DNA from: Bdellovibrio sp.
GTDB taxonomy: Bacteria; Bdellovibrionota; Bacteriovoracia; Bacteriovoracales; Bacteriovoracaceae
Length of the DNA: 62,611 nucleotides
Reading direction: 5' to 3'
Assembly: GCA_016187935.1 (NCBI GenBank)
Contig: JACPIU010000036.1
Span: forward strand, 1 to 62,611
Within the stretch, counting starts at the first letter, position 1; the number at the start of each line of letters is the position of its first letter. The notes below the pieces were generated by a model. The model was not told where the DNA came from. It did not search any database and saw nothing but the letters and a program-made list of their open reading frames with translations. This document shows positions 1-62,611 of this stretch, piece after piece. The translations under genes and the position numbers were made by a program.

Positions 1-2
1 CA

Positions 3-1571
3 CCTCCCCTCATTGCCCAAAAGCTGGCCACAGAAGGACATTTTCCACCTGTCATTAGCTCTGCCAAGGCGGCAGGGCCGTATCTCAATTTTACTTTTAG
101 TGAAAAATTCTATGGCGAACATATCCTTACCTCTATTATTAGTGGGGATTTTTTCAAACTAACTCTCTTGAAAGATCCTCCCACCACAATGATCGAGTAT
201 AGTCAGCCCAACACCCACAAAGAACTTCATGTTGGGCATATGAGAAATTTATGTCTGGGAAATGCTCTGATTCGGTTATATCGCTATACCGGCCATAAGG
301 TTTACGCCGTCACCTATCCAGGAGACGTGGGAACCCATGTGGCAAAATGCCTGTGGTATATGAAGAAATTTAATCCTCCTGGGATACCTGCAAATGGTAA
401 GGGAGCATGGCTGGGTGAACTTTACTCCAAGGCAAACAATCTCTTAGAAGATCAAGTGGGGACCCCTGCTGAAGCTCAAAACCGTCAAGAACTCACTTTG
501 ATATTAAAACAACTTGAATCTCACCAAGGTGAGTATTTCGATTTATGGCGAGAGACTCGTGAATGGTCTATCCAACTCATGAATGAGGTCTATAAGTGGT
601 CCAATATTGAATTTGACCACTGGTTTTGGGAATCAGAGTTTGATTCATGCTCACTCAAGTTGGCCCATGAGTATTATAAAAAAGGACTTTACATTGAGAG
701 TGAAGGCGCGATTGGCATGGATTTAAGCCAAGACGGTCTTGGCTTCTGTATGATTATAAAATCCGATGGTACAGGTCTCTATGCCACCAAGGACATCGCA
801 CTGGCCCAAAAAAAATTCAAAAACTATCCCATCGAAAAAAGTATCTACATCGTCGATAAACGCCAGGCCCATCATTTTAAGCAAGTCTTTAAAGTGTTAG
901 AGAAACTGCAATTTCCTCACGCCCAAGACTGTTATCATCTCCAATATGACTTCGTGGAACTTCCAAGCGGTGCGATGAGTTCAAGAAAGGGCAATATTGT
1001 ACCCATCATGTCCCTCATCCATCAAATGCAAGAGAAAATCAAAACAGATTTTCTCAATAAATATCAGGCTGAATGGACACAAGAAGAAATCAACCAAACG
1101 GCCACACTTATCGCCAATGGCGCTATTAAGTATGGTATGATTCGAATGGATAATTCGCGCAAAATCGTTTTTGAAATGAGTGAATGGCTCAAGTTAGATG
1201 GTGAAACCGGTCCTTATCTGCAATACGTATGTGCCCGCATCAATTCTTTATTTTTGAAATTTCCGGCCAACAATCTTGCCCAATCCGATTGGAATCTTTT
1301 AAATCATCCAAAAGAAATCGCCCTCATGGTCCATCTTTCTATGTTTAATTCCGTTGCAGTGGATGCAACAATTTTACACAAAACGCCTGTTCTTTGCAGT
1401 TACCTCTATGATCTCGGTAAGCTCTTCAACAATTTCTATGCTGAATGCTCGATAGGAAGACTTGATGACTTGAAACTAAAACAGGCCAGGATGGCCTTAA
1501 CTTACGCCGTTGGTGCAGTGATGAAGCAGGGATTATCACTCCTTGGGATTGATGCCCCCTCTCGAATGTAA
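3..1571 (+). CDS. argS: Arginyl-tRNA synthetase, 5' end cut by the window edge
   Basis: Charges tRNA-Arg with arginine in the cytoplasm (class I synthetase). The reading frame is open from base 3, so the start lies outside the window. The segment before the first in-window TTG codon (168) still encodes the N-terminal additional domain, with an AAGPYLNF-type motif. The signature HVGHMRN (HIGH equivalent) follows about 20 residues after that TTG. The second class I motif MSSRKGN (KMSKS equivalent) is near base 975. The C-terminal helical anticodon-binding domain ends in the usual Arg-Met-type tail. A bidirectional hairpin terminator separates it from the convergent flagellin gene. Identity is secure; the 168 TTG is an internal codon, not the start. 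Confidence 0.96.
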   Translation, partial: PPLIAQKLATEGHFPPVISSAKAAGPYLNFTFSEKFYGEHILTSIISGDFFKLTLLKDPPTTMIEYSQPNTHKELHVGHMRNLCLGNALIRLYRYTGHKVYAVTYPGDVGTHVAKCLWYMKKFNPPGIPANGKGAWLGELYSKANNLLEDQVGTPAEAQNRQELTLILKQLESHQGEYFDLWRETREWSIQLMNEVYKWSNIEFDHWFWESEFDSCSLKLAHEYYKKGLYIESEGAIGMDLSQDGLGFCMIIKSDGTGLYATKDIALAQKKFKNYPIEKSIYIVDKRQAHHFKQVFKVLEKLQFPHAQDCYHLQYDFVELPSGAMSSRKGNIVPIMSLIHQMQEKIKTDFLNKYQAEWTQEEINQTATLIANGAIKYGMIRMDNSRKIVFEMSEWLKLDGETGPYLQYVCARINSLFLKFPANNLAQSDWNLLNHPKEIALMVHLSMFNSVAVDATILHKTPVLCSYLYDLGKLFNNFYAECSIGRLDDLKLKQARMALTYAVGAVMKQGLSLLGIDAPSRM

Positions 1572-1585
1572 ACCATTGTCACAAA

Positions 1586-1625
1586 ATAACAAGGCGACCT
1601 CCCATTCGGGAGGATCGCTTTGTTT
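1586..1625. terminator. Bidirectional intrinsic terminator between argS and flagellin
   Basis: A GC-rich inverted repeat (GCGACCTCCC, loop ATTC, then GGGAGGATCGC with one mismatch) is flanked by A-rich sequence on the left and TTTGTTT on the right. It can therefore end transcription from both sides. It lies exactly between the two convergent stop codons. Confidence 0.8.
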
Positions 1626-1641
1626 AAATCTGCGTTTCGAT

Positions 1642-2475
1642 TTAGCCGATCAATTTCAAAGCTGCAGAACCTTGAGCATTGGCCTGGGCCAAAACTGAAG
1701 TACCAGAATTGGTCAAGATATTAAGTTTTGTATTCTTGGCCGTTTCTGCTGCAAAATCTGTATCGCGGATACGAGAGTTTGCACTGGAAAGATTTTCCGA
1801 TGATACTTGCAAGTTTTGAATCGTGGATGCTAAACGATTTTGTTTAGCGCCAAGTTCAGCACGTTGTCCAGAAATTTGGGTAATGGCATCATCTAAAATT
1901 GCCAAAGATTCCTGGGCACCCGCCTTCTTTGAAATATCAATATTGCCAACGCCTAAACTTTCTAGCGTAGAGTTGGTTACTCCGGCATTGTACTTAATCC
2001 TATCCTGGAAATCATTGTTGTTAATACCGATTTGGAAATCATATTCCTCACCGGTTCCATTCAAAAGCTTCTTGCCGTTGAATTCAGTCACTTGAGAAAT
2101 TCTTTCAATCTCTTGCTTCAAGTTCTGATACTCGAGATTGGTAAATCCTCTCTCTGTGTCTCCGACGGTGTCTGAAGCTGCTTGCATGGAGAGTTCTCTT
2201 AATCGTGTAAGAATGGTCGATACTTCAGAGAGTCCACCTTCAGCAGTTTGAATCATTGAAACGCCATCTGAAGCGTTTCGCTCTGCTTGCTGGAAACCAC
2301 GAACTTGGGCCTTTAATTTTTCACTAATGGCCAACCCCGCGGCGTCATCAGCTGCTCGAACGATCCTTGTACCACTGGAAAGTTTTTCGAGAGTTCTCTG
2401 CTGCTCGCCATTGCTTACACCAAGAGTCCTCTGTGCTGAGAGCGACGTCACATTGGTGTTAATGCGCAAACCCAT
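1642..2475 (-). CDS. fliC: Flagellin, short D0/D1-only form
   Basis: Structural subunit of the flagellar filament. The 277 residues contain the conserved N-terminal D0/D1 helices (MGLRINTNVTSLSAQR start, the LSSGTRI and ADDAAGLAISE signatures) and the C-terminal helices ending in QANAQGSAALKLIG. A short linker joins them, so the variable outer D2/D3 domains are essentially absent. The start is set by a strong AAGGAGG site six bases upstream. A sigma28-like promoter sits about 130 bases upstream, and the gene stands alone rather than in a flagellar operon. Relatives in predatory Bdellovibrionota carry several flagellin paralogues, so this may be one of a set (inference). Confidence 0.97.
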   Translation of the reverse strand: MGLRINTNVTSLSAQRTLGVSNGEQQRTLEKLSSGTRIVRAADDAAGLAISEKLKAQVRGFQQAERNASDGVSMIQTAEGGLSEVSTILTRLRELSMQAASDTVGDTERGFTNLEYQNLKQEIERISQVTEFNGKKLLNGTGEEYDFQIGINNNDFQDRIKYNAGVTNSTLESLGVGNIDISKKAGAQESLAILDDAITQISGQRAELGAKQNRLASTIQNLQVSSENLSSANSRIRDTDFAAETAKNTKLNILTNSGTSVLAQANAQGSAALKLIG

Positions 2476-2602
2476 TGTTTCCTCCTTGATCCCTGCTCCA
2501 ATCTTGGAACTCGAACCTCTATTACCTTGAGGCCAATGAGCTTACTGCTCGATGGAATTTAAATATTTTTGATGCATACAAAATATGCATCTTTCACAAA
2601 CT

Positions 2603-2629
2603 TCATCGGCATTTCACAAAATACCTTAA
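2603..2629 (-). promoter_or_regulatory. Sigma28 (FliA)-type flagellar promoter
   Basis: On the minus strand the sequence is TTAA, 15 bases, then GCCGATGA. This is close to the flagellar sigma consensus TAAA-N15-GCCGATAA. It points at the flagellin gene with a leader of roughly 120 bases. Confidence 0.6.
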
Positions 2630-2784
2630 GCAAAATTTACCCGAAACTGATCAAAACCAAACGGCATGATGTACGAGTAATTCACTTTCTTTAGGGTAAA
2701 TGCCAAACATGACTATTTCACTTTGGATTATCTTTCTAGTGAAAAGTATTTAGCTTACAAATCCAAAATCCCGAATAGTTTTCG

Positions 2785-5754
2785 ATGGGACGAGAGCGAA
2801 GACCATTGATATTTGTAGCACCATGTTCTGAGTCTATGACTCAGCTTAGATCGGTATGCCAGCAGATTGCCGAAGACGAAAACATCGAAGTCATTGATAT
2901 CGAAAACAATCAGGAGATTCATCAAATCATGGCCAATTATGGATCAACGCTCATGCTGTATTCCCATCCGAAAAAATGTGCTCTGGCCCTCCAACTCCAC
3001 AATAAAATAATCAAGAAAGTCCAAGCAAAAACAGTTTTGCTTACCGACAAAGTCATCCCCGTCAAAACACTCAGCAAATTCATGAAGCTAGGACTGACCG
3101 ACTGTATTACGGAGCCAATCTCACCAAAAAGTCTTCTTTATAAAATCAAACTTCTTATTCGATCTCTACCGAACCTTAATGAGCAAGAACTAGAATATCG
3201 CACTATTTCCACTAATGATTCTACTGCCAAAAATGCTGAAAAGGATCTGGCCACCCGTAATAAAAAGGATGGGCAAAATCCTGAGAAAGCTCCTGAAAAT
3301 ACCCACGAAACCGTCAATGGACAGGTTGCCGCGGCCGATGAAAAAATGATCGGACAACAAAAAACAAAAGACGCCGCGATTGAAACAAATTATCGAGGCG
3401 ATGTCTCCGAGCATCCTCCAGAAGAAAAGGAGGGTGATGATCAACCTAAAAAGCATGAGAATGCTTCAGCAATAGAGACATATTACAAAGGCGATATTAC
3501 AGAATCGAGCACTCCCGAAGATGGCAAGATGGTTGGGGAAACCTCTCCCGACAACGTAAGTGATAATGAAATTGAAAAATTAAGAAAAGGTTTTTCCATC
3601 GACGTAGAAGCAGAATCCGCAACACATGATGCACCGGCCGAGATGATCAATAAATTCCATTTCACAAAGACCAAGCGCTCAGGATTGGCAGTAGAAAATA
3701 ATGAATCAGAGTCTCATGATGACGGGGAAGTCCAAGTTATTGATCCATACTTAAAATCTAAACATAAGCATTTTAAAACTGTAGATGTAGAGGACGACAT
3801 TCCCCAAAACACGCAAGAACCCACAGCGAATGACAATGCATTCCAGACAGCGACGAAGAAACGCACCGCTTTGAAAGTTGAACAAACCGGCGAAAATTAT
3901 CTGCAACAAAGGAGAAGCGAATTAAAGGCCAAGAAGCTCAAAGATAACAAGGCCGAAGGTTTAGAGATAGAAGATGACACTGGCCAGGACGAACAAGAAT
4001 CTACTGATCATGATGGCATACCTCAGGTCATGAAGAGCAAGCGAAAGTCCTTGGATGTTGAATCAGACGGTGATAATTATCTACAGCAAAGAAGAAACGA
4101 ATTAAAGGCCAGGAAACTTAAAGATGAAGCATCTGAAGGTTTGGCCATAGAGGACGATATAACTGAAACGGCAGAGGACGATCAAGAGAACCAATCATCC
4201 GGCAAGGAAAATCCAGAGCATAAAAAGGCCAAGCAAAATCTTCTGACCGGAAAAAGCAATAAGCAAACGTCTAAAGAAAAGCAAACTGCAGAAAATTCAG
4301 AATTTTCCGCGAGAAAGAAAAAATTGTCCCACCGCGAACAAGAAGCTGAACAAGAAACTTCACAAGAAGATATTCAAGAAGATATTGATGAAGAATCCAA
4401 TACGGCCGCGCAATCTCCTACTCCCAAAACCAGAAAAGGCCAGGAAGAAAGGGATATCGCACTACTAAAAAGGTTAAAAAAAGAAATTGAAGAAGAGGCC
4501 GAGACATTCAACCATAACAATTCCAAAAAACTCTCGATAGATGCGGAAGCAGGGCCAAAAGAGAAAGGCGCACAAACCGCTAAGAAAATAGCGCATAAGG
4601 AAAAAGATCGGACCAAACTCGATATTGAAAATGATCGCGCGCAAGATTCAATGAAAAAAAAGGATCAAAGCAGTGAGAAAGAGCAGAAAAAGCTTGAAAC
4701 GTCAGGCACCATAAATAATACCAATGAAGAACTCCAAGGCAGCAGTCAACCCGCCGATTATATCGAAAAGTATTACAATCAAAAAAAACCAGTTCGTCCA
4801 GAAAGTAAACAAAGCTGGGATAAGTTTGCTCATCGAAAAGAGGCACAAACGGCTGCCCCACCACCCAAACCATTAGGTGATAAATCACTTATCATTGAAA
4901 AAGAAGAATTAGGAGAGCAGACCATCGATTATAAGAAAATCCAGGATGAGTTTGCTGCCCTCGACGGTGCCTTCACAAATCAAGTTAAAACGCGCTACCA
5001 GATCAGCGAAGAAGCGGTTAAACCAAAAGATCAAACACTATTTCATGGGGGCCATAATCCTAACGAAGTAAGTGCAAGCACCTCCTTTGCAACTCAAAAC
5101 ACAAACGATGAAATTGAGAACACTGAAACCATCTATTATCCGAACTCAAAAGGTATTGAGTATGTTATTCGGGCCCTGCATCTATACTCAGAGAAGGACA
5201 CGAAAGATCTCGACATTCTGGCGTACCTTGGTAAAACCATTCATCATCAATTAAAAGGAAGAATCAGTTTTTTAAGTAAAGATAAGAAAAGCTCGCTTTT
5301 TATTGAGCTTTTCAATGGACATTTACAATCCAGCTCCGTACCTGGTGAGATGGAAGAAATCAACCCATCCATGTCACTCATAGGCACACAAATCGTGTCG
5401 GCCGAACAATGGGAGACATACAAATCACAAAAACTGAATACCTGGTCTCAAGCACGATTACCATCATGGTCTGATGAAACATTCCAAAAAGATAATTTAA
5501 CCTACATCTATCCATATTACGAAGGTACAGATTTTATAGGATTTTCAGTTATTGATTTTGCAGGGAAATTTGATCCCGTCAATGCTCCACTGGTAGAAAT
5601 TCTATGTGAGTCGGCACGCAGTATTTATCTCTATAATTATCACCTAGGCGGCAAGCGTGGCCAGTATCAAGGCAAAATAGGCATTCCCGAAAGCGAACAT
5701 CAGGCCGGAATGTTCAATCGTCTAAAAGGTCTTTTCGGGAAAAAAGCAGGATAA
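2785..5754 (+). CDS. Pseudo-receiver scaffold protein with long charged repeat region
   Basis: No named family recognised. Residues 1 to about 125 have the alternating strand/helix pattern of a response-regulator receiver, but the expected acidic pair, phospho-acceptor Asp and conserved Lys are all replaced (for example LMLYSH and ITEPIS). It is probably a phosphorylation-dead receiver. Residues about 130-750 are Lys/Glu-rich and predicted disordered. They hold two near-identical 60-residue units (NYLQQRR...ELKA at bases near 3890 and 4070), about nine copies of a short hydrophobic-acidic motif of the type LxVE/LxIE, and three IE-x-YY motifs. Residues about 780-970 form a compact C-terminal domain, GAF-like in pattern. 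No clear ribosome site precedes the ATG. The HD-GYP-like gene starts four bases downstream, so the two probably act together in signalling. Confidence 0.75.
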   Translation: MGRERRPLIFVAPCSESMTQLRSVCQQIAEDENIEVIDIENNQEIHQIMANYGSTLMLYSHPKKCALALQLHNKIIKKVQAKTVLLTDKVIPVKTLSKFMKLGLTDCITEPISPKSLLYKIKLLIRSLPNLNEQELEYRTISTNDSTAKNAEKDLATRNKKDGQNPEKAPENTHETVNGQVAAADEKMIGQQKTKDAAIETNYRGDVSEHPPEEKEGDDQPKKHENASAIETYYKGDITESSTPEDGKMVGETSPDNVSDNEIEKLRKGFSIDVEAESATHDAPAEMINKFHFTKTKRSGLAVENNESESHDDGEVQVIDPYLKSKHKHFKTVDVEDDIPQNTQEPTANDNAFQTATKKRTALKVEQTGENYLQQRRSELKAKKLKDNKAEGLEIEDDTGQDEQESTDHDGIPQVMKSKRKSLDVESDGDNYLQQRRNELKARKLKDEASEGLAIEDDITETAEDDQENQSSGKENPEHKKAKQNLLTGKSNKQTSKEKQTAENSEFSARKKKLSHREQEAEQETSQEDIQEDIDEESNTAAQSPTPKTRKGQEERDIALLKRLKKEIEEEAETFNHNNSKKLSIDAEAGPKEKGAQTAKKIAHKEKDRTKLDIENDRAQDSMKKKDQSSEKEQKKLETSGTINNTNEELQGSSQPADYIEKYYNQKKPVRPESKQSWDKFAHRKEAQTAAPPPKPLGDKSLIIEKEELGEQTIDYKKIQDEFAALDGAFTNQVKTRYQISEEAVKPKDQTLFHGGHNPNEVSASTSFATQNTNDEIENTETIYYPNSKGIEYVIRALHLYSEKDTKDLDILAYLGKTIHHQLKGRISFLSKDKKSSLFIELFNGHLQSSSVPGEMEEINPSMSLIGTQIVSAEQWETYKSQKLNTWSQARLPSWSDETFQKDNLTYIYPYYEGTDFIGFSVIDFAGKFDPVNAPLVEILCESARSIYLYNYHLGGKRGQYQGKIGIPESEHQAGMFNRLKGLFGKKAG

Positions 5755-5758
5755 TGAG

Positions 5759-6835
5759 ATGAATGTTAAACCTGATAATTTTTTTCATATCGAAATGGAC
5801 CTGTTCCAAGATCGTCGAATTTTTCCTTTTCAGCTTTACATTTTTAATCCTTCCACAATGGAATACACTCTTTTTTTACACGGAAATCAGCCTCTGATTA
5901 AGGATAAATGGCAACTTCTCAATTTTGTGATTGAGCGTGGTGGAGGCATTGCCGTACGCAAAGATCAGCAAAAAACATTTTTATCTTCTTTAAAACTGAA
6001 AGAAGACGATGTTCCTTCGCTTTCGCATACCAAACATATTTCTCCTGAAATTGAGGCGTTACTCAAAGAGCAAAAATTAGCGAAAGAAAAGCTCAAAAAT
6101 ACCGTCCAAGGCAAATCCAAATTTCTCTTAAATGAGGAATTACCCAAGAGCATTTTGCAAGATAATTTTAGTAATTTAATTATCGCAGCAAGAAACGAAA
6201 TCGCCGCTTTTCCATGTTCATTTTCTCCCACCGTGAGCTTGGCGAGATACTTGGCCCTCAACCTGCTTGAGGAAGACAATTTCTATAATCGGGTTGTCGC
6301 CTTGTCTTATCATTTGGCCATAGGAATGGGGATCGTCGACCACGCTTCTCTCGGAAGTTTAATCTGCGCTTCTTTCCTTTATCATCTTGGAAATACCCAG
6401 GTTGATTTTGGCGTACTAAAAAAACCAAGCGCTGAACTCTTTGATGATGACAGGAAAAAATTCCGACAACATCCTGGTTTAACTCAGCACTTACTAAAAA
6501 AAATTAATCTAGATATTGATGTTCGCTGTTATCAGATTATGCTCGATCATCATGAAAGAACTGATGGCAGTGGCTTTCCCAACTTTAAACGCCATGGTCA
6601 AATAGACCCGCTGGCCCTAGTTTTGGGTGCGGTTTCCCACATCTTTGAATATCACTATGGATTGGTAACTGGAAAAAAAACCCCGTTGCAAGCTATTTTC
6701 ATTAATTTACAAAACAAAACATCAATTCAAGGATTGGAAACTGAATTTGGCGGGCACATTCACCAAAGTCTCGTCCATCTGCTCAAAATGGAGCTACTCA
6801 AAAGCAATGCGCCTGATCAAGCCAAAGTTGCATAA
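5759..6835 (+). CDS. Degenerate HD-GYP-type signalling protein
   Basis: Resembles HD-GYP cyclic-di-GMP phosphodiesterases. The N-terminal ~130 residues are a separate domain, followed by a linker and the HD-like helical core. The second half of the signature is well kept (HHERTDGSGFP, equivalent to HHERxDGxGYP). The HD doublet itself reads YHLGN instead of HD(I/L)GK, so one metal-ligand Asp is missing. Catalysis is doubtful, and a sensor or scaffold role is possible. It starts right after the stop of the pseudo-receiver scaffold gene, which implies cotranscription. Its last 19 bases overlap the convergent metallophosphoesterase gene. Confidence 0.8.
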   Translation: MNVKPDNFFHIEMDLFQDRRIFPFQLYIFNPSTMEYTLFLHGNQPLIKDKWQLLNFVIERGGGIAVRKDQQKTFLSSLKLKEDDVPSLSHTKHISPEIEALLKEQKLAKEKLKNTVQGKSKFLLNEELPKSILQDNFSNLIIAARNEIAAFPCSFSPTVSLARYLALNLLEEDNFYNRVVALSYHLAIGMGIVDHASLGSLICASFLYHLGNTQVDFGVLKKPSAELFDDDRKKFRQHPGLTQHLLKKINLDIDVRCYQIMLDHHERTDGSGFPNFKRHGQIDPLALVLGAVSHIFEYHYGLVTGKKTPLQAIFINLQNKTSIQGLETEFGGHIHQSLVHLLKMELLKSNAPDQAKVA

Positions 6836-7983
6836 GAGACATAAGGCGCATTGGAGGCCCTCCCGTGCCAATGGTATAATCCAAGCTCCACCATACTCTG
6901 ATTGGAATCATGATCACTAACGACAATAAGTGCAAAGGGCATGGCCTGCGAAGAGACAGGTCGGCCAAAATCTAAATTGTGCATTTGCATCCAAGTTCCG
7001 GTATTAATAAAAAGAGGCCCTGACCAGAATTGCTTGTAGAGAAGGCCGTGCGAGTGCCCCACCACCAAGGCCTTGACTTCATCATTGTTGTCAAAATAAT
7101 CCTCAATAATCTGATGATCATTTCGAAACATGACCAGCTCTTCTCGAACATAACGTATCAAATCCTTAAATTTCCTTCGCGATTTGAAAAGATAAATAAA
7201 TCTCACCATGAAAAAATAGGCAAGATTGGCCAGTATGAAGCGCAAAGTATTGAGAGTGTCATAAATCATCCCATGAATGATGAACTTCTTAATTGGACGG
7301 ACTGATTGAATATGAGGATTCACAACTTTAAATTTATTAATCACTCGCACTACGTAATAAGAACCCCATGGTGGGTTATAGTGGAGTTCACCGTCAGTCC
7401 CTTGCAGAATTGCTTCATCAGAATTGCGATAATTGGCCATTTCATATTCATGCCCGTGCTTAAAAACGATTTCAGGGAGAGGTCTATACTCAGCATTGGA
7501 GTGAGACAAAATACATATTTGAGACCGAAGCTCTGGGGGAAAATAATTGTAAAATTGTTCTAACACTGAAGGCAGAATCAATTCACCATCATGGTTACCC
7601 AAAAGATAGACAATAGTTTTGTCTGGTTGTTTGAGAAAATTGATAAGTCCTTCAAACACCGTTTTATGTCCTTGATACATCAATGCTAAGCGCTTAAGCG
7701 AAGCACGCTGCCCCCAATACTGATCTTCAAATACCTCAACATAAGGAACTGCCAAAAAATCAAGGAAATCACCATTAATGACAAGCTCCACACGCTTTGA
7801 GTAATATGGTCCGGTTGAAAAATGCTCGAGCAGCAAAGCGAACTCATGATCGCGATGAAATTCTTCCAATAGATTATCCCGTTCTCCAACAAATGGTCCG
7901 GCCCCCAAATGAAGGTCAGAAACCGAGAGAACAACCTTTCCTTCAGTTTTCTGACGGAGGAATTTCATAGGCCGATTGTCCAA
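6817..7983 (-). CDS. Calcineurin-like metallophosphoesterase (LpxH-related fold)
   Basis: A complete set of metallophosphoesterase motifs is visible: SDLHLG (D-x-H), NGDFLDFL (GDxxD), LLGNHD (GNHD), KHGHEYE and VGHSHG (GHxH). This implies a two-metal phosphohydrolase. UDP-2,3-diacylglucosamine hydrolases use the same fold, but at 388 residues this protein is longer and has a hydrophobic segment around residues 245-265 suggesting membrane association, so the substrate is unknown. The first codon used here is a TTG; an ATG five codons inside (7968) is an equally good start, and neither has a strong ribosome site. The start overlaps the end of the upstream small exported protein gene by up to 41 bases, consistent with translational coupling. 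Confidence 0.85.
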   Translation of the reverse strand: MDNRPMKFLRQKTEGKVVLSVSDLHLGAGPFVGERDNLLEEFHRDHEFALLLEHFSTGPYYSKRVELVINGDFLDFLAVPYVEVFEDQYWGQRASLKRLALMYQGHKTVFEGLINFLKQPDKTIVYLLGNHDGELILPSVLEQFYNYFPPELRSQICILSHSNAEYRPLPEIVFKHGHEYEMANYRNSDEAILQGTDGELHYNPPWGSYYVVRVINKFKVVNPHIQSVRPIKKFIIHGMIYDTLNTLRFILANLAYFFMVRFIYLFKSRRKFKDLIRYVREELVMFRNDHQIIEDYFDNNDEVKALVVGHSHGLLYKQFWSGPLFINTGTWMQMHNLDFGRPVSSQAMPFALIVVSDHDSNQSMVELGLYHWHGRASNAPYVSYATLA

Positions 7984-8320
7984 TTTTAAGTTCTATATCT
8001 TGCCCGGGGGGATTAAGAGGAATAATAAACACTCTTTTGCTTAAATGCGCGCCCACAACAATACTTTGATGGGCCTTCGATTCAAGAGTAAAATATTTTA
8101 TAATATCACCTTTACCATCAACCAATTTGCCTGAGAGGGGGCCGAGAGTAAAATTTTCAAGAGATAACGCCAAATCATTTCCTGCAGTCGACGGTGTGAT
8201 AATCTTCACTTTCTTGTCAAAAAAAGTGACTACAAATCCTTCTCTTTCTTCATCGGCGGCCATTGCGCAAATGCCAGATTGCCAAACTAACCATAGAATT
8301 ATGAGAAGATAACTACGCAT
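7943..8320 (-). CDS. Small exported protein of unknown function
   Basis: A 125-residue protein with a clear Sec signal peptide (charged MRSY start, hydrophobic core, cleavage near AMA-AD). The mature part is beta-rich with no motif that I recognise. It is upstream of and overlaps the metallophosphoesterase gene, so the two probably form an operon. Its start lies only 12 bases from the divergent metalloprotease-like gene. Confidence 0.65.
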   Translation of the reverse strand: MRSYLLIILWLVWQSGICAMAADEEREGFVVTFFDKKVKIITPSTAGNDLALSLENFTLGPLSGKLVDGKGDIIKYFTLESKAHQSIVVGAHLSKRVFIIPLNPPGQDIELKIGQSAYEIPPSEN

Positions 8321-8332
8321 ATATACATTATA

Positions 8333-9019
8333 ATGCCGCCTTCCTCAACTGCTGGCCGGAGGAATAACTGGCAATATTTACCACTCGATCACATTCCTCA
8401 TATCACTCTTTCACTTCCATCCGAAATCATCCCGATAAACTTAGTGATGGCCACAGAATTACTGTCAAAATTAGTCAGATTTTCTTTTAAAGCAAAGCAC
8501 TCCAAGCAGGAAGTCCCGCGTGGATATAAAGATTTTTTAAAAATTTTGAGTTCAACGCCACTCAATCATTGGTGTATTGAAAATAAAATTTTATGGCGAT
8601 CAATTGAAGAGTTGGTGGAAAATTTTAGCCTCGAAATGTTCCAATTTTTCGGCTGGGGTACTAATCTGGTTTTTTTAAAATCAAATGGACATTTCGGATG
8701 TGCCATTGGGGCCACTCAGGCAGACTATCTCATTATTATTTTTCCCAACCTCCTTAACTTTTTACATTCGGCCGCTCCTCGCATCGGGCAGGCCATCTTA
8801 GCGCACGAGCTTGGACATTTATTCAATAGACATGCCGAAAAATCTATTTCACCGTTACAGGCCCAAATTGAAGCCGATGCCTTTGCCTACCGCCTGGGCT
8901 ATGGCAAAGAATTGGAACAAATATTACTTGAACAATCAGGCATGGAAATCCAAGTTCGCCTGGCCTACCTAACCTCTCTGTGGGCCTCAGATGTGAAGAA
9001 TCACGATAATAATTTATAA
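8333..9019 (+). CDS. M48-like zinc metallopeptidase domain protein
   Basis: Residues near 160-190 contain HELGH (HExxH zinc site) followed about 20 residues later by [12 protein letters not shown], the EADxxA-type third-ligand motif of M48-like gluzincins. No signal peptide or transmembrane segment is obvious, so it is probably cytoplasmic. The ATG at 8333 lies inside a TATAAT-like palindrome and has no ribosome site. The true start may be an in-frame ATG around 8447. The 3' end overlaps uvrB by 6 bases. The catalytic motif is clear; substrate and exact length are not. Confidence 0.7.
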
Positions 9020-11044
9020 AAATAATTTCATTTCAGTTAATGATTTAATTTCATCTCGGTATTTGGCGGCATCTTCAAAACGCAAATCCTGACTTGCTTG
9101 GAGCATTAACCTCTTTAATTCTTTTATCCTTTGATCAAGTTCTTGTTCATTATGAACAGGTTTGCTGGAGTATGATCCCTTGGCCTTTTTATTTTTCTGA
9201 TCAGTCGCTTTTCCACGAAGAGTGTCAATAATTCCACCTTTGATTTCTTTTATAATCGTTTGAGGTGTGATGTTGTTTTGCTCGTTATATTCCCTTTGAA
9301 TCTTCCGCCGCCGATCTGTTTCATTCATGGCCTGAACAATATTGGGAGTTTGTTTATGCCCATAAAGAATAACACGCCCTTCGGAATTTCGAGCAGCACG
9401 ACCGATCGTCTGAATCAGACTCCGCGTCGATCGCAAAAAACCTTCTTTATCGGCATCTAAAATTCCCACAAGGCCGACTTCGGGAATGTCTAATCCTTCT
9501 CTGATAAGATTGATGCCGATGAGGACATCGTAGATACCTAAACGCAAATCACGAATTATTTCAACCCGCTCCAACGTATCAATATCGGAATGGAGATATC
9601 GTACTTTGACTCCAGCGCTCTCAAAATATTTGCTCAAATCTTCTGCCAATTTCTTGGTTAAGGTGGTAATCAGAACGCGCATCCCGCATTTAATGACTTT
9701 CTTCGATTCGCCCAATACATCTTCAACTTGTGTTTGGGCCGATCTGAATTCAATTATCGGATCAAGTAGGCCTGTTGGACGAATCAGTTGCTCGACAACC
9801 TCCCCTTGACTTTTTTGAAGTTCATAAGCAGCAGGCGTGGCACTTACAAATAAAACTTGAGAATATTTTTTTTCAAATTCCTCAAAAGTTAGCGGGCGAT
9901 TATCTAAGGCCGATGGAAGCCGAAAACCATAATCCACCAGATTAGTTTTGCGCGCACGGTCTCCACGAAACATCCCTCCGATTTGAGGGATTGACATATG
10001 GGATTCATCAATAATGAGCAAGAAGTCTTTCTTAAAAAAATCAATAAGGGTATAAGGAGGCTCGCCAGGACGCCCTCCCATCAAATGACGTGAGTAATTT
10101 TCTATCCCGGGACAATGTCCCATTTCTTCCATCATTTCAATATCAAGCATGGTTCTTTGTTCTAAACGTTGCTTTTCCACCAATTTTCCGGCCCTTTCAA
10201 AGGTCATTAGCTGCTCGCGCAATTCTATCTTGATGGCCTCGAGGGCCTTTTTGAGATTCTGCTCACTCACGACATAATGTGATTTGGGATAGATCGTCAC
10301 CTGGTTAATAGGAAAAAAATCTTTCCCGGTTAAAGGATCAAAGATACTCATCCTGTCAATCTCATCACCAAAAAACTCTATCCTGATCGCCTTTTCAGCT
10401 TCATGCGCAGGGAAAACTTCCACCACATCGCCACGCACTCTAAAAACGCCACGATGAAAGTCAATATCGTTACGAGTGAACTGAATATCTACAAGTTCCC
10501 GCAATAAAGACTCACGCCCCACGCTTTGATTTTTAAAAAGAGTGCACTTTTGTGCTTCGTACTCAGCAGGACTGCCGATACCGTAAATACAAGAAACCGA
10601 AGAAACAACGACCACGTCATCTCTCTCAATTAAAGATTGAGTGGCACTATGCCTTAATTTATCAATTTCCTCGTTAATGGCAGAATCTTTTTCAATATAT
10701 GTATCAGAGCCGGGGACATAAGCTTCCGGTTGGTAATAATCATAATATGACACAAAATATTCCACCCGGTTCTCTGGAAAGAATTCCTTTAACTCAGAAT
10801 AAAGCTGGGCCGCCAAAGTTTTATTATGGGCCATCACCAAAACTTTCTTATTCAGGGACTGGATGACATTGGCCATGGTAAAGGTTTTGCCTGAACCAGT
10901 AACACCAAGCAAAGTTTGAAACTGTTTGCCTGCCTGATAACCTTCAATTAAAGTTTTAATGGCAGCAGGTTGATCCCCCGCAGGAACAAACTGTGATTTC
11001 AATTTGAAGCATGATTTGTCTTTGGAATATTTCTCTTTGTCCAT
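9014..11044 (-). CDS. uvrB: Excinuclease ABC subunit B
   Basis: DNA-damage verification helicase of nucleotide excision repair, acting between UvrA and UvrC. Walker A GVTGSGKT is at about residues 47-54. The beta-hairpin region ([12 protein letters not shown]), the DESH-type motif (IIDESHMS) and helicase motifs (IGRAARN) are all present. The C-terminal UVR motif is at about residues 635-670. The length of 676 is normal. The start is divergent from lysA with only 21 bases between, so their promoters must overlap coding sequence. Confidence 0.98.
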
Positions 11045-11065
11045 CGATCTACAGGATAATTGCTT

Positions 11066-12439
11066 ATGACAACAAAATGCAAAACAAAACTACAAAATCA
11101 CCTGATCTCTGATACGTCGCACCCTCTCTACTCATACAAAAAAAATAAACTCTTTTACAACGGAATTAATCTCTCAGATACTCCTCTTTCCCTCCCAACC
11201 CCTTTCTATTTGTATACCCTTGATGCCGTGACAAATAATGTGCTGGCGTTTCAGCAGTCCTTTTCCCATGTCGGCATTCGTGACCTCTTGATTTGCTACG
11301 CTTTAAAGGCCAATCCCAATCCCCATATTCTGACCCACGTCAAACAACTCGGCGCTGGTGCTGATATCGTTTCTAAAGGAGAACTTTCTGCGGCCATAAC
11401 TGCTCATATACCCCCTGAAAAAATTGTTTTTTCAGGAGTAGGTAAAACCAAAGAGGAAATAATTCAGGCCCTGGCGGTGGGACCTCAAGGCATTCGCGCT
11501 TTCAACGTCGAATCTCTGGAAGAACTAAATCTGATCCTCGCTTGCGCTCAGGAGGCCAATAAAACGGCCCATGTTGCCTTTCGACTCAACCCCTCAATCA
11601 AGGCCCCTACCCATCACCTAATTTCCACAGGAAACAAATCGCACAAGTTTGGTCTGTTGCCTAAAGATATCTTAGGCGCACTCCCGCTTTTTAAAAGACC
11701 ACTCTTTCAAAAACATCTCAAATTAGTTGGTCTATCAGTTCATATCGGCAGCCAACTTCTCACTTTTCGCGCCTCCAAGAACGCCTTTCGGGCCTTAGCA
11801 TCTTTGGCCCTGGCAATCAGTGATTATTTGGAAGGCCCCCTGGAATTCCTTGATGTGGGTGGAGGACTTGGCATCGCATACCATCACCACACCATGACCC
11901 TGTCCCCATTTCATGCTTATGCCCAAGCAGTAAAATCAGGCGTGGCGACCTATCTGCATCGCTATCCATGCCAGATTATCTGTGAACCGGGGCGCAGTAT
12001 TATTGGCAATGCCGGGGTCTTTATCACTCGTGTCATTCGAGTCAAAAAATCCGGTCCATTTACTTTTTTAGTGGTTGATGGCGGAATGAATGATTTCGCC
12101 CGCCCAGCGCTTTATCAGGCCCATCATGAAATCTATCCTTTTATCAAAAGACCAGGGCCCGCACTAAGGGCCAATGTGGTAGGTCCGGTTTGTGAAACCT
12201 CTGATTGTTTTGCAGAAGGAAGAAAATTTAGTCCTGTCTTAGTGGGAGATTATCTTGCCATTGCCGATACTGGAGCCTATGGCCATTCCATGGCATCTTT
12301 CTATAATCTTCGATCTCTGCCGGCCGAATTAGTCATTGGAGTGGAGAAAAAACAAGTCGATCTCTACCAGTCGATCCCAACACAATTCAAGAATTCAGCT
12401 TTTGAAGTAACTTCTTGGCCCGCTCTAAAAGAATCTTAG
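11066..12439 (+). CDS. lysA: Diaminopimelate decarboxylase
   Basis: Last step of lysine synthesis: PLP-dependent decarboxylation of meso-diaminopimelate. The PLP lysine is in [28 protein letters not shown] and the substrate-site CETSDCF motif all match family III decarboxylases. The start is taken as the ATG at 11066 rather than a TTG two codons earlier. It is slightly longer than typical because of the N-terminal extension. The last 53 bases are shared with the 3' end of convergent gltX, the longest such overlap in the window. Confidence 0.96.
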
Positions 12440-13841
12440 AAGGTGTTAATGAAGATAAAATCTTCAAATCAGGGCCATGAGGTTGTCCTGTCAAGGCAAG
12501 ACGGCCACCCAAAAAAAGTGGCTTGCCTTTCACGCCCAAAGTATTTTTCATAGCATCCATCCATGCCCCCACTTGTGCCTCCGTCACGAAGGGAATCGTG
12601 GCCACGACCGGAGTTAGAACGTCCACCAAAAACTGAGCAATACTTTTGGTTGTGGGCATGGCCAAGATCTGGTCTACTTCTTCACCGCTTTCTAATTCCA
12701 GCGATAAAAGTTGAGTTCCATACATTTCAAAATCCTTGAGTGTTTGCGCCTTTTCTTTAAAGAGATTTAAAAAACGATGTTTCCAATCCGTTGGGGATTC
12801 TAAGAACATGGAATGAGTTGTGGTAAAAGCGCTATACCGTGAAGCTAATTCTTCTACAGACAATAAACGCATATGTTGATTATTAATATAGGCCAGCTTT
12901 TCCAAATCATAAATGGGAGAGGACTTAGAAAATCGGTCAATCCCAAAAAGCGGAATGATTTCCGACATGGTAAAGACATCCTTCTCGGCAGGATGAGACC
13001 ATCCCAGAAGACAGAGATAATTAAGCAGGGCCTCTGGTAGATAACCGTCTTCTCGATATTGGGCAACCGAAGTCGCTCCATGTCTCTTGGAAAGTTTTTG
13101 TCGATCCTTGCCGATCAACAAACTGGCATGGGCAAACTGAGGAGGAGTGGCCCCCAGCGCATCATAAATCATCAGCTGTCTGAGAGTGTTATTTAAATGA
13201 TCCTCCCCCCGAATTACGTGGGTGATTTTCATTTTGATATCATCGACGACACAACAAAAATTATACGTGGGCATTTTGTTGGAACGTAAAAGGACAAAGT
13301 CCCCCACCATCCCGGCGGGGAATACCACTTCGTGACGAACAAGATCATGAAGGATGTAGGATTTATCGGGGACTTTAAAGCGCACCACTCCTTCCTCACC
13401 CTTTGCCAAACGATCCTGAACTTCTTCAGCCGTTAATCCATAGCAAGTACCATCATAAGCAGGATTTAAATTTTGGGCCAAAGCCGCGGCCTTCTTTCGT
13501 TCCAAAACTTCTTCTCGGCAAAAACAATAAAAGGCATGCCCATTCGCAATAAGCTGTGTGGCAACTTCTTCATAAATTTTATGTCTTTCCGATTGGCGAT
13601 ATGGGCCTACATGACCGCCAATCTCTGGCCCCTCATCAAATGTGATACCCAACCAGGCCAAATCCTCTCTTTGTGCTTGCTCAAATTGTCGGGAACTGCG
13701 ATCTAAATCCGTATCTTCGACACGCAGGATAAGCGTTCCACCTTGAGATTTGGCAAATAGAAAATTATAGAGACAAGTTCGAGCTCCACCAATATGTAAA
13801 TAACCTGTAGGACTGGGGGCAAAACGTACACGCACTGTCAC
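12387..13841 (-). CDS. gltX: Glutamyl-tRNA synthetase
   Basis: Class I synthetase that attaches glutamate to tRNA-Glu, and often also to tRNA-Gln in lineages with GatCAB. SPTGYLHIGGARTCLYN carries the HIGH motif at residue ~15-20. KLSKRHGA near residue 250 is the KMSKS equivalent. The C-terminal helical anticodon-binding domain is present, with a normal length of 484. It starts with GTG, supported by AAGGAG five bases upstream. Whether it is discriminating cannot be told from sequence alone. Confidence 0.97.
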   Translation of the reverse strand: MTVRVRFAPSPTGYLHIGGARTCLYNFLFAKSQGGTLILRVEDTDLDRSSRQFEQAQREDLAWLGITFDEGPEIGGHVGPYRQSERHKIYEEVATQLIANGHAFYCFCREEVLERKKAAALAQNLNPAYDGTCYGLTAEEVQDRLAKGEEGVVRFKVPDKSYILHDLVRHEVVFPAGMVGDFVLLRSNKMPTYNFCCVVDDIKMKITHVIRGEDHLNNTLRQLMIYDALGATPPQFAHASLLIGKDRQKLSKRHGATSVAQYREDGYLPEALLNYLCLLGWSHPAEKDVFTMSEIIPLFGIDRFSKSSPIYDLEKLAYINNQHMRLLSVEELASRYSAFTTTHSMFLESPTDWKHRFLNLFKEKAQTLKDFEMYGTQLLSLELESGEEVDQILAMPTTKSIAQFLVDVLTPVVATIPFVTEAQVGAWMDAMKNTLGVKGKPLFLGGRLALTGQPHGPDLKILSSLTPSKILLERAKKLLQKLNS

Positions 13842-13934
13842 AAAAACTCCTTAGAATGACCGAATAGATCTGTGATGTTAGCACGAAGAATGAGCTTTAG
13901 AAATCAGACAGGAATATATCAGAAAAAACCAATC

Positions 13935-14420
13935 TTAATTGAAGTATGAATCTATTTTGACTTCGATTTCTCTGACACCTGCCCCATTAGAAAGAGCAAT
14001 TTCTTGCGCCAAGAGTCCTTTGCATTGATCGAGCATCTTTTTTTCACCGAAACTTAAATTCTTACGATACTTAAGGAGGAACAATGCTCTTAGTACGTCA
14101 GCAATCTCTAAGAGAGAACCAGTTTTAATCTTGGCCATATATTCACGATAGCGCCTGTTCCAGGTAGAGTTATCCACTTGAACATCGTGGTTGTTGAGAA
14201 GGCCGTAAACTTCCTCAATCTCACCTTGACCAACCAATGAACGAATCCCCACCTCGGAATCCACTGGCACCATGATGGTCATCCCATTGGCCAGAATTTT
14301 CACAATAAAATAATCCTTTTTATCGCCACCGAGATCGCGCTCCTCAATGTCACAAATTTGACCCACACCATGTCCAGGACAAACTGCATAATCTCCAATC
14401 TGAAAACTTCTTGACATCAT
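13935..14420 (-). CDS. carD: CarD-family transcription regulator
   Basis: RNA polymerase-binding regulator that acts on the beta subunit and stabilises open promoter complexes. The Tudor-like RID domain (FQIGDYAVCPGHGVGQI start) occupies the first ~65 residues. The helical DNA-contacting domain follows, with a conserved NRRYREYM-type segment. An upstream in-frame ATG exists (14480), but AGGGG at a good distance favours the ATG at 14420, where the canonical CarD sequence begins. It is downstream of the small secreted protein gene on the same strand. Confidence 0.93.
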   Translation of the reverse strand: MMSRSFQIGDYAVCPGHGVGQICDIEERDLGGDKKDYFIVKILANGMTIMVPVDSEVGIRSLVGQGEIEEVYGLLNNHDVQVDNSTWNRRYREYMAKIKTGSLLEIADVLRALFLLKYRKNLSFGEKKMLDQCKGLLAQEIALSNGAGVREIEVKIDSYFN

Positions 14421-14495
14421 GTATGTTTCCCCTAATTCAAATTCGCTCCCCTTTATAGCGCAAGGCACTATAGTCTTCAAGAAGCGTGGTAAACA

Positions 14496-14840
14496 TTATA
14501 ATAAATTATATTTATTTACCGTGTAAACATCCCTCGCAAAATATCCTCTATCGATCGCACAATGTGCTGCCGCTGTAACATTAAGCAAAATATCAATGGA
14601 CAGAATCGCATCCAAACGAGGCCCTCGATCATCCAGGATGGGCAACTGACCATAGTGGTATTTAATTTCTTGCATTAAAGTAAAATCACATACTTGACAG
14701 CGCTGATCAGCAAACGCATCTGATCCAGAAAAGCAATTATGAGTTCGAAAGTCGCGACAAGGAAAATTCGGAACGTCTGCAAAAACAAAACTTACGTATC
14801 CCAGCGCCAAACTGATAAGTATGCCAGGCCTCATATACAT
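14496..14840 (-). CDS. Small secreted cysteine-containing protein
   Basis: A 114-residue protein with a Sec signal peptide (first ~21 residues, cleavage after SFVFA). The mature part has six cysteines, including a CQVC pair, which suggests disulphides in the periplasm. No family recognised. A strong ribosome site (GGAGGAG) and an excellent sigma70 promoter (14891-14919) lie directly upstream, so this is an actively transcribed gene despite its size. CarD may be read from the same transcript. Confidence 0.75.
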   Translation of the reverse strand: MYMRPGILISLALGYVSFVFADVPNFPCRDFRTHNCFSGSDAFADQRCQVCDFTLMQEIKYHYGQLPILDDRGPRLDAILSIDILLNVTAAAHCAIDRGYFARDVYTVNKYNLL

Positions 14841-14890
14841 CAGTTCTCCTCCGTGAACGGCACTCCATGTGCCAAATGCAAAAGGGCCCG

Positions 14891-14919
14891 ATTATATAAA
14901 AGGAATTGGTATCCGTCAA
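14891..14919 (-). promoter_or_regulatory. Strong sigma70-type promoter
   Basis: On the minus strand, TTGACG, a 17-base spacer and a perfect TATAAT. It would start transcription about 45 bases before the small secreted protein gene, and probably carries on into carD. Confidence 0.7.
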
Positions 14920-14943
14920 AATTTCGGTCATTTCCTGAGAAGA

Positions 14944-15372
14944 TTAAAAACGGCCAAAGAGTTCGTTCTTGTCAAAAAAATAGTTTATTTCTCTTTCAGC
15001 AGAAGTCGGAGAATCAGAGCCATGAACTGCATTGGCCTCAATTGATTTAGCATATAACTTACGGAGGGTACCTTCTTTTGCTTCCGCAGGATTTGTTGCC
15101 CCCATAATCTGTCTATTTTTCTCAACTGCATTAGGGCCTTCGAGTACCATCAATACGACCGGCGCTGAAGTCATAAAACCTACCAAAGAACCAAAAAATG
15201 GTCTTTCTCTGTGTTCAATGTAAAACCCCTCGGCCTTTTCCTTGGAAAGGCGCACGAGCTTCATTCCAGCAATACGCAGTCCCTCTTTCTCAAAACGCGC
15301 CACAATATTACCAATATGATTATCTACCACCGCATTAGGTTTTATAATTGAAAGTGTCCTTTCAGCTGCCAT
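14944..15372 (-). CDS. ndk: Nucleoside diphosphate kinase
   Basis: Transfers phosphate from ATP to nucleoside diphosphates through a phospho-histidine. The active-site context NAVHGSDS (catalytic His) near residue 120 and the [11 protein letters not shown] start are canonical. The length of 142 residues is standard. GAGGAG lies at the proper distance before the ATG. It is downstream of sucCD on the same strand, with a 97-base gap that may hold its own promoter. Confidence 0.97.
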
Positions 15373-15469
15373 AATTTATCTCCTCACCTGTGATCATTCA
15401 TTTAAAACTGTAGCGCCGAAATTAATCAAATAATTCCGTTCGCGCAAGTTTAATTTATTGCCCGTAACC

Positions 15470-16345
15470 TTATCGACGATTTAACACACTTTGCATCTTG
15501 GCCCCTAGTTCGGCCGGAGATCGTGATATCGTCACTCCGCACTGTTCAAGAATTTTAAATTTTGCCTCGGCAGTATCATCGCCCCCAGAAATGATAGCAC
15601 CAGCATGGCCCATGCGCTTACCTTTGGGAGCGGATGCCCCGGCAATGAAACTCACTACTGGTTTCGTCATATTTTTTTGAATCCATCGAGCGGCATCAAC
15701 CTCGCCTTGGCCTCCAATTTCACCAATCATGATAACCGCATCTGTATCTGGATCTTTTTGGAATAGTTCAAGCACATCAATAAAATTAGTTCCGGCGACC
15801 GGATCTCCACCAATGCCGACGCAGGTGGATTGGCCAATTTCTCTTTGGGTAAGTTGATACACAGCTTCATAGGTCAACGTTCCCGATCTGGAAATAACCC
15901 CAACTCTGCCAGGCATATGAATATGTCCAGGCATAATACCTATTTTACACTCACCTGGGGTAATGATCCCTGGACAGTTTGGGCCAATTAAGCGGGACTT
16001 TGAACCCATCATGGCCTTGCGTACCTTCACCATATCCAAAATGGGAATGCCTTCGGTAATGCAGACAACCAGAGCGATATTCGAATCTACACACTCAAGG
16101 ATGGCATCGGCAGCGGCCTTAGGCGGGACAAAAATCATGGCAGCATTAGCTCCCGTTTTATTTACAGCTTCATGCGTAGTATTGAAGACTGGGAAGCCTT
16201 CATGGGTTGTACCTCCCTTGCCTGGAGTCACTCCGCCAAAAAACTGGGTGCCATAATCGCGGCTTTGGAGAGAGTGGAATGTCCCCTGTTTCCCGGTATA
16301 TCCGATAGTAATCAATCTTGTTTCTCTTCCGACTAAAATGGCCAT
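15470..16345 (-). CDS. sucD: Succinyl-CoA synthetase subunit alpha
   Basis: TCA-cycle enzyme subunit that binds CoA and carries the phospho-histidine (GHAGAII near residue 250). The CoA-binding Rossmann segment ([13 protein letters not shown]) is at the N-terminus and the GPNCPGI motif is mid-protein. The full length is 291. A very strong AAGGAGG site precedes the ATG. It follows sucC by three bases. Confidence 0.98.
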
Positions 16346-16348
16346 GGA

Positions 16349-17518
16349 CTACCTCCTTCCTTTTGTGGCCTCAACCACTTTTTTGGCCGCATCACTTAGG
16401 TCATCGGCGGCAATGATCTGAAGACCTGAATCACCTAATATTTTTTTCCCAAGGGCCACATTAGTCCCTTCTAATCTCACAACCAGTGGAACTTTGATTC
16501 CAAGCGAGCGGGCCGCGGCCACAATGCCCTCAGCGATAATGTCACATTTCATAATCCCCCCAAAGATATTCACCAAAATCGCTTTAACCTTGGGGTCTCT
16601 CAAAATAATAGTGAAGGCCTTTTCTACTGTTTCCTTCGTTGCACCGCCACCCACATCTAAAAAGTTGGCAGGCGAACCGCCAAATAATTTAATAATATCC
16701 ATTGTTCCCATGGCCAAGCCGGCACCATTGACGAGACAACCAATATTTCCATCAAGACTTATGTAAGAGAGATCGTATTCATGTGCTTCCAATTCTTCTT
16801 TGGATTCCTCACTCATATCACGAAGGGCCTCAATTTCAGGATGACGAAAGAGGGCATTATCATCGAAATTGAGTTTAGCATCGAGGGCCAACACATCCCC
16901 TGTTGCCGTCACAACCAAGGGATTAATCTCTGCGGCGGTGCAATCACAATTAACATAAAGATTGTATAAACCTTCAAAAAAAGTCAGGGCGTCCTTAACT
17001 ACATCCCCTTTCATTCCCATGGCAAAGGCCAATTTCCTGCCGATATAAGGGGAGTAGCCTGCAGCAGCATCGACAGCAACCTTAATAATTTTATCGGGAG
17101 TTTCGGCCGCCACTTTCTCAATTTCAACTCCACCTTCGGCAGAACCAATAAATGTCAATTTCCCTTTGGAGCGATCGAGTACAATTCCCAGATAATATTC
17201 GTGCTCTATCTTGCAACCTTCTTCAATGAGAAGTGTCTGAACTTTTTTACCGTCCGGGCCAGTTTGATGAGTCACTAAGGTCTTGCCTAAAATAGCTTCC
17301 GAATGGGACTTCACTTCATCCAAACTCTTGGCCAGTTTCACACCTCCGGCCTTGCCGCGCCCTCCAGCATGAATTTGGGCCTTAACCACCCAAACATTTC
17401 CACCAAGAGATTTGGCACCTTCAACCGCTTCGCCCACTGATTTAGCAACTTTCCCACGCAAAACTTTGATACCAAATTTCCGCATTAGCTCTTTGGCCTG
17501 ATACTCATGAACATTCAT
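16349..17518 (-). CDS. sucC: Succinyl-CoA synthetase subunit beta
   Basis: ATP-grasp subunit that binds nucleotide and succinate. The start [11 protein letters not shown] is the family's canonical N-terminus and is preceded by GAGGAG, so the ATG at 17518 is chosen over an upstream in-frame codon at 17599. [12 protein letters not shown] (ATP-grasp) and [15 protein letters not shown] are present. The length of 389 is normal. It is the first gene of a sucC-sucD(-ndk) unit. Confidence 0.97.
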
Positions 17519-17705
17519 ATTGAACTCCTCAACTGAGTGTAAACCTGTCTTAAATATTTCTATGGGAGAAAGATTAATGGAGTTCGTCCTAAAAAACAAC
17601 CAATAAGGACAATTAACACAACTTGCTGTAAGAGGAGGCCGACAACATATGTATAGTGGCCAAACAAAAAAAAATAGTTAAACTTTCCTTTTTAAGGAAT
17701 GAGAG

Positions 17706-18596
17706 ATGGAAGTAAAATACTTTGTTGTTCGCCCTGGGACTTTTCGATTGGATGGTGGGGCCATGTTTGGTATTACACCAAAACCGTTGTGGCAAAAAGT
17801 GGCACCTCCAGATCAAGATAATCGCATCAATCTTGCTCTACGTTCATGGCTCATCAAAACCACTAACAAAATCATTTTGGTAGACGTCGGAATTGGCGAC
17901 TATCATGGATCAAAATTTGACCATCGTTTTGCCGTTGAAGGCGGCCAAGATCCTATAAAAATGGCACTCCAGCAGGCCGACGGCCTGATTCCTGAAGATA
18001 TCACTGATGTGGTGATTTCCCATCTGCATTTTGATCATGCGGGCGGTCTTACGCATTTGCAAAATGAAACAATTCACTCAAGATTTCCCAACAGTCGACT
18101 GCATCTCCATCGAGAGCATTACGCTTACGCTCTGAATCCAACAGAGCGCGATGCAGGCTCTTTTCACAAAAACTATTTCTTACCTGTGATCCAGGAACAC
18201 GAGGCCAAGGGCTTAATGATTTGGCATCAAGGGACTTCCGGTACTGTCCTGAGCGATCATAATTACAAATTGCAATTTAAAACCAGCATGGGGCATACCC
18301 CTCACCTGATGCACCCATTTGATTCGCGCTATTTTTATATGGCCGATCTCGTTCCCACCGCCCACCACATTCATATACCTTGGATCATGGCCTATGATAT
18401 TGCACCAGGTGTCTCAACCAATGATAAGCGACAGCTGCTTAATTTTTGCATCGAGAATAAACTGACTTTACTCTTTGAACATGATCCCGATAATTGGGGT
18501 GCGACTATTCGTTACGACAAGACGCGAGATCAGTTTTTTTGTCAAAATATTTTCCAACAACAAACGCCGGGCTCCTGCCCTATTCCATCTATTTAA
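17706..18596 (+). CDS. Metallo-beta-lactamase-fold hydrolase
   Basis: The zinc site is intact: ISHLHFDHAGG (HxHxDH), the GHTP motif, and an Asp in the ADLVPTAHH segment. There is no signal peptide. The substrate is unknown; such folds include lactonases and other thioester or ester hydrolases. AAGGAATGAG gives a modest ribosome site before the ATG. The 3' end shares four bases with the convergent GYF-domain gene inside a perfect 12-base palindrome (18589-18600). Confidence 0.88.
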   Translation: MEVKYFVVRPGTFRLDGGAMFGITPKPLWQKVAPPDQDNRINLALRSWLIKTTNKIILVDVGIGDYHGSKFDHRFAVEGGQDPIKMALQQADGLIPEDITDVVISHLHFDHAGGLTHLQNETIHSRFPNSRLHLHREHYAYALNPTERDAGSFHKNYFLPVIQEHEAKGLMIWHQGTSGTVLSDHNYKLQFKTSMGHTPHLMHPFDSRYFYMADLVPTAHHIHIPWIMAYDIAPGVSTNDKRQLLNFCIENKLTLLFEHDPDNWGATIRYDKTRDQFFCQNIFQQQTPGSCPIPSI

Positions 18597-20326
18597 ATAG
18601 CGTTCAACTCTTTTTCGATAATTTCTAACTTGCTGGTTAATTGTAATGATAACTCATCAAGCATTTTTTCCGGGATATGATTGTTCTTCGCACTCTTTTT
18701 GCTCAGGGAATCCACAAATTGCACAGAAAGAAGGGCCATTTTTTTTGCCATTTCCGCTGTATCATGCACACTCCAAATTATCGCTCCTGGGATGACCAAG
18801 TCAGGATCTCCCTCCCTGGCATCGAGAACTTGTACTTTGGGAGTAGGCACCGCCAATATCTGCAAGGCCGGCGCAATCTCTTTGGCATAACTTCGAATAT
18901 AACTGGACTTACCACCGGATTTTTGGACCCGGTATTCATTCATGAGATCGCTCAGTTTGTATACCAATGATTGCAAAGTAAGTAAGTTCTGCTGCTGTTC
19001 AAGAAGTGGGCGGCGTTTGTTTTCTTTGATCTGCGCGAGATAGGTTTCAATTTGAATGGCAGCTTCTCTCTCATCTCCGGGAGAAAGAAGAATTTTTTCA
19101 GGGCCCAATATGACCTCGAGCGGATAAATGTACTTGGAGAAACTACTGACAATCATCTTTGTATATGTGTTCTCGCTCAGAAACCGCAACCATCTGGCCA
19201 TATTATCGGCGCGAGATGCCCTCAGCGTTACATCATAGAGTCCGGCCTCAACTGTCTTCCCTTGGCGGAAGGATAGATTCTCAACTTCGATGATTCCAAG
19301 CCCCTCTTGAATTTGCCCGACTGTACTAAAATGGATCGGTTGCCCACCCATCACACGATCGGGAATACTTCGCAATTCAATCTCAAATCTATAAAAGGCC
19401 CGGGCACTCACACCCAGCCAAATTTTTGCCCCATCATTGGCCATGGCAAGGTTAAATTTGGGCCGGTCAATTGTTGCTTGCGAAAAAACTTTATCAAAAC
19501 GTGAAGCCTTGGAAGGATCAAGTTTGGCAAAATCCTGCTGCAAAATCTTTATTTCATTTGAAGGCGTTTGAGCCCTGAACTGGCGAACATTAGGGACTTT
19601 CACGATTATCACTGCGGCGATAGCAACAACCATACAAATGGCGATCCACCCAAAGTACCTTTTTCTGATCGGTACGGCGGAAGGAATGGCTTCCTCCGCT
19701 TCTGCAGCTTCTGACTTTCTATTAAGAAGTTTAACTTGAGATTTTTTTTCATCCCACAGGCTTAGCGTTTCACTTTTGTTCATAGGATCAGAGGAAAAAA
19801 TCGGCCCTGAAAATTCTTCCCATTCTTTCATATCCGTGTTGAGAGTCTCTTCAGAAGATACTCGGGACGGCTTAAATTCAAATTCATGAGCATCCGGGCG
19901 TAATTTCTCCAAAGCTGGATTTGGAATAAAATTGCGCGCAATCTCATCCCACTCACCAAAAACCTCATCACTCGAACGTAAGTTGAGGCGTTCTTTTGAT
20001 TTTACGGGAGCTTCCGGTAAGGGGGGCAAATCTTCTACCGGGTGTAATTGCGGACGCGCCTGACGTTTCTTTTCTAAATTATTCTTTAATAAATCCAACG
20101 CATCGGGTGGCAGAGGTTTGGGCAACTGCTCACTACGCAAATTAAAATCAAGGGCATGAGCAATCTCACGACAATTTTTGAGAGGCATCCAATCACTCAA
20201 ACCCTCTTTCCACATCATCGATTCAGGACGAATTCGACCTTCATGAAAATAACGATATATTTCTTCAGCTGAGAACGGTCCTTGATGACCTGTTTGTTGC
20301 TGAATAAACCATTCACGATCCGCCAT
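18593..20326 (-). CDS. GYF_2-domain protein with one transmembrane helix
   Basis: Residues 1 to ~55 match the GYF_2 (DUF4339) fold: WFIQQQTGHQGPFS, the EIYRYFHEGRI helix and the MWKEGLSDWMPL end. In bacteria this is a protein-protein interaction module often seen in envelope or motility proteins. A Pro-rich, acidic linker follows, then a single membrane span (IAICMVVAIAAVIIVKV) near residue 225, and a ~330-residue outer domain I do not recognise. The GYF domain is therefore cytoplasmic. The ATG at 20326 is preceded by AAGGTGACAGG and fits the domain start; the upstream in-frame GTG (20362) is less likely. Confidence 0.8.
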   Translation of the reverse strand: MADREWFIQQQTGHQGPFSAEEIYRYFHEGRIRPESMMWKEGLSDWMPLKNCREIAHALDFNLRSEQLPKPLPPDALDLLKNNLEKKRQARPQLHPVEDLPPLPEAPVKSKERLNLRSSDEVFGEWDEIARNFIPNPALEKLRPDAHEFEFKPSRVSSEETLNTDMKEWEEFSGPIFSSDPMNKSETLSLWDEKKSQVKLLNRKSEAAEAEEAIPSAVPIRKRYFGWIAICMVVAIAAVIIVKVPNVRQFRAQTPSNEIKILQQDFAKLDPSKASRFDKVFSQATIDRPKFNLAMANDGAKIWLGVSARAFYRFEIELRSIPDRVMGGQPIHFSTVGQIQEGLGIIEVENLSFRQGKTVEAGLYDVTLRASRADNMARWLRFLSENTYTKMIVSSFSKYIYPLEVILGPEKILLSPGDEREAAIQIETYLAQIKENKRRPLLEQQQNLLTLQSLVYKLSDLMNEYRVQKSGGKSSYIRSYAKEIAPALQILAVPTPKVQVLDAREGDPDLVIPGAIIWSVHDTAEMAKKMALLSVQFVDSLSKKSAKNNHIPEKMLDELSLQLTSKLEIIEKELNAI

Positions 20327-20381
20327 GACACCTGTCACCTTGAGGCAAGCCGAAAGGCCCACTATTTTAGTCTAACGATGA

Positions 20382-20410
20382 TTGTTGTTCTCGTCAAAGG
20401 GCCCTATAAT
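20382..20410 (+). promoter_or_regulatory. Probable sigma70-type promoter for the arginase-fold gene
   Basis: TTGTTG, a 17-base spacer and a perfect TATAAT in the short divergent region. The predicted transcript start is about 35 bases before the ATG at 20453. Confidence 0.5.
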
Positions 20411-20452
20411 AGGCATATCTAGACTACTATAACCAAATTGAGCAGAAGAAAA

Positions 20453-21361
20453 ATGAAAGATGCCAGGACGACCGACTTCATTACTCGGGAACTGCACGAC
20501 CGAGCGTCTTTGAGAATTGGTTCTAAATTTCAGAAACAAGAAAATAGTACCTCCCAAATAATTCACTTTCTCACGTCCAGTTGTGATGAAGGAGTGGTCA
20601 GAAATGGCGGGCGACGAGGTTCTTCCTATGGCCCACAAGCTATTTTGAACTCTTTTAAAGGTCTGATTGCTCCCGCCGGAGACTATTGCTTTCACACAAG
20701 CGAACTATGTTCAGATGCGCCCAACTTTGAACTTAAACAAGAGCGCTCTTACCAGAAATGGATGTCTTTGCTCCCCCAATTACAACAATCCAGATTCCCA
20801 TTTGTGCATCTTGGGGGAGGGCATGACCATATTTATCCTCTTCTGCGTACCTTGGACTCTATCCCCGCAAGAATCAATATTTTTAATGTTGATGCCCACA
20901 CTGATACTCGAAGTGACACCTGGGACCATTCGGGAACTCCTTTTCGCCAATTTGCCAAAAGGGCCAGTAATTCATTTATTTTGTACCAATATGGATTGCA
21001 TCCTTATGCCAATCCTTCTACAAATTTCATACCTTTGGGTAAAGGCCAGATGCACTTGGAGTGGCATACGGAGACAAGGCCTGTGCAGACAGATTACTTT
21101 AAAAAATATTTTGACCAATGTGAAATTGCCATCTTCTCTCTCGATGCTGATGCTCTTGATTCCAGTGTGATGGAAGCTGTGAGCGCTGTGAATCCGGATG
21201 GTTTGGAGAAAAGAGAACTCAGATGCATGGTGGATGCTTTTAAGCTCTCTCCCGCCCCTTTGAAAGTTTTTGGAATTTATGAGTACAATCCACTTTTTGA
21301 TAATCTTTCTCAAAAGGGCCAACGTTATTTGGCATCCATCATCTATAATCTCTTTTTTTAA
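20453..21361 (+). CDS. Arginase/formiminoglutamase-fold hydrolase
   Basis: Ureohydrolase family with the binuclear manganese motifs: GGGHDH, NVDAHTDTR (DAHxD) and FSLDADALD (SxDxDxxD). Members hydrolyse arginine, agmatine, guanidinobutyrate or formiminoglutamate, and residue patterns here do not settle which one. The sequence lacks the Pro-Gly stretch typical after the last motif in arginases (it reads SSVMEAVSAVNP), closer to the formiminoglutamase style. The ATG at 20453 is preferred over a TTG five codons upstream. The gene stands alone. Confidence 0.85.
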   Translation: MKDARTTDFITRELHDRASLRIGSKFQKQENSTSQIIHFLTSSCDEGVVRNGGRRGSSYGPQAILNSFKGLIAPAGDYCFHTSELCSDAPNFELKQERSYQKWMSLLPQLQQSRFPFVHLGGGHDHIYPLLRTLDSIPARINIFNVDAHTDTRSDTWDHSGTPFRQFAKRASNSFILYQYGLHPYANPSTNFIPLGKGQMHLEWHTETRPVQTDYFKKYFDQCEIAIFSLDADALDSSVMEAVSAVNPDGLEKRELRCMVDAFKLSPAPLKVFGIYEYNPLFDNLSQKGQRYLASIIYNLFF

Positions 21362-21364
21362 CAT

Positions 21365-21393
21365 AAAAAAAGGGCCGGAATTTCCCGGCCCTT
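21365..21393 (-). terminator. Intrinsic terminator of the lipoprotein gene
   Basis: A perfect nine-base stem (AAGGGCCGG / CCGGCCCTT, loop of six) is followed on the minus strand by a T run. It ends the lipoprotein gene; on the plus strand no T run follows, though the hairpin may still slow the arginase-gene transcript. Confidence 0.85.
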
Positions 21394-21421
21394 GCAATGA
21401 ATCTTTAATCTTCAATTCGAA

Positions 21422-22186
21422 TTACTTATTAATGAACTCACTTACGATAGAGTTCATCTGCTCAGGACTTGTTCCATTTGTCTTGGCAGCAGCGGCAATC
21501 AAATCTTGAAAAGATTGTTTATCACCTTCAACCAATTTCTTGTATGCCTTTTCAGCATCACTCAAATTCACGCCCAAGAGTTCTTTAGTGAAAGCGTTGG
21601 CATCTGATTCAGTCAGAGCACGTTTCTTACCGGTTTTTTCCCACTCAGTAACTAACTTAGCAACTTTAGTGGCGCGTTCAACTGATAATCCGTAATCTGA
21701 AGCAAAGGCTTCACCCAGCTTGGCGGCCTTGAAAGAAGCCTTAAGCGCTGCGATCTTCTCTAGGTCTTTGAAAGCCTCTTCTGTTTGCTCGAAAATGAAC
21801 TCTCCAGCATAGCTTCCCCAGAAATCATTATAGTAGGCATCACCGACATAGAATACTTCGCCATAATAATCTGTATAAGAGTCAAAAATATAAACTTCTT
21901 GAAATTGCGCATTGGAACTGTATGTGTACCAGCTATCGCCTATTTGATAATTGGCGATATCATAAGCAACCCAACCAGTGTCATTACTGTAAACAACCGC
22001 AAACCCTTCGGTAGCTGTTTGTGAGGGATGTTTCACAAGATAGAATTGACTATCATACGAATACTGAGAATTTAGTAAATCAATAAATGATTGTACTCGA
22101 TCCGCTGGTGGATAATAAGTACCGGTATGGCAACCACTGAGGGCCAAGCCAAGAAGCAAACCTAAAATTAGCATAACATTTTTCAT
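21422..22186 (-). CDS. Lipoprotein of unknown function
   Basis: Signal peptide with a lipobox (ALSGC, Cys at ~19), so it is lipid-anchored in the envelope. Residues ~30-125 are rich in Tyr, Asp and Ser with short beta strands. Residues ~130-254 are helical, with three Lys/Ala/Glu helices resembling a small helical-bundle domain. Not a family I can name. It is monocistronic, with its own intrinsic terminator and a good ribosome site (AGAGGAG). Confidence 0.8.
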   Translation of the reverse strand: MKNVMLILGLLLGLALSGCHTGTYYPPADRVQSFIDLLNSQYSYDSQFYLVKHPSQTATEGFAVVYSNDTGWVAYDIANYQIGDSWYTYSSNAQFQEVYIFDSYTDYYGEVFYVGDAYYNDFWGSYAGEFIFEQTEEAFKDLEKIAALKASFKAAKLGEAFASDYGLSVERATKVAKLVTEWEKTGKKRALTESDANAFTKELLGVNLSDAEKAYKKLVEGDKQSFQDLIAAAAKTNGTSPEQMNSIVSEFINK

Positions 22187-22430
22187 GATATTCTCCTCTT
22201 AATTTCCAATATAAAAGAGTCTAGTGGACACTTTTTACGAAAAACGGGACGACATGGCAATGCAAAAACTCTTACCACTGCTAAACCAAATTCAAGACCG
22301 CCATGGCATCTTTTTTCTGTCTTAACATCTCATAAGTTAAGAGTTTGCACTTTGGATAGGGCCAAAATGATACTGAGAAATTTTTACAAACTAACGTTTG
22401 CAATACAACGAGTGTCTTTTTGTCACCGGT
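22187..22430. other. Intergenic region, 244 bases
   Basis: No gene seen. It carries the leader of the lipoprotein gene and the 3' flank of mtgA. The only structure noted is an AT-rich inverted repeat CTTAAC...GTTAAG near 22319-22339 without a T run. Confidence 0.5.
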
Positions 22431-23282
22431 TCAAATTTGAGGAAAAGTTTCACTGGCAGAGAGGGGGGCACTCACAGGCGCCTTCTCAAATGATAAAGGT
22501 GCCGAGAGGGCCTCAAAATATTTTTGGCCGCTTAAAAATCCAGTGTTCTTCATTTTAAAGAGTATTTGATTCACAGTCGATCGAGCATAAGGGCTGAGAT
22601 AACGATGACGAAATGAGGAACTGTAGCGAACCGGACTGGGTAGCAACATACCCAAAAACGCCCCTTCCTTAGCTGTTAAATTTTTCGGCAACTTCCCGAA
22701 ATAATATTGTGAAGCTTTTTTAATGCCATAAATATTTGGACCAAATTCAATGGCATTGAGATAGAGTTCAACAATCTTAGTCTTTGGTAAGCGAGCATCG
22801 AGATAAATGGCCAGGATAAATTCGCGAATCTTCCGCCACACACTCCTCTCATTTGTAAGAAAAATGTTTTTTACCAATTGCTGCGTAATGGTCGAAGCTC
22901 CACGCAAGGGACGACCTCGTCGGTACTCATTAAAAGCATGCTCGAGCTGCTCAAAATCAACACCATTATGGATATAGAATTTCATATCTTCACTTACCAT
23001 AATAGCGTGAACAGTTTCAAAACTGATCTCTTGCAATGGTACATAATCCTCATGGAGTTTTCTTACGATACTGACTTTTCGAGGCCATAATTCGAGGGTG
23101 GTCCTTCCTTTTTTCTTGGTAACTTGAGATGGTGTAACTTCGACTTCCTTTTTGCCAGGAAGCAAATCAATTTTGACATAACCGCTGCGCAATTTCTCAA
23201 TACTCAAAATAGGAATGAAGGCCAAGATGCCTGAAATCATCAAACAAAGACTTAAAAATAAAATCACTCTTAACACTTGCAT
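22431..23282 (-). CDS. mtgA: Monofunctional peptidoglycan glycosyltransferase (GT51)
   Basis: Polymerises lipid II into glycan strands at the periplasmic face. An N-terminal membrane anchor (residues ~5-25) is followed by a GT51 domain. Motif 1 is SEDMKFYIHNGVD (catalytic Glu), then RGASTITQQLVKN, ELYLNAIEFG and KEGAFLGMLLPSPVRY. There is no transpeptidase domain, so it is the monofunctional form. Its start follows the HAD phosphatase stop by seven bases. Confidence 0.95.
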   Translation of the reverse strand: MQVLRVILFLSLCLMISGILAFIPILSIEKLRSGYVKIDLLPGKKEVEVTPSQVTKKKGRTTLELWPRKVSIVRKLHEDYVPLQEISFETVHAIMVSEDMKFYIHNGVDFEQLEHAFNEYRRGRPLRGASTITQQLVKNIFLTNERSVWRKIREFILAIYLDARLPKTKIVELYLNAIEFGPNIYGIKKASQYYFGKLPKNLTAKEGAFLGMLLPSPVRYSSSFRHRYLSPYARSTVNQILFKMKNTGFLSGQKYFEALSAPLSFEKAPVSAPLSASETFPQI

Positions 23283-23289
23283 ATGGACA

Positions 23290-24294
23290 TTAGGCGGACG
23301 AATCTTTTTTTAGATTCTTTAGAACTTCTCCTAAGTTTTGACAACTGGAAATGTCTTCCCCCAACTCATAACGCCCCTTAATAACGTAACTCCTCAAGAG
23401 GGGGAGCCATAAAATATCGCTTTTTTTATCGCCAACCATAAAAGATTGACGAAGGTTAATCGGTATTTGCTCACCGACCTTCAGGGCCATGCCGGGAAAT
23501 GGTTTTCTTAAATGCGAATGTTTTTTCAGTGGGCCTTCTGCCCCGTCATGATGAAAAGGTGCCATTTCAAAAAAGCCTATAGATAAACCTTTCTGATCAA
23601 AATGTTGTGCCATCCAGCGATGAATTCCCTCGGCGTCTTCACAGGTGTACATTCTGCGGGCAATTCCAGATTGATTCGTCAAAACGGCAATTTTAAAATT
23701 GTTCTCTTTTCCCCACTCCAAAACAGGATAGATGTCGGGAATAATTTCACAATCCTCAACCTTGTATACATAAAACTTATCCACATTGATCACTCCGTCG
23801 CGATCTAAAAAAAGCAACCGCTCCCCACCTGAAGCAGGAAAAATTCCTCCGAATCGGGGCATTGGTACAAGGTCCCATGCCATGGAAGAAAAAGAACTGC
23901 CTATGCAGTCAGCGGATAGGGTTTTAGCAGGTAGAAAATATATTGCCTGAGCAAAAAAAGCATCGTGGTATGGTGCGCTACTCAACAAAGGCTCGGGCGG
24001 GCCAGGAAATTTCTTATATGTTTGAGGAGCTGGCCCTGAGGAGACTTTGGCCAATTCCCGATAGCAATAGATCTGTCCAGGATGAGACAGGTCCAATACC
24101 GCCAAATCATTAATATTATAATGAACGATTTCATCAGAAAAGATCACAAGAAGCGCAGATGATGCATTCAATGCGATTAGCTCGGGAGTGCACTCCTCTT
24201 CAATCTGAGGCACGACGTGGGCGGTATGCCCAAACTGGCCTATAAAGGCCGATATATCCGGCGATAATGTCGTGGGAATAACAATCTTGACCAA
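23290..24294 (-). CDS. HAD phosphatase of the GmhB/HisB type with an extra N-terminal domain
   Basis: Residues ~165-320 form a HAD domain: FLDRDGVINVD (nucleophile), LTNQSGIARR, RKPFPGM and MVGDKKSDI. This matches D,D-heptose 1,7-bisphosphate phosphatase or histidinol phosphatase. The zinc loop of those enzymes usually holds three Cys and a His; here it is Cys-free and His-rich (APFHHDG...KHSHLRKP). The first ~160 residues are an additional domain of unknown function. It starts with TTG, supported by AGGGG six bases upstream. A lipopolysaccharide heptose role is possible but not shown. Confidence 0.8.
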   Translation of the reverse strand: MVKIVIPTTLSPDISAFIGQFGHTAHVVPQIEEECTPELIALNASSALLVIFSDEIVHYNINDLAVLDLSHPGQIYCYRELAKVSSGPAPQTYKKFPGPPEPLLSSAPYHDAFFAQAIYFLPAKTLSADCIGSSFSSMAWDLVPMPRFGGIFPASGGERLLFLDRDGVINVDKFYVYKVEDCEIIPDIYPVLEWGKENNFKIAVLTNQSGIARRMYTCEDAEGIHRWMAQHFDQKGLSIGFFEMAPFHHDGAEGPLKKHSHLRKPFPGMALKVGEQIPINLRQSFMVGDKKSDILWLPLLRSYVIKGRYELGEDISSCQNLGEVLKNLKKDSSA

Positions 24295-24382
24295 AGGTAC
24301 CCCTGAAAAAAATTTACAGTCTATCAGTAGGCCCTAGACGAAGACCTAGTATCATCTTAAGTGAAGCATCGGGTAAAAATCA

Positions 24383-24781
24383 ATGAAACTCTTCTTAAGC
24401 CTTTTTATAGTTGGATGCTTACTATCAAATATAGTATCTGCCGAATTTCGTCCTTTAGGATGGCATACCAATCAACAAGAAAAATTTCTGTGCTCAAGTG
24501 TTTTTGCCATCCAGCTCAAAAAACAGGTTCTCCAACTTCCGAACGATAAAACCAAGCACTGCGCTCTCAGTTGTTTTCTATCTTGGCGATGTGGACCATT
24601 TGATGCCTGGGAAATTGGTATCTTAAAAGAAGTTTTTGACTTATTTGGAGCAGGAAGCGCCGAATGGTTAGATTTGGAAGCCGATTCTCGCGGTATCCTC
24701 CTCGGCCAACATTCAGGCCTTGGACGTAGGGCCGATCGTCAATGTATTACAGGATGTAAAAAAATTTATCCTGCGAATTAA
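24383..24781 (+). CDS. Small secreted cysteine-rich protein
   Basis: A 132-residue protein with a Sec signal peptide (MKLFLSLFIVGCLLSNIVSA). The mature part has the pattern K-H-C-x3-S-C-x6-C-G, then an aromatic/acidic helix, D-x2-A-D-S-R-G, and a C-terminal Cys pair. The D-x3-H-C arrangement faintly recalls small bacterial toxin-like domains; this is memory-based and weak. The stop overlaps the convergent nuclease-like gene by four bases (TTAA). Confidence 0.6.
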   Translation: MKLFLSLFIVGCLLSNIVSAEFRPLGWHTNQQEKFLCSSVFAIQLKKQVLQLPNDKTKHCALSCFLSWRCGPFDAWEIGILKEVFDLFGAGSAEWLDLEADSRGILLGQHSGLGRRADRQCITGCKKIYPAN

Positions 24782-25845
24782 TTGGCAGCGTATTTTACCG
24801 AACAATTAACTTTTAGCCCAGGAACTGTAAACTTATTCATGGGCTTCATGCGAATTTGCAGCCGCCATGATTTAAGTAAAATTTCAAATGAACTGATTTC
24901 TTGTCTCAAGGGAACCATTTGCATATCGTCAAATTCCGCCATAACATCCTTTTGGGTGTGAATTTTGAAATTGTTTAAGCTGTACTGCTTTTTACCTTCG
25001 ACCTGTTTCGCGTCTACAAAGACAATCGCTTGAATCAAATTACGTGCGCCAAATCCCACAATCGGATAGAGCGAATCAGTAAAAAGTTGGGGTGCTGTTT
25101 TTGCCAATCGGACTATCTTGTCATAAAGCGAATGAATGGCCATCTGATAGTACTGCAAAACCGATTCATGCATCTTCGCAGGCAGTTGGCCTGGCAGCTC
25201 GGGATACCCTGCCTCTAACCACTCAGGCCCAAAATGCCCTTTGAAATCATATCCTTGTGCTCCCAGTCCGGATTCGTCATATAGTTTTTGTCCCATCATG
25301 AGGTAGGCCCGTTCGAGATCCGCATTAAATTCTTGCTGATATCGCGTGGATTCAGGAAAGACACCAAAATAACGTGCCAAAAAAGTTTGCCCGCCACCAC
25401 TTTTGGTATTCACAAAGGAACTTGCCTTGCAGAATTTAAGACCAATAAAAAAATCTTGCTCCTGACCTTGATGATTTCGAGCGTGTACAACCAAATCACT
25501 TTCATGCAAATCTTTCTGGCCGCTAGCTCCAGCAATTTTTCCCACAACTTCTATTTCTTTCAAATGTTCTGGCAGATATTCCCTGATGGCCCGGGCAACC
25601 TGCCCCGCCACAGTGGGCATAAAGACGATCAACCCCAAATCATGATTTCTTAACCAAGACTCATAGAGCAAAAGCCGATCGCTTAGCTCAGGTGCTATCT
25701 TACAAGAGCATGGGGGATGATCAAAATGGCTTAGTTCTTCAGCTACAAGATACTCAAATAATGCTCCTTTTAATTCATTTATCAAAGCCTCGTTCTGAGC
25801 AATCGTGTCAAACTTCCAAAGAGATTTTGCTGAGTCAATATTCAA
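24778..25845 (-). CDS. Unknown protein with PD-(D/E)xK-like nuclease pattern
   Basis: Family not recognised. A central segment reads HESDLVVHA, about ten residues, then FFIGLKFCKAS, followed by a Gly-rich GGGQTFLARYF loop. The spacing and flanking strands fit a D...(D/E)xK-like metal site, with the middle acidic residue unclear, so a restriction-like or repair nuclease is only a hypothesis. There is no signal peptide. The reading frame is open upstream to a GTG at 25908, but that lies in a repeat-bearing intergenic region. The TTG at 25845 with AGGGAT seven bases upstream looks better. It is divergent from pyrB. Confidence 0.55.
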   Translation of the reverse strand: MNIDSAKSLWKFDTIAQNEALINELKGALFEYLVAEELSHFDHPPCSCKIAPELSDRLLLYESWLRNHDLGLIVFMPTVAGQVARAIREYLPEHLKEIEVVGKIAGASGQKDLHESDLVVHARNHQGQEQDFFIGLKFCKASSFVNTKSGGGQTFLARYFGVFPESTRYQQEFNADLERAYLMMGQKLYDESGLGAQGYDFKGHFGPEWLEAGYPELPGQLPAKMHESVLQYYQMAIHSLYDKIVRLAKTAPQLFTDSLYPIVGFGARNLIQAIVFVDAKQVEGKKQYSLNNFKIHTQKDVMAEFDDMQMVPLRQEISSFEILLKSWRLQIRMKPMNKFTVPGLKVNCSVKYAAN

Positions 25846-25905
25846 AAGAATTATCCCTAATTTTACTTTACAGAAGAAGTTACAATGCCCTATAAATTTT
25901 GAAAT

Positions 25906-25951
25906 CACAATAAGTACAGAGCGCTCAAAGTGCCAAGCACAATAAGTGTAG
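25906..25951 (+). repeat. Direct repeat upstream of pyrB
   Basis: CACAATAAGTACAG (25906) and CACAATAAGTGTAG (25938) match at 12 of 14 bases and are 32 bases apart, about three helical turns. They occupy the divergent intergenic region, 18 to 63 bases before the pyrB ATG, and could be an operator pair. Confidence 0.45.
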
Positions 25952-25968
25952 TATGCTCACGGGTGACC

Positions 25969-26940
25969 ATGAACGGATTTCCTCCGATTCTCGCAGAAAT
26001 CAACAATCTTTCCAAAGATCAAATTACGTGGCTTCTTTATTCTGCTAAACGGTTTAAACTTGGGGTTGTGCCAGTGGGGAAATATCAAATTAGTGATTCC
26101 CACCACCCTATTATTGCCACCAGCTTTTTGGAAAACTCAACCCGCACCAAACATAGTTTTGTGATTGCCATTCAAAAACTTGGTGCCATGTACGTTGATT
26201 TTAACTCGGAAACATCGAGTCTTAAAAAAGGGGAATCACTGGAAGAAACGCTGTTAACTTTACGCCATCAAGGAGTTGATCTTTGCATCATTCGGACTTC
26301 CATTTCTCATCAATTTGATGAGTTTAAAAAGAATCCTCCTGTCCGGATTATTAATGGCGGAGATGGTATTAACCAACATCCCTCTCAAGCTTTGCTCGAT
26401 CTCATGACCTTTATTGATGATGGCGGCGATGTTCATGGCAGGACTGTGGCCATCATTGGTGATTGTATTCACAGCCGTGTGGCCCATAGTTTGATGGAAC
26501 TTCTCCCGCAGTTTGGATGTAAAATAATTCTCGCCGGTCCGGAAGAGTGTCTTCCAAAAAAGCTTGAATCTCACTTTGACTCATCTATGTTTTATTTGAC
26601 CAATGATACGGAAGAAGCCATTTTAAAAAGCGATTTTCTTTATTTGTTGCGAATTCAAAAAGAGCGTCACTCCGGTCCAGCAGCGTATTATGATGGTTAC
26701 TTGCAGAAACATGGCGTTTCATTAGCTCGCCTTGAAAATTTGAAAGAACAAGGAAAAATTTCGACGATTCCACTTGTGTACCACCCTGGGCCAGCAAATG
26801 TGGGGGTGGAATTAGATCATGCCTTGCTCAAATCCCAATACTACCGCGCTCATGGGCAAGTTGCTAACTCGGTATATATGAGAATGTCCATTATCAAAGC
26901 TATGTTAATGAATCTGGGTAATAACGTCAGCAGTGCATAG
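25969..26940 (+). CDS. pyrB: Aspartate carbamoyltransferase, catalytic chain
   Basis: Condenses carbamoyl phosphate with aspartate, the first committed pyrimidine step. Carbamoyl-phosphate site ENSTRTKHSF, the 80s-loop KKGESLEETL, NQHPSQALLD, LLRIQKERH and YHPGPANVGVEL are all present. The ATG at 25969 follows GGGTGA and gives 323 residues; an upstream GTG frame exists but is unlikely. No pyrI or pseudo-dihydroorotase gene is adjacent. It heads an operon with the fused carAB and pyrF. Confidence 0.96.
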   Translation: MNGFPPILAEINNLSKDQITWLLYSAKRFKLGVVPVGKYQISDSHHPIIATSFLENSTRTKHSFVIAIQKLGAMYVDFNSETSSLKKGESLEETLLTLRHQGVDLCIIRTSISHQFDEFKKNPPVRIINGGDGINQHPSQALLDLMTFIDDGGDVHGRTVAIIGDCIHSRVAHSLMELLPQFGCKIILAGPEECLPKKLESHFDSSMFYLTNDTEEAILKSDFLYLLRIQKERHSGPAAYYDGYLQKHGVSLARLENLKEQGKISTIPLVYHPGPANVGVELDHALLKSQYYRAHGQVANSVYMRMSIIKAMLMNLGNNVSSA

Positions 26941-26960
26941 ATAACATTAAGGAGAAGGTA

Positions 26961-29900
26961 ATGCCGACAACCGAACTTCCCACTCTCAATGATGTCGACT
27001 TTCTCCGTTCCCTCAAGAAATCAAGAATCTTTTTACATTTTAGTGATGGTACAACTTTTCGGGGATTTATTAATAAAGATCCCAACGATCCGATGATCAA
27101 AAAAGGGATTTGGGGGGAGGCGGCCTTCACGACAGGGATGAGTGGATATGAAGAAACGGCAACTGATCCTTCATTTTTAGGCCAACATATTATTTACACC
27201 ATGGCCCACGTTGGGAACTACCCCTCTGAACCGAAAGTTCGACAATCAAAAAAGTGCCACGCCACGGCCTTGATCGCTCGCAATTTTAGTTATAATGAAT
27301 TTCTCGCCACCCAGGATATTCCTCTCGTTTCCGGGATCGATACGCGAGCGCTCACTCGCTTTATGACTAAAGGTCGTGATCATCATTCGATTCTTTCCCT
27401 CGATCCTCGAGCTCCAAAGCGGGAAGCTTTTTTAAATGCGCCCTATATTTATAATGATCTTCACCGAGTCTCTCAAGAACAGCAGCAAGTATTGCGTGCT
27501 GGAGAACACCCTATTGTAGTCATAAACTATGGTGTCAAAGATGCCATCTTAAGTGAACTCTATAAATTAAACCTTCCTTTGGTAACAGTTCCTCATAACA
27601 CGAGTGCTAAAGACATTTTGAATTGCCATCCGTCCCTGATTTTTTTAACCAACGGGCCTGGCGACCCTAGATCCTATAAACAAGAAATTCAGGTTGTTTC
27701 AGAACTTTTAAAAACAACCATACCAATTCGTGGCATTTGCTTAGGACATCAACTCATTACACTCGCCTTAGGAGCTAAAATTATCAAATTGCCTTTCGGG
27801 CAACGTGGGGCCAATCATCCTGTTTTTGATCATGTCACTGGTAAAATTTTGATTACCAGCCAGAACCACGGTTATGCTGCGGATTATGACTCAATCAAAA
27901 ATCTTGCCACATCTGTTTCTTCATCGGCCCCACTGATTACCCACACCAGTCTTTTCGATCATTCGGTCGAAGGGTTGGCCTTACCATCCGGGAAGGTAAA
28001 AAGTGTCCAATTTCATCCTGAAGCCAATCCCGGCCCGCGCGATGCTTTGGGTTTCTTCCAAGAAATCCATGATTATCTACGCGGTAATGTTGCCTCCTTA
28101 CAAAAAGAAGCTCTCCACCTCTTACCGCAGTATTATAAAAAAGGTGACCGTCATATTCCTTATAAGAAAATTCTCCTGATTGGTAGCGGTCCAATTAAAA
28201 TTGGCCAAGCTTCAGAATTTGATTATTCAGGAACTCAAGCGCTGAAGGCCTTGGGTGAGTTAGGTCTTGAAGTGGTGCTGTTAAATTCCAATCCGGCCAC
28301 CATCATGACCGATCCCGAAATGTGCGCAAAAACATATATTGAACCAATTACTAAAGAAACAGTTAAATACATCATAAAAAAAGAAAAAGTTGATGCCATC
28401 ATTTCAACTATGGGTGGTCAGACCGCCCTCAATCTTTGTGTTGAGTTAGAAGAAGAGAATTTTTTGCGCGAGCATCAAGTTACCCTGCTGGGCGCCGGAG
28501 TCAGTACGATCAAGCGAACGGAAGATCGAACTCTCTTCGCCCAAGAGATGGATAAGCTAGGCTACAAAGCAGGCAAGCGCTTTATCGCTCACAGTGAAGA
28601 AGAGGCCATTAGATTGGCGCAAACAACCGCGGGATTCCCGCTCATTATCCGTCGTGATTTTGCGCTTGGCGGTCGAGGCTCCGCACTCACCCATAATTTG
28701 CAAGAACTGCAAGAGGTCTTCACAACCGATATAAAATTCCCCATCACTTTGGAAAAATCGCTCGTAGGATACAAAGAAATCGAAATGGAAGTCATGGTGG
28801 ATTGTGAACAAAACGGGGTCATTATTTGCAGTATCGAAAATGTCGATCCCTGTGGAGTCCACACTGGTGACTCCATTACTGTCGCACCTGCTTTAACAAT
28901 TAGCGATCATTGCCTGCAAACGATGCGCGATATGACCCTGAAAATTGCCCGATACATGGGAGTGGTTGCAGGCGGGGCCAACGTGCAATTCGCCGTTCAT
29001 CCCAATAATGAAGAAGATATTACTGTCATAGAAATGAATCCTCGTGTATCGAGGTCTTCGGCCTTGGCCTCAAAGGCCACAGGCTACCCAATCGCCAAAA
29101 TTTCCGCCCAACTTGCCGTGGGACTTACACTCAAGGAGATTTTAAACGATATCACTCGCGTTTCTCCTGTGGCCTTTGAACCAACACTGGACTATGTCGC
29201 GGTCAAAATTCCCATTTTCCCCTTCAGTAAATTTCCAACATCATCGACCATCCTCGGCCCACAAATGCGCTCCGTAGGTGAAGTTTTGGCCTTAGGGGGA
29301 AGTTTTAATGAAGCCTTCCTCAAGGCGCTACGCTCTCTGGAAATGGGTTTGGAAATTCCGAGTTTAGCACAGCTAAGCACGACTCCCTTGGACATAACCC
29401 CGGAATATATTCGTGACCGACTCCAAAACCCACACCAGCTTTCACTCTTAACTGTTCTGGAAGCGCTCCGTTTAAAAATTTCCAAGGAAGAAATAGCAGA
29501 CCTCTCTAAGATATCTCCGTGGTTCATTAATCAAATGGCCGTGATTTATAATAGCGAAGAAGAATTTAAAAAAATCGACACCCCTTTAAAAGATGTGGAG
29601 ACGTTCCGCCCCTTTAAGGAAATTGGCTTTAGTGACAAATATTTAGCATTTCTTAAAGACCTTCCCCAAAAGAAGATTCTGGAATATCGAATCAAAGAAA
29701 AAATTTTTCCGGTGTTTAAAGCAGTCGATACTTGTGCCGGTGAGTTTACTGCGGAAACACCCTACTTCTACAGTACTTATTCAGAACAAAATGAAGCCGG
29801 ACCTTTATCCCTTAATGGGCGTTCTGTCATCGTAATGGGCTCAGGTCCAAATCGTATCGGCCAGGGTATAGAGTTTGATTACTCTTGCGTTAAGGCCTGC

Positions 29901-31397
29901 CAACGTTTGAAAAGTCATCACATCCAAAGCATTATGACCAACTCCAATCCAGAGACAGTTTCCACCGATTATGACAGTTCCAACCGTCTCTATATCACCC
30001 CTCTTTTTACGGAGGATTTGTGCGAGATTTTCCGCCATGAAAATGCCGAAGGTATTATCGCATCTTTCGCCGGCCAAACCGGCATTAAAATTCGTGAACA
30101 TTTTGAACGTGGTTTTCGACGAGATTTAATGTCTTTCAATTTTCTTGGACCATCTTATGATGCCGTCGATATCACAGAGAACCGTGAACGTTTCAGTACT
30201 CTGACCGCATCCGTAGACCTGGCGCGTACCAAGAGCATGCTGGTGAAAGGTCATAAGAATCTGCTCAATGCGATGACCGAGATAGGGCTTCCCGTTATTA
30301 TTCGTCCGAGTTATGTGATCGGCGGGGAATCCATGTACATTTTTAACCATCATGAAGATATCAACCATCTTCCCCCTCAAATCAAGCAACAATTAAAACT
30401 CTCATCATCCGAATTTTTGGTGGAGACGTACCTTCGCAATGCCATTGAATACGATGTGGATTTAGTTCGGGATAAGTCCGGGAATGTGATTTTTACCGCC
30501 TGTGAACACATCGAACATGCCGGTGTCCATAGCGGAGATTCAGGAATGTTTGCCCCTCCCCTGATTCTCACTCAACGCCCATACAAAAAGTTGATGGAAA
30601 TTACTAAAAAATTGGCGAACGACTTGGAAATTGTAGGACCCATTAATTTCCAATTTGCCATAATCGAAAACGATATTTATTGCATTGAAGCTAACCCGCG
30701 CGGTTCACGCACTTTGCCGTTTTTATCTAAGGCCTATAACTTGAATATCCCCGCATTAGCAACTGATGCCATGCTGGGATTACATGTGACTCCTTTTGAA
30801 CGAGAATCGTTCCCCTACTTTAGCGTCAAACAATCGACCTTCCCCTTCGATCGTTTTATCCAAGACAACATCATCTTAGGCCCAAAAATGCGATCGACCG
30901 GTGAAACGATGGGTATCGACAGTGACAAAGACCATGCCGTTTTTAAATCTTACCTTGGCAACTATCCAAAACTTTTTGGCCCGGGAAAAATTTTGATTTC
31001 ACTGGCCGACCAGCAAAAAGCGGTTATTTTACCCTATCTTCGATCACTGATTAAGAAGGGCCATCAATTCATGGCGACGCAAGGCACTTTTGATTATATC
31101 AGAAAGCAGGGAATTCCTTGTACTTTGGTGGCCAAAATTGGGACAGGCGAAGAAAATAACGGCAATCCGACAATTTTAGAGGCCATGAAAGACGAGCAAC
31201 TCAAAATGGTTCTCAATACTCCCGCCAATCTCGGACAATCAAAGTCGGATGGTGAAGTCATTCGCAACACGGCCATCCTTTACGGTGTGCCTTGCTTCAC
31301 CAGGGCGGAAAATATACGGGCCATTCTTGAGGCCATATTAAATACTGACCATTTTCCAGTGCCAATGGCATTACAAGATTTGTACAAGGAGCTTTAA
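26961..31397 (+). CDS. carAB: Fused carbamoyl-phosphate synthase (CarA-CarB in one chain)
   Basis: One 1,478-residue chain carries both subunits. Residues 1 to ~380 are CarA, with its N-terminal domain and a class I glutaminase (GICLGHQL, catalytic Cys ~260; FHPE). From about residue 400 comes CarB, with the first ATP-grasp half (LIGSGPIKIGQASEFDYSG) and the second half (VMGSGPNRIGQGIEFDYS). The C-terminal MGS-like allosteric domain (about 1330-1478) completes it. Length equals CarA plus CarB plus a ~20-residue linker, so nothing is missing. Glutaminase and synthetase parts are joined as in eukaryotic CPS II. AAGGAGAAGG precedes the ATG, 20 bases after pyrB. Confidence 0.96.
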   Translation: MPTTELPTLNDVDFLRSLKKSRIFLHFSDGTTFRGFINKDPNDPMIKKGIWGEAAFTTGMSGYEETATDPSFLGQHIIYTMAHVGNYPSEPKVRQSKKCHATALIARNFSYNEFLATQDIPLVSGIDTRALTRFMTKGRDHHSILSLDPRAPKREAFLNAPYIYNDLHRVSQEQQQVLRAGEHPIVVINYGVKDAILSELYKLNLPLVTVPHNTSAKDILNCHPSLIFLTNGPGDPRSYKQEIQVVSELLKTTIPIRGICLGHQLITLALGAKIIKLPFGQRGANHPVFDHVTGKILITSQNHGYAADYDSIKNLATSVSSSAPLITHTSLFDHSVEGLALPSGKVKSVQFHPEANPGPRDALGFFQEIHDYLRGNVASLQKEALHLLPQYYKKGDRHIPYKKILLIGSGPIKIGQASEFDYSGTQALKALGELGLEVVLLNSNPATIMTDPEMCAKTYIEPITKETVKYIIKKEKVDAIISTMGGQTALNLCVELEEENFLREHQVTLLGAGVSTIKRTEDRTLFAQEMDKLGYKAGKRFIAHSEEEAIRLAQTTAGFPLIIRRDFALGGRGSALTHNLQELQEVFTTDIKFPITLEKSLVGYKEIEMEVMVDCEQNGVIICSIENVDPCGVHTGDSITVAPALTISDHCLQTMRDMTLKIARYMGVVAGGANVQFAVHPNNEEDITVIEMNPRVSRSSALASKATGYPIAKISAQLAVGLTLKEILNDITRVSPVAFEPTLDYVAVKIPIFPFSKFPTSSTILGPQMRSVGEVLALGGSFNEAFLKALRSLEMGLEIPSLAQLSTTPLDITPEYIRDRLQNPHQLSLLTVLEALRLKISKEEIADLSKISPWFINQMAVIYNSEEEFKKIDTPLKDVETFRPFKEIGFSDKYLAFLKDLPQKKILEYRIKEKIFPVFKAVDTCAGEFTAETPYFYSTYSEQNEAGPLSLNGRSVIVMGSGPNRIGQGIEFDYSCVKACQRLKSHHIQSIMTNSNPETVSTDYDSSNRLYITPLFTEDLCEIFRHENAEGIIASFAGQTGIKIREHFERGFRRDLMSFNFLGPSYDAVDITENRERFSTLTASVDLARTKSMLVKGHKNLLNAMTEIGLPVIIRPSYVIGGESMYIFNHHEDINHLPPQIKQQLKLSSSEFLVETYLRNAIEYDVDLVRDKSGNVIFTACEHIEHAGVHSGDSGMFAPPLILTQRPYKKLMEITKKLANDLEIVGPINFQFAIIENDIYCIEANPRGSRTLPFLSKAYNLNIPALATDAMLGLHVTPFERESFPYFSVKQSTFPFDRFIQDNIILGPKMRSTGETMGIDSDKDHAVFKSYLGNYPKLFGPGKILISLADQQKAVILPYLRSLIKKGHQFMATQGTFDYIRKQGIPCTLVAKIGTGEENNGNPTILEAMKDEQLKMVLNTPANLGQSKSDGEVIRNTAILYGVPCFTRAENIRAILEAILNTDHFPVPMALQDLYKEL

Positions 31398-31398
31398 G

Positions 31399-32148
31399 AT
31401 GCCTCACTGCTCGGCCTTAGATCGAACCTTCGTGGCCTTAGATAACATGTCGTTACAGGATGTTCGGGTGTTTTTAAAAAAAAATCCGGAAATTCTGAAT
31501 GTGAAAATCGGTCTTGAACTTTTTTTAGCGCATGGGCCACTAGTCGTAACTACGCTACGATCGGAATTTAAAACCCTGCAAAAAATTTTTCTTGATCTTA
31601 AGCTTCACGACATACCTCAAACTGTAAAAAAGGCCATCTCAGCGCTGAAAGATCTTCCCATTGATTTTTTAACCCTACACCTTACAGGTGGTCGTGAGAT
31701 GTTGCTGGCAGCACGGGAGGCCCAGCAGGCCTGGTTAAAAACAACTCAACTTCTTGGAGTCAGCTTTCTCACATCTCTCGATCAACAAGATTTTCGTGAA
31801 ATTTGGGGAATCGAAGAAAATGAAATTGCGTTCGCATTCCAACGCCTTTTTTCTTTGGCCTTAGACGTTAATATTCCTGGTCTGATTCTCTCTCCTCTCG
31901 AACTGCAACAAATTAGCGCTATGGAAAAAAGCACCGCAAAAAAATTGATTAAAATAACCCCGGGGATTCGATTTCACGAAGATCAACAAAAGCAAAAAAC
32001 TCACGATCAAAAACGTATGGCAACTTTCGAACAGGCCTTCACAGCAGGTGCCGATTATGTCGTTATTGGGCGATCATTGACGGCATGTGAAGATATCAAG
32101 ACGCGACTTAAGGCACTTGCTTCTTACCCGATTCCAGCTCATTCCTGA
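31399..32148 (+). CDS. pyrF: Orotidine 5'-phosphate decarboxylase
   Basis: Final step of UMP synthesis. The catalytic array FLDLKLHDIP (Asp66-x-Lys68-x2-Asp71) and the phosphate-binding ADYVVIGRSLT segment are intact. The length is 249. The ATG follows the carAB stop by one base, with AAGGAG inside the carAB 3' end, so it is translationally coupled. The stop overlaps the convergent protease gene by 10 bases. Confidence 0.95.
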   Translation: MPHCSALDRTFVALDNMSLQDVRVFLKKNPEILNVKIGLELFLAHGPLVVTTLRSEFKTLQKIFLDLKLHDIPQTVKKAISALKDLPIDFLTLHLTGGREMLLAAREAQQAWLKTTQLLGVSFLTSLDQQDFREIWGIEENEIAFAFQRLFSLALDVNIPGLILSPLELQQISAMEKSTAKKLIKITPGIRFHEDQQKQKTHDQKRMATFEQAFTAGADYVVIGRSLTACEDIKTRLKALASYPIPAHS

Positions 32149-33011
32149 TACAATTTTCCAGATACACCCATGGTCGTCTTCCGAAAAAACTGGCGAGATT
32201 CTTCACTCATACTTGTCAGATTTCCTAAATGATAACACGATTCACAATGATTGAGGACATAGGCTTCAGGTAAAGTTCCATAACCATTTGTTCCCCACTG
32301 GGGGCCCCATGAATTTCTAAAAATAAAACGCTTGCTGTCGGCATTATAACCAACCAAAAGAATGACATGCCCTCCGCAATCTTTTTCTTGCTTTACACAG
32401 GCCTGAACTTCCCTCGCATTGGGGGCACGGACAGCATCACCCTTGGTATTGAAAAGTTTAAAATAATACATGAGATTCATGGCCACAGGGGCCTTTTGTT
32501 CTACTAAATATTTGGCAATCTTTTCTCTTGCAACAAAGATCGGTTCCATACGATGGCCAATATGGGCGGGATCACGGGGAGGCCTTCCGGTAAAACATTC
32601 AAGCGGCCATTCACCATGATCGTCTTGACGACAACGGATATCTCCACTTTGCTGCCAATTTTGAAGAGTATAAGGCCAATCTTCTTCCAAAATGGCACCG
32701 TAGCGGAAGGCCTGGACAGCAAGATATCCGGCAAGACCATCGCCCTGGGCATAAAGGCCACGAACGTAATCGGATTCGGGTGCCTTCGTTTTCCCAAGCC
32801 AATAAGCATAGGCCTCCGATAGGTCCATCTCTTTTCCTATGTCGCGTTTTATCAAATATTCCATCATGGCGGTGGCCGCAAAAACATTGCATGTTCCACG
32901 CTCACCTTGATGTTTTACAGGCGTCATAAGGGAACGCAAGTCAATACTTTGTGCCTGTGTCAAGATTGGCAGAGTGATAATCACAGAAAAGACCCAGCAA
33001 CGTATCTTCAT
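32139..33011 (-). CDS. Secreted papain-like (C1A) cysteine peptidase
   Basis: Sec signal peptide (first ~20 residues), then directly the mature peptidase fold with no long inhibitory propeptide. The catalytic Cys is in QGERGTCNVFAA (Cys41). The His is in CGGHVILLVGYN and the Asn in FRNSWGPQWGTNGYG. Extra cysteines suggest disulphides. It probably acts in the periplasm or outside the cell; prey-protein degradation fits a predator but is inference. GGAGG precedes the ATG. Confidence 0.92.
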   Translation of the reverse strand: MKIRCWVFSVIITLPILTQAQSIDLRSLMTPVKHQGERGTCNVFAATAMMEYLIKRDIGKEMDLSEAYAYWLGKTKAPESDYVRGLYAQGDGLAGYLAVQAFRYGAILEEDWPYTLQNWQQSGDIRCRQDDHGEWPLECFTGRPPRDPAHIGHRMEPIFVAREKIAKYLVEQKAPVAMNLMYYFKLFNTKGDAVRAPNAREVQACVKQEKDCGGHVILLVGYNADSKRFIFRNSWGPQWGTNGYGTLPEAYVLNHCESCYHLGNLTSMSEESRQFFRKTTMGVSGKLYQE

Positions 33012-33141
33012 AAAAATCCTCCGCTAAACTAATGGCCTGATGTACGGCATCGCTTTTACTTCAGCAAGACAATCTCAAGAAAGTATGTAGAATTTTCAAC
33101 CAGTGCCCATTATAGTTATTAATACAAATTGAGGGATGTCT

Positions 33142-34299
33142 ATGAAAGCGCTTATCTTTCTGCTTATTTTGTTATCTTGCGCCACCGATGTTAAGCATGA
33201 ACTTGCCCCTCTTCCTCTCAATCTTGAAAAGCAACTCCGATCCAACTTACGTCAGGTCAGCGGGTTAGCGATCATGCACCGCGATGTCCTTAAAGAAAAC
33301 CACATCGCCATTTTTGATTGGGATAATACGATGATCAAAAATGATGTGGGTGATGCCACTTTTCTTTGGATGATTGAACAGAATCTTTTTATGGCGCCCA
33401 AGACTTGGTCAAGCACCTCACCATTCTTAAGCAAGCAGGCCCTCAATGAACTCAACAGGAATTGCCCCTTACAACGAAAAGGTAAGGGGATTTTTCTTTC
33501 AACTTCCTCAGAAGCTTGTGGAAAAACCTTACTCTCCATTTACGCCGATGGTGTTGTAGAAAATGATGTTCCAGCATGGGACAAGAGTGGAAAACTTTTT
33601 AATAAAATGCTTATCGAACCCAGTTATGCATGGGCAGCAGCGTTGCTACAAGGCCATCAACCTTCTGACGTTAAAGAAATTGCCACTCTCGCCATCGACC
33701 ATTTTTTGCAACGACCACTTGGAGCAAAAAAGAAATTGCACGGCAAAGAATATGCAGGTTTCCTTCGTATCTATCGCCCCATGGAAATTTTGGTAAATTA
33801 CTTGAAAAAAAACAATGTTCGAGTATGGATTGTGTCCGCTTCGGAACAACATCTTGTTGAAGTTTTTGCAGAAAAAATAGGCATCCCCTCTGATCACGTC
33901 ATCGGCATTCGTCCTGTTATCCAAGATGGGATGCTCACAAGTACATTTGAACCATGTGGCCCGCTTACCGAAAATAATCAGCAGATAATTACCTATCGCC
34001 AGGGAAAACGCTGTTGGGCCAACAAAATTATTTTTCACGTGACTTCTCCCAAAGAACAACTTGAAGCACCCGCCCCTATCTTTTTCGGTGCAGGCGATTC
34101 GGATACAGATCTGGAATTTTTACAGGATAGTAAAATCAGATTAGTCATCAACCGAAACAAGAGCGAACTCATGTGCCATGCGCTGGCAAATCAGGCCCAG
34201 CGATGGTTTATATCCCCCATGTTTATTGACCCCAAACCCAGAAAAGCCACGCCTTATGAGTGCTCTGCTTGGGGGCTACCACCACAACAAGAGCCGTGA
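33142..34299 (+). CDS. HAD-family phosphatase lipoprotein
   Basis: Signal peptide with a lipobox (LILLSCA), so membrane-anchored in the envelope. HAD motifs are FDWDNTMIKND (nucleophile and acid/base Asp), IVSASEQ and GAGDSDTDLEF, in the style of phosphoserine-phosphatase-like members. A helical cap sits between the first two motifs. The ATG at 33142 has GAGGG seven bases upstream; the ATG two codons earlier is too close. Substrate unknown. It is divergent from the papain-like gene. Confidence 0.87.
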   Translation: MKALIFLLILLSCATDVKHELAPLPLNLEKQLRSNLRQVSGLAIMHRDVLKENHIAIFDWDNTMIKNDVGDATFLWMIEQNLFMAPKTWSSTSPFLSKQALNELNRNCPLQRKGKGIFLSTSSEACGKTLLSIYADGVVENDVPAWDKSGKLFNKMLIEPSYAWAAALLQGHQPSDVKEIATLAIDHFLQRPLGAKKKLHGKEYAGFLRIYRPMEILVNYLKKNNVRVWIVSASEQHLVEVFAEKIGIPSDHVIGIRPVIQDGMLTSTFEPCGPLTENNQQIITYRQGKRCWANKIIFHVTSPKEQLEAPAPIFFGAGDSDTDLEFLQDSKIRLVINRNKSELMCHALANQAQRWFISPMFIDPKPRKATPYECSAWGLPPQQEP

Positions 34300-34519
34300 A
34301 AATCCTTGCCCTAACTGACCAGTAATTCTTCTCAGAGAGAGCAAATGTAATTGTATGAAATCACTTGTTTTTATCCATTCATTCAAATAATTTCTTACAT
34401 TTCTATCTGTAAGTTTTACAACTTTCCCCATCGAACCACTCTTTCATGGCAAAATTCACCGCTTAACAGGGAAAGGAATACCTTGAAAATTGCGACATGA
34501 GGTCAAAGAGGATTGAGCT
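34300..34519. other. Intergenic region, 220 bases
   Basis: No gene found. It is AT-rich and must hold the promoter for the following beta-barrel/metzincin pair. The best match is TTGTTT, 17 bases, TAATTT near 34363-34391, which is weak. Confidence 0.4.
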
Positions 34520-35359
34520 ATGCCAGTACCTCAAAATTTTCTTCGAAGTGGCAAATGTCTTGTCATCATGTCATTGGGAATTCTGATGTGCGGGTCGATT
34601 AATGCTCAAACACTTGAAACAAATCTCTCGCCTAATCCATGGTCGGGCAGTTTATCTGTCAGCTTGAATACCAATGCAGAAAGATGGAACAGCGAAGATC
34701 ATGCTTTGAGTAATGATTATATGTTGGGTCTCAAACGCCCTCTGGGAGACCATGCAATAGATTTTAGTCTTTCTTCCTCCAAAGACTTAACAGGTGAGCG
34801 AAAGTATGAATGGATGAATGTCAGCATGGGTCATACGACACCGACTAAGGCGCTTAATAAAATATTTGATTTGAAATTAAAAACGTCCTTGGCGGCACCT
34901 TTGAATGTTGATAAGCGCAAAAATGAAGCACTCATCTCTCAATTGACTCTCTCCCCTTCTCTCACTTTTAACTTGGAAGAGTTTGGATTTTCAGGCGTAT
35001 CATTGGCATATCGCCCCTTTGTACGACAAAATTTTCATCGCTATACGGTGTCCGCCGAAGGACGCTCAAACACCGAACGAAGTATTCGACAACGTCTGAC
35101 GCTTGGTCTTTCCATCACGGACAATTTTTCGTTTGATTTCGACGGTTCATACCAACGTAATTATACCTATCAAGGAACGGCGACGGACAGTTTCGCTTTA
35201 GATGAATCGATAAGCTATAGCTTTACACCAGCATTTTCCTGCAGTCTTGGACACTCAAATGATGGCAGTGTCCTTGCAGCAGATGGACGAACGAGCAACA
35301 TAGAATTTTCGAATATGAGAACGAGCATGTATTACGCATCTGCGGATTTTACATTTTAA
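34520..35359 (+). CDS. Outer-membrane beta-barrel-like protein
   Basis: Signal peptide ending near GSINA-QT. The mature ~250 residues show alternating polar/hydrophobic strands typical of outer-membrane barrels and end in the C-terminal Phe (YYASADFTF) recognised by the BAM machinery. No family name. It lies 21 bases before the large metzincin lipoprotein gene on the same strand, so they are probably one operon and may work together at the outer membrane. A weak GAGG site precedes the ATG. Confidence 0.75.
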   Translation: MPVPQNFLRSGKCLVIMSLGILMCGSINAQTLETNLSPNPWSGSLSVSLNTNAERWNSEDHALSNDYMLGLKRPLGDHAIDFSLSSSKDLTGERKYEWMNVSMGHTTPTKALNKIFDLKLKTSLAAPLNVDKRKNEALISQLTLSPSLTFNLEEFGFSGVSLAYRPFVRQNFHRYTVSAEGRSNTERSIRQRLTLGLSITDNFSFDFDGSYQRNYTYQGTATDSFALDESISYSFTPAFSCSLGHSNDGSVLAADGRTSNIEFSNMRTSMYYASADFTF

Positions 35360-35380
35360 TGATTATGTCGGGAGACATTT

Positions 35381-38300
35381 ATGTCACAAAAAAACACCCC
35401 TAAAATGCTTTTGATCTTGAGTGTTGCGATATTCATTGGCTGCGCCAAGGAATTACCAATTCAAGAGTCGGACGATATAAAAGACAACGTCATGGCATTA
35501 ACTCTCTTCAACGAAGAAGTGGAAATAGAAACTTCAGGAAACCAGATGATGGCATACAACGACCTCGATCTCGGGCAAGTTGTTGCCGTTAACGAAAAAA
35601 AACTCACTAATGTTGCTTTGACCAAAGGGCCCAAGGAACTGGCGCCACTTTTCAAAGATCTTCGGATTGAAAGCGAAAGTGTTGGAACGCGATTCAAGGT
35701 CAGCTTTCAAATTTCAAAGAATTATCTTGTTGCCGCCATAGATACCAATGGTGAAACCCTTTCAGGACATTCCGCGGAACTTAGCAATAACACAAAATTC
35801 ATTCCCATTTTTCAATTTCCCATTGATGCCTTTGGAATTAAACGCCGTGTGAAAAATTCTTTGGGAGAGGAAACCCGCACGGTCGAATTTGTAAGTACAA
35901 ACAGAGATTCTGCTACCCACATTAGGGTACCAACGCTGCTGTCATCGAGAAAACTTGCCGGCCTCTTTGCCAAAACACCGGAGGAACAATCCAAAGTTTT
36001 CCTGAAAACAAAAGTTGAAAATCGAGTCTGGCGTGCATTCCAAGTGCGTCGACTGGTCGGCAATGCTTCGATATTAACAGCCTCACCTTCCGGTGACAAG
36101 GCCTATCAGGATGATGATGTCGTACGGCTTAAAATCTTCGGCGATATTATTTATATCTATCGCCCTATCGCATCCAAGAATCTCACGGAAGTTGAGCAAC
36201 AAGCAGAACGTTTTGGACTTCCTATTCGGACCCTCTTGAAATGTGATGAAAGGGTTTCCAAAGCAGCAAAAATAGATGAAGCGCAATGTTTTCTCCGAGC
36301 TGAATTCAAGATTAACGTTTCTCCGGTTATTTTAAAACGAGATGAGGATGATGATGGTTCGCTTCTGGCAACCGCTTCGCTCTCATCTTCTGTTGACCAT
36401 AACCAGACTCGTCTTATTCGTCTCGATAATAATTCCTTTGAAGAGGCGAAACTCGAAATTGCAAGCGTTTTACCTTTTGGAACAGAACTCATTTTAACTA
36501 AAGCAAAAGATGTTGATCTAAATTCTGAATTCTTATATGTCCCTTCGACTCATGGTACGCCAAGAGAAGTGGTTGCCGCTGACCCTTTTTTCCAGGGTGA
36601 TGAAAAAATCGTCAAATTCAGATGGTTCGAAGATGGATTGCGTATTTACGAAATGGAAAAGGACGGTCGATTCACTGAAAACGATCTGAACAATGCTCCC
36701 GTACTCACAATTCCAGGAAGACACGTTGAATGGCAATGCGCCAAGGACCGTCAAGGCGTGTGTGTTGGGGGATTATCTGAAAACTCTCAAATTCCATGGC
36801 AGCAACGTCAATTTTTCATTCCCAACTTGGATAATATACAAGTTCAAGAGGTAAACAAGCTTAACATTTTTCAGGCCAATGATAGTTGCGTCCGCAATAC
36901 CGCTTCGAGAAAAACTCATCATGAAATAAAATCCGGTGTGTTTAATATTGAGTTGGAACGAACCTTTGAAGTTAGCAGTGACTTCTCCTGCATCATCGAT
37001 CTATTTTTCTCAGATAATTTAAAAAGTGCCTCCTTTAATGTAAAGTATTTTTACTCAATCGTCCGTTTGGGTTCTCTCATCTCCCCCGATTACGAGACGG
37101 TATACTATCCGATTACAGAACATGACGACTTCGGCTTCTTTAAAGATGAAGATTTTCGTCTCAATGACATCTATGATACGCGCCGAATGATTCAGAATTA
37201 TTATCTGAATCGCTTCAACCCTAAAAAAGGCACCATTAAGTATCACTTAAGTAAATCTTTTGATCGCCCGGAAAATCTCTTTTTAAAGGAAAGTACATAT
37301 AGGGTTGTTGAAAACATCAACAAATCCCTTGCCGCTTCCGGAACCAGCATGCAGTTGGAACTGGTGAACCCATCTGAAATCTTCCCCGGAGATTTGCGTG
37401 CCAATTCCATTGTTCTCATTGACGATCCTCTCGATAGTGGCCTTTTGGGTTACGGTCCAAGTGTCTCCAATCCGCGCACGGGTGAAATTGTTCAAGCACA
37501 CGTTAATATGTACGGTGGGGTTCTAAGAACGATGACCCGACATGTCTATCGAAGTATGGTTGATCTTTCCATTAAAAATAAAGGGACAGCTTCAATTATC
37601 GACATTGCCGACAATGCGGTCGTCGATTCTGTAACTCAAAGGGATTCCCACCCAAGAAGTCGTGCTACATTTGAAGAGAAAATGGCCCGGGTAAATTTGG
37701 AAGAACTCACAAAAAGAACAAACCTTTTCACTTCAAATCGTATTACAACAAGAGTGCAGAAACTTCTCAAAGATCGACTTTTGGCAAAGGTCGAGGCATC
37801 AACTCCCGCAGTATCTCATGGGGAGATGATGCATCTTTATGGACGTTCTGAGAGGGATCTGCGCTTACCTCCAGAGCATATGACCGAACAAGATTTGAAT
37901 TCGCTCATGTCTAAAAAAACCCCTTATGAAAATATGCTGGAACGCTATTCTAAGCATTGTGCTTATCACAAAGATTTCGTGAATATGACAATGTTTGAAA
38001 AGGCCTATATTAAGGGTATCAGAGACATTGAAGGAATTTTGAATGAAGATGGAACCCTTAAGAATTGGGATGAATTATCTTCGACGCAACAACTTAAGGC
38101 CACTGAGTTAATTGTTGGTCATGTTTATAGAACGACCTTAACTCATGAACTCGGCCATAACCTCGGCCTGCGCCATAATTTTATCGGCTCGGCCGACCAG
38201 AAAAACTTTTACACCGAAGAGGAATCAAAGGCGTTAGGTCTTGAATATGTCCCACAATATTCTTCCATTATGGACTATGGGTATAGTGAGCTAAACGAAT

Positions 38301-40045
38301 TACCTATATTTGGTAAATATGATATTGCCGCTTTCCGCTTCGGCTACGCCAGAAAAGTTGAAGATGCTGAAGGAAACTTGTTGGAAATTGCGCCTGGAAA
38401 GACCTTGACGGATTTAAAGAAAGAATCCGGAGTTAAGATTCGAGATTTTGAATTCTGTACAGACGAAAATGCAGGTCTTTCAGTAAAATGTAACCGTTTT
38501 GATGAGGGGGCCACAATTACAGACATTGCTCGTCATTATATAGATTCATACAAAAGTGCCTATAAATATTCAAATTTCAGAGATGGTCGCAATGAATTTT
38601 CTACCTACGGGATCGCAAATTATTTAATGTGGAAGGCACAAGAATTTAAAAGCATGAGACGAGTATTCGAAGAATCCGAAGCATTTGGAGCCATTTTTGG
38701 TCATGAAACTATGTCTGTGGGTTGTTCGCCTGATGAATTGGCGAAATACCCTATCTGCAAGGAAATCAACGATCGTCGAGATGCCACTAAATTGGTCGGT
38801 GAGTTCTTCATTGAAGTCTTAAAAACACCAGACTTGACTTGTGCTTTGGCCAAAGCTGAAGAGCCGACAAAAATCGTAGAACTTCGTCCCTTCCTGTCGA
38901 TTTACAATAAAATGAAATACAACACAGAAAAAACCTTAATTACATCTTGCTTTGATGCCGACATTAAAGATTCTCTGGCAAAAGATGAATTGATTGTCAT
39001 TGCTGAAGGTGGAAAATCAGTGAGCAGTTTTAAAGGGACTGATCCACAGTACAAATACAAATCTGATATCGATGTGCGAGGAGTATGGCCAGATAAACTC
39101 CTGGCCATGCGTGCCCTGACAACTCGGCAGTCAGATACTGGCTCAACCGAAGATATTCAACGAAGCTATATAGAATCCAGTGCTGTCGCTGCTGCTTTAC
39201 AAAACTTCTTTGAGCACATACTTCTCGGTAACGATTTGAAAAATCCTATTCCTTTTCATACCGAAGATGGTTCTCTTGCAAAATTGTCCTATCAGCTCGA
39301 TGCTGATAACTACACTATTCCCGAACAACCACATTGGTATCCCATACGTTACTTTGGGTTGCCATTAAATGACTCAACTTACTTAAATCAAGTGATGCTA
39401 AAAGTCGCGCTTCGGGAAAATCTGACCTCAGATACTGAATATCGTGAAGATTCACAAAATTTCGTGAATTCCATTAGTGTTATCAAACGGCCATCTTCTG
39501 AAGTCTTATCAACACAGAACATGGTTTCGACCAGCATTGGAAATACAACCTATGCGGCCAATGAAGGCCTGTCCTTGGCCTATACCATGGTGTCTTCAAT
39601 CGAGGCCTTACCCTTCTTGAACTCTCTCGCTCCCGTCGTTGTCTTAAAGGTTCTGCAAAACAGAATGGACCCGCCTATTCCAGATGGTCTGAGCGAAGAT
39701 GAAAAAATCGTTCTGGGAATGGATGCGGACCTCCTTGCTCAAATTATGCAAATCACGGCCAAAGGAGTTGTTCTCAAAGAGGAAGACATGGTTGCCCGTT
39801 TTGGGCCAGAACTTGGACATAAAATCTTCTTGGCAAACTCCTTAGGTATTGAAGGTCTTCAGAAGATAATCACGATTAAGAATTCACTCGGTAAGGCCCC
39901 GGCCGATGCCACACCGGAGGAGAAAAAATTGTATGCCTTAAATCTTGCAATCCTGGAAGATTTTGTGACGGGATCATTGGAAGCGAAGGCCGAACTCTAT
40001 ACAAAAAAGCTTCCCCTCATGCCGAGGGCCTATATTTCTGAATAA
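35381..40045 (+). CDS. Large metzincin-type zinc metalloprotease lipoprotein
   Basis: 1,554 residues. The signal peptide has a lipobox (IFIGCA), so the protein is lipid-anchored. The catalytic motif THELGHNLGLRHNF, with zinc ligands at about 922, 926 and 932, matches HExxHxxGxxH, and the Met-turn SIMDYG follows ~40 residues later. This is the pattern of the DUF5117/DUF4953 metallopeptidases. The ~900 residues before the active site are beta-rich with no recognised domain. Roughly 590 residues follow it. Substrate unknown; an envelope or prey-directed role is inferred from location only. Confidence 0.88.
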   Translation: MSQKNTPKMLLILSVAIFIGCAKELPIQESDDIKDNVMALTLFNEEVEIETSGNQMMAYNDLDLGQVVAVNEKKLTNVALTKGPKELAPLFKDLRIESESVGTRFKVSFQISKNYLVAAIDTNGETLSGHSAELSNNTKFIPIFQFPIDAFGIKRRVKNSLGEETRTVEFVSTNRDSATHIRVPTLLSSRKLAGLFAKTPEEQSKVFLKTKVENRVWRAFQVRRLVGNASILTASPSGDKAYQDDDVVRLKIFGDIIYIYRPIASKNLTEVEQQAERFGLPIRTLLKCDERVSKAAKIDEAQCFLRAEFKINVSPVILKRDEDDDGSLLATASLSSSVDHNQTRLIRLDNNSFEEAKLEIASVLPFGTELILTKAKDVDLNSEFLYVPSTHGTPREVVAADPFFQGDEKIVKFRWFEDGLRIYEMEKDGRFTENDLNNAPVLTIPGRHVEWQCAKDRQGVCVGGLSENSQIPWQQRQFFIPNLDNIQVQEVNKLNIFQANDSCVRNTASRKTHHEIKSGVFNIELERTFEVSSDFSCIIDLFFSDNLKSASFNVKYFYSIVRLGSLISPDYETVYYPITEHDDFGFFKDEDFRLNDIYDTRRMIQNYYLNRFNPKKGTIKYHLSKSFDRPENLFLKESTYRVVENINKSLAASGTSMQLELVNPSEIFPGDLRANSIVLIDDPLDSGLLGYGPSVSNPRTGEIVQAHVNMYGGVLRTMTRHVYRSMVDLSIKNKGTASIIDIADNAVVDSVTQRDSHPRSRATFEEKMARVNLEELTKRTNLFTSNRITTRVQKLLKDRLLAKVEASTPAVSHGEMMHLYGRSERDLRLPPEHMTEQDLNSLMSKKTPYENMLERYSKHCAYHKDFVNMTMFEKAYIKGIRDIEGILNEDGTLKNWDELSSTQQLKATELIVGHVYRTTLTHELGHNLGLRHNFIGSADQKNFYTEEESKALGLEYVPQYSSIMDYGYSELNELPIFGKYDIAAFRFGYARKVEDAEGNLLEIAPGKTLTDLKKESGVKIRDFEFCTDENAGLSVKCNRFDEGATITDIARHYIDSYKSAYKYSNFRDGRNEFSTYGIANYLMWKAQEFKSMRRVFEESEAFGAIFGHETMSVGCSPDELAKYPICKEINDRRDATKLVGEFFIEVLKTPDLTCALAKAEEPTKIVELRPFLSIYNKMKYNTEKTLITSCFDADIKDSLAKDELIVIAEGGKSVSSFKGTDPQYKYKSDIDVRGVWPDKLLAMRALTTRQSDTGSTEDIQRSYIESSAVAAALQNFFEHILLGNDLKNPIPFHTEDGSLAKLSYQLDADNYTIPEQPHWYPIRYFGLPLNDSTYLNQVMLKVALRENLTSDTEYREDSQNFVNSISVIKRPSSEVLSTQNMVSTSIGNTTYAANEGLSLAYTMVSSIEALPFLNSLAPVVVLKVLQNRMDPPIPDGLSEDEKIVLGMDADLLAQIMQITAKGVVLKEEDMVARFGPELGHKIFLANSLGIEGLQKIITIKNSLGKAPADATPEEKKLYALNLAILEDFVTGSLEAKAELYTKKLPLMPRAYISE

Positions 40046-40061
40046 CCCTTGCCATCTTTGA

Positions 40062-40098
40062 GAGTAACCTGTTTTAAGCAAGTTACTCCCACTTTTTG
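40062..40098 (+). terminator. Possible terminator after the metzincin gene
   Basis: Inverted repeat GAGTAAC ... GTTACTC with a 13-base loop, then CCACTTTTTG. The stem is short and AT-rich, so it is only moderately convincing. Confidence 0.4.
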
Positions 40099-40202
40099 CC
40101 TCCAATGTCGCATTGTGCTAAAATAAACCAGTTAATCATCAACTTCTATTGAGTTCTGTTACAGCAGTTTTCCCTTGAAATTTTCTGCCAAGAGGGTCTT
40201 TC

Positions 40203-41357
40203 ATGATTTGGTGGCGTACAGTTTATTTTCTCTGTCTAGTGTGTATTATTGGCCTCCTGGCCAGCTGTGCTGGACCTTATAATGCTGCAGGGCCTGATGC
40301 CCCCTTCTCCCGAGGGCCCACATTTTCTGCTCAACAACCTAATGGCCCGACAAATAGTATTAATTTATTTCTTGTTCAAAAAGAAAACAACCCTCTCACT
40401 CGCTCACCGGCGCAACTGGAGCCTGTTTCTGCAAACATTAGTTTTTCTCCCGACAAAATGCTTTTTAGCTACGAAATACCTTTAGTCATCACTATTAAAT
40501 CCGCCACCCCACTCTCAAGCAATTATGAAATTATTGCGTCCTTGAACGGAGTCAATATTGCCCATCAGGCCAAGACAGTCATAACCGATCGACAAGTGCT
40601 CTCGCTCTATTTTGATTCCACCTATTTTCAAAAGAAACTCGACTACACATTCACTGTATTCTTCAGAAATACCTCTCGCGAACCTTGGTCGCACGCGGTC
40701 TTAGAAGAAGTTCCTTGCTCACTTTCTGCTCAAGACTCTTTTTATTTCCCCGAATATCGCAGTGGAAAATATGCCGTTCTTTCATACGTAGAACTCATGT
40801 CACGTAGAAACAACCTTAATCCATCTTTGGTGTATGGCCTGATTAATCAGGAAAGTTCTTTCAATCCAAAAGCTTTCAGCCCCGACATGGCAGTCGGTCT
40901 GACTCAAATGACGATAAGAGCGGCCAGGCAAGTTGCTATGGCCGGCCCCGGATGGCCGGTTTATGAAGACCTAGAATCGCTGCCCTTTATTGAAGGAAAA
41001 TTTTTGATTGAAACAGGTCAAATCCACGACGACATGGATTGGCGGCTTAGACCCGAAAAATCAATTGAGGGAGGGATTGCTTATCTTCGTTACCTAAGTA
41101 CTTTCTGGTCAAAATATCTGGATAACCTTCCCGTTGTATCCAGCACTCGAGTAATTGATAGAGAAAAATCCATGTGTAATTTGGTTTTAGCAAGTTACAA
41201 TCTAGGCCCTTCCCGTTTGAAAAACATTCTGAGCAAAGAAAATCCCGAATCCCAACAGACGGAATGGAATAAAATTCGCCCTTATTTACGTGCTATTAAA
41301 ACCGACAGTTTTCAAACTTCACGAGGACATTATGAAAAAACGCCCCTTAGTCTTTAG
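40203..41357 (+). CDS. Lytic transglycosylase (SLT domain) lipoprotein
   Basis: The lipobox LLASCA places it in the envelope. The N-terminal half (~40-190) is beta-rich. The C-terminal Slt70-type catalytic domain begins near residue 195: YGLINQESSFNPKAFS (catalytic Glu), AVGLTQM, then EGGIAYLRYL and LASYNLGPSR. This cleaves peptidoglycan glycan strands to anhydromuropeptides. The last 26 bases overlap the PilZ gene, so the two are translationally coupled. Confidence 0.92.
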   Translation: MIWWRTVYFLCLVCIIGLLASCAGPYNAAGPDAPFSRGPTFSAQQPNGPTNSINLFLVQKENNPLTRSPAQLEPVSANISFSPDKMLFSYEIPLVITIKSATPLSSNYEIIASLNGVNIAHQAKTVITDRQVLSLYFDSTYFQKKLDYTFTVFFRNTSREPWSHAVLEEVPCSLSAQDSFYFPEYRSGKYAVLSYVELMSRRNNLNPSLVYGLINQESSFNPKAFSPDMAVGLTQMTIRAARQVAMAGPGWPVYEDLESLPFIEGKFLIETGQIHDDMDWRLRPEKSIEGGIAYLRYLSTFWSKYLDNLPVVSSTRVIDREKSMCNLVLASYNLGPSRLKNILSKENPESQQTEWNKIRPYLRAIKTDSFQTSRGHYEKTPLSL

Positions 41358-42087
41358 CGTACAAGCATGGGTTTTTATTCTCTTGGCCGTTTCCTTTCCT
41401 CTGCAAATCATTTTTACAGAGGAACTTAGCATAGGATCTTGGGGACGCGCTTTTTACTTATTGACACCATTAAATTGGATCACAATTTTCACTTTTATAC
41501 TTATGGCCTATTTGTCTTTTAAGGCATCCACTCTGCTAAAAGTGGCATTACCACTTTCTTTCACAATCGTTGCCATAAATAACTTTGTCGCCATGGACAT
41601 CTTAGGAGAAAAGGTGTTTGAAAATTTCCTATTCGGCATAGGCCCAGCTACTGTCGCCTATTCCGCATTTCTTTACTATGTCATGTTTAAAAGTCCCCAG
41701 GCCTACCTGCTGGAAAATCCGCATCTAAGGTGGTGGAGGATCGCACCTCGTTATCAAGTATCATTACCGATATGGTTTGCCCAAAAGGGAAAGGGGCTGC
41801 AACGTGCCCAAACTTTTGATCTCGCCTCGGGAGGAATTTTCGTTCCCATGGATATTTGTTCTCACACGGACAATCCTTTTGCGGAAGGTGAGACTCTCCA
41901 AATCCATCTTGATCTGATGGGGCAAGTGCTGCAATGTCGAGGAAAGCTGGCCCGTATAGAAAAGAAAAGCAAGGGTAATTATCCACCAGGTTTGGGAATT
42001 AAGCTTGATTTAACAGACTATCCCACAGGCCAACTTTTAGATTCATTTATTAAAGGACTGGCAAATGAACAATCTATGATCCATTGA
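41332..42087 (+). CDS. Membrane PilZ-domain protein (cyclic-di-GMP receptor)
   Basis: Four hydrophobic segments in the first ~120 residues form a membrane part. A cytoplasmic PilZ domain follows with both ligand motifs intact: RIAPR (RxxxR) and DLASGG ((D/N)xSxxG). It should therefore bind cyclic di-GMP. The ATG at 41332 with GAGGAC upstream is preferred; an in-frame upstream ATG (41290) would lie deeper in the transglycosylase gene. Coupling to the transglycosylase suggests second-messenger control of wall remodelling (inference). Confidence 0.88.
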   Translation: MKKRPLVFSVQAWVFILLAVSFPLQIIFTEELSIGSWGRAFYLLTPLNWITIFTFILMAYLSFKASTLLKVALPLSFTIVAINNFVAMDILGEKVFENFLFGIGPATVAYSAFLYYVMFKSPQAYLLENPHLRWWRIAPRYQVSLPIWFAQKGKGLQRAQTFDLASGGIFVPMDICSHTDNPFAEGETLQIHLDLMGQVLQCRGKLARIEKKSKGNYPPGLGIKLDLTDYPTGQLLDSFIKGLANEQSMIH

Positions 42088-42106
42088 TTCACAAGAATCA
42101 TGGATC
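42078..42106. terminator. Hairpin between convergent PilZ and truB genes
   Basis: GATCCA-(T)-TGATTC, loop ACAA, GAATCA-TGGATC: a twelve-base stem with one bulged T spanning the PilZ stop codon. No T run follows on either strand, so it may be a mRNA 3'-end stabiliser or weak bidirectional terminator. Confidence 0.5.
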
Positions 42107-43162
42107 TGGGGCCCAATGCAAAAGCAGACGAGTAGATTTATCATCCCTGTGAAGTACACCTACTATAGAAGGCCCTTCTTCAGTATTTACCAAGGCCCAC
42201 GCATAAGGGATTGTGGTTGCCGATTGCATCGGCAATAGTTCTGCAGCAATTTTCTGTCCCCATTTTAACTTTTGAATGATGGCCCCCTCAGGCCAGACCT
42301 GTTCAAGGGGAAGAAGCTTGAGAGGGTCAAGAGCATACCTGGCCAATTGGGCCAGCGTTTCACAGGATTCTATTTCTTGTAATTTCAAGCCATGCTTAAT
42401 CGCCACTGGCCCAATTTTATCTCTAAAAAGCGCCACGAGATGACCAATCCCCCCCAGAAGATTGCAATAATCTTCAAACAATGTCCTCACATATGTTCCA
42501 GTCCCTACCATCGTTCGAAAAAAGATCAGAGGAAGTTGTCCCAGTTCACCTGGATAGCTATTCAGATCCCCAGGATAAAAAGTATTTAGTATCCGTAAAT
42601 CCTGAATATCAAAATATTTTTTAATGACTTCAAACTCATAAATGGTTCTTTCAATTTTTTGAACATCGATGAATTCTCCTTGACGGGCGTATTTATAGAG
42701 GGGGATACCGTCGAGTTTAGCGGCGCTGAAGTAAGGTCGGGCCTGGAGATATTTCCCAACCAAAGCGCCAGCATGTTCTTTTAAAATTTCTTCTTCCGTT
42801 TGAATGATATTCCTGGCCCAAACCTCATAATCAATATTGGCGGCAAGCAAGACTTTTTCTCCGGTATGATCTCCGGTTACCGTCTTAACACCTAAACGTC
42901 CGATACCGATATAGGATTTAGGGCAAAGTTCATGAACAAAAGGCATAAGTCTCAAGGCCCTTCCGATACCAACGAGTAACAAACCTTCAGCAAAAGGATC
43001 GAGCGTGCCAAAATGCCCAATTTTCATATGTCGAGTAAATGCAAATTTTTTTTTAATAAAACGAATGACATCAAACGATGTCATTCCAACTGGCTTATGA
43101 ACCGGTATAATAAAGCCGGCATCAACTTGCGACTTAGTTTTTGCCTTGTCTATGTTCGTCAT
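42098..43162 (-). CDS. truB: tRNA pseudouridine(55) synthase
   Basis: Makes pseudouridine 55 in the T-loop of tRNAs. The N-terminal motif PVHKPVGMTSFDVIRF and the catalytic segment GHFGTLDPFAEGLLLVGIGRA are canonical. At 354 residues it is somewhat long because of an insert and the C-terminal domain. Its start overlaps rbfA by 29 bases. It is the last gene of the rimP-nusA-infB-rbfA-truB operon. Confidence 0.95.
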   Translation of the reverse strand: MTNIDKAKTKSQVDAGFIIPVHKPVGMTSFDVIRFIKKKFAFTRHMKIGHFGTLDPFAEGLLLVGIGRALRLMPFVHELCPKSYIGIGRLGVKTVTGDHTGEKVLLAANIDYEVWARNIIQTEEEILKEHAGALVGKYLQARPYFSAAKLDGIPLYKYARQGEFIDVQKIERTIYEFEVIKKYFDIQDLRILNTFYPGDLNSYPGELGQLPLIFFRTMVGTGTYVRTLFEDYCNLLGGIGHLVALFRDKIGPVAIKHGLKLQEIESCETLAQLARYALDPLKLLPLEQVWPEGAIIQKLKWGQKIAAELLPMQSATTIPYAWALVNTEEGPSIVGVLHRDDKSTRLLLHWAPDP

Positions 43163-43487
43163 TCAAAATGTCTGTAATCTTTTGCTCTGCCTCGAACTGT
43201 CCATCATAATGAAAAGTAAGCGAAGGAACCTGTCGCGCTTTCAATTCGCTGGCCAAAATCGCCCGTAATTTTCCCTTTACGCTATCGATGGCCTTCATGA
43301 CGTCTCCCCGCTTAGAAGAATCATAGGTATCCCAAAAAACGGTCGCGATCTTATAATCAGCTGTTAATTCAACCTTCGTGATACTCACAAAGGTCAAGCG
43401 AGTATCATTAAGCTGTCGCAAATTTAGATTTAATTGCGCTTTGATCTCTTCTTGAAAAATATCTTTTTTAAAAGGTCGTTGTACCAT
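43134..43487 (-). CDS. rbfA: Ribosome-binding factor A
   Basis: Assists 30S maturation and cold adaptation. The N-terminal QRPFKKDIFQEEIKAQL, the central VSITKVELTADYKIATVFWD and the C-terminal RQVPSLTFHYD segments match the family. The length of 117 is normal. It lies 35 bases after infB and overlaps truB. Confidence 0.93.
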   Translation of the reverse strand: MVQRPFKKDIFQEEIKAQLNLNLRQLNDTRLTFVSITKVELTADYKIATVFWDTYDSSKRGDVMKAIDSVKGKLRAILASELKARQVPSLTFHYDGQFEAEQKITDILNDEHRQGKN

Positions 43488-43522
43488 AATTCCACACTTT
43501 TCCTTGTAGTCGTCAAGGCGAG

Positions 43523-46435
43523 CTAAGCATGAGTTACTTCTGTCCCTGAGCGACTCCCCTTACTACTCGGTCGCTCATTTCCTTCAACACTGGCCACATC
43601 TTCTAAGGTTCTTTTCTTTGCGGCCATGTGGTAAACCTCAAAAACATCACCAACCTTGATATCATTATAATTTTCTAATCCCACACCACACTCAAACCCG
43701 GTTTTTACTTCCTTGGCATCATCTTTGAAGCGTTTCAGAGAAGTTAGTTTTCCGTCATAAATAATCTTACCGCTCCTGAGTAGCCGTACTTTACAACCAT
43801 GCTGGATTTTGCCATCAGTGACGTATGAACCAGCAATAGTCCCAATTTTAGGAATATTAAACACATTGCGAACTTCTGCTCTTCCCACAAACTCTTCGAC
43901 ATATTCCGGTGTTAGCAGACCTTCGATTGCCAAAGTGACTTCATTGATCAAATCATAAATTATGGAATATGTTTTAATATCTATACCATGTTCCTCGGCC
44001 AATCGGCGTGCGGTGCTCAGAGGCCGCATGTTAAAACCGATGACGAATGCCTTAGACGAAACCGCTAAAAGAACATCACTATCACTAATGGCCCCGACAC
44101 CACCACCGACAACTTTGACAACCACTTCGCTATTTGAAAGTGCTTCGAGAGAATTCTTGATCGCTTCAAAAGAACCTTGCACATCACTTCTGACCACAAG
44201 ATTTAAAACCTTCACTTCATCTTCGTTTTTGGCTTCTCCAAAGAAATCTTCTAACGACATCTTTTTCTTCTCTGGAACAGCTTCAAGTTCTTTACGCTTA
44301 CTAATTCTGCTATCAACAATTTTCTTGGCCTCTCTTTCGTTTTTCACAGCATAGAGTGTATCGCCGGGAGTCGGCACACTCTCCAGACCTAGAATTTGCA
44401 CTGGGGTGGAAGGTCCGACTTCCACAAGATTATTTCCAAGATAATCAGTCAAACTGCGAGCGCGTCCAAAAGTTTCCCCTACCACAATGGGATCACCCTT
44501 ATGTAAAGTTCCCTCTTGAATCAAAACAGTCGCTACTGGACCTCGACCTTGTTCGATTTTTGATTCAACAACCACACCTTTTGCAAGTCCCTTGCTAGAT
44601 GCTCTTAATTCCATAATTTCTGATTGCAGTAAAATGCCATCTAACAAATTGTCGATTCCTGTTCCCTTTAGAGCAGAAATGGGAACAAATTGAGTTTCGC
44701 CCCCCCAATCCTCAGCTGTAATATTGTATTCAGTAAGGGCGGTTTTTATTTTTTCAGGATTGGCCCCCTCTTTATCCATTTTATTCATTGCTACAATGAT
44801 TGGAACTTTAGCTGTTTGACAGAAACGGATGGACTCTCGAGTTTGCGGCATAACTCCATCATCTGCGGCGACAACCAACACCACGATATCAGTTAAATTA
44901 GCGCCGCGCTGTCGCATATTTGCGAAAGCTGCATGGCCGGGGGTATCTAAAAAAGTTATCGATTTATCTTTTACTTTGACAGTATAAGCACCGATATGTT
45001 GGGTAATTCCACCGGCTTCGCCCTCTGCAATTTTAGCTTTGCGAATATAATCAAGTAAGCTGGTTTTTCCATGATCGACGTGTCCCATGATCGTGACCAC
45101 AGGCGGCCTTAAAGGATCTGAACTTTTGTCACGTTTTGCTTCTTGAGGTGATTGCAGCACTGCTGATTCATCAAAGGATGAATCTTCCACTCTATAATTG
45201 TAGAGCGCTGCCATTTCATTGGCCAAAGTAACTCCTAGATAATCCTTAGGCTTTACCAATAAATTCATATCCAACATTTGATCGGCAAAATCTTGAAATT
45301 TTTGACTTAACTTTTGAGCTAATTCTTGTGCCGTAATAACTTGATGAATGTAAATAACACGTTTTGACTCTTTCACTTCTGTTTTTTCCGTCTGGCCGGC
45401 TGGACCAGAATAAACTTTTTTCTTCTTCACTGCGGAATAGATTGGACGCCCCAAACCACTTAAAAGAGAATAAGATTTCAACTCCGTTTCTGCTCTGACA
45501 TGACTTAATGCCTGGGAGCGACTTAAAATAGGTCTCTTGCCTGACATGATAGAAGCCAGACCTCCCAATCGTTTTTTGGAAGATTTTTCCTCCACATCAT
45601 TTTCAAGTTCTTTGGAACGGCGTTTGCTCTCTATTTCAAGTTCACTTTCCACAATAGGGGCAGTAAAGGTATCCTTCTCTTTCTCTTTCTTAGGCGCACC
45701 AGTTATTCGCTCAGGAGCTTTTTTGGTCTCAACTTTCGGTGGTATAAACACTGGGGTAAAACGATGTACTTTTTCTTCGAAGTATTCTTTCGTTGCTAGT
45801 TTTGATTCAGAAGACTCTACTTCTTCCGCAACCGTTTCATCGGTCGCAGCTTCTTCCTCTACAGGTTGCTTCACCGGAAGAGCGACTACTCTTAAACCTT
45901 TACGCTTATGTGTTTCCTCAACTCTCTCAATTATAACAGTGGGTTCTTGTTGGGGTGCTTCCTCGGCCGGCACTTCTAACTCTGCTAAATCGACCTCTGA
46001 AGTAGAAGCCGCCATCTCTTCTGCAGGAGCTTCAATACTACCCTTCTTACGCACTGTAACTTTTTTGCGAACTACTGCAGCTTTTGCACTCTTTCCTGCC
46101 TCAGCGACAGTCTTATCAGGCCCCGCGGCTGCAATGTTTTGGGCATCTTCGCTCGCTTCTGACGTGGCGACTTTTCCTTCAAGACCACCATCTCGTTTTG
46201 CACCTTCCGCAGTAGCACTACTCTTTGCAACCTTTTTTCGTATCACGCCACTCTTTGGCTTCTCAGTTGATGCCACAACAGGAGGAGCTAAAATACCTAT
46301 GATCTTGGTGGCATCTTCTTCGCTTAAGTCAGACATGTGACTCCGAACAACAATGCCATGCTCTCGTAATTTTTCAACGAGTTCGAGTGGTTTTAGATTA
46401 AGTTCTTTTGCCAACTCAAAAACTTTTTTTGGCAT
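43523..46435 (-). CDS. infB: Translation initiation factor IF-2
   Basis: Delivers initiator tRNA to the 30S subunit. The N-terminal IF2_N domain ([13 protein letters not shown]) is followed by a long Ala/Glu/Lys-rich variable region (~80-440). The GTPase core follows, with G1 [13 protein letters not shown]3 DTPGHAAF and G4 NKMD. Domains II-IV come next, including the VGIG-type C-terminal barrel. The ATG at 46435 with AGGGGG upstream begins at the family's usual N-terminus; a GTG at 46468 overlapping the nusA stop is the alternative. Full length 970. Confidence 0.97.
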
Positions 46436-46467
46436 CGGGCCCCCTATTTGCACACCTTGAGCAATCA

Positions 46468-47886
46468 CTATTTAATTTTAAAAGCTGCTAATTCTTCACG
46501 CAGCCTCTTTTCTACATCAGAAAATTTGTCTTGTCCTTTTACTGGCTCGGCACCTTTCTTCTCATTTACCAATTGGCCATTATAAACTGGCACTGCCGAC
46601 GCCGATACAATTTCTTCACTCTCATCAGGCTGCAAAGTAATTGCAGCGCTCTCAATAGCTTGACGGCCATTTTCTAGAATCTTTTGGGATTCGTCTTCAG
46701 ATATCTTCAAAATGGCCGATAGTTCAGCTGGCGCGAGGGCCACAAGATCTCCGATTGCCATGACTCCATTTTGCACAAGTACTTGGGCCTTAGGATCGGA
46801 CACACCGGCAATTTGCATAAGATTTTCAACAGATTTTTTAATTTTCTGCTGCAGCTTGATCTTGGAGATAATATTGACTTTGTAACCTGTCAACATAGCT
46901 GCCAAACGGACATTCTGCCCCCTGCGTCCAATGGCCAAAGACAGTTGGTCATCTTCCACCACTACATCCATCGAGTGCTCTTCATCATCAAACATAATAT
47001 TGGCAATTTCTGCAGGCGCCAAAGCGGCACGGGCAAAAGTACTTAGATCATCAGACCATCGCACAATATCAATTTTCTCACCTTGTAATTCATTGACCAC
47101 ATTCTGAACACGACTGCCCTTCATACCAACACAGGCCCCTACGGGATCAATTTCTTTGTCAATTGAAGCCACCGCAATTTTCGCGCGTTGTCCTGGTTCT
47201 CTCGCAGCAGAACGCACTTCAATCGTACCATCCACAATTTCCGGAACTTCCAACTCAAATAATTTGATTAAAAAGAGCGGCGAAGTTCTCGACAATCTAA
47301 TTTCCGGTCCTCTATTTGTCATAACAACTTCAGTCAGGTAGGCCTGAATACGGTCACCGGGCTTAAAGTTTTCGCCAGGAATAATTTCCTTTCTCGGTAA
47401 AATTGCTTCTGCCTTGCCTAAATCGACCATAATATTGCCACGCTCATAGCGGCGGGCAATTCCAGTGACCAACTCTCCTTCGCGATGCTTGAATTCAGCA
47501 AAGAGAATTTCTCTTTCAGCATCACGAACTTTTTGAAAAATAATCTGCTTGGCGGTTTGCACATCGACCCGAGAAAAATTAGGATTTTCAATTCGAATAC
47601 CAATTTGATCCCCAATTTCTGCTTCTTGATCCAAAGCTTTGGCATCTTCTAGGCCGATTTCAAGAATCGAATCTCGAACCTTATCAACCACATTTTTGTA
47701 TTGATAAATTTCTACATCGGAATCACCGTCGTTATAACGAGTTTCATATTCGCCTTGAATTCCAAATTTCTTACGTGCGGTCACAAGGAAAGCTTGTTCA
47801 ATGGCCTTGACAACAACGCTTCTGTCGATTCCACGATCTTTACCCAAAGCTTCAATGACACGGCCTAACTCGGAAAATGTGTTCAT
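46468..47886 (-). CDS. nusA: Transcription termination/antitermination factor NusA
   Basis: Binds RNA polymerase and nascent RNA and modulates pausing and termination. An N-terminal polymerase-binding domain is followed by the S1 domain, then KH1/KH2 (the GACVGMKGSRVQNV and AIGRRGQNVRLAAML signatures). A Ser/Glu-rich C-terminal helical region follows. The length is 472. The ATG overlaps the rimP stop in ATGA. Being itself a transcription factor, it could act on the terminator in its own operon leader. Confidence 0.97.
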   Translation of the reverse strand: MNTFSELGRVIEALGKDRGIDRSVVVKAIEQAFLVTARKKFGIQGEYETRYNDGDSDVEIYQYKNVVDKVRDSILEIGLEDAKALDQEAEIGDQIGIRIENPNFSRVDVQTAKQIIFQKVRDAEREILFAEFKHREGELVTGIARRYERGNIMVDLGKAEAILPRKEIIPGENFKPGDRIQAYLTEVVMTNRGPEIRLSRTSPLFLIKLFELEVPEIVDGTIEVRSAAREPGQRAKIAVASIDKEIDPVGACVGMKGSRVQNVVNELQGEKIDIVRWSDDLSTFARAALAPAEIANIMFDDEEHSMDVVVEDDQLSLAIGRRGQNVRLAAMLTGYKVNIISKIKLQQKIKKSVENLMQIAGVSDPKAQVLVQNGVMAIGDLVALAPAELSAILKISEDESQKILENGRQAIESAAITLQPDESEEIVSASAVPVYNGQLVNEKKGAEPVKGQDKFSDVEKRLREELAAFKIK

Positions 47887-48458
47887 GCTTTCACCTCTTC
47901 AGCTATTTTATGAGACATTAATTGGTTTAAATCTGGATCTAAGCTGGCCTTCTTAATATTCGCAAAAGGGATTTCTAAATTCATTAATCCACTCTGGCGA
48001 TCACCTTGCCATTCGATCTCGATTGATTCACTCATGCAGGACTTCAATTTTCCCCGCACTTTTCTTACAGTTTTCAAATTTTTTTGTAATGCCCTATTCT
48101 TCTCTTCCCTTGGAAGTATCTCTTTTGAGAGTTCAAGTAATACCATTTCTCCAATGGCATTTTGAAAATGTTCCCATTCGCGTAATTTCCGATAAAGTCC
48201 AGGAGAGGAAACCTCTAACGTCAGTTTTTCCGGCATCCATTCCAACTCATCAATAAAAGGAGTTAACGCTTGATCGACTCTTACGCAATCCTCAATCTTG
48301 ATACTCTCAGTCTGTGTTCCCGAAATATACACTCTTAATTCTCCACTACCCGGAAGATATTCGAGATCATAAAGCTCGAGGTGTAAGCCTTTAACCACCT
48401 GTTGGCACAGTTCATAAAATTTTTTTTCCATTCCCTGTCGCTGTCGCACCAGTTCCAT
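47883..48458 (-). CDS. rimP: Ribosome maturation factor RimP
   Basis: Needed for 30S assembly. LHLELYDLEYLPG, LRVYISG and VSSPGLYRKLREWEHF are the family's conserved blocks. The longest frame begins at 48509, but its first codons sit in a hairpin (TGCCGA/TCGGCA). The ATG at 48458, with GAGGTG upstream, is the more likely start; an ATG eight codons further in is also possible. First gene of the translation operon. Confidence 0.92.
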   Translation of the reverse strand: MELVRQRQGMEKKFYELCQQVVKGLHLELYDLEYLPGSGELRVYISGTQTESIKIEDCVRVDQALTPFIDELEWMPEKLTLEVSSPGLYRKLREWEHFQNAIGEMVLLELSKEILPREEKNRALQKNLKTVRKVRGKLKSCMSESIEIEWQGDRQSGLMNLEIPFANIKKASLDPDLNQLMSHKIAEEVKA

Positions 48459-48518
48459 AATCTTCAATACACCTCTAATCTTTCCTCTTAAATACGTCAT
48501 GCCGAACACATCGGCACC

Positions 48519-48553
48519 AAAAAAAAAGGGCGGAACCTGACGTATCCACCCTT
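48519..48553 (-). terminator. Intrinsic terminator / possible attenuator before rimP
   Basis: On the minus strand AAGGGTGGA, a nine-base loop, then TTCCGCCCTT (nine-base stem with one G-T pair) followed by a run of nine T. It lies about 60 bases before the rimP start and downstream of a promoter-like sequence, so it may attenuate the operon as well as end the RimI-like gene. Confidence 0.7.
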
Positions 48554-48608
48554 TTACTTACAGAACTTAAAAAGGTTGGCCTTGCTCCCAAAAGCATAAG
48601 CCAAGTTA

Positions 48609-48637
48609 CTTATAGCGCTTTTCTCTCAAAAAATCAA
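48609..48637 (-). promoter_or_regulatory. Candidate promoter for the rimP-nusA-infB operon
   Basis: Minus-strand TTGATT, a 17-base spacer, TATAAG. The transcript would begin near 48602, with a hairpin (TTGGC...GCCAA, 48576-48604) and then the terminator hairpin before rimP. Confidence 0.4.
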
Positions 48638-48680
48638 ACTGTTAGTTGTGTCTTTGAGTCACATAACTGAAGTGAATTAT

Positions 48681-49163
48681 TTAAGAGATAAGGAGGAGTT
48701 CCATACTCAATGCATCTTCACCATTTTGATAGAATCTTTTCTTAACGCATAGGTCCTTCAGGCCATATTTGCGATAAAATTTAAGGGCATCGAGATTGCT
48801 TACCGCCACTTCCAAATACAAGGATCGCGCCCCAATTGAACGTAAATGATTAAGATAAAATTGCAATAAAAGGGTCGCAGCGCCTCTTCGACGCAAATTA
48901 GGATGAACAACGATTTTAAGAAGATGTCCCACATCTCCCCTCAAAGGATGGGTCCCGAGAAGTCCTCCTGCAAAGAGAGAATCTTCTGGTTCTTCTTTAC
49001 TTGCTGCGCATAAAAAATAATTACCCTGCAAGACTTGCCAATCCTGCTCGCTCCACGCGTGAGGAGACAAAAATTGGTCGAGCTGGCAAAAGGCCATAAC
49101 CTCCGTATGTTTCAGAGGCAAGCAATATTGCCGTATATCGAGAAAATTTGACTTATGGGGCAT
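48681..49163 (-). CDS. GNAT acetyltransferase, RimI-like
   Basis: GNAT fold with acetyl-CoA loop VHPNLRRRGAATLLL (V-x5-RRxGxA) and the C-terminal EVAVSNLDALKFYRKYGL segment typical of RimI-type ribosomal-protein N-terminal acetyltransferases. The true target cannot be told. The ATG at 49163 overlaps the end of the upstream gene (ATGCCCCATAA); an in-frame ATG at 49205 would overlap much more. It is followed by an intrinsic terminator. Confidence 0.8.
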   Translation of the reverse strand: MPHKSNFLDIRQYCLPLKHTEVMAFCQLDQFLSPHAWSEQDWQVLQGNYFLCAASKEEPEDSLFAGGLLGTHPLRGDVGHLLKIVVHPNLRRRGAATLLLQFYLNHLRSIGARSLYLEVAVSNLDALKFYRKYGLKDLCVKKRFYQNGEDALSMELLLIS

Positions 49164-49803
49164 AGTGAAAAATGAAGTGGCCGTATTGAAAATAAATATT
49201 GGCAATATACTGCCTCATAAACTTTTCGGCGCTTGCAAGCTGTTCATTTTCACCAGCGCCGGTGCCCGCTGATGGTTTCTGTATCGAGGGCAATTGCCCT
49301 AAGGAAAATCGATCACGCAATGAATATTCCATCGCAATAAGATTTTGCTGAAATTCACTTAAAGGTGTCGTCTTAATTTTTCGCAGACAATCTTTGGAAA
49401 GCTGAGGTTTATTATTTAAAAGGCGGGTACGTTCAGCACGATCTATGTGATAGATCCCTGTTTCACGAAAATGCCTGTCTAATTTATTAATGATTAACAA
49501 ATTAAAAACATCGCGTTCCACACCACGCATTCTCGGCCAATTTTTAATAGTGCTCAGGGATTCTGTATATCGTTCAGGTAATATCTGATCCATAGACAAT
49601 AAATAAGAATGCTCAAAATAACACCTAATTATTTGTAACTTCGGGATTTCACTTAAAAAACGTTTTTCAAAGAAAACCTGATCACCGATTCGCACAAAAG
49701 CGCGATCTTCTAAGACGATTTCGGCCTGGACTTGCCCAACTAAGAAAATCAGAAGGAGAGCGAAATTTGCTCTAAACCGGGGAAGTAAGATCCACGTTAC
49801 CAA
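49153..49803 (-). CDS. Exported protein of unknown function
   Basis: With the TTG start at 49803 (AGAGG upstream), the protein begins with a Sec signal peptide (Arg, hydrophobic core, cleavage near GQVQA-E). The segment just after, EDRAFVRIGDQVFFEKRFLSEI, loosely resembles the start of SurA-like chaperone domains, but no PPIase domain is visible. The frame is open upstream to 49929, which would put a long non-signal extension inside the regulator gene. It overlaps the regulator by 32 bases. Confidence 0.6.
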   Translation of the reverse strand: MVTWILLPRFRANFALLLIFLVGQVQAEIVLEDRAFVRIGDQVFFEKRFLSEIPKLQIIRCYFEHSYLLSMDQILPERYTESLSTIKNWPRMRGVERDVFNLLIINKLDRHFRETGIYHIDRAERTRLLNNKPQLSKDCLRKIKTTPLSEFQQNLIAMEYSLRDRFSLGQLPSIQKPSAGTGAGENEQLASAEKFMRQYIANIYFQYGHFIFHYAP

Positions 49804-51088
49804 TAGGCCCAGCCTCTTCTGCGCGGTTTTCAATATGGAAACGTATTTTGACACGAGGATTAAATGTATATCCATCCTTTCCTCTGATAATATATTTTCT
49901 CTTTTCACCTTTACCATTTTTTGGCTCAATCAATTTTCTTAATCGGCTCACTGAAGTGTAAATCAGTTTATCATGAATGAGCGGATTATACTCGTCTTTC
50001 CAAATAGATTTGGCCAATTGTTCTTTATCAAAATACTGCCCTGGATTTTTGGCCAGAAGGAATAAAATCTCTAGAAGTACAAAGCGATGTTTAAAATCGA
50101 TTGTTCCAAGACCTTTTTCAACAATCTGCCTATTGGTCCGATCAAGATAAATATCTATGCTTGCATCATGAACATCCTCAATTTCTGAACGAATTAATCG
50201 CTGCAGGCGCTTAAAATCCCGAGAACATGTCATTTGCTGGGAGAGGCTAAAATAAACTAAACTCTTTTCATATTCGCCCAGTCGTTTGCACAAAGACCCC
50301 ATGCCAAGAAGCACGTGCCCGAGGGAGTTCCAGCATCTTTTTTCTTGAAATTTAACGAGAGATTGAGAGTAATAATCCATGGCCCGTTCCATCTGACCTA
50401 ATTCAACATAAATGCGTCCATAATAAAGCAGCATTGAGGCCTTCAAATAGGATTTATCAATAATGCTTAGGACTTGTTCTAACTGGTCAAGATAACCTAA
50501 GGCAAGGTCGTATTCTTTTTGGTAGTAACAAGTAGAAGCCAAGGCCAACAAAGTCTTGGCCAACAAATCGGGGCCATTTTCCTCTTTAGATTTTTTGCAG
50601 GCCAGCTCAAATTGCCCTCGTGCGTCCCTGAAGGCCCCCCGATAAGTTTTTGTCAGTCCAACATTGTAAAAATATTCGGCCCCCAAACTGCCTAATACAG
50701 AAGTAAGTTGATCAATAACAAGTTCGCTCTCGCGAATATATTTCTCTGCAAGTTCAGTCTGCACCTGCTCTGAACAAATACGAATTAAAAAACCATAAAT
50801 TTTAAACAAACCATAGAGATCGCGGGGTCGCTCTGAATGAACAATGGCGTTCTCAAAACACTGCCGGGCCTTTTCCAGATCGGCCTTATCATAATAAACT
50901 TTACCTATTCGATAGAATGCCCGTCCAAGATCATGAACGCTCAGCGCGCCTATTTCGGCACCAGGAATCTCCTCGTTGTGCAGGTAATTAACCAGTACAT
51001 CAACAACCTCTTTACCGACCTTCTCGCCGTTATATTCTAATTTCTCTGTGAGGCCTATCTGTAGGTTCGATTCTTGGGCAGGATTCAT
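49772..51088 (-). CDS. TPR-repeat regulator with C-terminal winged helix
   Basis: Residues ~40-290 are helical pairs of tetratricopeptide type (for example GRAFYRIGKVYYDKADLEKA and MLLYYGRIYVELGQMERAM). The C-terminal ~100 residues are an OmpR/PhoB-type winged helix: VLLEILFLLAKNPGQYF, then the DKLIYTSVSRLRKLI recognition helix and the YIIRGKDGYTF wing. There is no receiver domain, so the TPR part probably takes the signal by protein contact. The ATG at 51088 follows GAGGGA. It is divergent from the ddl-led cluster and may control it (inference). Confidence 0.82.
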   Translation of the reverse strand: MNPAQESNLQIGLTEKLEYNGEKVGKEVVDVLVNYLHNEEIPGAEIGALSVHDLGRAFYRIGKVYYDKADLEKARQCFENAIVHSERPRDLYGLFKIYGFLIRICSEQVQTELAEKYIRESELVIDQLTSVLGSLGAEYFYNVGLTKTYRGAFRDARGQFELACKKSKEENGPDLLAKTLLALASTCYYQKEYDLALGYLDQLEQVLSIIDKSYLKASMLLYYGRIYVELGQMERAMDYYSQSLVKFQEKRCWNSLGHVLLGMGSLCKRLGEYEKSLVYFSLSQQMTCSRDFKRLQRLIRSEIEDVHDASIDIYLDRTNRQIVEKGLGTIDFKHRFVLLEILFLLAKNPGQYFDKEQLAKSIWKDEYNPLIHDKLIYTSVSRLRKLIEPKNGKGEKRKYIIRGKDGYTFNPRVKIRFHIENRAEEAGPIGNVDLTSPV

Positions 51089-51168
51089 ACACACTTTCCC
51101 TCAAAAAACCCGCAAGACATACCATGTTAAAAGGCTGCGAGTCAAAGTTAACTCTATACCATCACCTT

Positions 51169-51196
51169 TTTACATGGGATTTCATTGATTTATATT
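51169..51196 (+). promoter_or_regulatory. Candidate promoter of the ddl-led cluster
   Basis: TTTACA, a 16-base spacer, TATATT. The predicted start is near 51203. A perfect inverted repeat ACCCT-A-AGGGT (51209-51219) sits immediately downstream, where a repressor would act. Confidence 0.45.
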
Positions 51197-51262
51197 TTGC
51201 AGGTTGGTACCCTAAGGGTTATTTTCACTTATGAAACAATAACTTATGAATGGGGGACGGCC

Positions 51263-52294
51263 ATGGCAAAGAGGCCTTCAATCCTAGTTGTTTATGGCGG
51301 TGGTGGAACCGAGCATGAAGTCTCTATGATTTCAGCTAGATACATCATCGAGACGCTCCGAGACGAACTATCAATGGATGTGTCTGAGGTCCTCATCGAT
51401 CATAAAGGTCTATGGAATTATAAAAATTCCGGTGGAAACGAAATCCCCTGTTTCTTGAAACCAGGCAAACTGCTCTCAGTACAATTCGAGGATGGCATCA
51501 AAGATATCGCAATTGACTTGGCCGTTCCATGCATCCATGGCCCACCCGGGGAAACTGGCGAAATTCAATCGCACTTCGGTATGTATGGCATCCCCTTCCT
51601 TGGTGCGTCTCCCGAAGCTTCAATAATTTGTTTTAATAAGGTAAGTACTAAACTTTGGCTGGATGCTCTCAATATCCCAAATACCCCATTTATTTTTCTT
51701 GATGCTTTAAGCGAGAATAACCTTCAACGGGCCTGTGATTTTTTCCAGAAAAGCGGTAAACAACCAGAGGTTTTTGTTAAGGCCAGCAGTCAAGGTTCTT
51801 CAGTTGGATGTTACCCTGCTAGCAGCTTGTCGGAACTTAAGACCGCCCTCACTTCGGCATTCCAGTATTCTCCTTACGTTTTAGTCGAAAAGCGACTCCA
51901 AGCACGAGAATTAGAAATCTCTGTCTTTGAATATAAGGATGAAATTCACACCTCGTATCCAGGAGAAATTGTCTGTCCCGGTAAGTTCTATTCGTATGAA
52001 GAAAAATATTCCTCCAACAGTAAAACAAGCACTGTTCTTCGCGCCCAAAATCTGACCACTGCCCAAGTTGAACAGATGCAAAATTACGCCAAAAAGGCCT
52101 TTCTTGGATTAAAAATTAGACATCTCTCCCGAATAGATTTTTTCCTAACGGACCATCAAGAAATTTATATTAATGAGATCAATACATTCCCAGGCCTCAC
52201 ACCCATCTCCATGTTCCCAAAAATGATGGAGGCCTCAGGAATCACTTTCGCAACATTTTTAAAAGATGCTATTCAGAAGTCTCTTAAAAGTTAA
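51263..52294 (+). CDS. ddl: D-alanine-D-alanine ligase family (ATP-grasp)
   Basis: ATP-grasp ligase. The N-terminal GGGGTEHEVSMIS corresponds to the GGxSxEHxVS signature with Ser replaced. FVKASSQGSSVG (ATP loop), YPGEIVCPGKFYSYEEKY (omega loop) and the metal-binding INEINTFPGLT are all present. The default role is D-Ala-D-Ala synthesis for peptidoglycan. It heads a run of amino-acid-modifying genes, so another dipeptide product is possible. The ATG at 51263 is supported by GGGGGACGG; upstream in-frame codons look spurious. Confidence 0.88.
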   Translation: MAKRPSILVVYGGGGTEHEVSMISARYIIETLRDELSMDVSEVLIDHKGLWNYKNSGGNEIPCFLKPGKLLSVQFEDGIKDIAIDLAVPCIHGPPGETGEIQSHFGMYGIPFLGASPEASIICFNKVSTKLWLDALNIPNTPFIFLDALSENNLQRACDFFQKSGKQPEVFVKASSQGSSVGCYPASSLSELKTALTSAFQYSPYVLVEKRLQARELEISVFEYKDEIHTSYPGEIVCPGKFYSYEEKYSSNSKTSTVLRAQNLTTAQVEQMQNYAKKAFLGLKIRHLSRIDFFLTDHQEIYINEINTFPGLTPISMFPKMMEASGITFATFLKDAIQKSLKS

Positions 52295-52315
52295 GAGATA
52301 GGGGGCGAATTAAAC

Positions 52316-55300
52316 ATGACAATAAATATTATAAATAGCGATGATGAAAAAAAGGGCAAAGCCAAACTTGAAAAATACTATGCCGAAAATTTGATTCCGG
52401 CGGAGAAAAAACCTTACGTCACGGCCCTGCGCAAATCCGTAGGACCCTATATGGCGCTCGAAAGCGCCAAGGAAGGTTCGGTCGCCTATATGCAAGATGC
52501 TGCAAGTCAGATTGCCACTCTTGGCTTGGGTTTCAATCCCATGTCTTTTTTTGGGACCGCTCACTTTCTAGAGTCGTGGGGAAATTTATCCCATACTCAC
52601 TCCTTCCAAGAATTGCGTAATGCCTTCACACAATTTCTCACCCGTCAGCTGGGTTGGAAAAATGTTTTCTTTCGCATCGGCCATTCTGGTGCCGAAGCCA
52701 ACGAGATCGCCTTAGGGGAATGTTTCCGCAATCGTCACAATAAACGGGCCAAACATGTCTTGGCCTTTGAGGGATCTTTCCACGGCAGAATGATGGTTAC
52801 CCTCAGCGCCACATGGAATAAGGCCAAACGTGAACCCTTTGAGTGGCCTGGTTTTTCTACTGTCTACTGTTCCTCGCCCGATCTTCCAGATGAATCCATT
52901 CATCAACCTATACCCAAAGACTGGCGGCAAAAATGGGAAACTTCCCCTAATCTGAACTGGGAAGCAACTCCAGAATGGAGTGTTGATCTGCAAACTGCGA
53001 GAGAGGTACAAACTCTACAAAAAGTTCGAGAGCATCTTCTTTCAGAAGAGATTTTTGCGATCATTATTGAGCCGATGCAATGCGAAGGTGGCGATCGCTA
53101 TCTATCCGATCGTTTTTTCACCGCACTTCTGTTGATGGCACGCTCTTGTGGAATCCCGGTCATCTTAGACGAAGTCCAAACCGGTTTTCATTTAGGCCGC
53201 GAATTTTTTTGGCACCGACAATTAAAATTACAGGATCAGTTAGGCAACGCACTCGTACCCAATTACGTAGTCTGTGCTAAAAAGGCCCAGGTCGGTCTGG
53301 TCATTTCCAACACTCCTGTTGATCTAACCTGTGAAGAATTTCAGGTGGCATCGTTTATTCGAGGAACAATTCACGCTCAAATGCTGGAGCAATCACAAAA
53401 GGCCATTTGGGAATTAGAGCGAGATGTCAGAAATTTACTCATTCCACTTATCTCTAAATATAGTGAATTCATTCATCGTCCTCGCTGCAATGGCATGGCC
53501 TTCGCGTTTGATGTGAGATCTGAGGAATTTTTTAATAAATTTATCGACATCCGTTTTCCCCACGGTCTCCTGTATTATAATGCCGGCACACATACAATGC
53601 GTTTCAGACTCAATCTCGCTTATGGAAAAGAAGATCTCCAGTTTCTCTTCAGTGAACTGGATAAAATCTGCGCCGAACTGTTTTTACAAGCGTCTCCAGT
53701 GTTGCCAAAGCAGATCAATCGAGATGTGCAAACTGTGGATACTCTCTATCAATGGCACGAGTTCTTGCTGGCCCTGAAGCTGGACTATTTTCAAGGTAGG
53801 GACATCAACGTCACGGAGACTTGGAATAAGGGAATATCGTTAATTAGGGTTCCCGAAGGGTATCAGCTCACACTGCTGAATCACCACAACTTTAAACGAT
53901 TCGCAGAATCTATCGACCTACTCCAAAAGAATATCTATGAACCAGATCGCCAAGCATCTCTGGCGGCCTTTGAAATGACTGCCAAAGATGCCAAGGGAAT
54001 TGCCATTGTCATCTCAAAGGATAGTGATAAAGATAACAGCAAGGATACTAAAATTGCCGCCATGACTTTCGCTTCCCCGCTTAAAAATTATCCCTTGGTA
54101 AGAGGCGTTCGTAGAGATCCCTATTTTAACGATCCTGATTGTTATTATGTAATCGATACTACCGTGGCCCGCGAATTTCAGCGAGCAGGACTGGGACACT
54201 CATTAAAATACGCTTTGACCCTGGCGGCCTTGCTCAAAAGAGCAAAACGCATCAATGGTCGAAACCGTCACATTATTGCAAAATCGATGTGGAATATTAA
54301 TCTATCGTTAGGTAGCTATGAACTCGATTACATCCGTGAAGATAGTCCCGACTTTGCTGACAGTCGTGATGTCACCTACTATACCATGCCAGCACAATGG
54401 AACCGGCCGCCTCTGCATCTTTGCACGGCCCTTCCTTCTCCCCTCGGTGTAGGTGATTTGGCGCATGATTTTATCACCAAAAATCTTCATAGCATGGTCA
54501 ACAAAGTTTGCCTGTCAAACTTTGTCAGCGAGAGCTATCTCGAAAATTTCAAATTCTTAATTTCCCTTGCACCTCCTTTCCTCCAGCATGCATATTCCTG
54601 CAGTGGACAGGCCGAGTGTGCCGATAAAATCGCCAAATCTTTTTGGTACAATACCAAAAAAAATATCAAGAATATTACTTTTGAAGGCCATTTTTTCGGG
54701 CACGGAAGCTTTTTTGCAAGAAGTTTAGGTCAATTTCATTCCCCCTATTTTCCCGTTTCAATTCTACCAAACCCAACGGAAGACAATTGGGAGCAAGTGC
54801 TTCAATTAGTGCAGATGGAACTTGAACAAACTAATATCATGGCAGTATGGCTTGAACCTATTCGCCAGCGGTACATGGATGCAGTCCCAATAACGTTCTT
54901 AAAACAACTCAAAGAACTCTGTAGCAAATTCAATGTCCCCTTGGTTTACAATGAAACGACCTCTTCCTTTTTCCGTTATCAGAACGAACATTTTTTTGCC
55001 GCTAACAATCCCGAAATTTGCCCCGACGCATTTATGACATACGGCGGAGGTCAAATTGGCGCGGTATGGATGCGACAGGATCTCTATGTCTCAAAACCCC
55101 TTATGCTCATCAGTACATGGGATGGTGACGAACTTTCGCTCGCCACATATACCGAATCAATTCGACATGTTTTAAGTAAAAAACATGAATTCCATGAAAT
55201 CAGAAGAATTTTCAATGCCATTTTAATGAATACCCTTAGCGAATGCCGCGTAAAAGATGTTCATCTGGGCCTTGGTTATGGGCATTTCATGGGAATTGTT

Positions 55301-55468
55301 CCCACATCGTTGCAGCATTTATTTTCAAAAGTTTGTATTCCAGATAATGATGAAATTATGCACACTCGTTATCTCATTTGTCCCAATTTTGATAGCATGC
55401 TGCAATTTATTCGCAAAATCGGAAACTCTTCCGAGGAGAATGACGGGGCCAATAATGCAATTCACTGA
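52316..55468 (+). CDS. Aminotransferase - GNAT - pseudo-aminotransferase fusion
   Basis: Three domains in 1,050 residues. The N-terminal class III aminotransferase (~20-460) has SGAEANE, EGSFHGR, DEVQTGF and CAKKAQVG (PLP Lys at 322/323); the KKxQV and FHGR contexts resemble L-lysine 6-aminotransferase. A GNAT acetyltransferase domain follows (~490-700; FQRAGLGHSLKYAL acetyl-CoA loop). A second aminotransferase fold (~710-1030) has lost both the PLP Lys (YGGGQIG with no Lys before it) and the PLP-pyridine Asp (NETTS in place of DEVxT). It lies 21 bases after ddl and overlaps the next gene. I know no characterised protein with this layout. Confidence 0.85.
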   Translation: MTINIINSDDEKKGKAKLEKYYAENLIPAEKKPYVTALRKSVGPYMALESAKEGSVAYMQDAASQIATLGLGFNPMSFFGTAHFLESWGNLSHTHSFQELRNAFTQFLTRQLGWKNVFFRIGHSGAEANEIALGECFRNRHNKRAKHVLAFEGSFHGRMMVTLSATWNKAKREPFEWPGFSTVYCSSPDLPDESIHQPIPKDWRQKWETSPNLNWEATPEWSVDLQTAREVQTLQKVREHLLSEEIFAIIIEPMQCEGGDRYLSDRFFTALLLMARSCGIPVILDEVQTGFHLGREFFWHRQLKLQDQLGNALVPNYVVCAKKAQVGLVISNTPVDLTCEEFQVASFIRGTIHAQMLEQSQKAIWELERDVRNLLIPLISKYSEFIHRPRCNGMAFAFDVRSEEFFNKFIDIRFPHGLLYYNAGTHTMRFRLNLAYGKEDLQFLFSELDKICAELFLQASPVLPKQINRDVQTVDTLYQWHEFLLALKLDYFQGRDINVTETWNKGISLIRVPEGYQLTLLNHHNFKRFAESIDLLQKNIYEPDRQASLAAFEMTAKDAKGIAIVISKDSDKDNSKDTKIAAMTFASPLKNYPLVRGVRRDPYFNDPDCYYVIDTTVAREFQRAGLGHSLKYALTLAALLKRAKRINGRNRHIIAKSMWNINLSLGSYELDYIREDSPDFADSRDVTYYTMPAQWNRPPLHLCTALPSPLGVGDLAHDFITKNLHSMVNKVCLSNFVSESYLENFKFLISLAPPFLQHAYSCSGQAECADKIAKSFWYNTKKNIKNITFEGHFFGHGSFFARSLGQFHSPYFPVSILPNPTEDNWEQVLQLVQMELEQTNIMAVWLEPIRQRYMDAVPITFLKQLKELCSKFNVPLVYNETTSSFFRYQNEHFFAANNPEICPDAFMTYGGGQIGAVWMRQDLYVSKPLMLISTWDGDELSLATYTESIRHVLSKKHEFHEIRRIFNAILMNTLSECRVKDVHLGLGYGHFMGIVPTSLQHLFSKVCIPDNDEIMHTRYLICPNFDSMLQFIRKIGNSSEENDGANNAIH

Positions 55469-56561
55469 TCAAAAACACCCTATTATTTACTATCCGAAAG
55501 GAAAATCCCCATATGAGTGGGGAAAACTTCATGGTGAGTCGGTTCGTGCAGGTATCCAGGAACTGGCACAAATTCGTAGAGATTTGATGCTCAAAAAAAA
55601 TCCTGCTCTCAATTCCAAGCTTCACGAACTCGCTCGGCAACAATGGGATGCCACCCAAAAATTTGCCCCTGCTCTCGCCTTGGAGTTGGAAGGTCTCATC
55701 CTAGGTGCTAATCTGACCATAACAGATATCGTGATTCTCAATAACTATACTGATTTTCGTGATATTATTCCTGATCAAGGATGTTCATCTGCCGCGATCA
55801 AGCGCAACAAACAAATGTATGCTGGACAGACTTGGGACATGCATCGAACGGCGAAAAATTACATCTGCACAATAGTTGTTCCTGAAACTTCAAATACCCC
55901 AGGCCAAATTGTACTCTCGCTCGTCGGCTGCTTAGGCCTCATGGGGGTGAATCAACATGGTATGTTTATCGGTGTGAATAATATTAATACACTTGGAGCT
56001 AAACCTGGAGTCGTGTGGCCGGCACTCGTCCGCCAATCATTATGCCGCTCCAATTTTGAAGAAATGCGCCATCTGATGACCAGCGCACCAGTGACTTCGG
56101 GTCATAATTATTTATTGGCCGATTCCCAAATCGCTCAGCATTGGGAAATTACTCCCGATGTCAAAGAAATGGTCTCAAAGATTGAGACCGAACAAAACGA
56201 TGGCACCATTTTTCACACCAACCATTGCATGTCACCAAAAGCGAAGTCCCTTGAAGATGCCAACTCTTTGAGTTCAACAACTTTTTCCCGCTGGAATCTA
56301 TTAGAGCAACAGCTTCCCAAAATTGAAAATTCTTTTGGGCTTTTGAGTGTTTTCACTTCTCATGAGAACCATCCTAAGGGCATCTGCAGCCATTTTGAAA
56401 GCGGCCTCCAAGACCCCTCGTTTACCTGTGGTGGTGGTGTCTATGATTTTCGCAGCAAGATCTTTGCCGTTTGGCGAGGCTGTCCTATGCATGATGAGAA
56501 CTATGTTCATTATGAGTTCGACCTGAGCACCCTGAGTTTGCTTAAAACTATCAAAAGGTAA
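55455..56561 (+). CDS. Peptidase C45-type acyltransferase/amidohydrolase
   Basis: Resembles acyl-CoA:6-aminopenicillanate acyltransferase, an Ntn-hydrolase family. The nucleophile Cys is in DQGCSSAAI (Cys110), followed by GQTWDMHRTA, GVNQHGMFIGVNNI and FHTNHCMS. Such enzymes self-cleave before the Cys and hydrolyse or swap N-acyl groups. The frame is open upstream, but the ATGs at 55440 and 55455 near the preceding gene's end are the realistic starts; the latter is used, giving a 14-base overlap. There is no signal peptide. It probably deacylates an intermediate in this cluster (inference). Confidence 0.8.
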   Translation: MQFTDQKHPIIYYPKGKSPYEWGKLHGESVRAGIQELAQIRRDLMLKKNPALNSKLHELARQQWDATQKFAPALALELEGLILGANLTITDIVILNNYTDFRDIIPDQGCSSAAIKRNKQMYAGQTWDMHRTAKNYICTIVVPETSNTPGQIVLSLVGCLGLMGVNQHGMFIGVNNINTLGAKPGVVWPALVRQSLCRSNFEEMRHLMTSAPVTSGHNYLLADSQIAQHWEITPDVKEMVSKIETEQNDGTIFHTNHCMSPKAKSLEDANSLSSTTFSRWNLLEQQLPKIENSFGLLSVFTSHENHPKGICSHFESGLQDPSFTCGGGVYDFRSKIFAVWRGCPMHDENYVHYEFDLSTLSLLKTIKR

Positions 56562-56565
56562 TTGT

Positions 56566-57741
56566 ATGGATTTTCCCTTTCTGTTCACTTGGTCAAAACA
56601 AAAAGATGCCACTCATTTTAATTTAAAAGAAGTTAAAGACCACCAGATCATTCTCGAGTCTGGCCAGCGCATTTTTGATTTAACCAGTATAAGTTTTCAG
56701 GCCTCTTTCGGTTTAAAAAACCAACAAATTATCAATCCAATCATTGAACAGCTCCGCAACGTTCCCATGACCTCTCCTAAAGCGATTTTTCCTCTGAAAA
56801 CAGATGTCACTAACAAACTTCTCGACCTTATTAATCTAGGCGGCAAGATTTTTTATACGGTTTCAGGTGCTGAATCAATCGAAAATGCCATTAAAATCGC
56901 TCGCCAGTTTACTGGGCGTAATTTAATTCTGGCCCGTCGTAAATCTTATCATGGTGCCAGCTTAGGCGCTCTTTCCATTACAGGAGATTGGAGAAATCAA
57001 GACCACTTAACCTTAAGTGATTATACTGTCCGAATTCCGGAGCCCGATGATGACCCTGATCTTGAGGAAACCAGAAAAATAATTTTAAAGGCCGGTCCAG
57101 ATAAGATTGCTGCTTTCTGCCTGGAAACAGTTTCCGGCGCTAATGGTGTCTATATTCCTGCCGCGAAATGGTGGCATGGTATTCAAAAACTATGCAACGA
57201 ATTTGGCATTAAACTCATTCTGGATGAAGTTGTATGCGGTTTCTATCGCACAGGTCGCGCCTTTGGTTTTTTACATTTTCCCGTAAAACCTGATTTCATT
57301 TGTATGGCCAAGGCCATCTCAGGTGGTTATGTTCCTTTTGGTGCGCTATGGGTTTCTGACGAATGCGCCCGTTCTTACGATGATAAAATCTTAAGCTGCG
57401 GTCTTACAAACTATGCTCATCCCCTCGGGCTGGCGGCATTAAGCGGTGTTTTGGCATTAACCTCCTCCATGGAATTTCAAAATAAATTACGCAATTTAAT
57501 CCCTCATTTTTCCAACCAACTAAACGAACTAAGAGATCTTCCTGAAGTGACAACTATTCGCCATATTGGAATGCTGGCGGCCATTGAACTGAATAAATCA
57601 CTTTCTTTTGATTCCGTTTTCCAGCAAGGTGCATACGCCCTTGCTAAAGATAAAATGCTGATTTTGTGTCCTGCCTTAACTTACGGAATAGATGAGCTGA
57701 CCACTGCCATGCGAGTCATTCGCAAGGTGATTACGGCATAA
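56566..57741 (+). CDS. Class III aminotransferase (PLP-dependent)
   Basis: All catalytic motifs are intact: VSGAESIENAIK, SYHGASLG, LILDEVVCGFYRTG (Asp for PLP) and MAKAISGGYVPFG (PLP Lys249). The family transaminates omega-amino groups; it resembles 4-aminobutyrate/YodT-type enzymes, but the substrate is not readable. The length of 391 is normal. It starts four bases after the C45 gene and 29 bases before the CoA-transferase genes, so one operon. Confidence 0.9.
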   Translation: MDFPFLFTWSKQKDATHFNLKEVKDHQIILESGQRIFDLTSISFQASFGLKNQQIINPIIEQLRNVPMTSPKAIFPLKTDVTNKLLDLINLGGKIFYTVSGAESIENAIKIARQFTGRNLILARRKSYHGASLGALSITGDWRNQDHLTLSDYTVRIPEPDDDPDLEETRKIILKAGPDKIAAFCLETVSGANGVYIPAAKWWHGIQKLCNEFGIKLILDEVVCGFYRTGRAFGFLHFPVKPDFICMAKAISGGYVPFGALWVSDECARSYDDKILSCGLTNYAHPLGLAALSGVLALTSSMEFQNKLRNLIPHFSNQLNELRDLPEVTTIRHIGMLAAIELNKSLSFDSVFQQGAYALAKDKMLILCPALTYGIDELTTAMRVIRKVITA

Positions 57742-57770
57742 TAAGCTACCGTCGCAAGGAGAAGCAAAAA

Positions 57771-58460
57771 ATGAGTAAAATCTGTCGAGATGCTTTTGAG
57801 GCCCTGAGCGGAATTAAATCAGGGATGACACTGATGAGCGGAGGCTTTGGATTATGTGGAATTGCGGAAAATTGCATAGACGCTCTTAGCATGATTGACG
57901 TTAAGAATCTCACTGTCATTTCTAATAATATTGGAAATTCAGGCCGTGGTTTAGTGAAAATCCTTGTCCAAAAAAAAATTCGTAAGGCCATTTGTTCTTA
58001 TGTCGGTGGCAATCCAGACCTGGAAAAGCAAATTTTTTCAAAAGAAATTGAGGTGGATTTAGTCCCTCAAGGGACATTTGCTGAACGCATCCGAGCTGGT
58101 GGCATGGGAATTCGTGCTTTCTATACTCCCACAGGATATGGCACCATCGTGGCAGAAGGTAAGGATGTAAAAGTTTTTGATCGACCATGCATTCTTGAAA
58201 CTGCACTTACGGCGGATTTCACCATCATAAAAGCGCAAAAAGGCGATTCTTACGGCAATCTGTGGTTTAAAGAGACGGCACGCAATTTTTCTCCACTCAT
58301 GGCCATGGCCGGAAAAATCACCATCGTTGAGGTTGAGGAACTCGTCCCACTAGGCGCGATCCCACCTGAGGATGTTCATCTTCCTGGGGTGTTTGTCCAA
58401 AGAATTTTTCAGGGCAAAAATTATAAAAACGATATTGAATTCTTAAAACTCAAAGAGTAG
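57771..58460 (+). CDS. 3-oxoacid CoA-transferase subunit A
   Basis: Alpha subunit of a SCOT/AtoD-type CoA-transferase. GGFGLCGIAEN and SNNIGNSGRGL at the N-terminus and RAGGMGIRAFYTPTGYGT are typical. Moves CoA between short-chain acids such as succinyl-CoA and acetoacetate. It has a strong AAGGAG ribosome site. Position after two aminotransferases and a C45 hydrolase suggests the acid comes from amino-acid breakdown. Confidence 0.93.
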   Translation: MSKICRDAFEALSGIKSGMTLMSGGFGLCGIAENCIDALSMIDVKNLTVISNNIGNSGRGLVKILVQKKIRKAICSYVGGNPDLEKQIFSKEIEVDLVPQGTFAERIRAGGMGIRAFYTPTGYGTIVAEGKDVKVFDRPCILETALTADFTIIKAQKGDSYGNLWFKETARNFSPLMAMAGKITIVEVEELVPLGAIPPEDVHLPGVFVQRIFQGKNYKNDIEFLKLKE

Positions 58461-58488
58461 TTAATTTTTTATAAGGAATAGGTAGCAT

Positions 58489-59109
58489 ATGGCGTGGTCA
58501 AAAGAAGAAATGGCCTTTGAAGTAATCAACATGCTCAATGATGGTGCCACTGTGAACTTAGGTATCGGCATGCCAACTTTGGTGGCCGAACTCATGCCTT
58601 CCACAAAAAATATCATGATTCAAAGTGAAAATGGAGTCATGGGCGTAGGCGAGCGTCCTACCGCCCAAACTGTCAGTCCAACTCTGATCAATGCAGGAAA
58701 AGAAACCATTACAGTTATTAAGGGGGCCAGTTTTTTTGATAGCTCCCTAAGTTTCGGGATGATTCGCGGCGGTCATATCGATTATTGTATTTTGGGTGGG
58801 ATGGAAGTGGATGTTGATGGCAATCTCGCCAACTGGATGGTGCCTGGTCAAAAGATAACAGGGATGGGTGGAGCGATGGATCTGGTCAACGGAGCAAAAC
58901 AGGTCATCATTATGATGTCCCACTTCAATAAGAATGGGACATCAAAGTTCGTTACGAGATGCCAACTCCCCCTAACAGGTACCAACGTCGTCGATAAGGT
59001 AGTGACGGAATTGGGAGTTTTCTCTCCTGCAATGGGAAAATTTAAAATTATTAAATTAGCATCGGGCACTACCAAGGAATCATTGGGTGACAGTACGCTC
59101 TACATCTAA
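58489..59109 (+). CDS. 3-oxoacid CoA-transferase subunit B
   Basis: Beta subunit carrying the catalytic Glu in IQSENGVMGVG (Glu47), which forms the glutamyl-CoA thioester. GIGMPTLVAELM and the C-terminal LASGTTKESL region are typical. The length is 206. AAGGAATAGG precedes the ATG. The stop codon overlaps the convergent Sm-like gene by four bases (CTAA). Last gene of the cluster. Confidence 0.93.
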   Translation: MAWSKEEMAFEVINMLNDGATVNLGIGMPTLVAELMPSTKNIMIQSENGVMGVGERPTAQTVSPTLINAGKETITVIKGASFFDSSLSFGMIRGGHIDYCILGGMEVDVDGNLANWMVPGQKITGMGGAMDLVNGAKQVIIMMSHFNKNGTSKFVTRCQLPLTGTNVVDKVVTELGVFSPAMGKFKIIKLASGTTKESLGDSTLYI

Positions 59110-59432
59110 CGTACCTGGACTTCTAAGACAGCAATCTCTTCTAACTCTATCAGCGCTTCAAAGAAATCCTTGCCTCCGCCCAATTGCGACAGGACAACAA
59201 AACGCGTACCTACTTCTGACACAATTCCATTAAAAGAAACGCCATTATTAAGAAGTAACGATACGCGCTTCTTGCTCCCTTTAAATGTTTTAAGGGTATC
59301 ACCAATCCCAAAATCGGCATTCAATTTGATTTCGGTCTTGATCTTGTCGGTCTGTCCAAAAGTCGAAGGAGAGGAAATGGCAAACGAGAGAGAGAGCATT
59401 ACAACAAAAAAGAATCTGTTACCTCGAATCAT
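59106..59432 (-). CDS. Small exported Sm-like-fold protein
   Basis: 108 residues with a signal peptide (cleavage near STFGQ). After a short helix, the remaining ~60 residues follow the Sm pattern: KRVSLLLNNGVSFNGIVSEV (strands 1-2 with the NG turn), FVVLSQLGGG, then EALIELEEIAVLEVQV (strands 4-5). This resembles Hfq/LSm, but is directed out of the cytoplasm. AAGGCGG precedes the ATG. It is 24 bases after yebC on the same strand, so the two are cotranscribed. Function unknown. Confidence 0.65.
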   Translation of the reverse strand: MIRGNRFFFVVMLSLSFAISSPSTFGQTDKIKTEIKLNADFGIGDTLKTFKGSKKRVSLLLNNGVSFNGIVSEVGTRFVVLSQLGGGKDFFEALIELEEIAVLEVQVR

Positions 59433-59456
59433 CTGAACCGCCTTATTGTAAAATTT

Positions 59457-60188
59457 TCAAGTGAATAGGGACTCGTCATATTTGATATTATGATAGACTT
59501 TGTTTACATCGTCATCATCTTCCAGCATACCAATTAATTTCATCGTAAGATCGAAAGTTTCCTTATCCACTTCCTTGAAGTTCAAGGGAACTCGTTCAAG
59601 TCCAGATTCTTCCGCTTTGATCTTAAGTTCATCTAATTTTTTCTGAATGGGACCGAAACTGGGCATCGGGCCGGTGGCGATAAAGTAATCATCTTCGCGC
59701 TGTATATCATCAGCCCCAGCATCAATAATCTCCAAACTAAATGAATCTTCATCTTTAATCTGAGAAGCATGAATTTCAAAAACGGCTTTATGCTCAAAAA
59801 CAAATTGGAGGCAACCTGAAGTTCCGAGAGAACCGCCACACTTGTTAAAACAATTTTTTATATTTGGGGCGGTTCGGGTGGGATTATTGGTGGAGGCCTC
59901 TACAAAGATGGCAACTCCGTGAGGCCCATAACCCTCATAGTTCACATCAAAGTAACCATCATCTTCTCCTCCCATTCCCTTTTTAATTGCACGTTCAATG
60001 ATGTCTTTAGGAACGTTACTTTTGCGACATCGCTCCAAAATAACTCTGAGCATAAAATTAGATTCGGGATTCTCTCCCGCAGTCTTCACTGTTTTCGTCA
60101 CATCACGTAAAAGTTTAGTGAAGACTTGCGTTCTGGCCTTATCCTGAGCGCCTTTTTTTTCTTTAATGTTATTCCATTTTCTTCCCAT
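59457..60188 (-). CDS. yebC: YebC/PmpR-family protein
   Basis: GRKWNNIKEKKGAQDKAR start, ERAIKKGMGGEDDGYFDVNYEGYGPHGVAIFVEASTNN-type core (quoted in part: NYEGYGPHGVAIFVEA), and the three-domain layout of the family. Members have been linked to transcription control and to translation of difficult peptide stretches. The ATG at 60188 has AAGGAAACC upstream and starts at the family's usual Met-Gly-Arg-Lys; the 11 codons before it are not needed. Confidence 0.94.
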   Translation of the reverse strand: MGRKWNNIKEKKGAQDKARTQVFTKLLRDVTKTVKTAGENPESNFMLRVILERCRKSNVPKDIIERAIKKGMGGEDDGYFDVNYEGYGPHGVAIFVEASTNNPTRTAPNIKNCFNKCGGSLGTSGCLQFVFEHKAVFEIHASQIKDEDSFSLEIIDAGADDIQREDDYFIATGPMPSFGPIQKKLDELKIKAEESGLERVPLNFKEVDKETFDLTMKLIGMLEDDDDVNKVYHNIKYDESLFT

Positions 60189-60407
60189 ATTGGTTTCCTT
60201 GCTAAAATTGATATTTATCAAGATGAGATGAAGTAGACAATACTATGAACAATCCTGGCCGCGAAGAAAATTAATAAATCAGATATTACTACTAAAGCAC
60301 AATCCAATATCCATAATACAAATCTGTAGCAAAACATTTAATAAAGGATTAGATTAATTTGCATTCCAGACAAAGCAAGGGAAATTTTTTTATTAGGAGG
60401 AATGTTT

Positions 60408-60746
60408 ATGAAGATTATCGCTTTTGTTCTGTCGTTTGCCCTCATGCTCAGCTCAGCTTTCGCGGATGATGCCGCTTTGACCAAACTTCTCAAAGACAAC
60501 AAATGTGAGAAGTGCCACAAAGTGACAGCGCTCGGATTAGCTGACGCCAAAGGGAAGGCCCCTGATCTGTCTCATCTTTCAAAAGATGCGACAGGGTATG
60601 AAAAGGGAGCTAAAGCATGGATTCAAGGCTGGCTAAAAAAAGAAATCACTAAAGGCGGTAAAAAACACGCCATGGCATGGAAAGGATCCGATGCCGATCT
60701 CGGGACCCTCGCCGATGGCCTAATTGAATTGGACGGACGTAAATAA
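60408..60746 (+). CDS. Small monoheme cytochrome c
   Basis: 112 residues. Signal peptide ends at AFA-DD. One heme site CEKCH (33-37) and a distal Met in KHAMAW give a class I cytochrome, periplasmic. AGGAGG at seven bases favours the ATG at 60408; the ATG two codons earlier is too close. It is followed by a strong terminator, so monocistronic. Probably an electron carrier for the neighbouring redox genes (inference). Confidence 0.92.
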   Translation: MKIIAFVLSFALMLSSAFADDAALTKLLKDNKCEKCHKVTALGLADAKGKAPDLSHLSKDATGYEKGAKAWIQGWLKKEITKGGKKHAMAWKGSDADLGTLADGLIELDGRK

Positions 60747-60766
60747 AATTTTCAATTTTGCAACAG

Positions 60767-60800
60767 AAAGGTTTCGTGCATTGTCACGAACCTTTTTGTT
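60767..60800 (+). terminator. Intrinsic terminator after the cytochrome gene
   Basis: AAAGGTTTCGTG, loop CATTGT, CACGAACCTTTTT: an eleven-base stem with one bulged T followed by a T run. Confidence 0.75.
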
Positions 60801-60911
60801 GTATTATTTTAGTTAACTTTCCTATCTATAGTGCTTCAAAAATTTCAGTCATAAAAACCTGTTAATTATCAGTACAACCCCTCTGTAGATTTCACCAATG
60901 ATTCGATACAC

Positions 60912-60939
60912 TTGATTGGAAAATTGTGATCCATATGAT
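60912..60939 (+). promoter_or_regulatory. Candidate promoter of the ferredoxin-tetraheme operon
   Basis: TTGATT, a 16-base spacer, TATGAT. The predicted start is near 60946, about 50 bases before the ferredoxin gene. Confidence 0.4.
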
Positions 60940-60996
60940 AAAACTATTGAATCATTATTATTTTTTATCAACATCCTGAACTTAAAGTGAATTTGT

Positions 60997-61953
60997 ATGA
61001 GCATGTTCAACATTGGGGAAGGCAAGATAACTTTTAAAAGAAATACCGCTCTCATGCAAAAGAGAGTTGAGCGCAGGGGTTTTTTAAAAGGCATGGCTGC
61101 CGCGTTAAGTGCAATGACTCTTCCTGGCAGCGCCAAAGCTAATCTTTTTGGCGATTTCAGCTTCGGAGCGTTTCTGCAAAAACATTATAAGGAACTCTCT
61201 GCTGACGATAAGAAAAAAGTCTTTGCCAGAATTGAAGAAGAAACCAAAAAAAAATATGGTGTGGAGGTCAAAATTTCGGACCCCCAACCTATCGAGAATG
61301 TACACTTCGCCTTTGCCCTTGATCTTAATGTATGTAACGGATCGCGGTTTTGTGTCGATGCCTGTGTTAAAGAGAATAACCCTTCCCGGGACCCTCAAAT
61401 TCAGTTTATCCGCGTACTCGAAATGGAAAGGGGATCGTTCGATTTTGAAAAGGGAAATTTGCACTATAAGGGAGAAGCTGTTCCCGAAAAAGACAAATTT
61501 TATATCCCCATGCAATGCAACCAGTGTGATAACCCTCCCTGCGTGAAGGTTTGTCCAACTGAAGCCACTTGGAAAGAAAAAGATGGTATTGTGGTCATCG
61601 ACTATAACTGGTGTATTGGATGCCGTTATTGCATGGCCGCTTGCCCCTACGGGGCCCGTCGCTTTAACCTGACAGACCCAGTTATTCCAAAAGAAGAAAT
61701 CAACCCCAAGCAAGGTTATTTAAGTAACCGCATTCGTCCCGTTGGAGTCGTGGAAAAATGCTTTTTCTGTCTGCATCGCACCCGAGAAGGAAAACTTCCT
61801 GCCTGCTTAGAAGCTTGTCCAACTGGGGCGCGAAAATTCGGTAATCTTCTCGATCCAACAAGTGATATTGCCAAAATTTTGAAAAATAAGATTGTTTTTG
61901 TTCTAAAAGAAGAACTCAATACCATCCCGAAATTCTTTTATTACTTTGGTTGA
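60997..61953 (+). CDS. Tat-exported 4x[4Fe-4S] ferredoxin subunit
   Basis: A twin-arginine signal (ERRGFLKGMAAALSAM) sends the folded protein to the periplasm. Four cysteine clusters follow: CNGSRFCVDAC, CNQCDNPPCVKVCP, CIGCRYCMAACPYG and CFFCLHRTREGKLPACLEACP. This is the electron-transfer subunit type seen in HybA, DsrO, QrcC and NrfC. The partner is usually an NrfD-like membrane protein, not present in the window. The ATG used gives a 24-residue n-region; an ATG at 61054 closer to the twin Arg is possible. The next gene starts just after it. Confidence 0.92.
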   Translation: MSMFNIGEGKITFKRNTALMQKRVERRGFLKGMAAALSAMTLPGSAKANLFGDFSFGAFLQKHYKELSADDKKKVFARIEEETKKKYGVEVKISDPQPIENVHFAFALDLNVCNGSRFCVDACVKENNPSRDPQIQFIRVLEMERGSFDFEKGNLHYKGEAVPEKDKFYIPMQCNQCDNPPCVKVCPTEATWKEKDGIVVIDYNWCIGCRYCMAACPYGARRFNLTDPVIPKEEINPKQGYLSNRIRPVGVVEKCFFCLHRTREGKLPACLEACPTGARKFGNLLDPTSDIAKILKNKIVFVLKEELNTIPKFFYYFG

Positions 61954-61969
61954 GACGGAGCTCATATAT

Positions 61970-62458
61970 ATGGTGCCTAAACTTGTTATATTTTTTTGCC
62001 TGCAAGCACTCATCACACTATCTGGTAATGCCCAAGAATATGCTAGTTCATTCCCCTGTAGTGACTGTCACGATAAATCCTTCAAGAATTTAAAGGATAT
62101 TAAACTTCCCCTCTCGGACAATCATGATGATTTAGTATTTGCTCATCATAATGAGATCAAAAATTGCTTTCTCTGCCATCAACAGAATCAACCAGATAAA
62201 CTCCATTTGAGAGATGGTACACTGATCGGCTTTGATCAAATCGCAAGATTGTGCGCCCAATGCCATGGTCCGAGGTTTCATGAATGGCAGGACGGAACTC
62301 ACGGTAAGATGAAAGGCAGTTGGAAAAACCCTGAACATGTTGGATGTACTAGATGTCATAATCCACACTCTCCCAAAAGACCCACAATGAAGGCCAAGCC
62401 AGCTCCGAAAATTCACGGAAGCCACCAATCAGAATCAGAAGGACAAAAGGGCCACTAA
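61970..62458 (+). CDS. Tetraheme c-type cytochrome
   Basis: Signal peptide (MVPKLVIFFCLQALITLSGNA) then four CxxCH heme sites: CSDCH, CFLCH, CAQCH and CTRCH, with several His available as distal ligands. Periplasmic electron transfer, likely with the preceding Tat ferredoxin. The ATG at 61970 has GGAG nine bases upstream; a TTG at 61946 would overlap the ferredoxin gene. The frame ends after a Lys/Pro/His-rich tail. One codon before the stop is the slippery heptamer A-AAG-GGC, and the -1 frame beyond it encodes a hydrophobic helix (see the extension feature). Confidence 0.9.
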   Translation: MVPKLVIFFCLQALITLSGNAQEYASSFPCSDCHDKSFKNLKDIKLPLSDNHDDLVFAHHNEIKNCFLCHQQNQPDKLHLRDGTLIGFDQIARLCAQCHGPRFHEWQDGTHGKMKGSWKNPEHVGCTRCHNPHSPKRPTMKAKPAPKIHGSHQSESEGQKGH

Positions 62459-62559
62459 AAATATACATTCTAAACTGGCCTACAACCGTGGTGTTTCTTG
62501 CGATCCTAGTGGCATTTGCAAATTCACTTAAAATTAATAATTGGATTTTTTTTATATAA
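62446..62559 (+). other. Possible -1 frameshift extension: C-terminal membrane anchor
   Basis: Starting at A-AAG-GGC (X-XXY-YYZ type), the -1 frame reads on for ~36 codons to a TAA at 62557-62559. It contains a hydrophobic span (WPTTVVFLAILVAFANS). No ATG, GTG or TTG precedes that span within its open frame, so it is hard to express as a separate gene. A one-base assembly error or chance are alternatives. Confidence 0.4.
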
Positions 62560-62611
62560 GCTGTTGATTATGAAACTGAATATAAAGGTCAAGATGCTGC
62601 TTTAGCATGAC
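62560..62611. other. Window end, no supported gene
   Basis: An ATG at 62569 opens eleven codons (MKLNIKVKMLL) before a stop. The composition resembles the start of a membrane protein, but nothing more can be said at the edge. Confidence 0.2.

Follow-up and report, generated by a model that had tools for sequence, protein, structure and literature searches.

We suggest that the protein encoded at 52316-55468 on the + strand is probably a single-chain pseudo-dimer with one active site and a built-in acetyltransferase, which would act in lysine degradation via acetylated beta-lysine. The window, that is, the whole stretch of DNA analysed, comprises 62,611 nt of contig JACPIU010000036.1 (assembly GCA_016187935.1, Bdellovibrio sp., Bacteriovoracaceae). 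The gene is a single open frame with an ATG start. Its product of 1050 aa follows the order AT1 (aminotransferase), GNAT, AT3 (aminotransferase), and AlphaFold2 predicts a confident fold throughout the full chain (pTM 0.92). We infer all activities and substrates of this protein, as well as the packing contact between AT1 and AT3. If the suggestion is true, a PLP-enzyme homodimer has become a hetero-pair within one chain, where a single site works, and the case probes the contribution of the partner subunit. The operon would also supply candidates for the genes by which beta-lysine is degraded through acetylated intermediates; the enzymology of this route dates from the 1970s-80s. Searches of the open-access literature for the route's transaminase and deacetylase, by name and by EC number, found nothing.

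The two aminotransferase halves

The protein has at least 74 relatives and was recovered in 68 of these 74 loci; the other six (L088, L090, L092, L102, L106 and L113) gave no match, and another frame was kept there. The counts below refer to 66 aligned rows from three phyla, consisting of 48 of the 68 loci and 18 rows of alignment A1. Left out were eight contigs equal in length to already aligned ones (L047, L048, L051, L052, L055, L061, L064 and L066) and eight partial proteins (L070, L071, L073, L074, L076, L078, L097 and L110). Four ORFs with a single domain and only 394-445 aa (L115, L116, L117 and L119) were also excluded. Domain 3 of L098 is unreadable and is excluded from the AT3 counts (n = 65). 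Alignment A2, used for a second model, holds 49 of the 65 available rows.

AT1 (residues 1-457, 52316-53686, + strand, as for all parts of the protein) is a class III aminotransferase domain with its catalytic residues. Pfam Aminotran_3 (PF00202) matches the whole protein with E 2.8e-38, the best stretch being 59-302. The predicted fold of residues 12-456 matches the lysine epsilon-aminotransferase of M. tuberculosis (2jje) with Z 32.9 over 396 aligned residues (rmsd 2.5). By sequence the best PDB matches are 4-aminobutyrate aminotransferases, and the L-lysine 6-transaminase model TIGR03251 reaches 97.4 bits, below its curated 520.8. The N-terminal domain had been described as keeping both the PLP Lys and the PLP pyridine Asp, and this extends to all 66 homologues. 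The Asp is D285 of DEVQTG (53168-53170), and the Lys is K322 (53279-53281), presumably the first of the two in AKKAQ, as judged by motif. E257, R158 and R431 are likewise invariant (66/66).

AT3 (residues 701-1036, 54416-55423) has the same fold and is catalytically dead. NCBIfam aminotransferase models match the C-terminal part of the protein, its profile matches PDB aminotransferases with E 3.9e-17, and when GNAT and domain 3 are modelled together its fold has a best Z of 30.6 to LAT (338 aligned, rmsd 3.1). N879 (54950-54952) stands where the PLP pyridine Asp would be, a position aligned with the D of acetylornithine aminotransferases. The position of the PLP Lys, located by ungapped comparison with AKKAQ of AT1, is occupied by G910 (55043-55045). 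Hence, the preliminary description of this DNA was right to call the C-terminal domain a class III fold devoid of both residues; the motifs SGQAECAD and GGGQIGA that it named are found in the ORF, starting at S763 and G910. It also proposed a check of whether the losses are conserved among homologues, and they are. Asp occurs in 0/65 at its position (N 36, V 16, I 4, S 3, H 2, C 2, G 1, F 1), and ten residue types share the Lys position with K in none (0/65). Because they are held in 65/65 readable homologues, we consider the losses more than chance. By fold matches and alignment, two PLP folds are present within one chain, with the PLP Lys in AT1 only.

What AT3 retains is the STWDGD loop (residues 933-938, 55112-55129). 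S933, T934, W935, G937 and D938 of this STW(D/E)GD motif are present in 65/65 homologues, and D936 in 64/65. The first five make up half of the ten invariant AT3 residues in alignment A2 (49 sequences). In the alignment T934 falls on the Thr of the acetylornithine aminotransferase motif STFGGN, and in related enzymes the Thr of this loop binds the PLP phosphate of the partner subunit. In AT1 the region between K322 and the next helix is variable and gapped and has no conserved Thr. Equal spacing from K322 puts the AT1 counterpart of T934 at S346 (conserved in 61/65), while the profile alignment of AT1 with AT3 has a gap there. The counterpart is thus ambiguous, and we judge the AT1 phosphate loop decayed because the loop before S346 is unconserved. 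AT1 keeps the PLP residues and AT3 keeps the partner-serving loop, and this asymmetry, supported by the sequence comparison, is what would be expected of a pseudo-dimer with one active site.

AT3 is under purifying selection, with dN/dS of 0.22-0.24 in three pairs with unsaturated dS (0.64-0.87); in these pairs the value is somewhat higher in AT3 than in AT1. Profile comparison gives E 1.7e-17 between AT1 and AT3, 2.1e-15 between AT3 and the second aminotransferase of the operon and 2.4e-25 between AT1 and the second aminotransferase, which does not imply an origin of AT3 from AT1.

The GNAT domain and the gene neighbourhood

A helical linker (residues 458-516, 53687-53863, from DSSP of the model) connects AT1 to the GNAT acetyltransferase domain (residues 517-692, 53864-54391). 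The presence of such a domain between the aminotransferase domains, claimed earlier, is borne out by the predicted fold and the QRAGLG loop. Over residues 517-692 the secondary structure runs b1-a1-a2-b2-b3-b4-a3-b5-a4-b6-b7 (DSSP of the model, assigned by eye). The QRAGLG loop (residues 622-627, 54179-54196) follows the Q/RxxGxG motif, by which we take it to be the acetyl-CoA loop; G627 is found in 66/66 homologues, G625 in 58/66 and Q or R at 622 in 56/66. Pfam and NCBIfam scans of the window protein matched no GNAT model. Among the homologues PF00583 matches L075 with E 1.8e-7 and L093 below the curated cut-off.

An assignment of the domain to AblB (beta-lysine N6-acetyltransferase) was rejected, as TIGR03827 has no match in the ORF in a scan of its own genome to E 10. 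The profile-profile probability is 76.8 to AblB vs 60.2 to a RimI-like GNAT. A true AblB above the cut-off occurs in 4/17 other protein-positive genomes of the family. The own genome holds an AblB-like gene of 111.5 bits, under the cut-off and in an unrelated context.

The operon, which is conserved, continues with four genes on the + strand. A C45/AAT-type autoproteolytic acyltransferase-hydrolase, the candidate deacetylase, lies at 55440-56561 (PF03417 E 2e-11; NF040521 160.5 bits, cut-off 85). Its start was moved from 55257 to 55440, after GAGGAGA, and overlaps the end of the aminotransferase gene; its nucleophile Cys is present in 41/41 aligned rows. The second, stand-alone class III aminotransferase (56566-57741, PF00202 E 1.1e-56) is nearest to taurine, omega-amino-acid and BioA-like enzymes by NCBIfam and PDB matches. 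Subunits A (57771-58460, TIGR02429 243.9 bits, cut-off 128.5) and B (58489-59109, TIGR02428 274.5 bits, cut-off 243.55) of a 3-oxoacid CoA-transferase follow; subunit A has the succinyl-CoA:3-ketoacid transferases 3rrl and 3cdk as best PDB matches. Neither a thiolase nor an aldehyde dehydrogenase occurs among those genes of the operon that were examined in the window. Upstream, a D-alanine--D-alanine ligase (51185-52294, +; NF002527 335.4 bits, cut-off 310; 16/21 stretches) is probably unrelated in function. A divergent TPR protein with a winged-helix Trans_reg_C domain (49772-51094, - strand; PF00486 E 9.7e-10 and TPR matches; 17/21 stretches) is a possible regulator. The preliminary description did not extend to the operon, to the link with lysine 2,3-aminomutase (KamA) or to the aldehyde dehydrogenase fusion.

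Among the matches listed, an aldehyde dehydrogenase is fused N-terminally to the protein in 15/68 loci; in Myxococcota a putative semialdehyde dehydrogenase stands in front of the aminotransferase-GNAT chain. At L075, L105 and L111 the enzyme is a separate nearby gene. Four of these dehydrogenases were scanned and score best with AstD models (TIGR03240 313.6-393.2 bits, under the cut-off of 579.3), with the SSADH models giving 199.4-231.2 bits (TIGR01780) and 226-260.4 bits (NF006916). TIGR01780 scores above its cut-off in 0/59 genomes, which is weakly telling as other aldehyde dehydrogenases abound; genes like that of L075 (E <= 1e-60) occur in 46/59. The distribution of the dehydrogenase therefore does not discriminate between acetylation at N3 and at N6.

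A KamA orthologue (E <= 1e-150) is present in 18/18 family genomes with the protein vs 3/19 without it (Fisher P 8.7e-8, uncorrected for kinship or incomplete genomes), so that three KamA-positive family genomes are without the AT1-GNAT-AT3 protein. The window organism encodes its own KamA elsewhere in the genome, and in the Pirellulales loci L063 and L108 KamA lies two genes beyond the second aminotransferase. The two Asp that correspond to D293 and D330 of the clostridial enzyme (2a5h), like the three Cys of CxxxCxxC, are found in 46/46 KamA rows. KamA scores 279.8 bits with the equivalog TIGR03820, below 525.4, and passes the broader TIGR00238 (250.6 vs 199.2 bits). In 28 further protein-positive genomes, hand-chosen from the at least 74 loci, one (G081) lacks any KamA-family match, and in four (G062, G063, G064 and G082) the matches are distant only (32-35%). 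G056 carries the protein and C45, with KamA absent at E <= 1e-20.

Proposed mechanism and alternatives

A likely role of the protein is in acetyl-protected beta-lysine catabolism, with acetylation at N3 or N6. We suggest that AT1 carries PLP and performs the transamination. AT3 would be a one-time subunit that no longer binds PLP and was retained for two reasons: its fold provides the dimer interface, and the STWDGD loop, with T934, completes the PLP-phosphate site of AT1. By acetylating an amino group of beta-lysine, the GNAT domain would keep the next semialdehyde or keto acid from cyclising. Lysine would pass via beta-lysine to acetyl-CoA and a C4 product, with KamA, C45, the second aminotransferase and the CoA-transferase taking part, as well as a thiolase.

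A slight preference goes to the order that starts with N3-acetyl-beta-lysine. AT1 would transaminate it at the omega position, followed by aldehyde oxidation and deacetylation by C45; beta-transamination by the second aminotransferase would then give 3-oxoadipate for the CoA-transferase and thiolase. We offer only tentatively, and with more doubt than belief, the full version, in which one protein performs N3-acetylation, omega-transamination and oxidation in an undescribed route that leads via 3-acetamidoadipate and 3-oxoadipate to succinyl-CoA and acetyl-CoA; the dead half would act in it as a dedicated active-site partner. Also short of an even chance is the reading that the same architecture serves the beta-lysine route of Pseudomonas, which Barker's group reportedly described with acetylated intermediates. 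There the GNAT domain would make N6-acetyl-beta-lysine, the stand-alone aminotransferase 3-keto-6-acetamidohexanoate, and the CoA-transferase and thiolase 4-acetamidobutyryl-CoA. C45 would free acetate and CoA to leave 4-aminobutyrate, and AT1 would be the 4-aminobutyrate aminotransferase, followed by succinate-semialdehyde dehydrogenase. The enzyme classes correspond one for one to that route and to yodT-S-R-Q-P-kamA of B. subtilis; AT1 has 4-aminobutyrate aminotransferases as its best PDB sequence matches, and relatives of C45 act on acyl-CoA and amides. However, the scanned aldehyde dehydrogenases prefer AstD to SSADH models, the SSADH count of 0/59 genomes points weakly the same way, and the route would have an early-step GNAT fused to its last steps and a gene order off the route order. 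The best PDB matches of the CoA-transferase, succinyl-CoA:3-ketoacid transferases, do not separate the N3 from the N6 route.

Other roles of the dead half appear less probable. MocR regulators use aminotransferase-like domains as sensors, and AT3, conserved yet without catalytic residues, might similarly bind a pathway metabolite in its vacated pocket and tune GNAT or AT1. We regard this as unlikely, since half of the invariant AT3 residues lie in the loop with which class III enzymes serve the PLP of their partner, whereas the Asp and Lys positions of AT3 itself are unconstrained. The missing catalytic residues and the somewhat raised dN/dS in the three pairs would also suit a mere scaffold for GNAT or a remnant in decay that plays no part in catalysis; purifying selection and an STW.GD loop unbroken across three phyla make this very improbable. 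Equally hard to credit is that AT1 pairs with another AT1, each serving the other, and AT3 pairs elsewhere. Class III aminotransferases are homodimers or tetramers as a rule, but the conserved phosphate loop with which AT1 would serve a second AT1 is no longer present in it. For the single-chain pseudo-dimer, the suggestion of a built-in dimer partner made in the preliminary description gains from the asymmetric conservation of AT1 and AT3, which is as expected. AT3 would pack on AT1 in such a chain and, as also proposed there, may keep the GNAT domain in position.

Comparison with known systems

No description of an aminotransferase-GNAT-aminotransferase architecture was found in the open-access literature, outside which most subscription journals lie, and this agrees with the earlier remark that the domain order is undescribed. 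One dead half in a fold-type-I PLP pair has precedents, namely glycine decarboxylase and serine palmitoyltransferase. Like the protein described here, glycine decarboxylase (GLDC, P-protein) has two fold-type-I halves in one chain and the PLP Lys in only one of them. Unlike it, GLDC belongs to another PLP subfamily with another reaction, has the dead half at the N-terminus and is not known to contain a GNAT. PMC7259800 gives a Gln at the Lys position of this N-terminal half.

LCB1/LCB2 of serine palmitoyltransferase similarly form a homologous pair with one proposed active site; they differ in being two chains of the alpha-oxoamine synthase family. In PMC3794620 one active site is proposed, with hLCB1 devoid of the PLP Lys and other residues predicted to participate. 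LAT (Rv3290c) and 4-aminobutyrate aminotransferase are among the solved structures that come closest to AT1 in fold and sequence. Unlike AT1-GNAT-AT3, these are stand-alone homodimers with two active sites, and have neither GNAT nor a dead partner.

At the pathway level, yodTSRQP-kamA of B. subtilis shares the aminotransferase, CoA-transferase A and B, a deacylase, a GNAT and lysine 2,3-aminomutase. It differs in having separate genes and an M20-type deacylase instead of C45, and is not known to include the pseudo-dimer or the aldehyde dehydrogenase. KamA and YodT are SigE-dependent according to PMC6522883. The arginine succinyltransferase (AST) pathway shares amine acylation, omega-transamination, AstD-type semialdehyde oxidation and deacylation, and differs in its substrate, its unfused enzymes and its use of another acyltransferase.

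Domain architecture and the active-site residues of the two aminotransferase domains

The 1050-residue protein encoded at 52316-55468 (+ strand) consists of a class III aminotransferase domain (AT1, residues 1-457), a GNAT fold seen in the predicted model (residues 517-692) and a second class III fold (AT3, residues 701-1036). Model scans of the protein gave no Pfam or NCBIfam match for the GNAT domain. In fold searches of the predicted models, M. tuberculosis lysine epsilon-aminotransferase (LAT) is the best match of both AT1 (Z 32.9) and AT3 (Z 30.6); this does not name the substrate, because acetylornithine, 4-aminobutyrate and omega-aminotransferases score within about 2 Z units of LAT for both domains.

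AT3 had been described as lacking the PLP lysine and the pyridine aspartate. It indeed carries G910 and N879 there; in an alignment with known enzymes, N879 falls on the aspartate of their DE motif. The losses are conserved among 66 aligned homologues from the matches listed (named records from Bdellovibrionota, Myxococcota or 'Deltaproteobacteria', and Planctomycetes): neither Lys nor Asp occurs in any of the 65 rows with a readable AT3 (each 0/65), and the Asp position is occupied by N (36), V (16), I (4), S (3), H (2), C (2), G (1) or F (1). AT1 has both PLP residues, as also proposed; D285, K322, E257, R158 and R431 are each kept in 66/66 homologues.

AT3 keeps S933, T934, W935, G937 and D938 in 65/65 rows and D936 in 64. 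Its ISTWDGDE stretch aligns with STFGGN/TTFGGN of acetylornithine aminotransferases; in class III enzymes the Thr of this loop binds the PLP phosphate of the other subunit (T353 in pig 4-aminobutyrate aminotransferase, T330 in LAT). In contrast, AT1 is gapped between K322 and the following helix in the homologue alignment and has no conserved Thr there. S346, beyond this stretch, is kept in 61/65 rows, and R349-G350 (53360-53365), just past the decayed loop, in all rows counted (65/65 and 66/66); under pseudo-symmetry this pair could face the empty AT3 pocket. AT1 thus retains its own PLP residues and not the partner loop, and AT3 the reverse, as expected if the two share a single active site. 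Purifying selection acts on AT3, with dN/dS of 0.225, 0.215 and 0.244 in three pairs (AT1 of these pairs: 0.149, 0.188, 0.169), dS being at least 1.4 or undefined in the remaining four.

AlphaFold2 gave mean pLDDT 89.6 and pTM 0.92 for the full chain (18 sequences), and 90.9 and 0.88 for GNAT plus AT3 (49 sequences). A pTM of 0.92 over three domains points to confident relative placement in the model; homodimer-like packing of AT1 on AT3 is inferred. The suggestion of the preliminary description that the dead half may be a built-in dimer partner gains support from the conservation pattern.

Gene neighbourhood and the aldehyde dehydrogenase fusion

Neighbourhoods were compared in 21 stretches (the window and 20 others, two from the same genome; several run out at contig ends). 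C45, an autoproteolytic amidohydrolase and candidate deacetylase, is present in 19/21, a class III aminotransferase belonging to one shared cluster in 18/21, and CoA-transferase A and B in 17/21 and 16/21. Position 55440 is the most likely start of the C45 gene, which would then overlap the aminotransferase gene. L043 and L044, although distant relatives, still have C45 adjoining the homologue, and L043 carries a thiolase nearby as well, together with a more distant CoA-transferase pair. The window's operon genes include no thiolase and no aldehyde dehydrogenase.

An N-terminal aldehyde dehydrogenase domain is found on the homologue in 15/68 loci among the matches listed, and a stand-alone gene adjoins it in L075, L105 and L111; none was seen adjoining it in the window's own family. 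In domain scans of four such dehydrogenases (L081, L087, L109, L075) AstD models scored best in all, yet under their cut-offs. The fused or adjoining dehydrogenase of these relatives makes a semialdehyde the probable product of AT1, which would therefore act on a terminal amino group.

A possible regulator, a TPR protein whose winged helix is of the OmpR type, is encoded divergently from the operon (49772-51094) and recurs in 17/21 stretches. A threonyl-tRNA synthetase-like gene (in the related stretch L029, 7173-8918) lies upstream of the D-alanine--D-alanine ligase gene in 11/21 stretches and is absent there in the three from the window's genus. Elsewhere in the window, one gene (26961-31397, 1478 aa) joins glutamine amidotransferase, small-chain and large-chain carbamoyl-phosphate synthase domains, and is thus carA and carB fused into a single bacterial chain; a 1554-aa protein (35381-40045) weakly matches Met-zincin metalloproteases (PF16313, E 3.9e-8). 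On another contig of this genome (L174, G000:C15:31500-46500), RHS-repeat-like fragments flank a reverse-transcriptase-like ORF at 8703-9908 that looks by eye like the group II intron type; an RHS gene may be interrupted there by an intron.

The lysine link and the proposed pathway

The same genome encodes a homologue of lysine 2,3-aminomutase (KamA; G000:C7:34440-35795), scoring under the equivalog cut-off. CxxxCxxC and two Asp aligned with D293 and D330 of the clostridial enzyme are found in 46/46 rows; in lysine 2,3-aminomutase these Asp bind the lysine side chain, and glutamate mutases are not known to have them. A KamA orthologue (E <= 1e-150) occurs in 18/18 family genomes with the window protein (own included) versus 3/19 without (P 8.7e-8 over 37 genomes, kinship and genome incompleteness ignored). 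The latter three genomes speak against the link, as does G056, where no KamA was found at E <= 1e-20. Among 28 further protein-positive genomes, 23 have KamA of at least 48% identity (two split over contigs; kinship ignored), but four reach only 32-35% and one (G081) has none. Pirellulales L063 and Pirellulaceae L108 have kamA as the fifth gene, with one CoA-transferase subunit gene before it.

By its sequence assignments, the enzyme set appears to be that of beta-lysine degradation through acetylated intermediates, for which two orders need the same enzyme classes. We tentatively prefer the one in which N3-acetylation would be followed by omega-transamination by AT1, oxidation, deacetylation by C45, beta-transamination, CoA transfer and finally thiolysis, because three successive steps are fused, the dehydrogenase is AstD-like, and the gene order fits. 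Somewhat less probable is the alternative established by biochemistry in Pseudomonas, which runs through N6-acetyl-beta-lysine and 4-aminobutyrate. Counting against the reading as a whole are the genomes in which KamA is missing or distant, those with KamA but no window protein, the GNAT domain that Pfam and NCBIfam models miss, the KamA score under the cut-off, and the lack of a thiolase and an aldehyde dehydrogenase in the window's operon.

Last, PLP pairs with one dead half are already known: in serine palmitoyltransferase the PLP Lys is absent from LCB1 (PMC3794620), and human glycine decarboxylase has Gln at the Lys position of its N-terminal half (PMC7259800). Unlike these, the window protein belongs to class III and has its two halves separated by a GNAT domain. 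Anaerobic lysine breakdown by the known route shares the KamA start with the proposed one, but proceeds via 3,5-diaminohexanoate (PMC3149608). What is new is the class III pair with a dead half, the intervening GNAT domain, the aldehyde dehydrogenase fusion and the proposed pathway.
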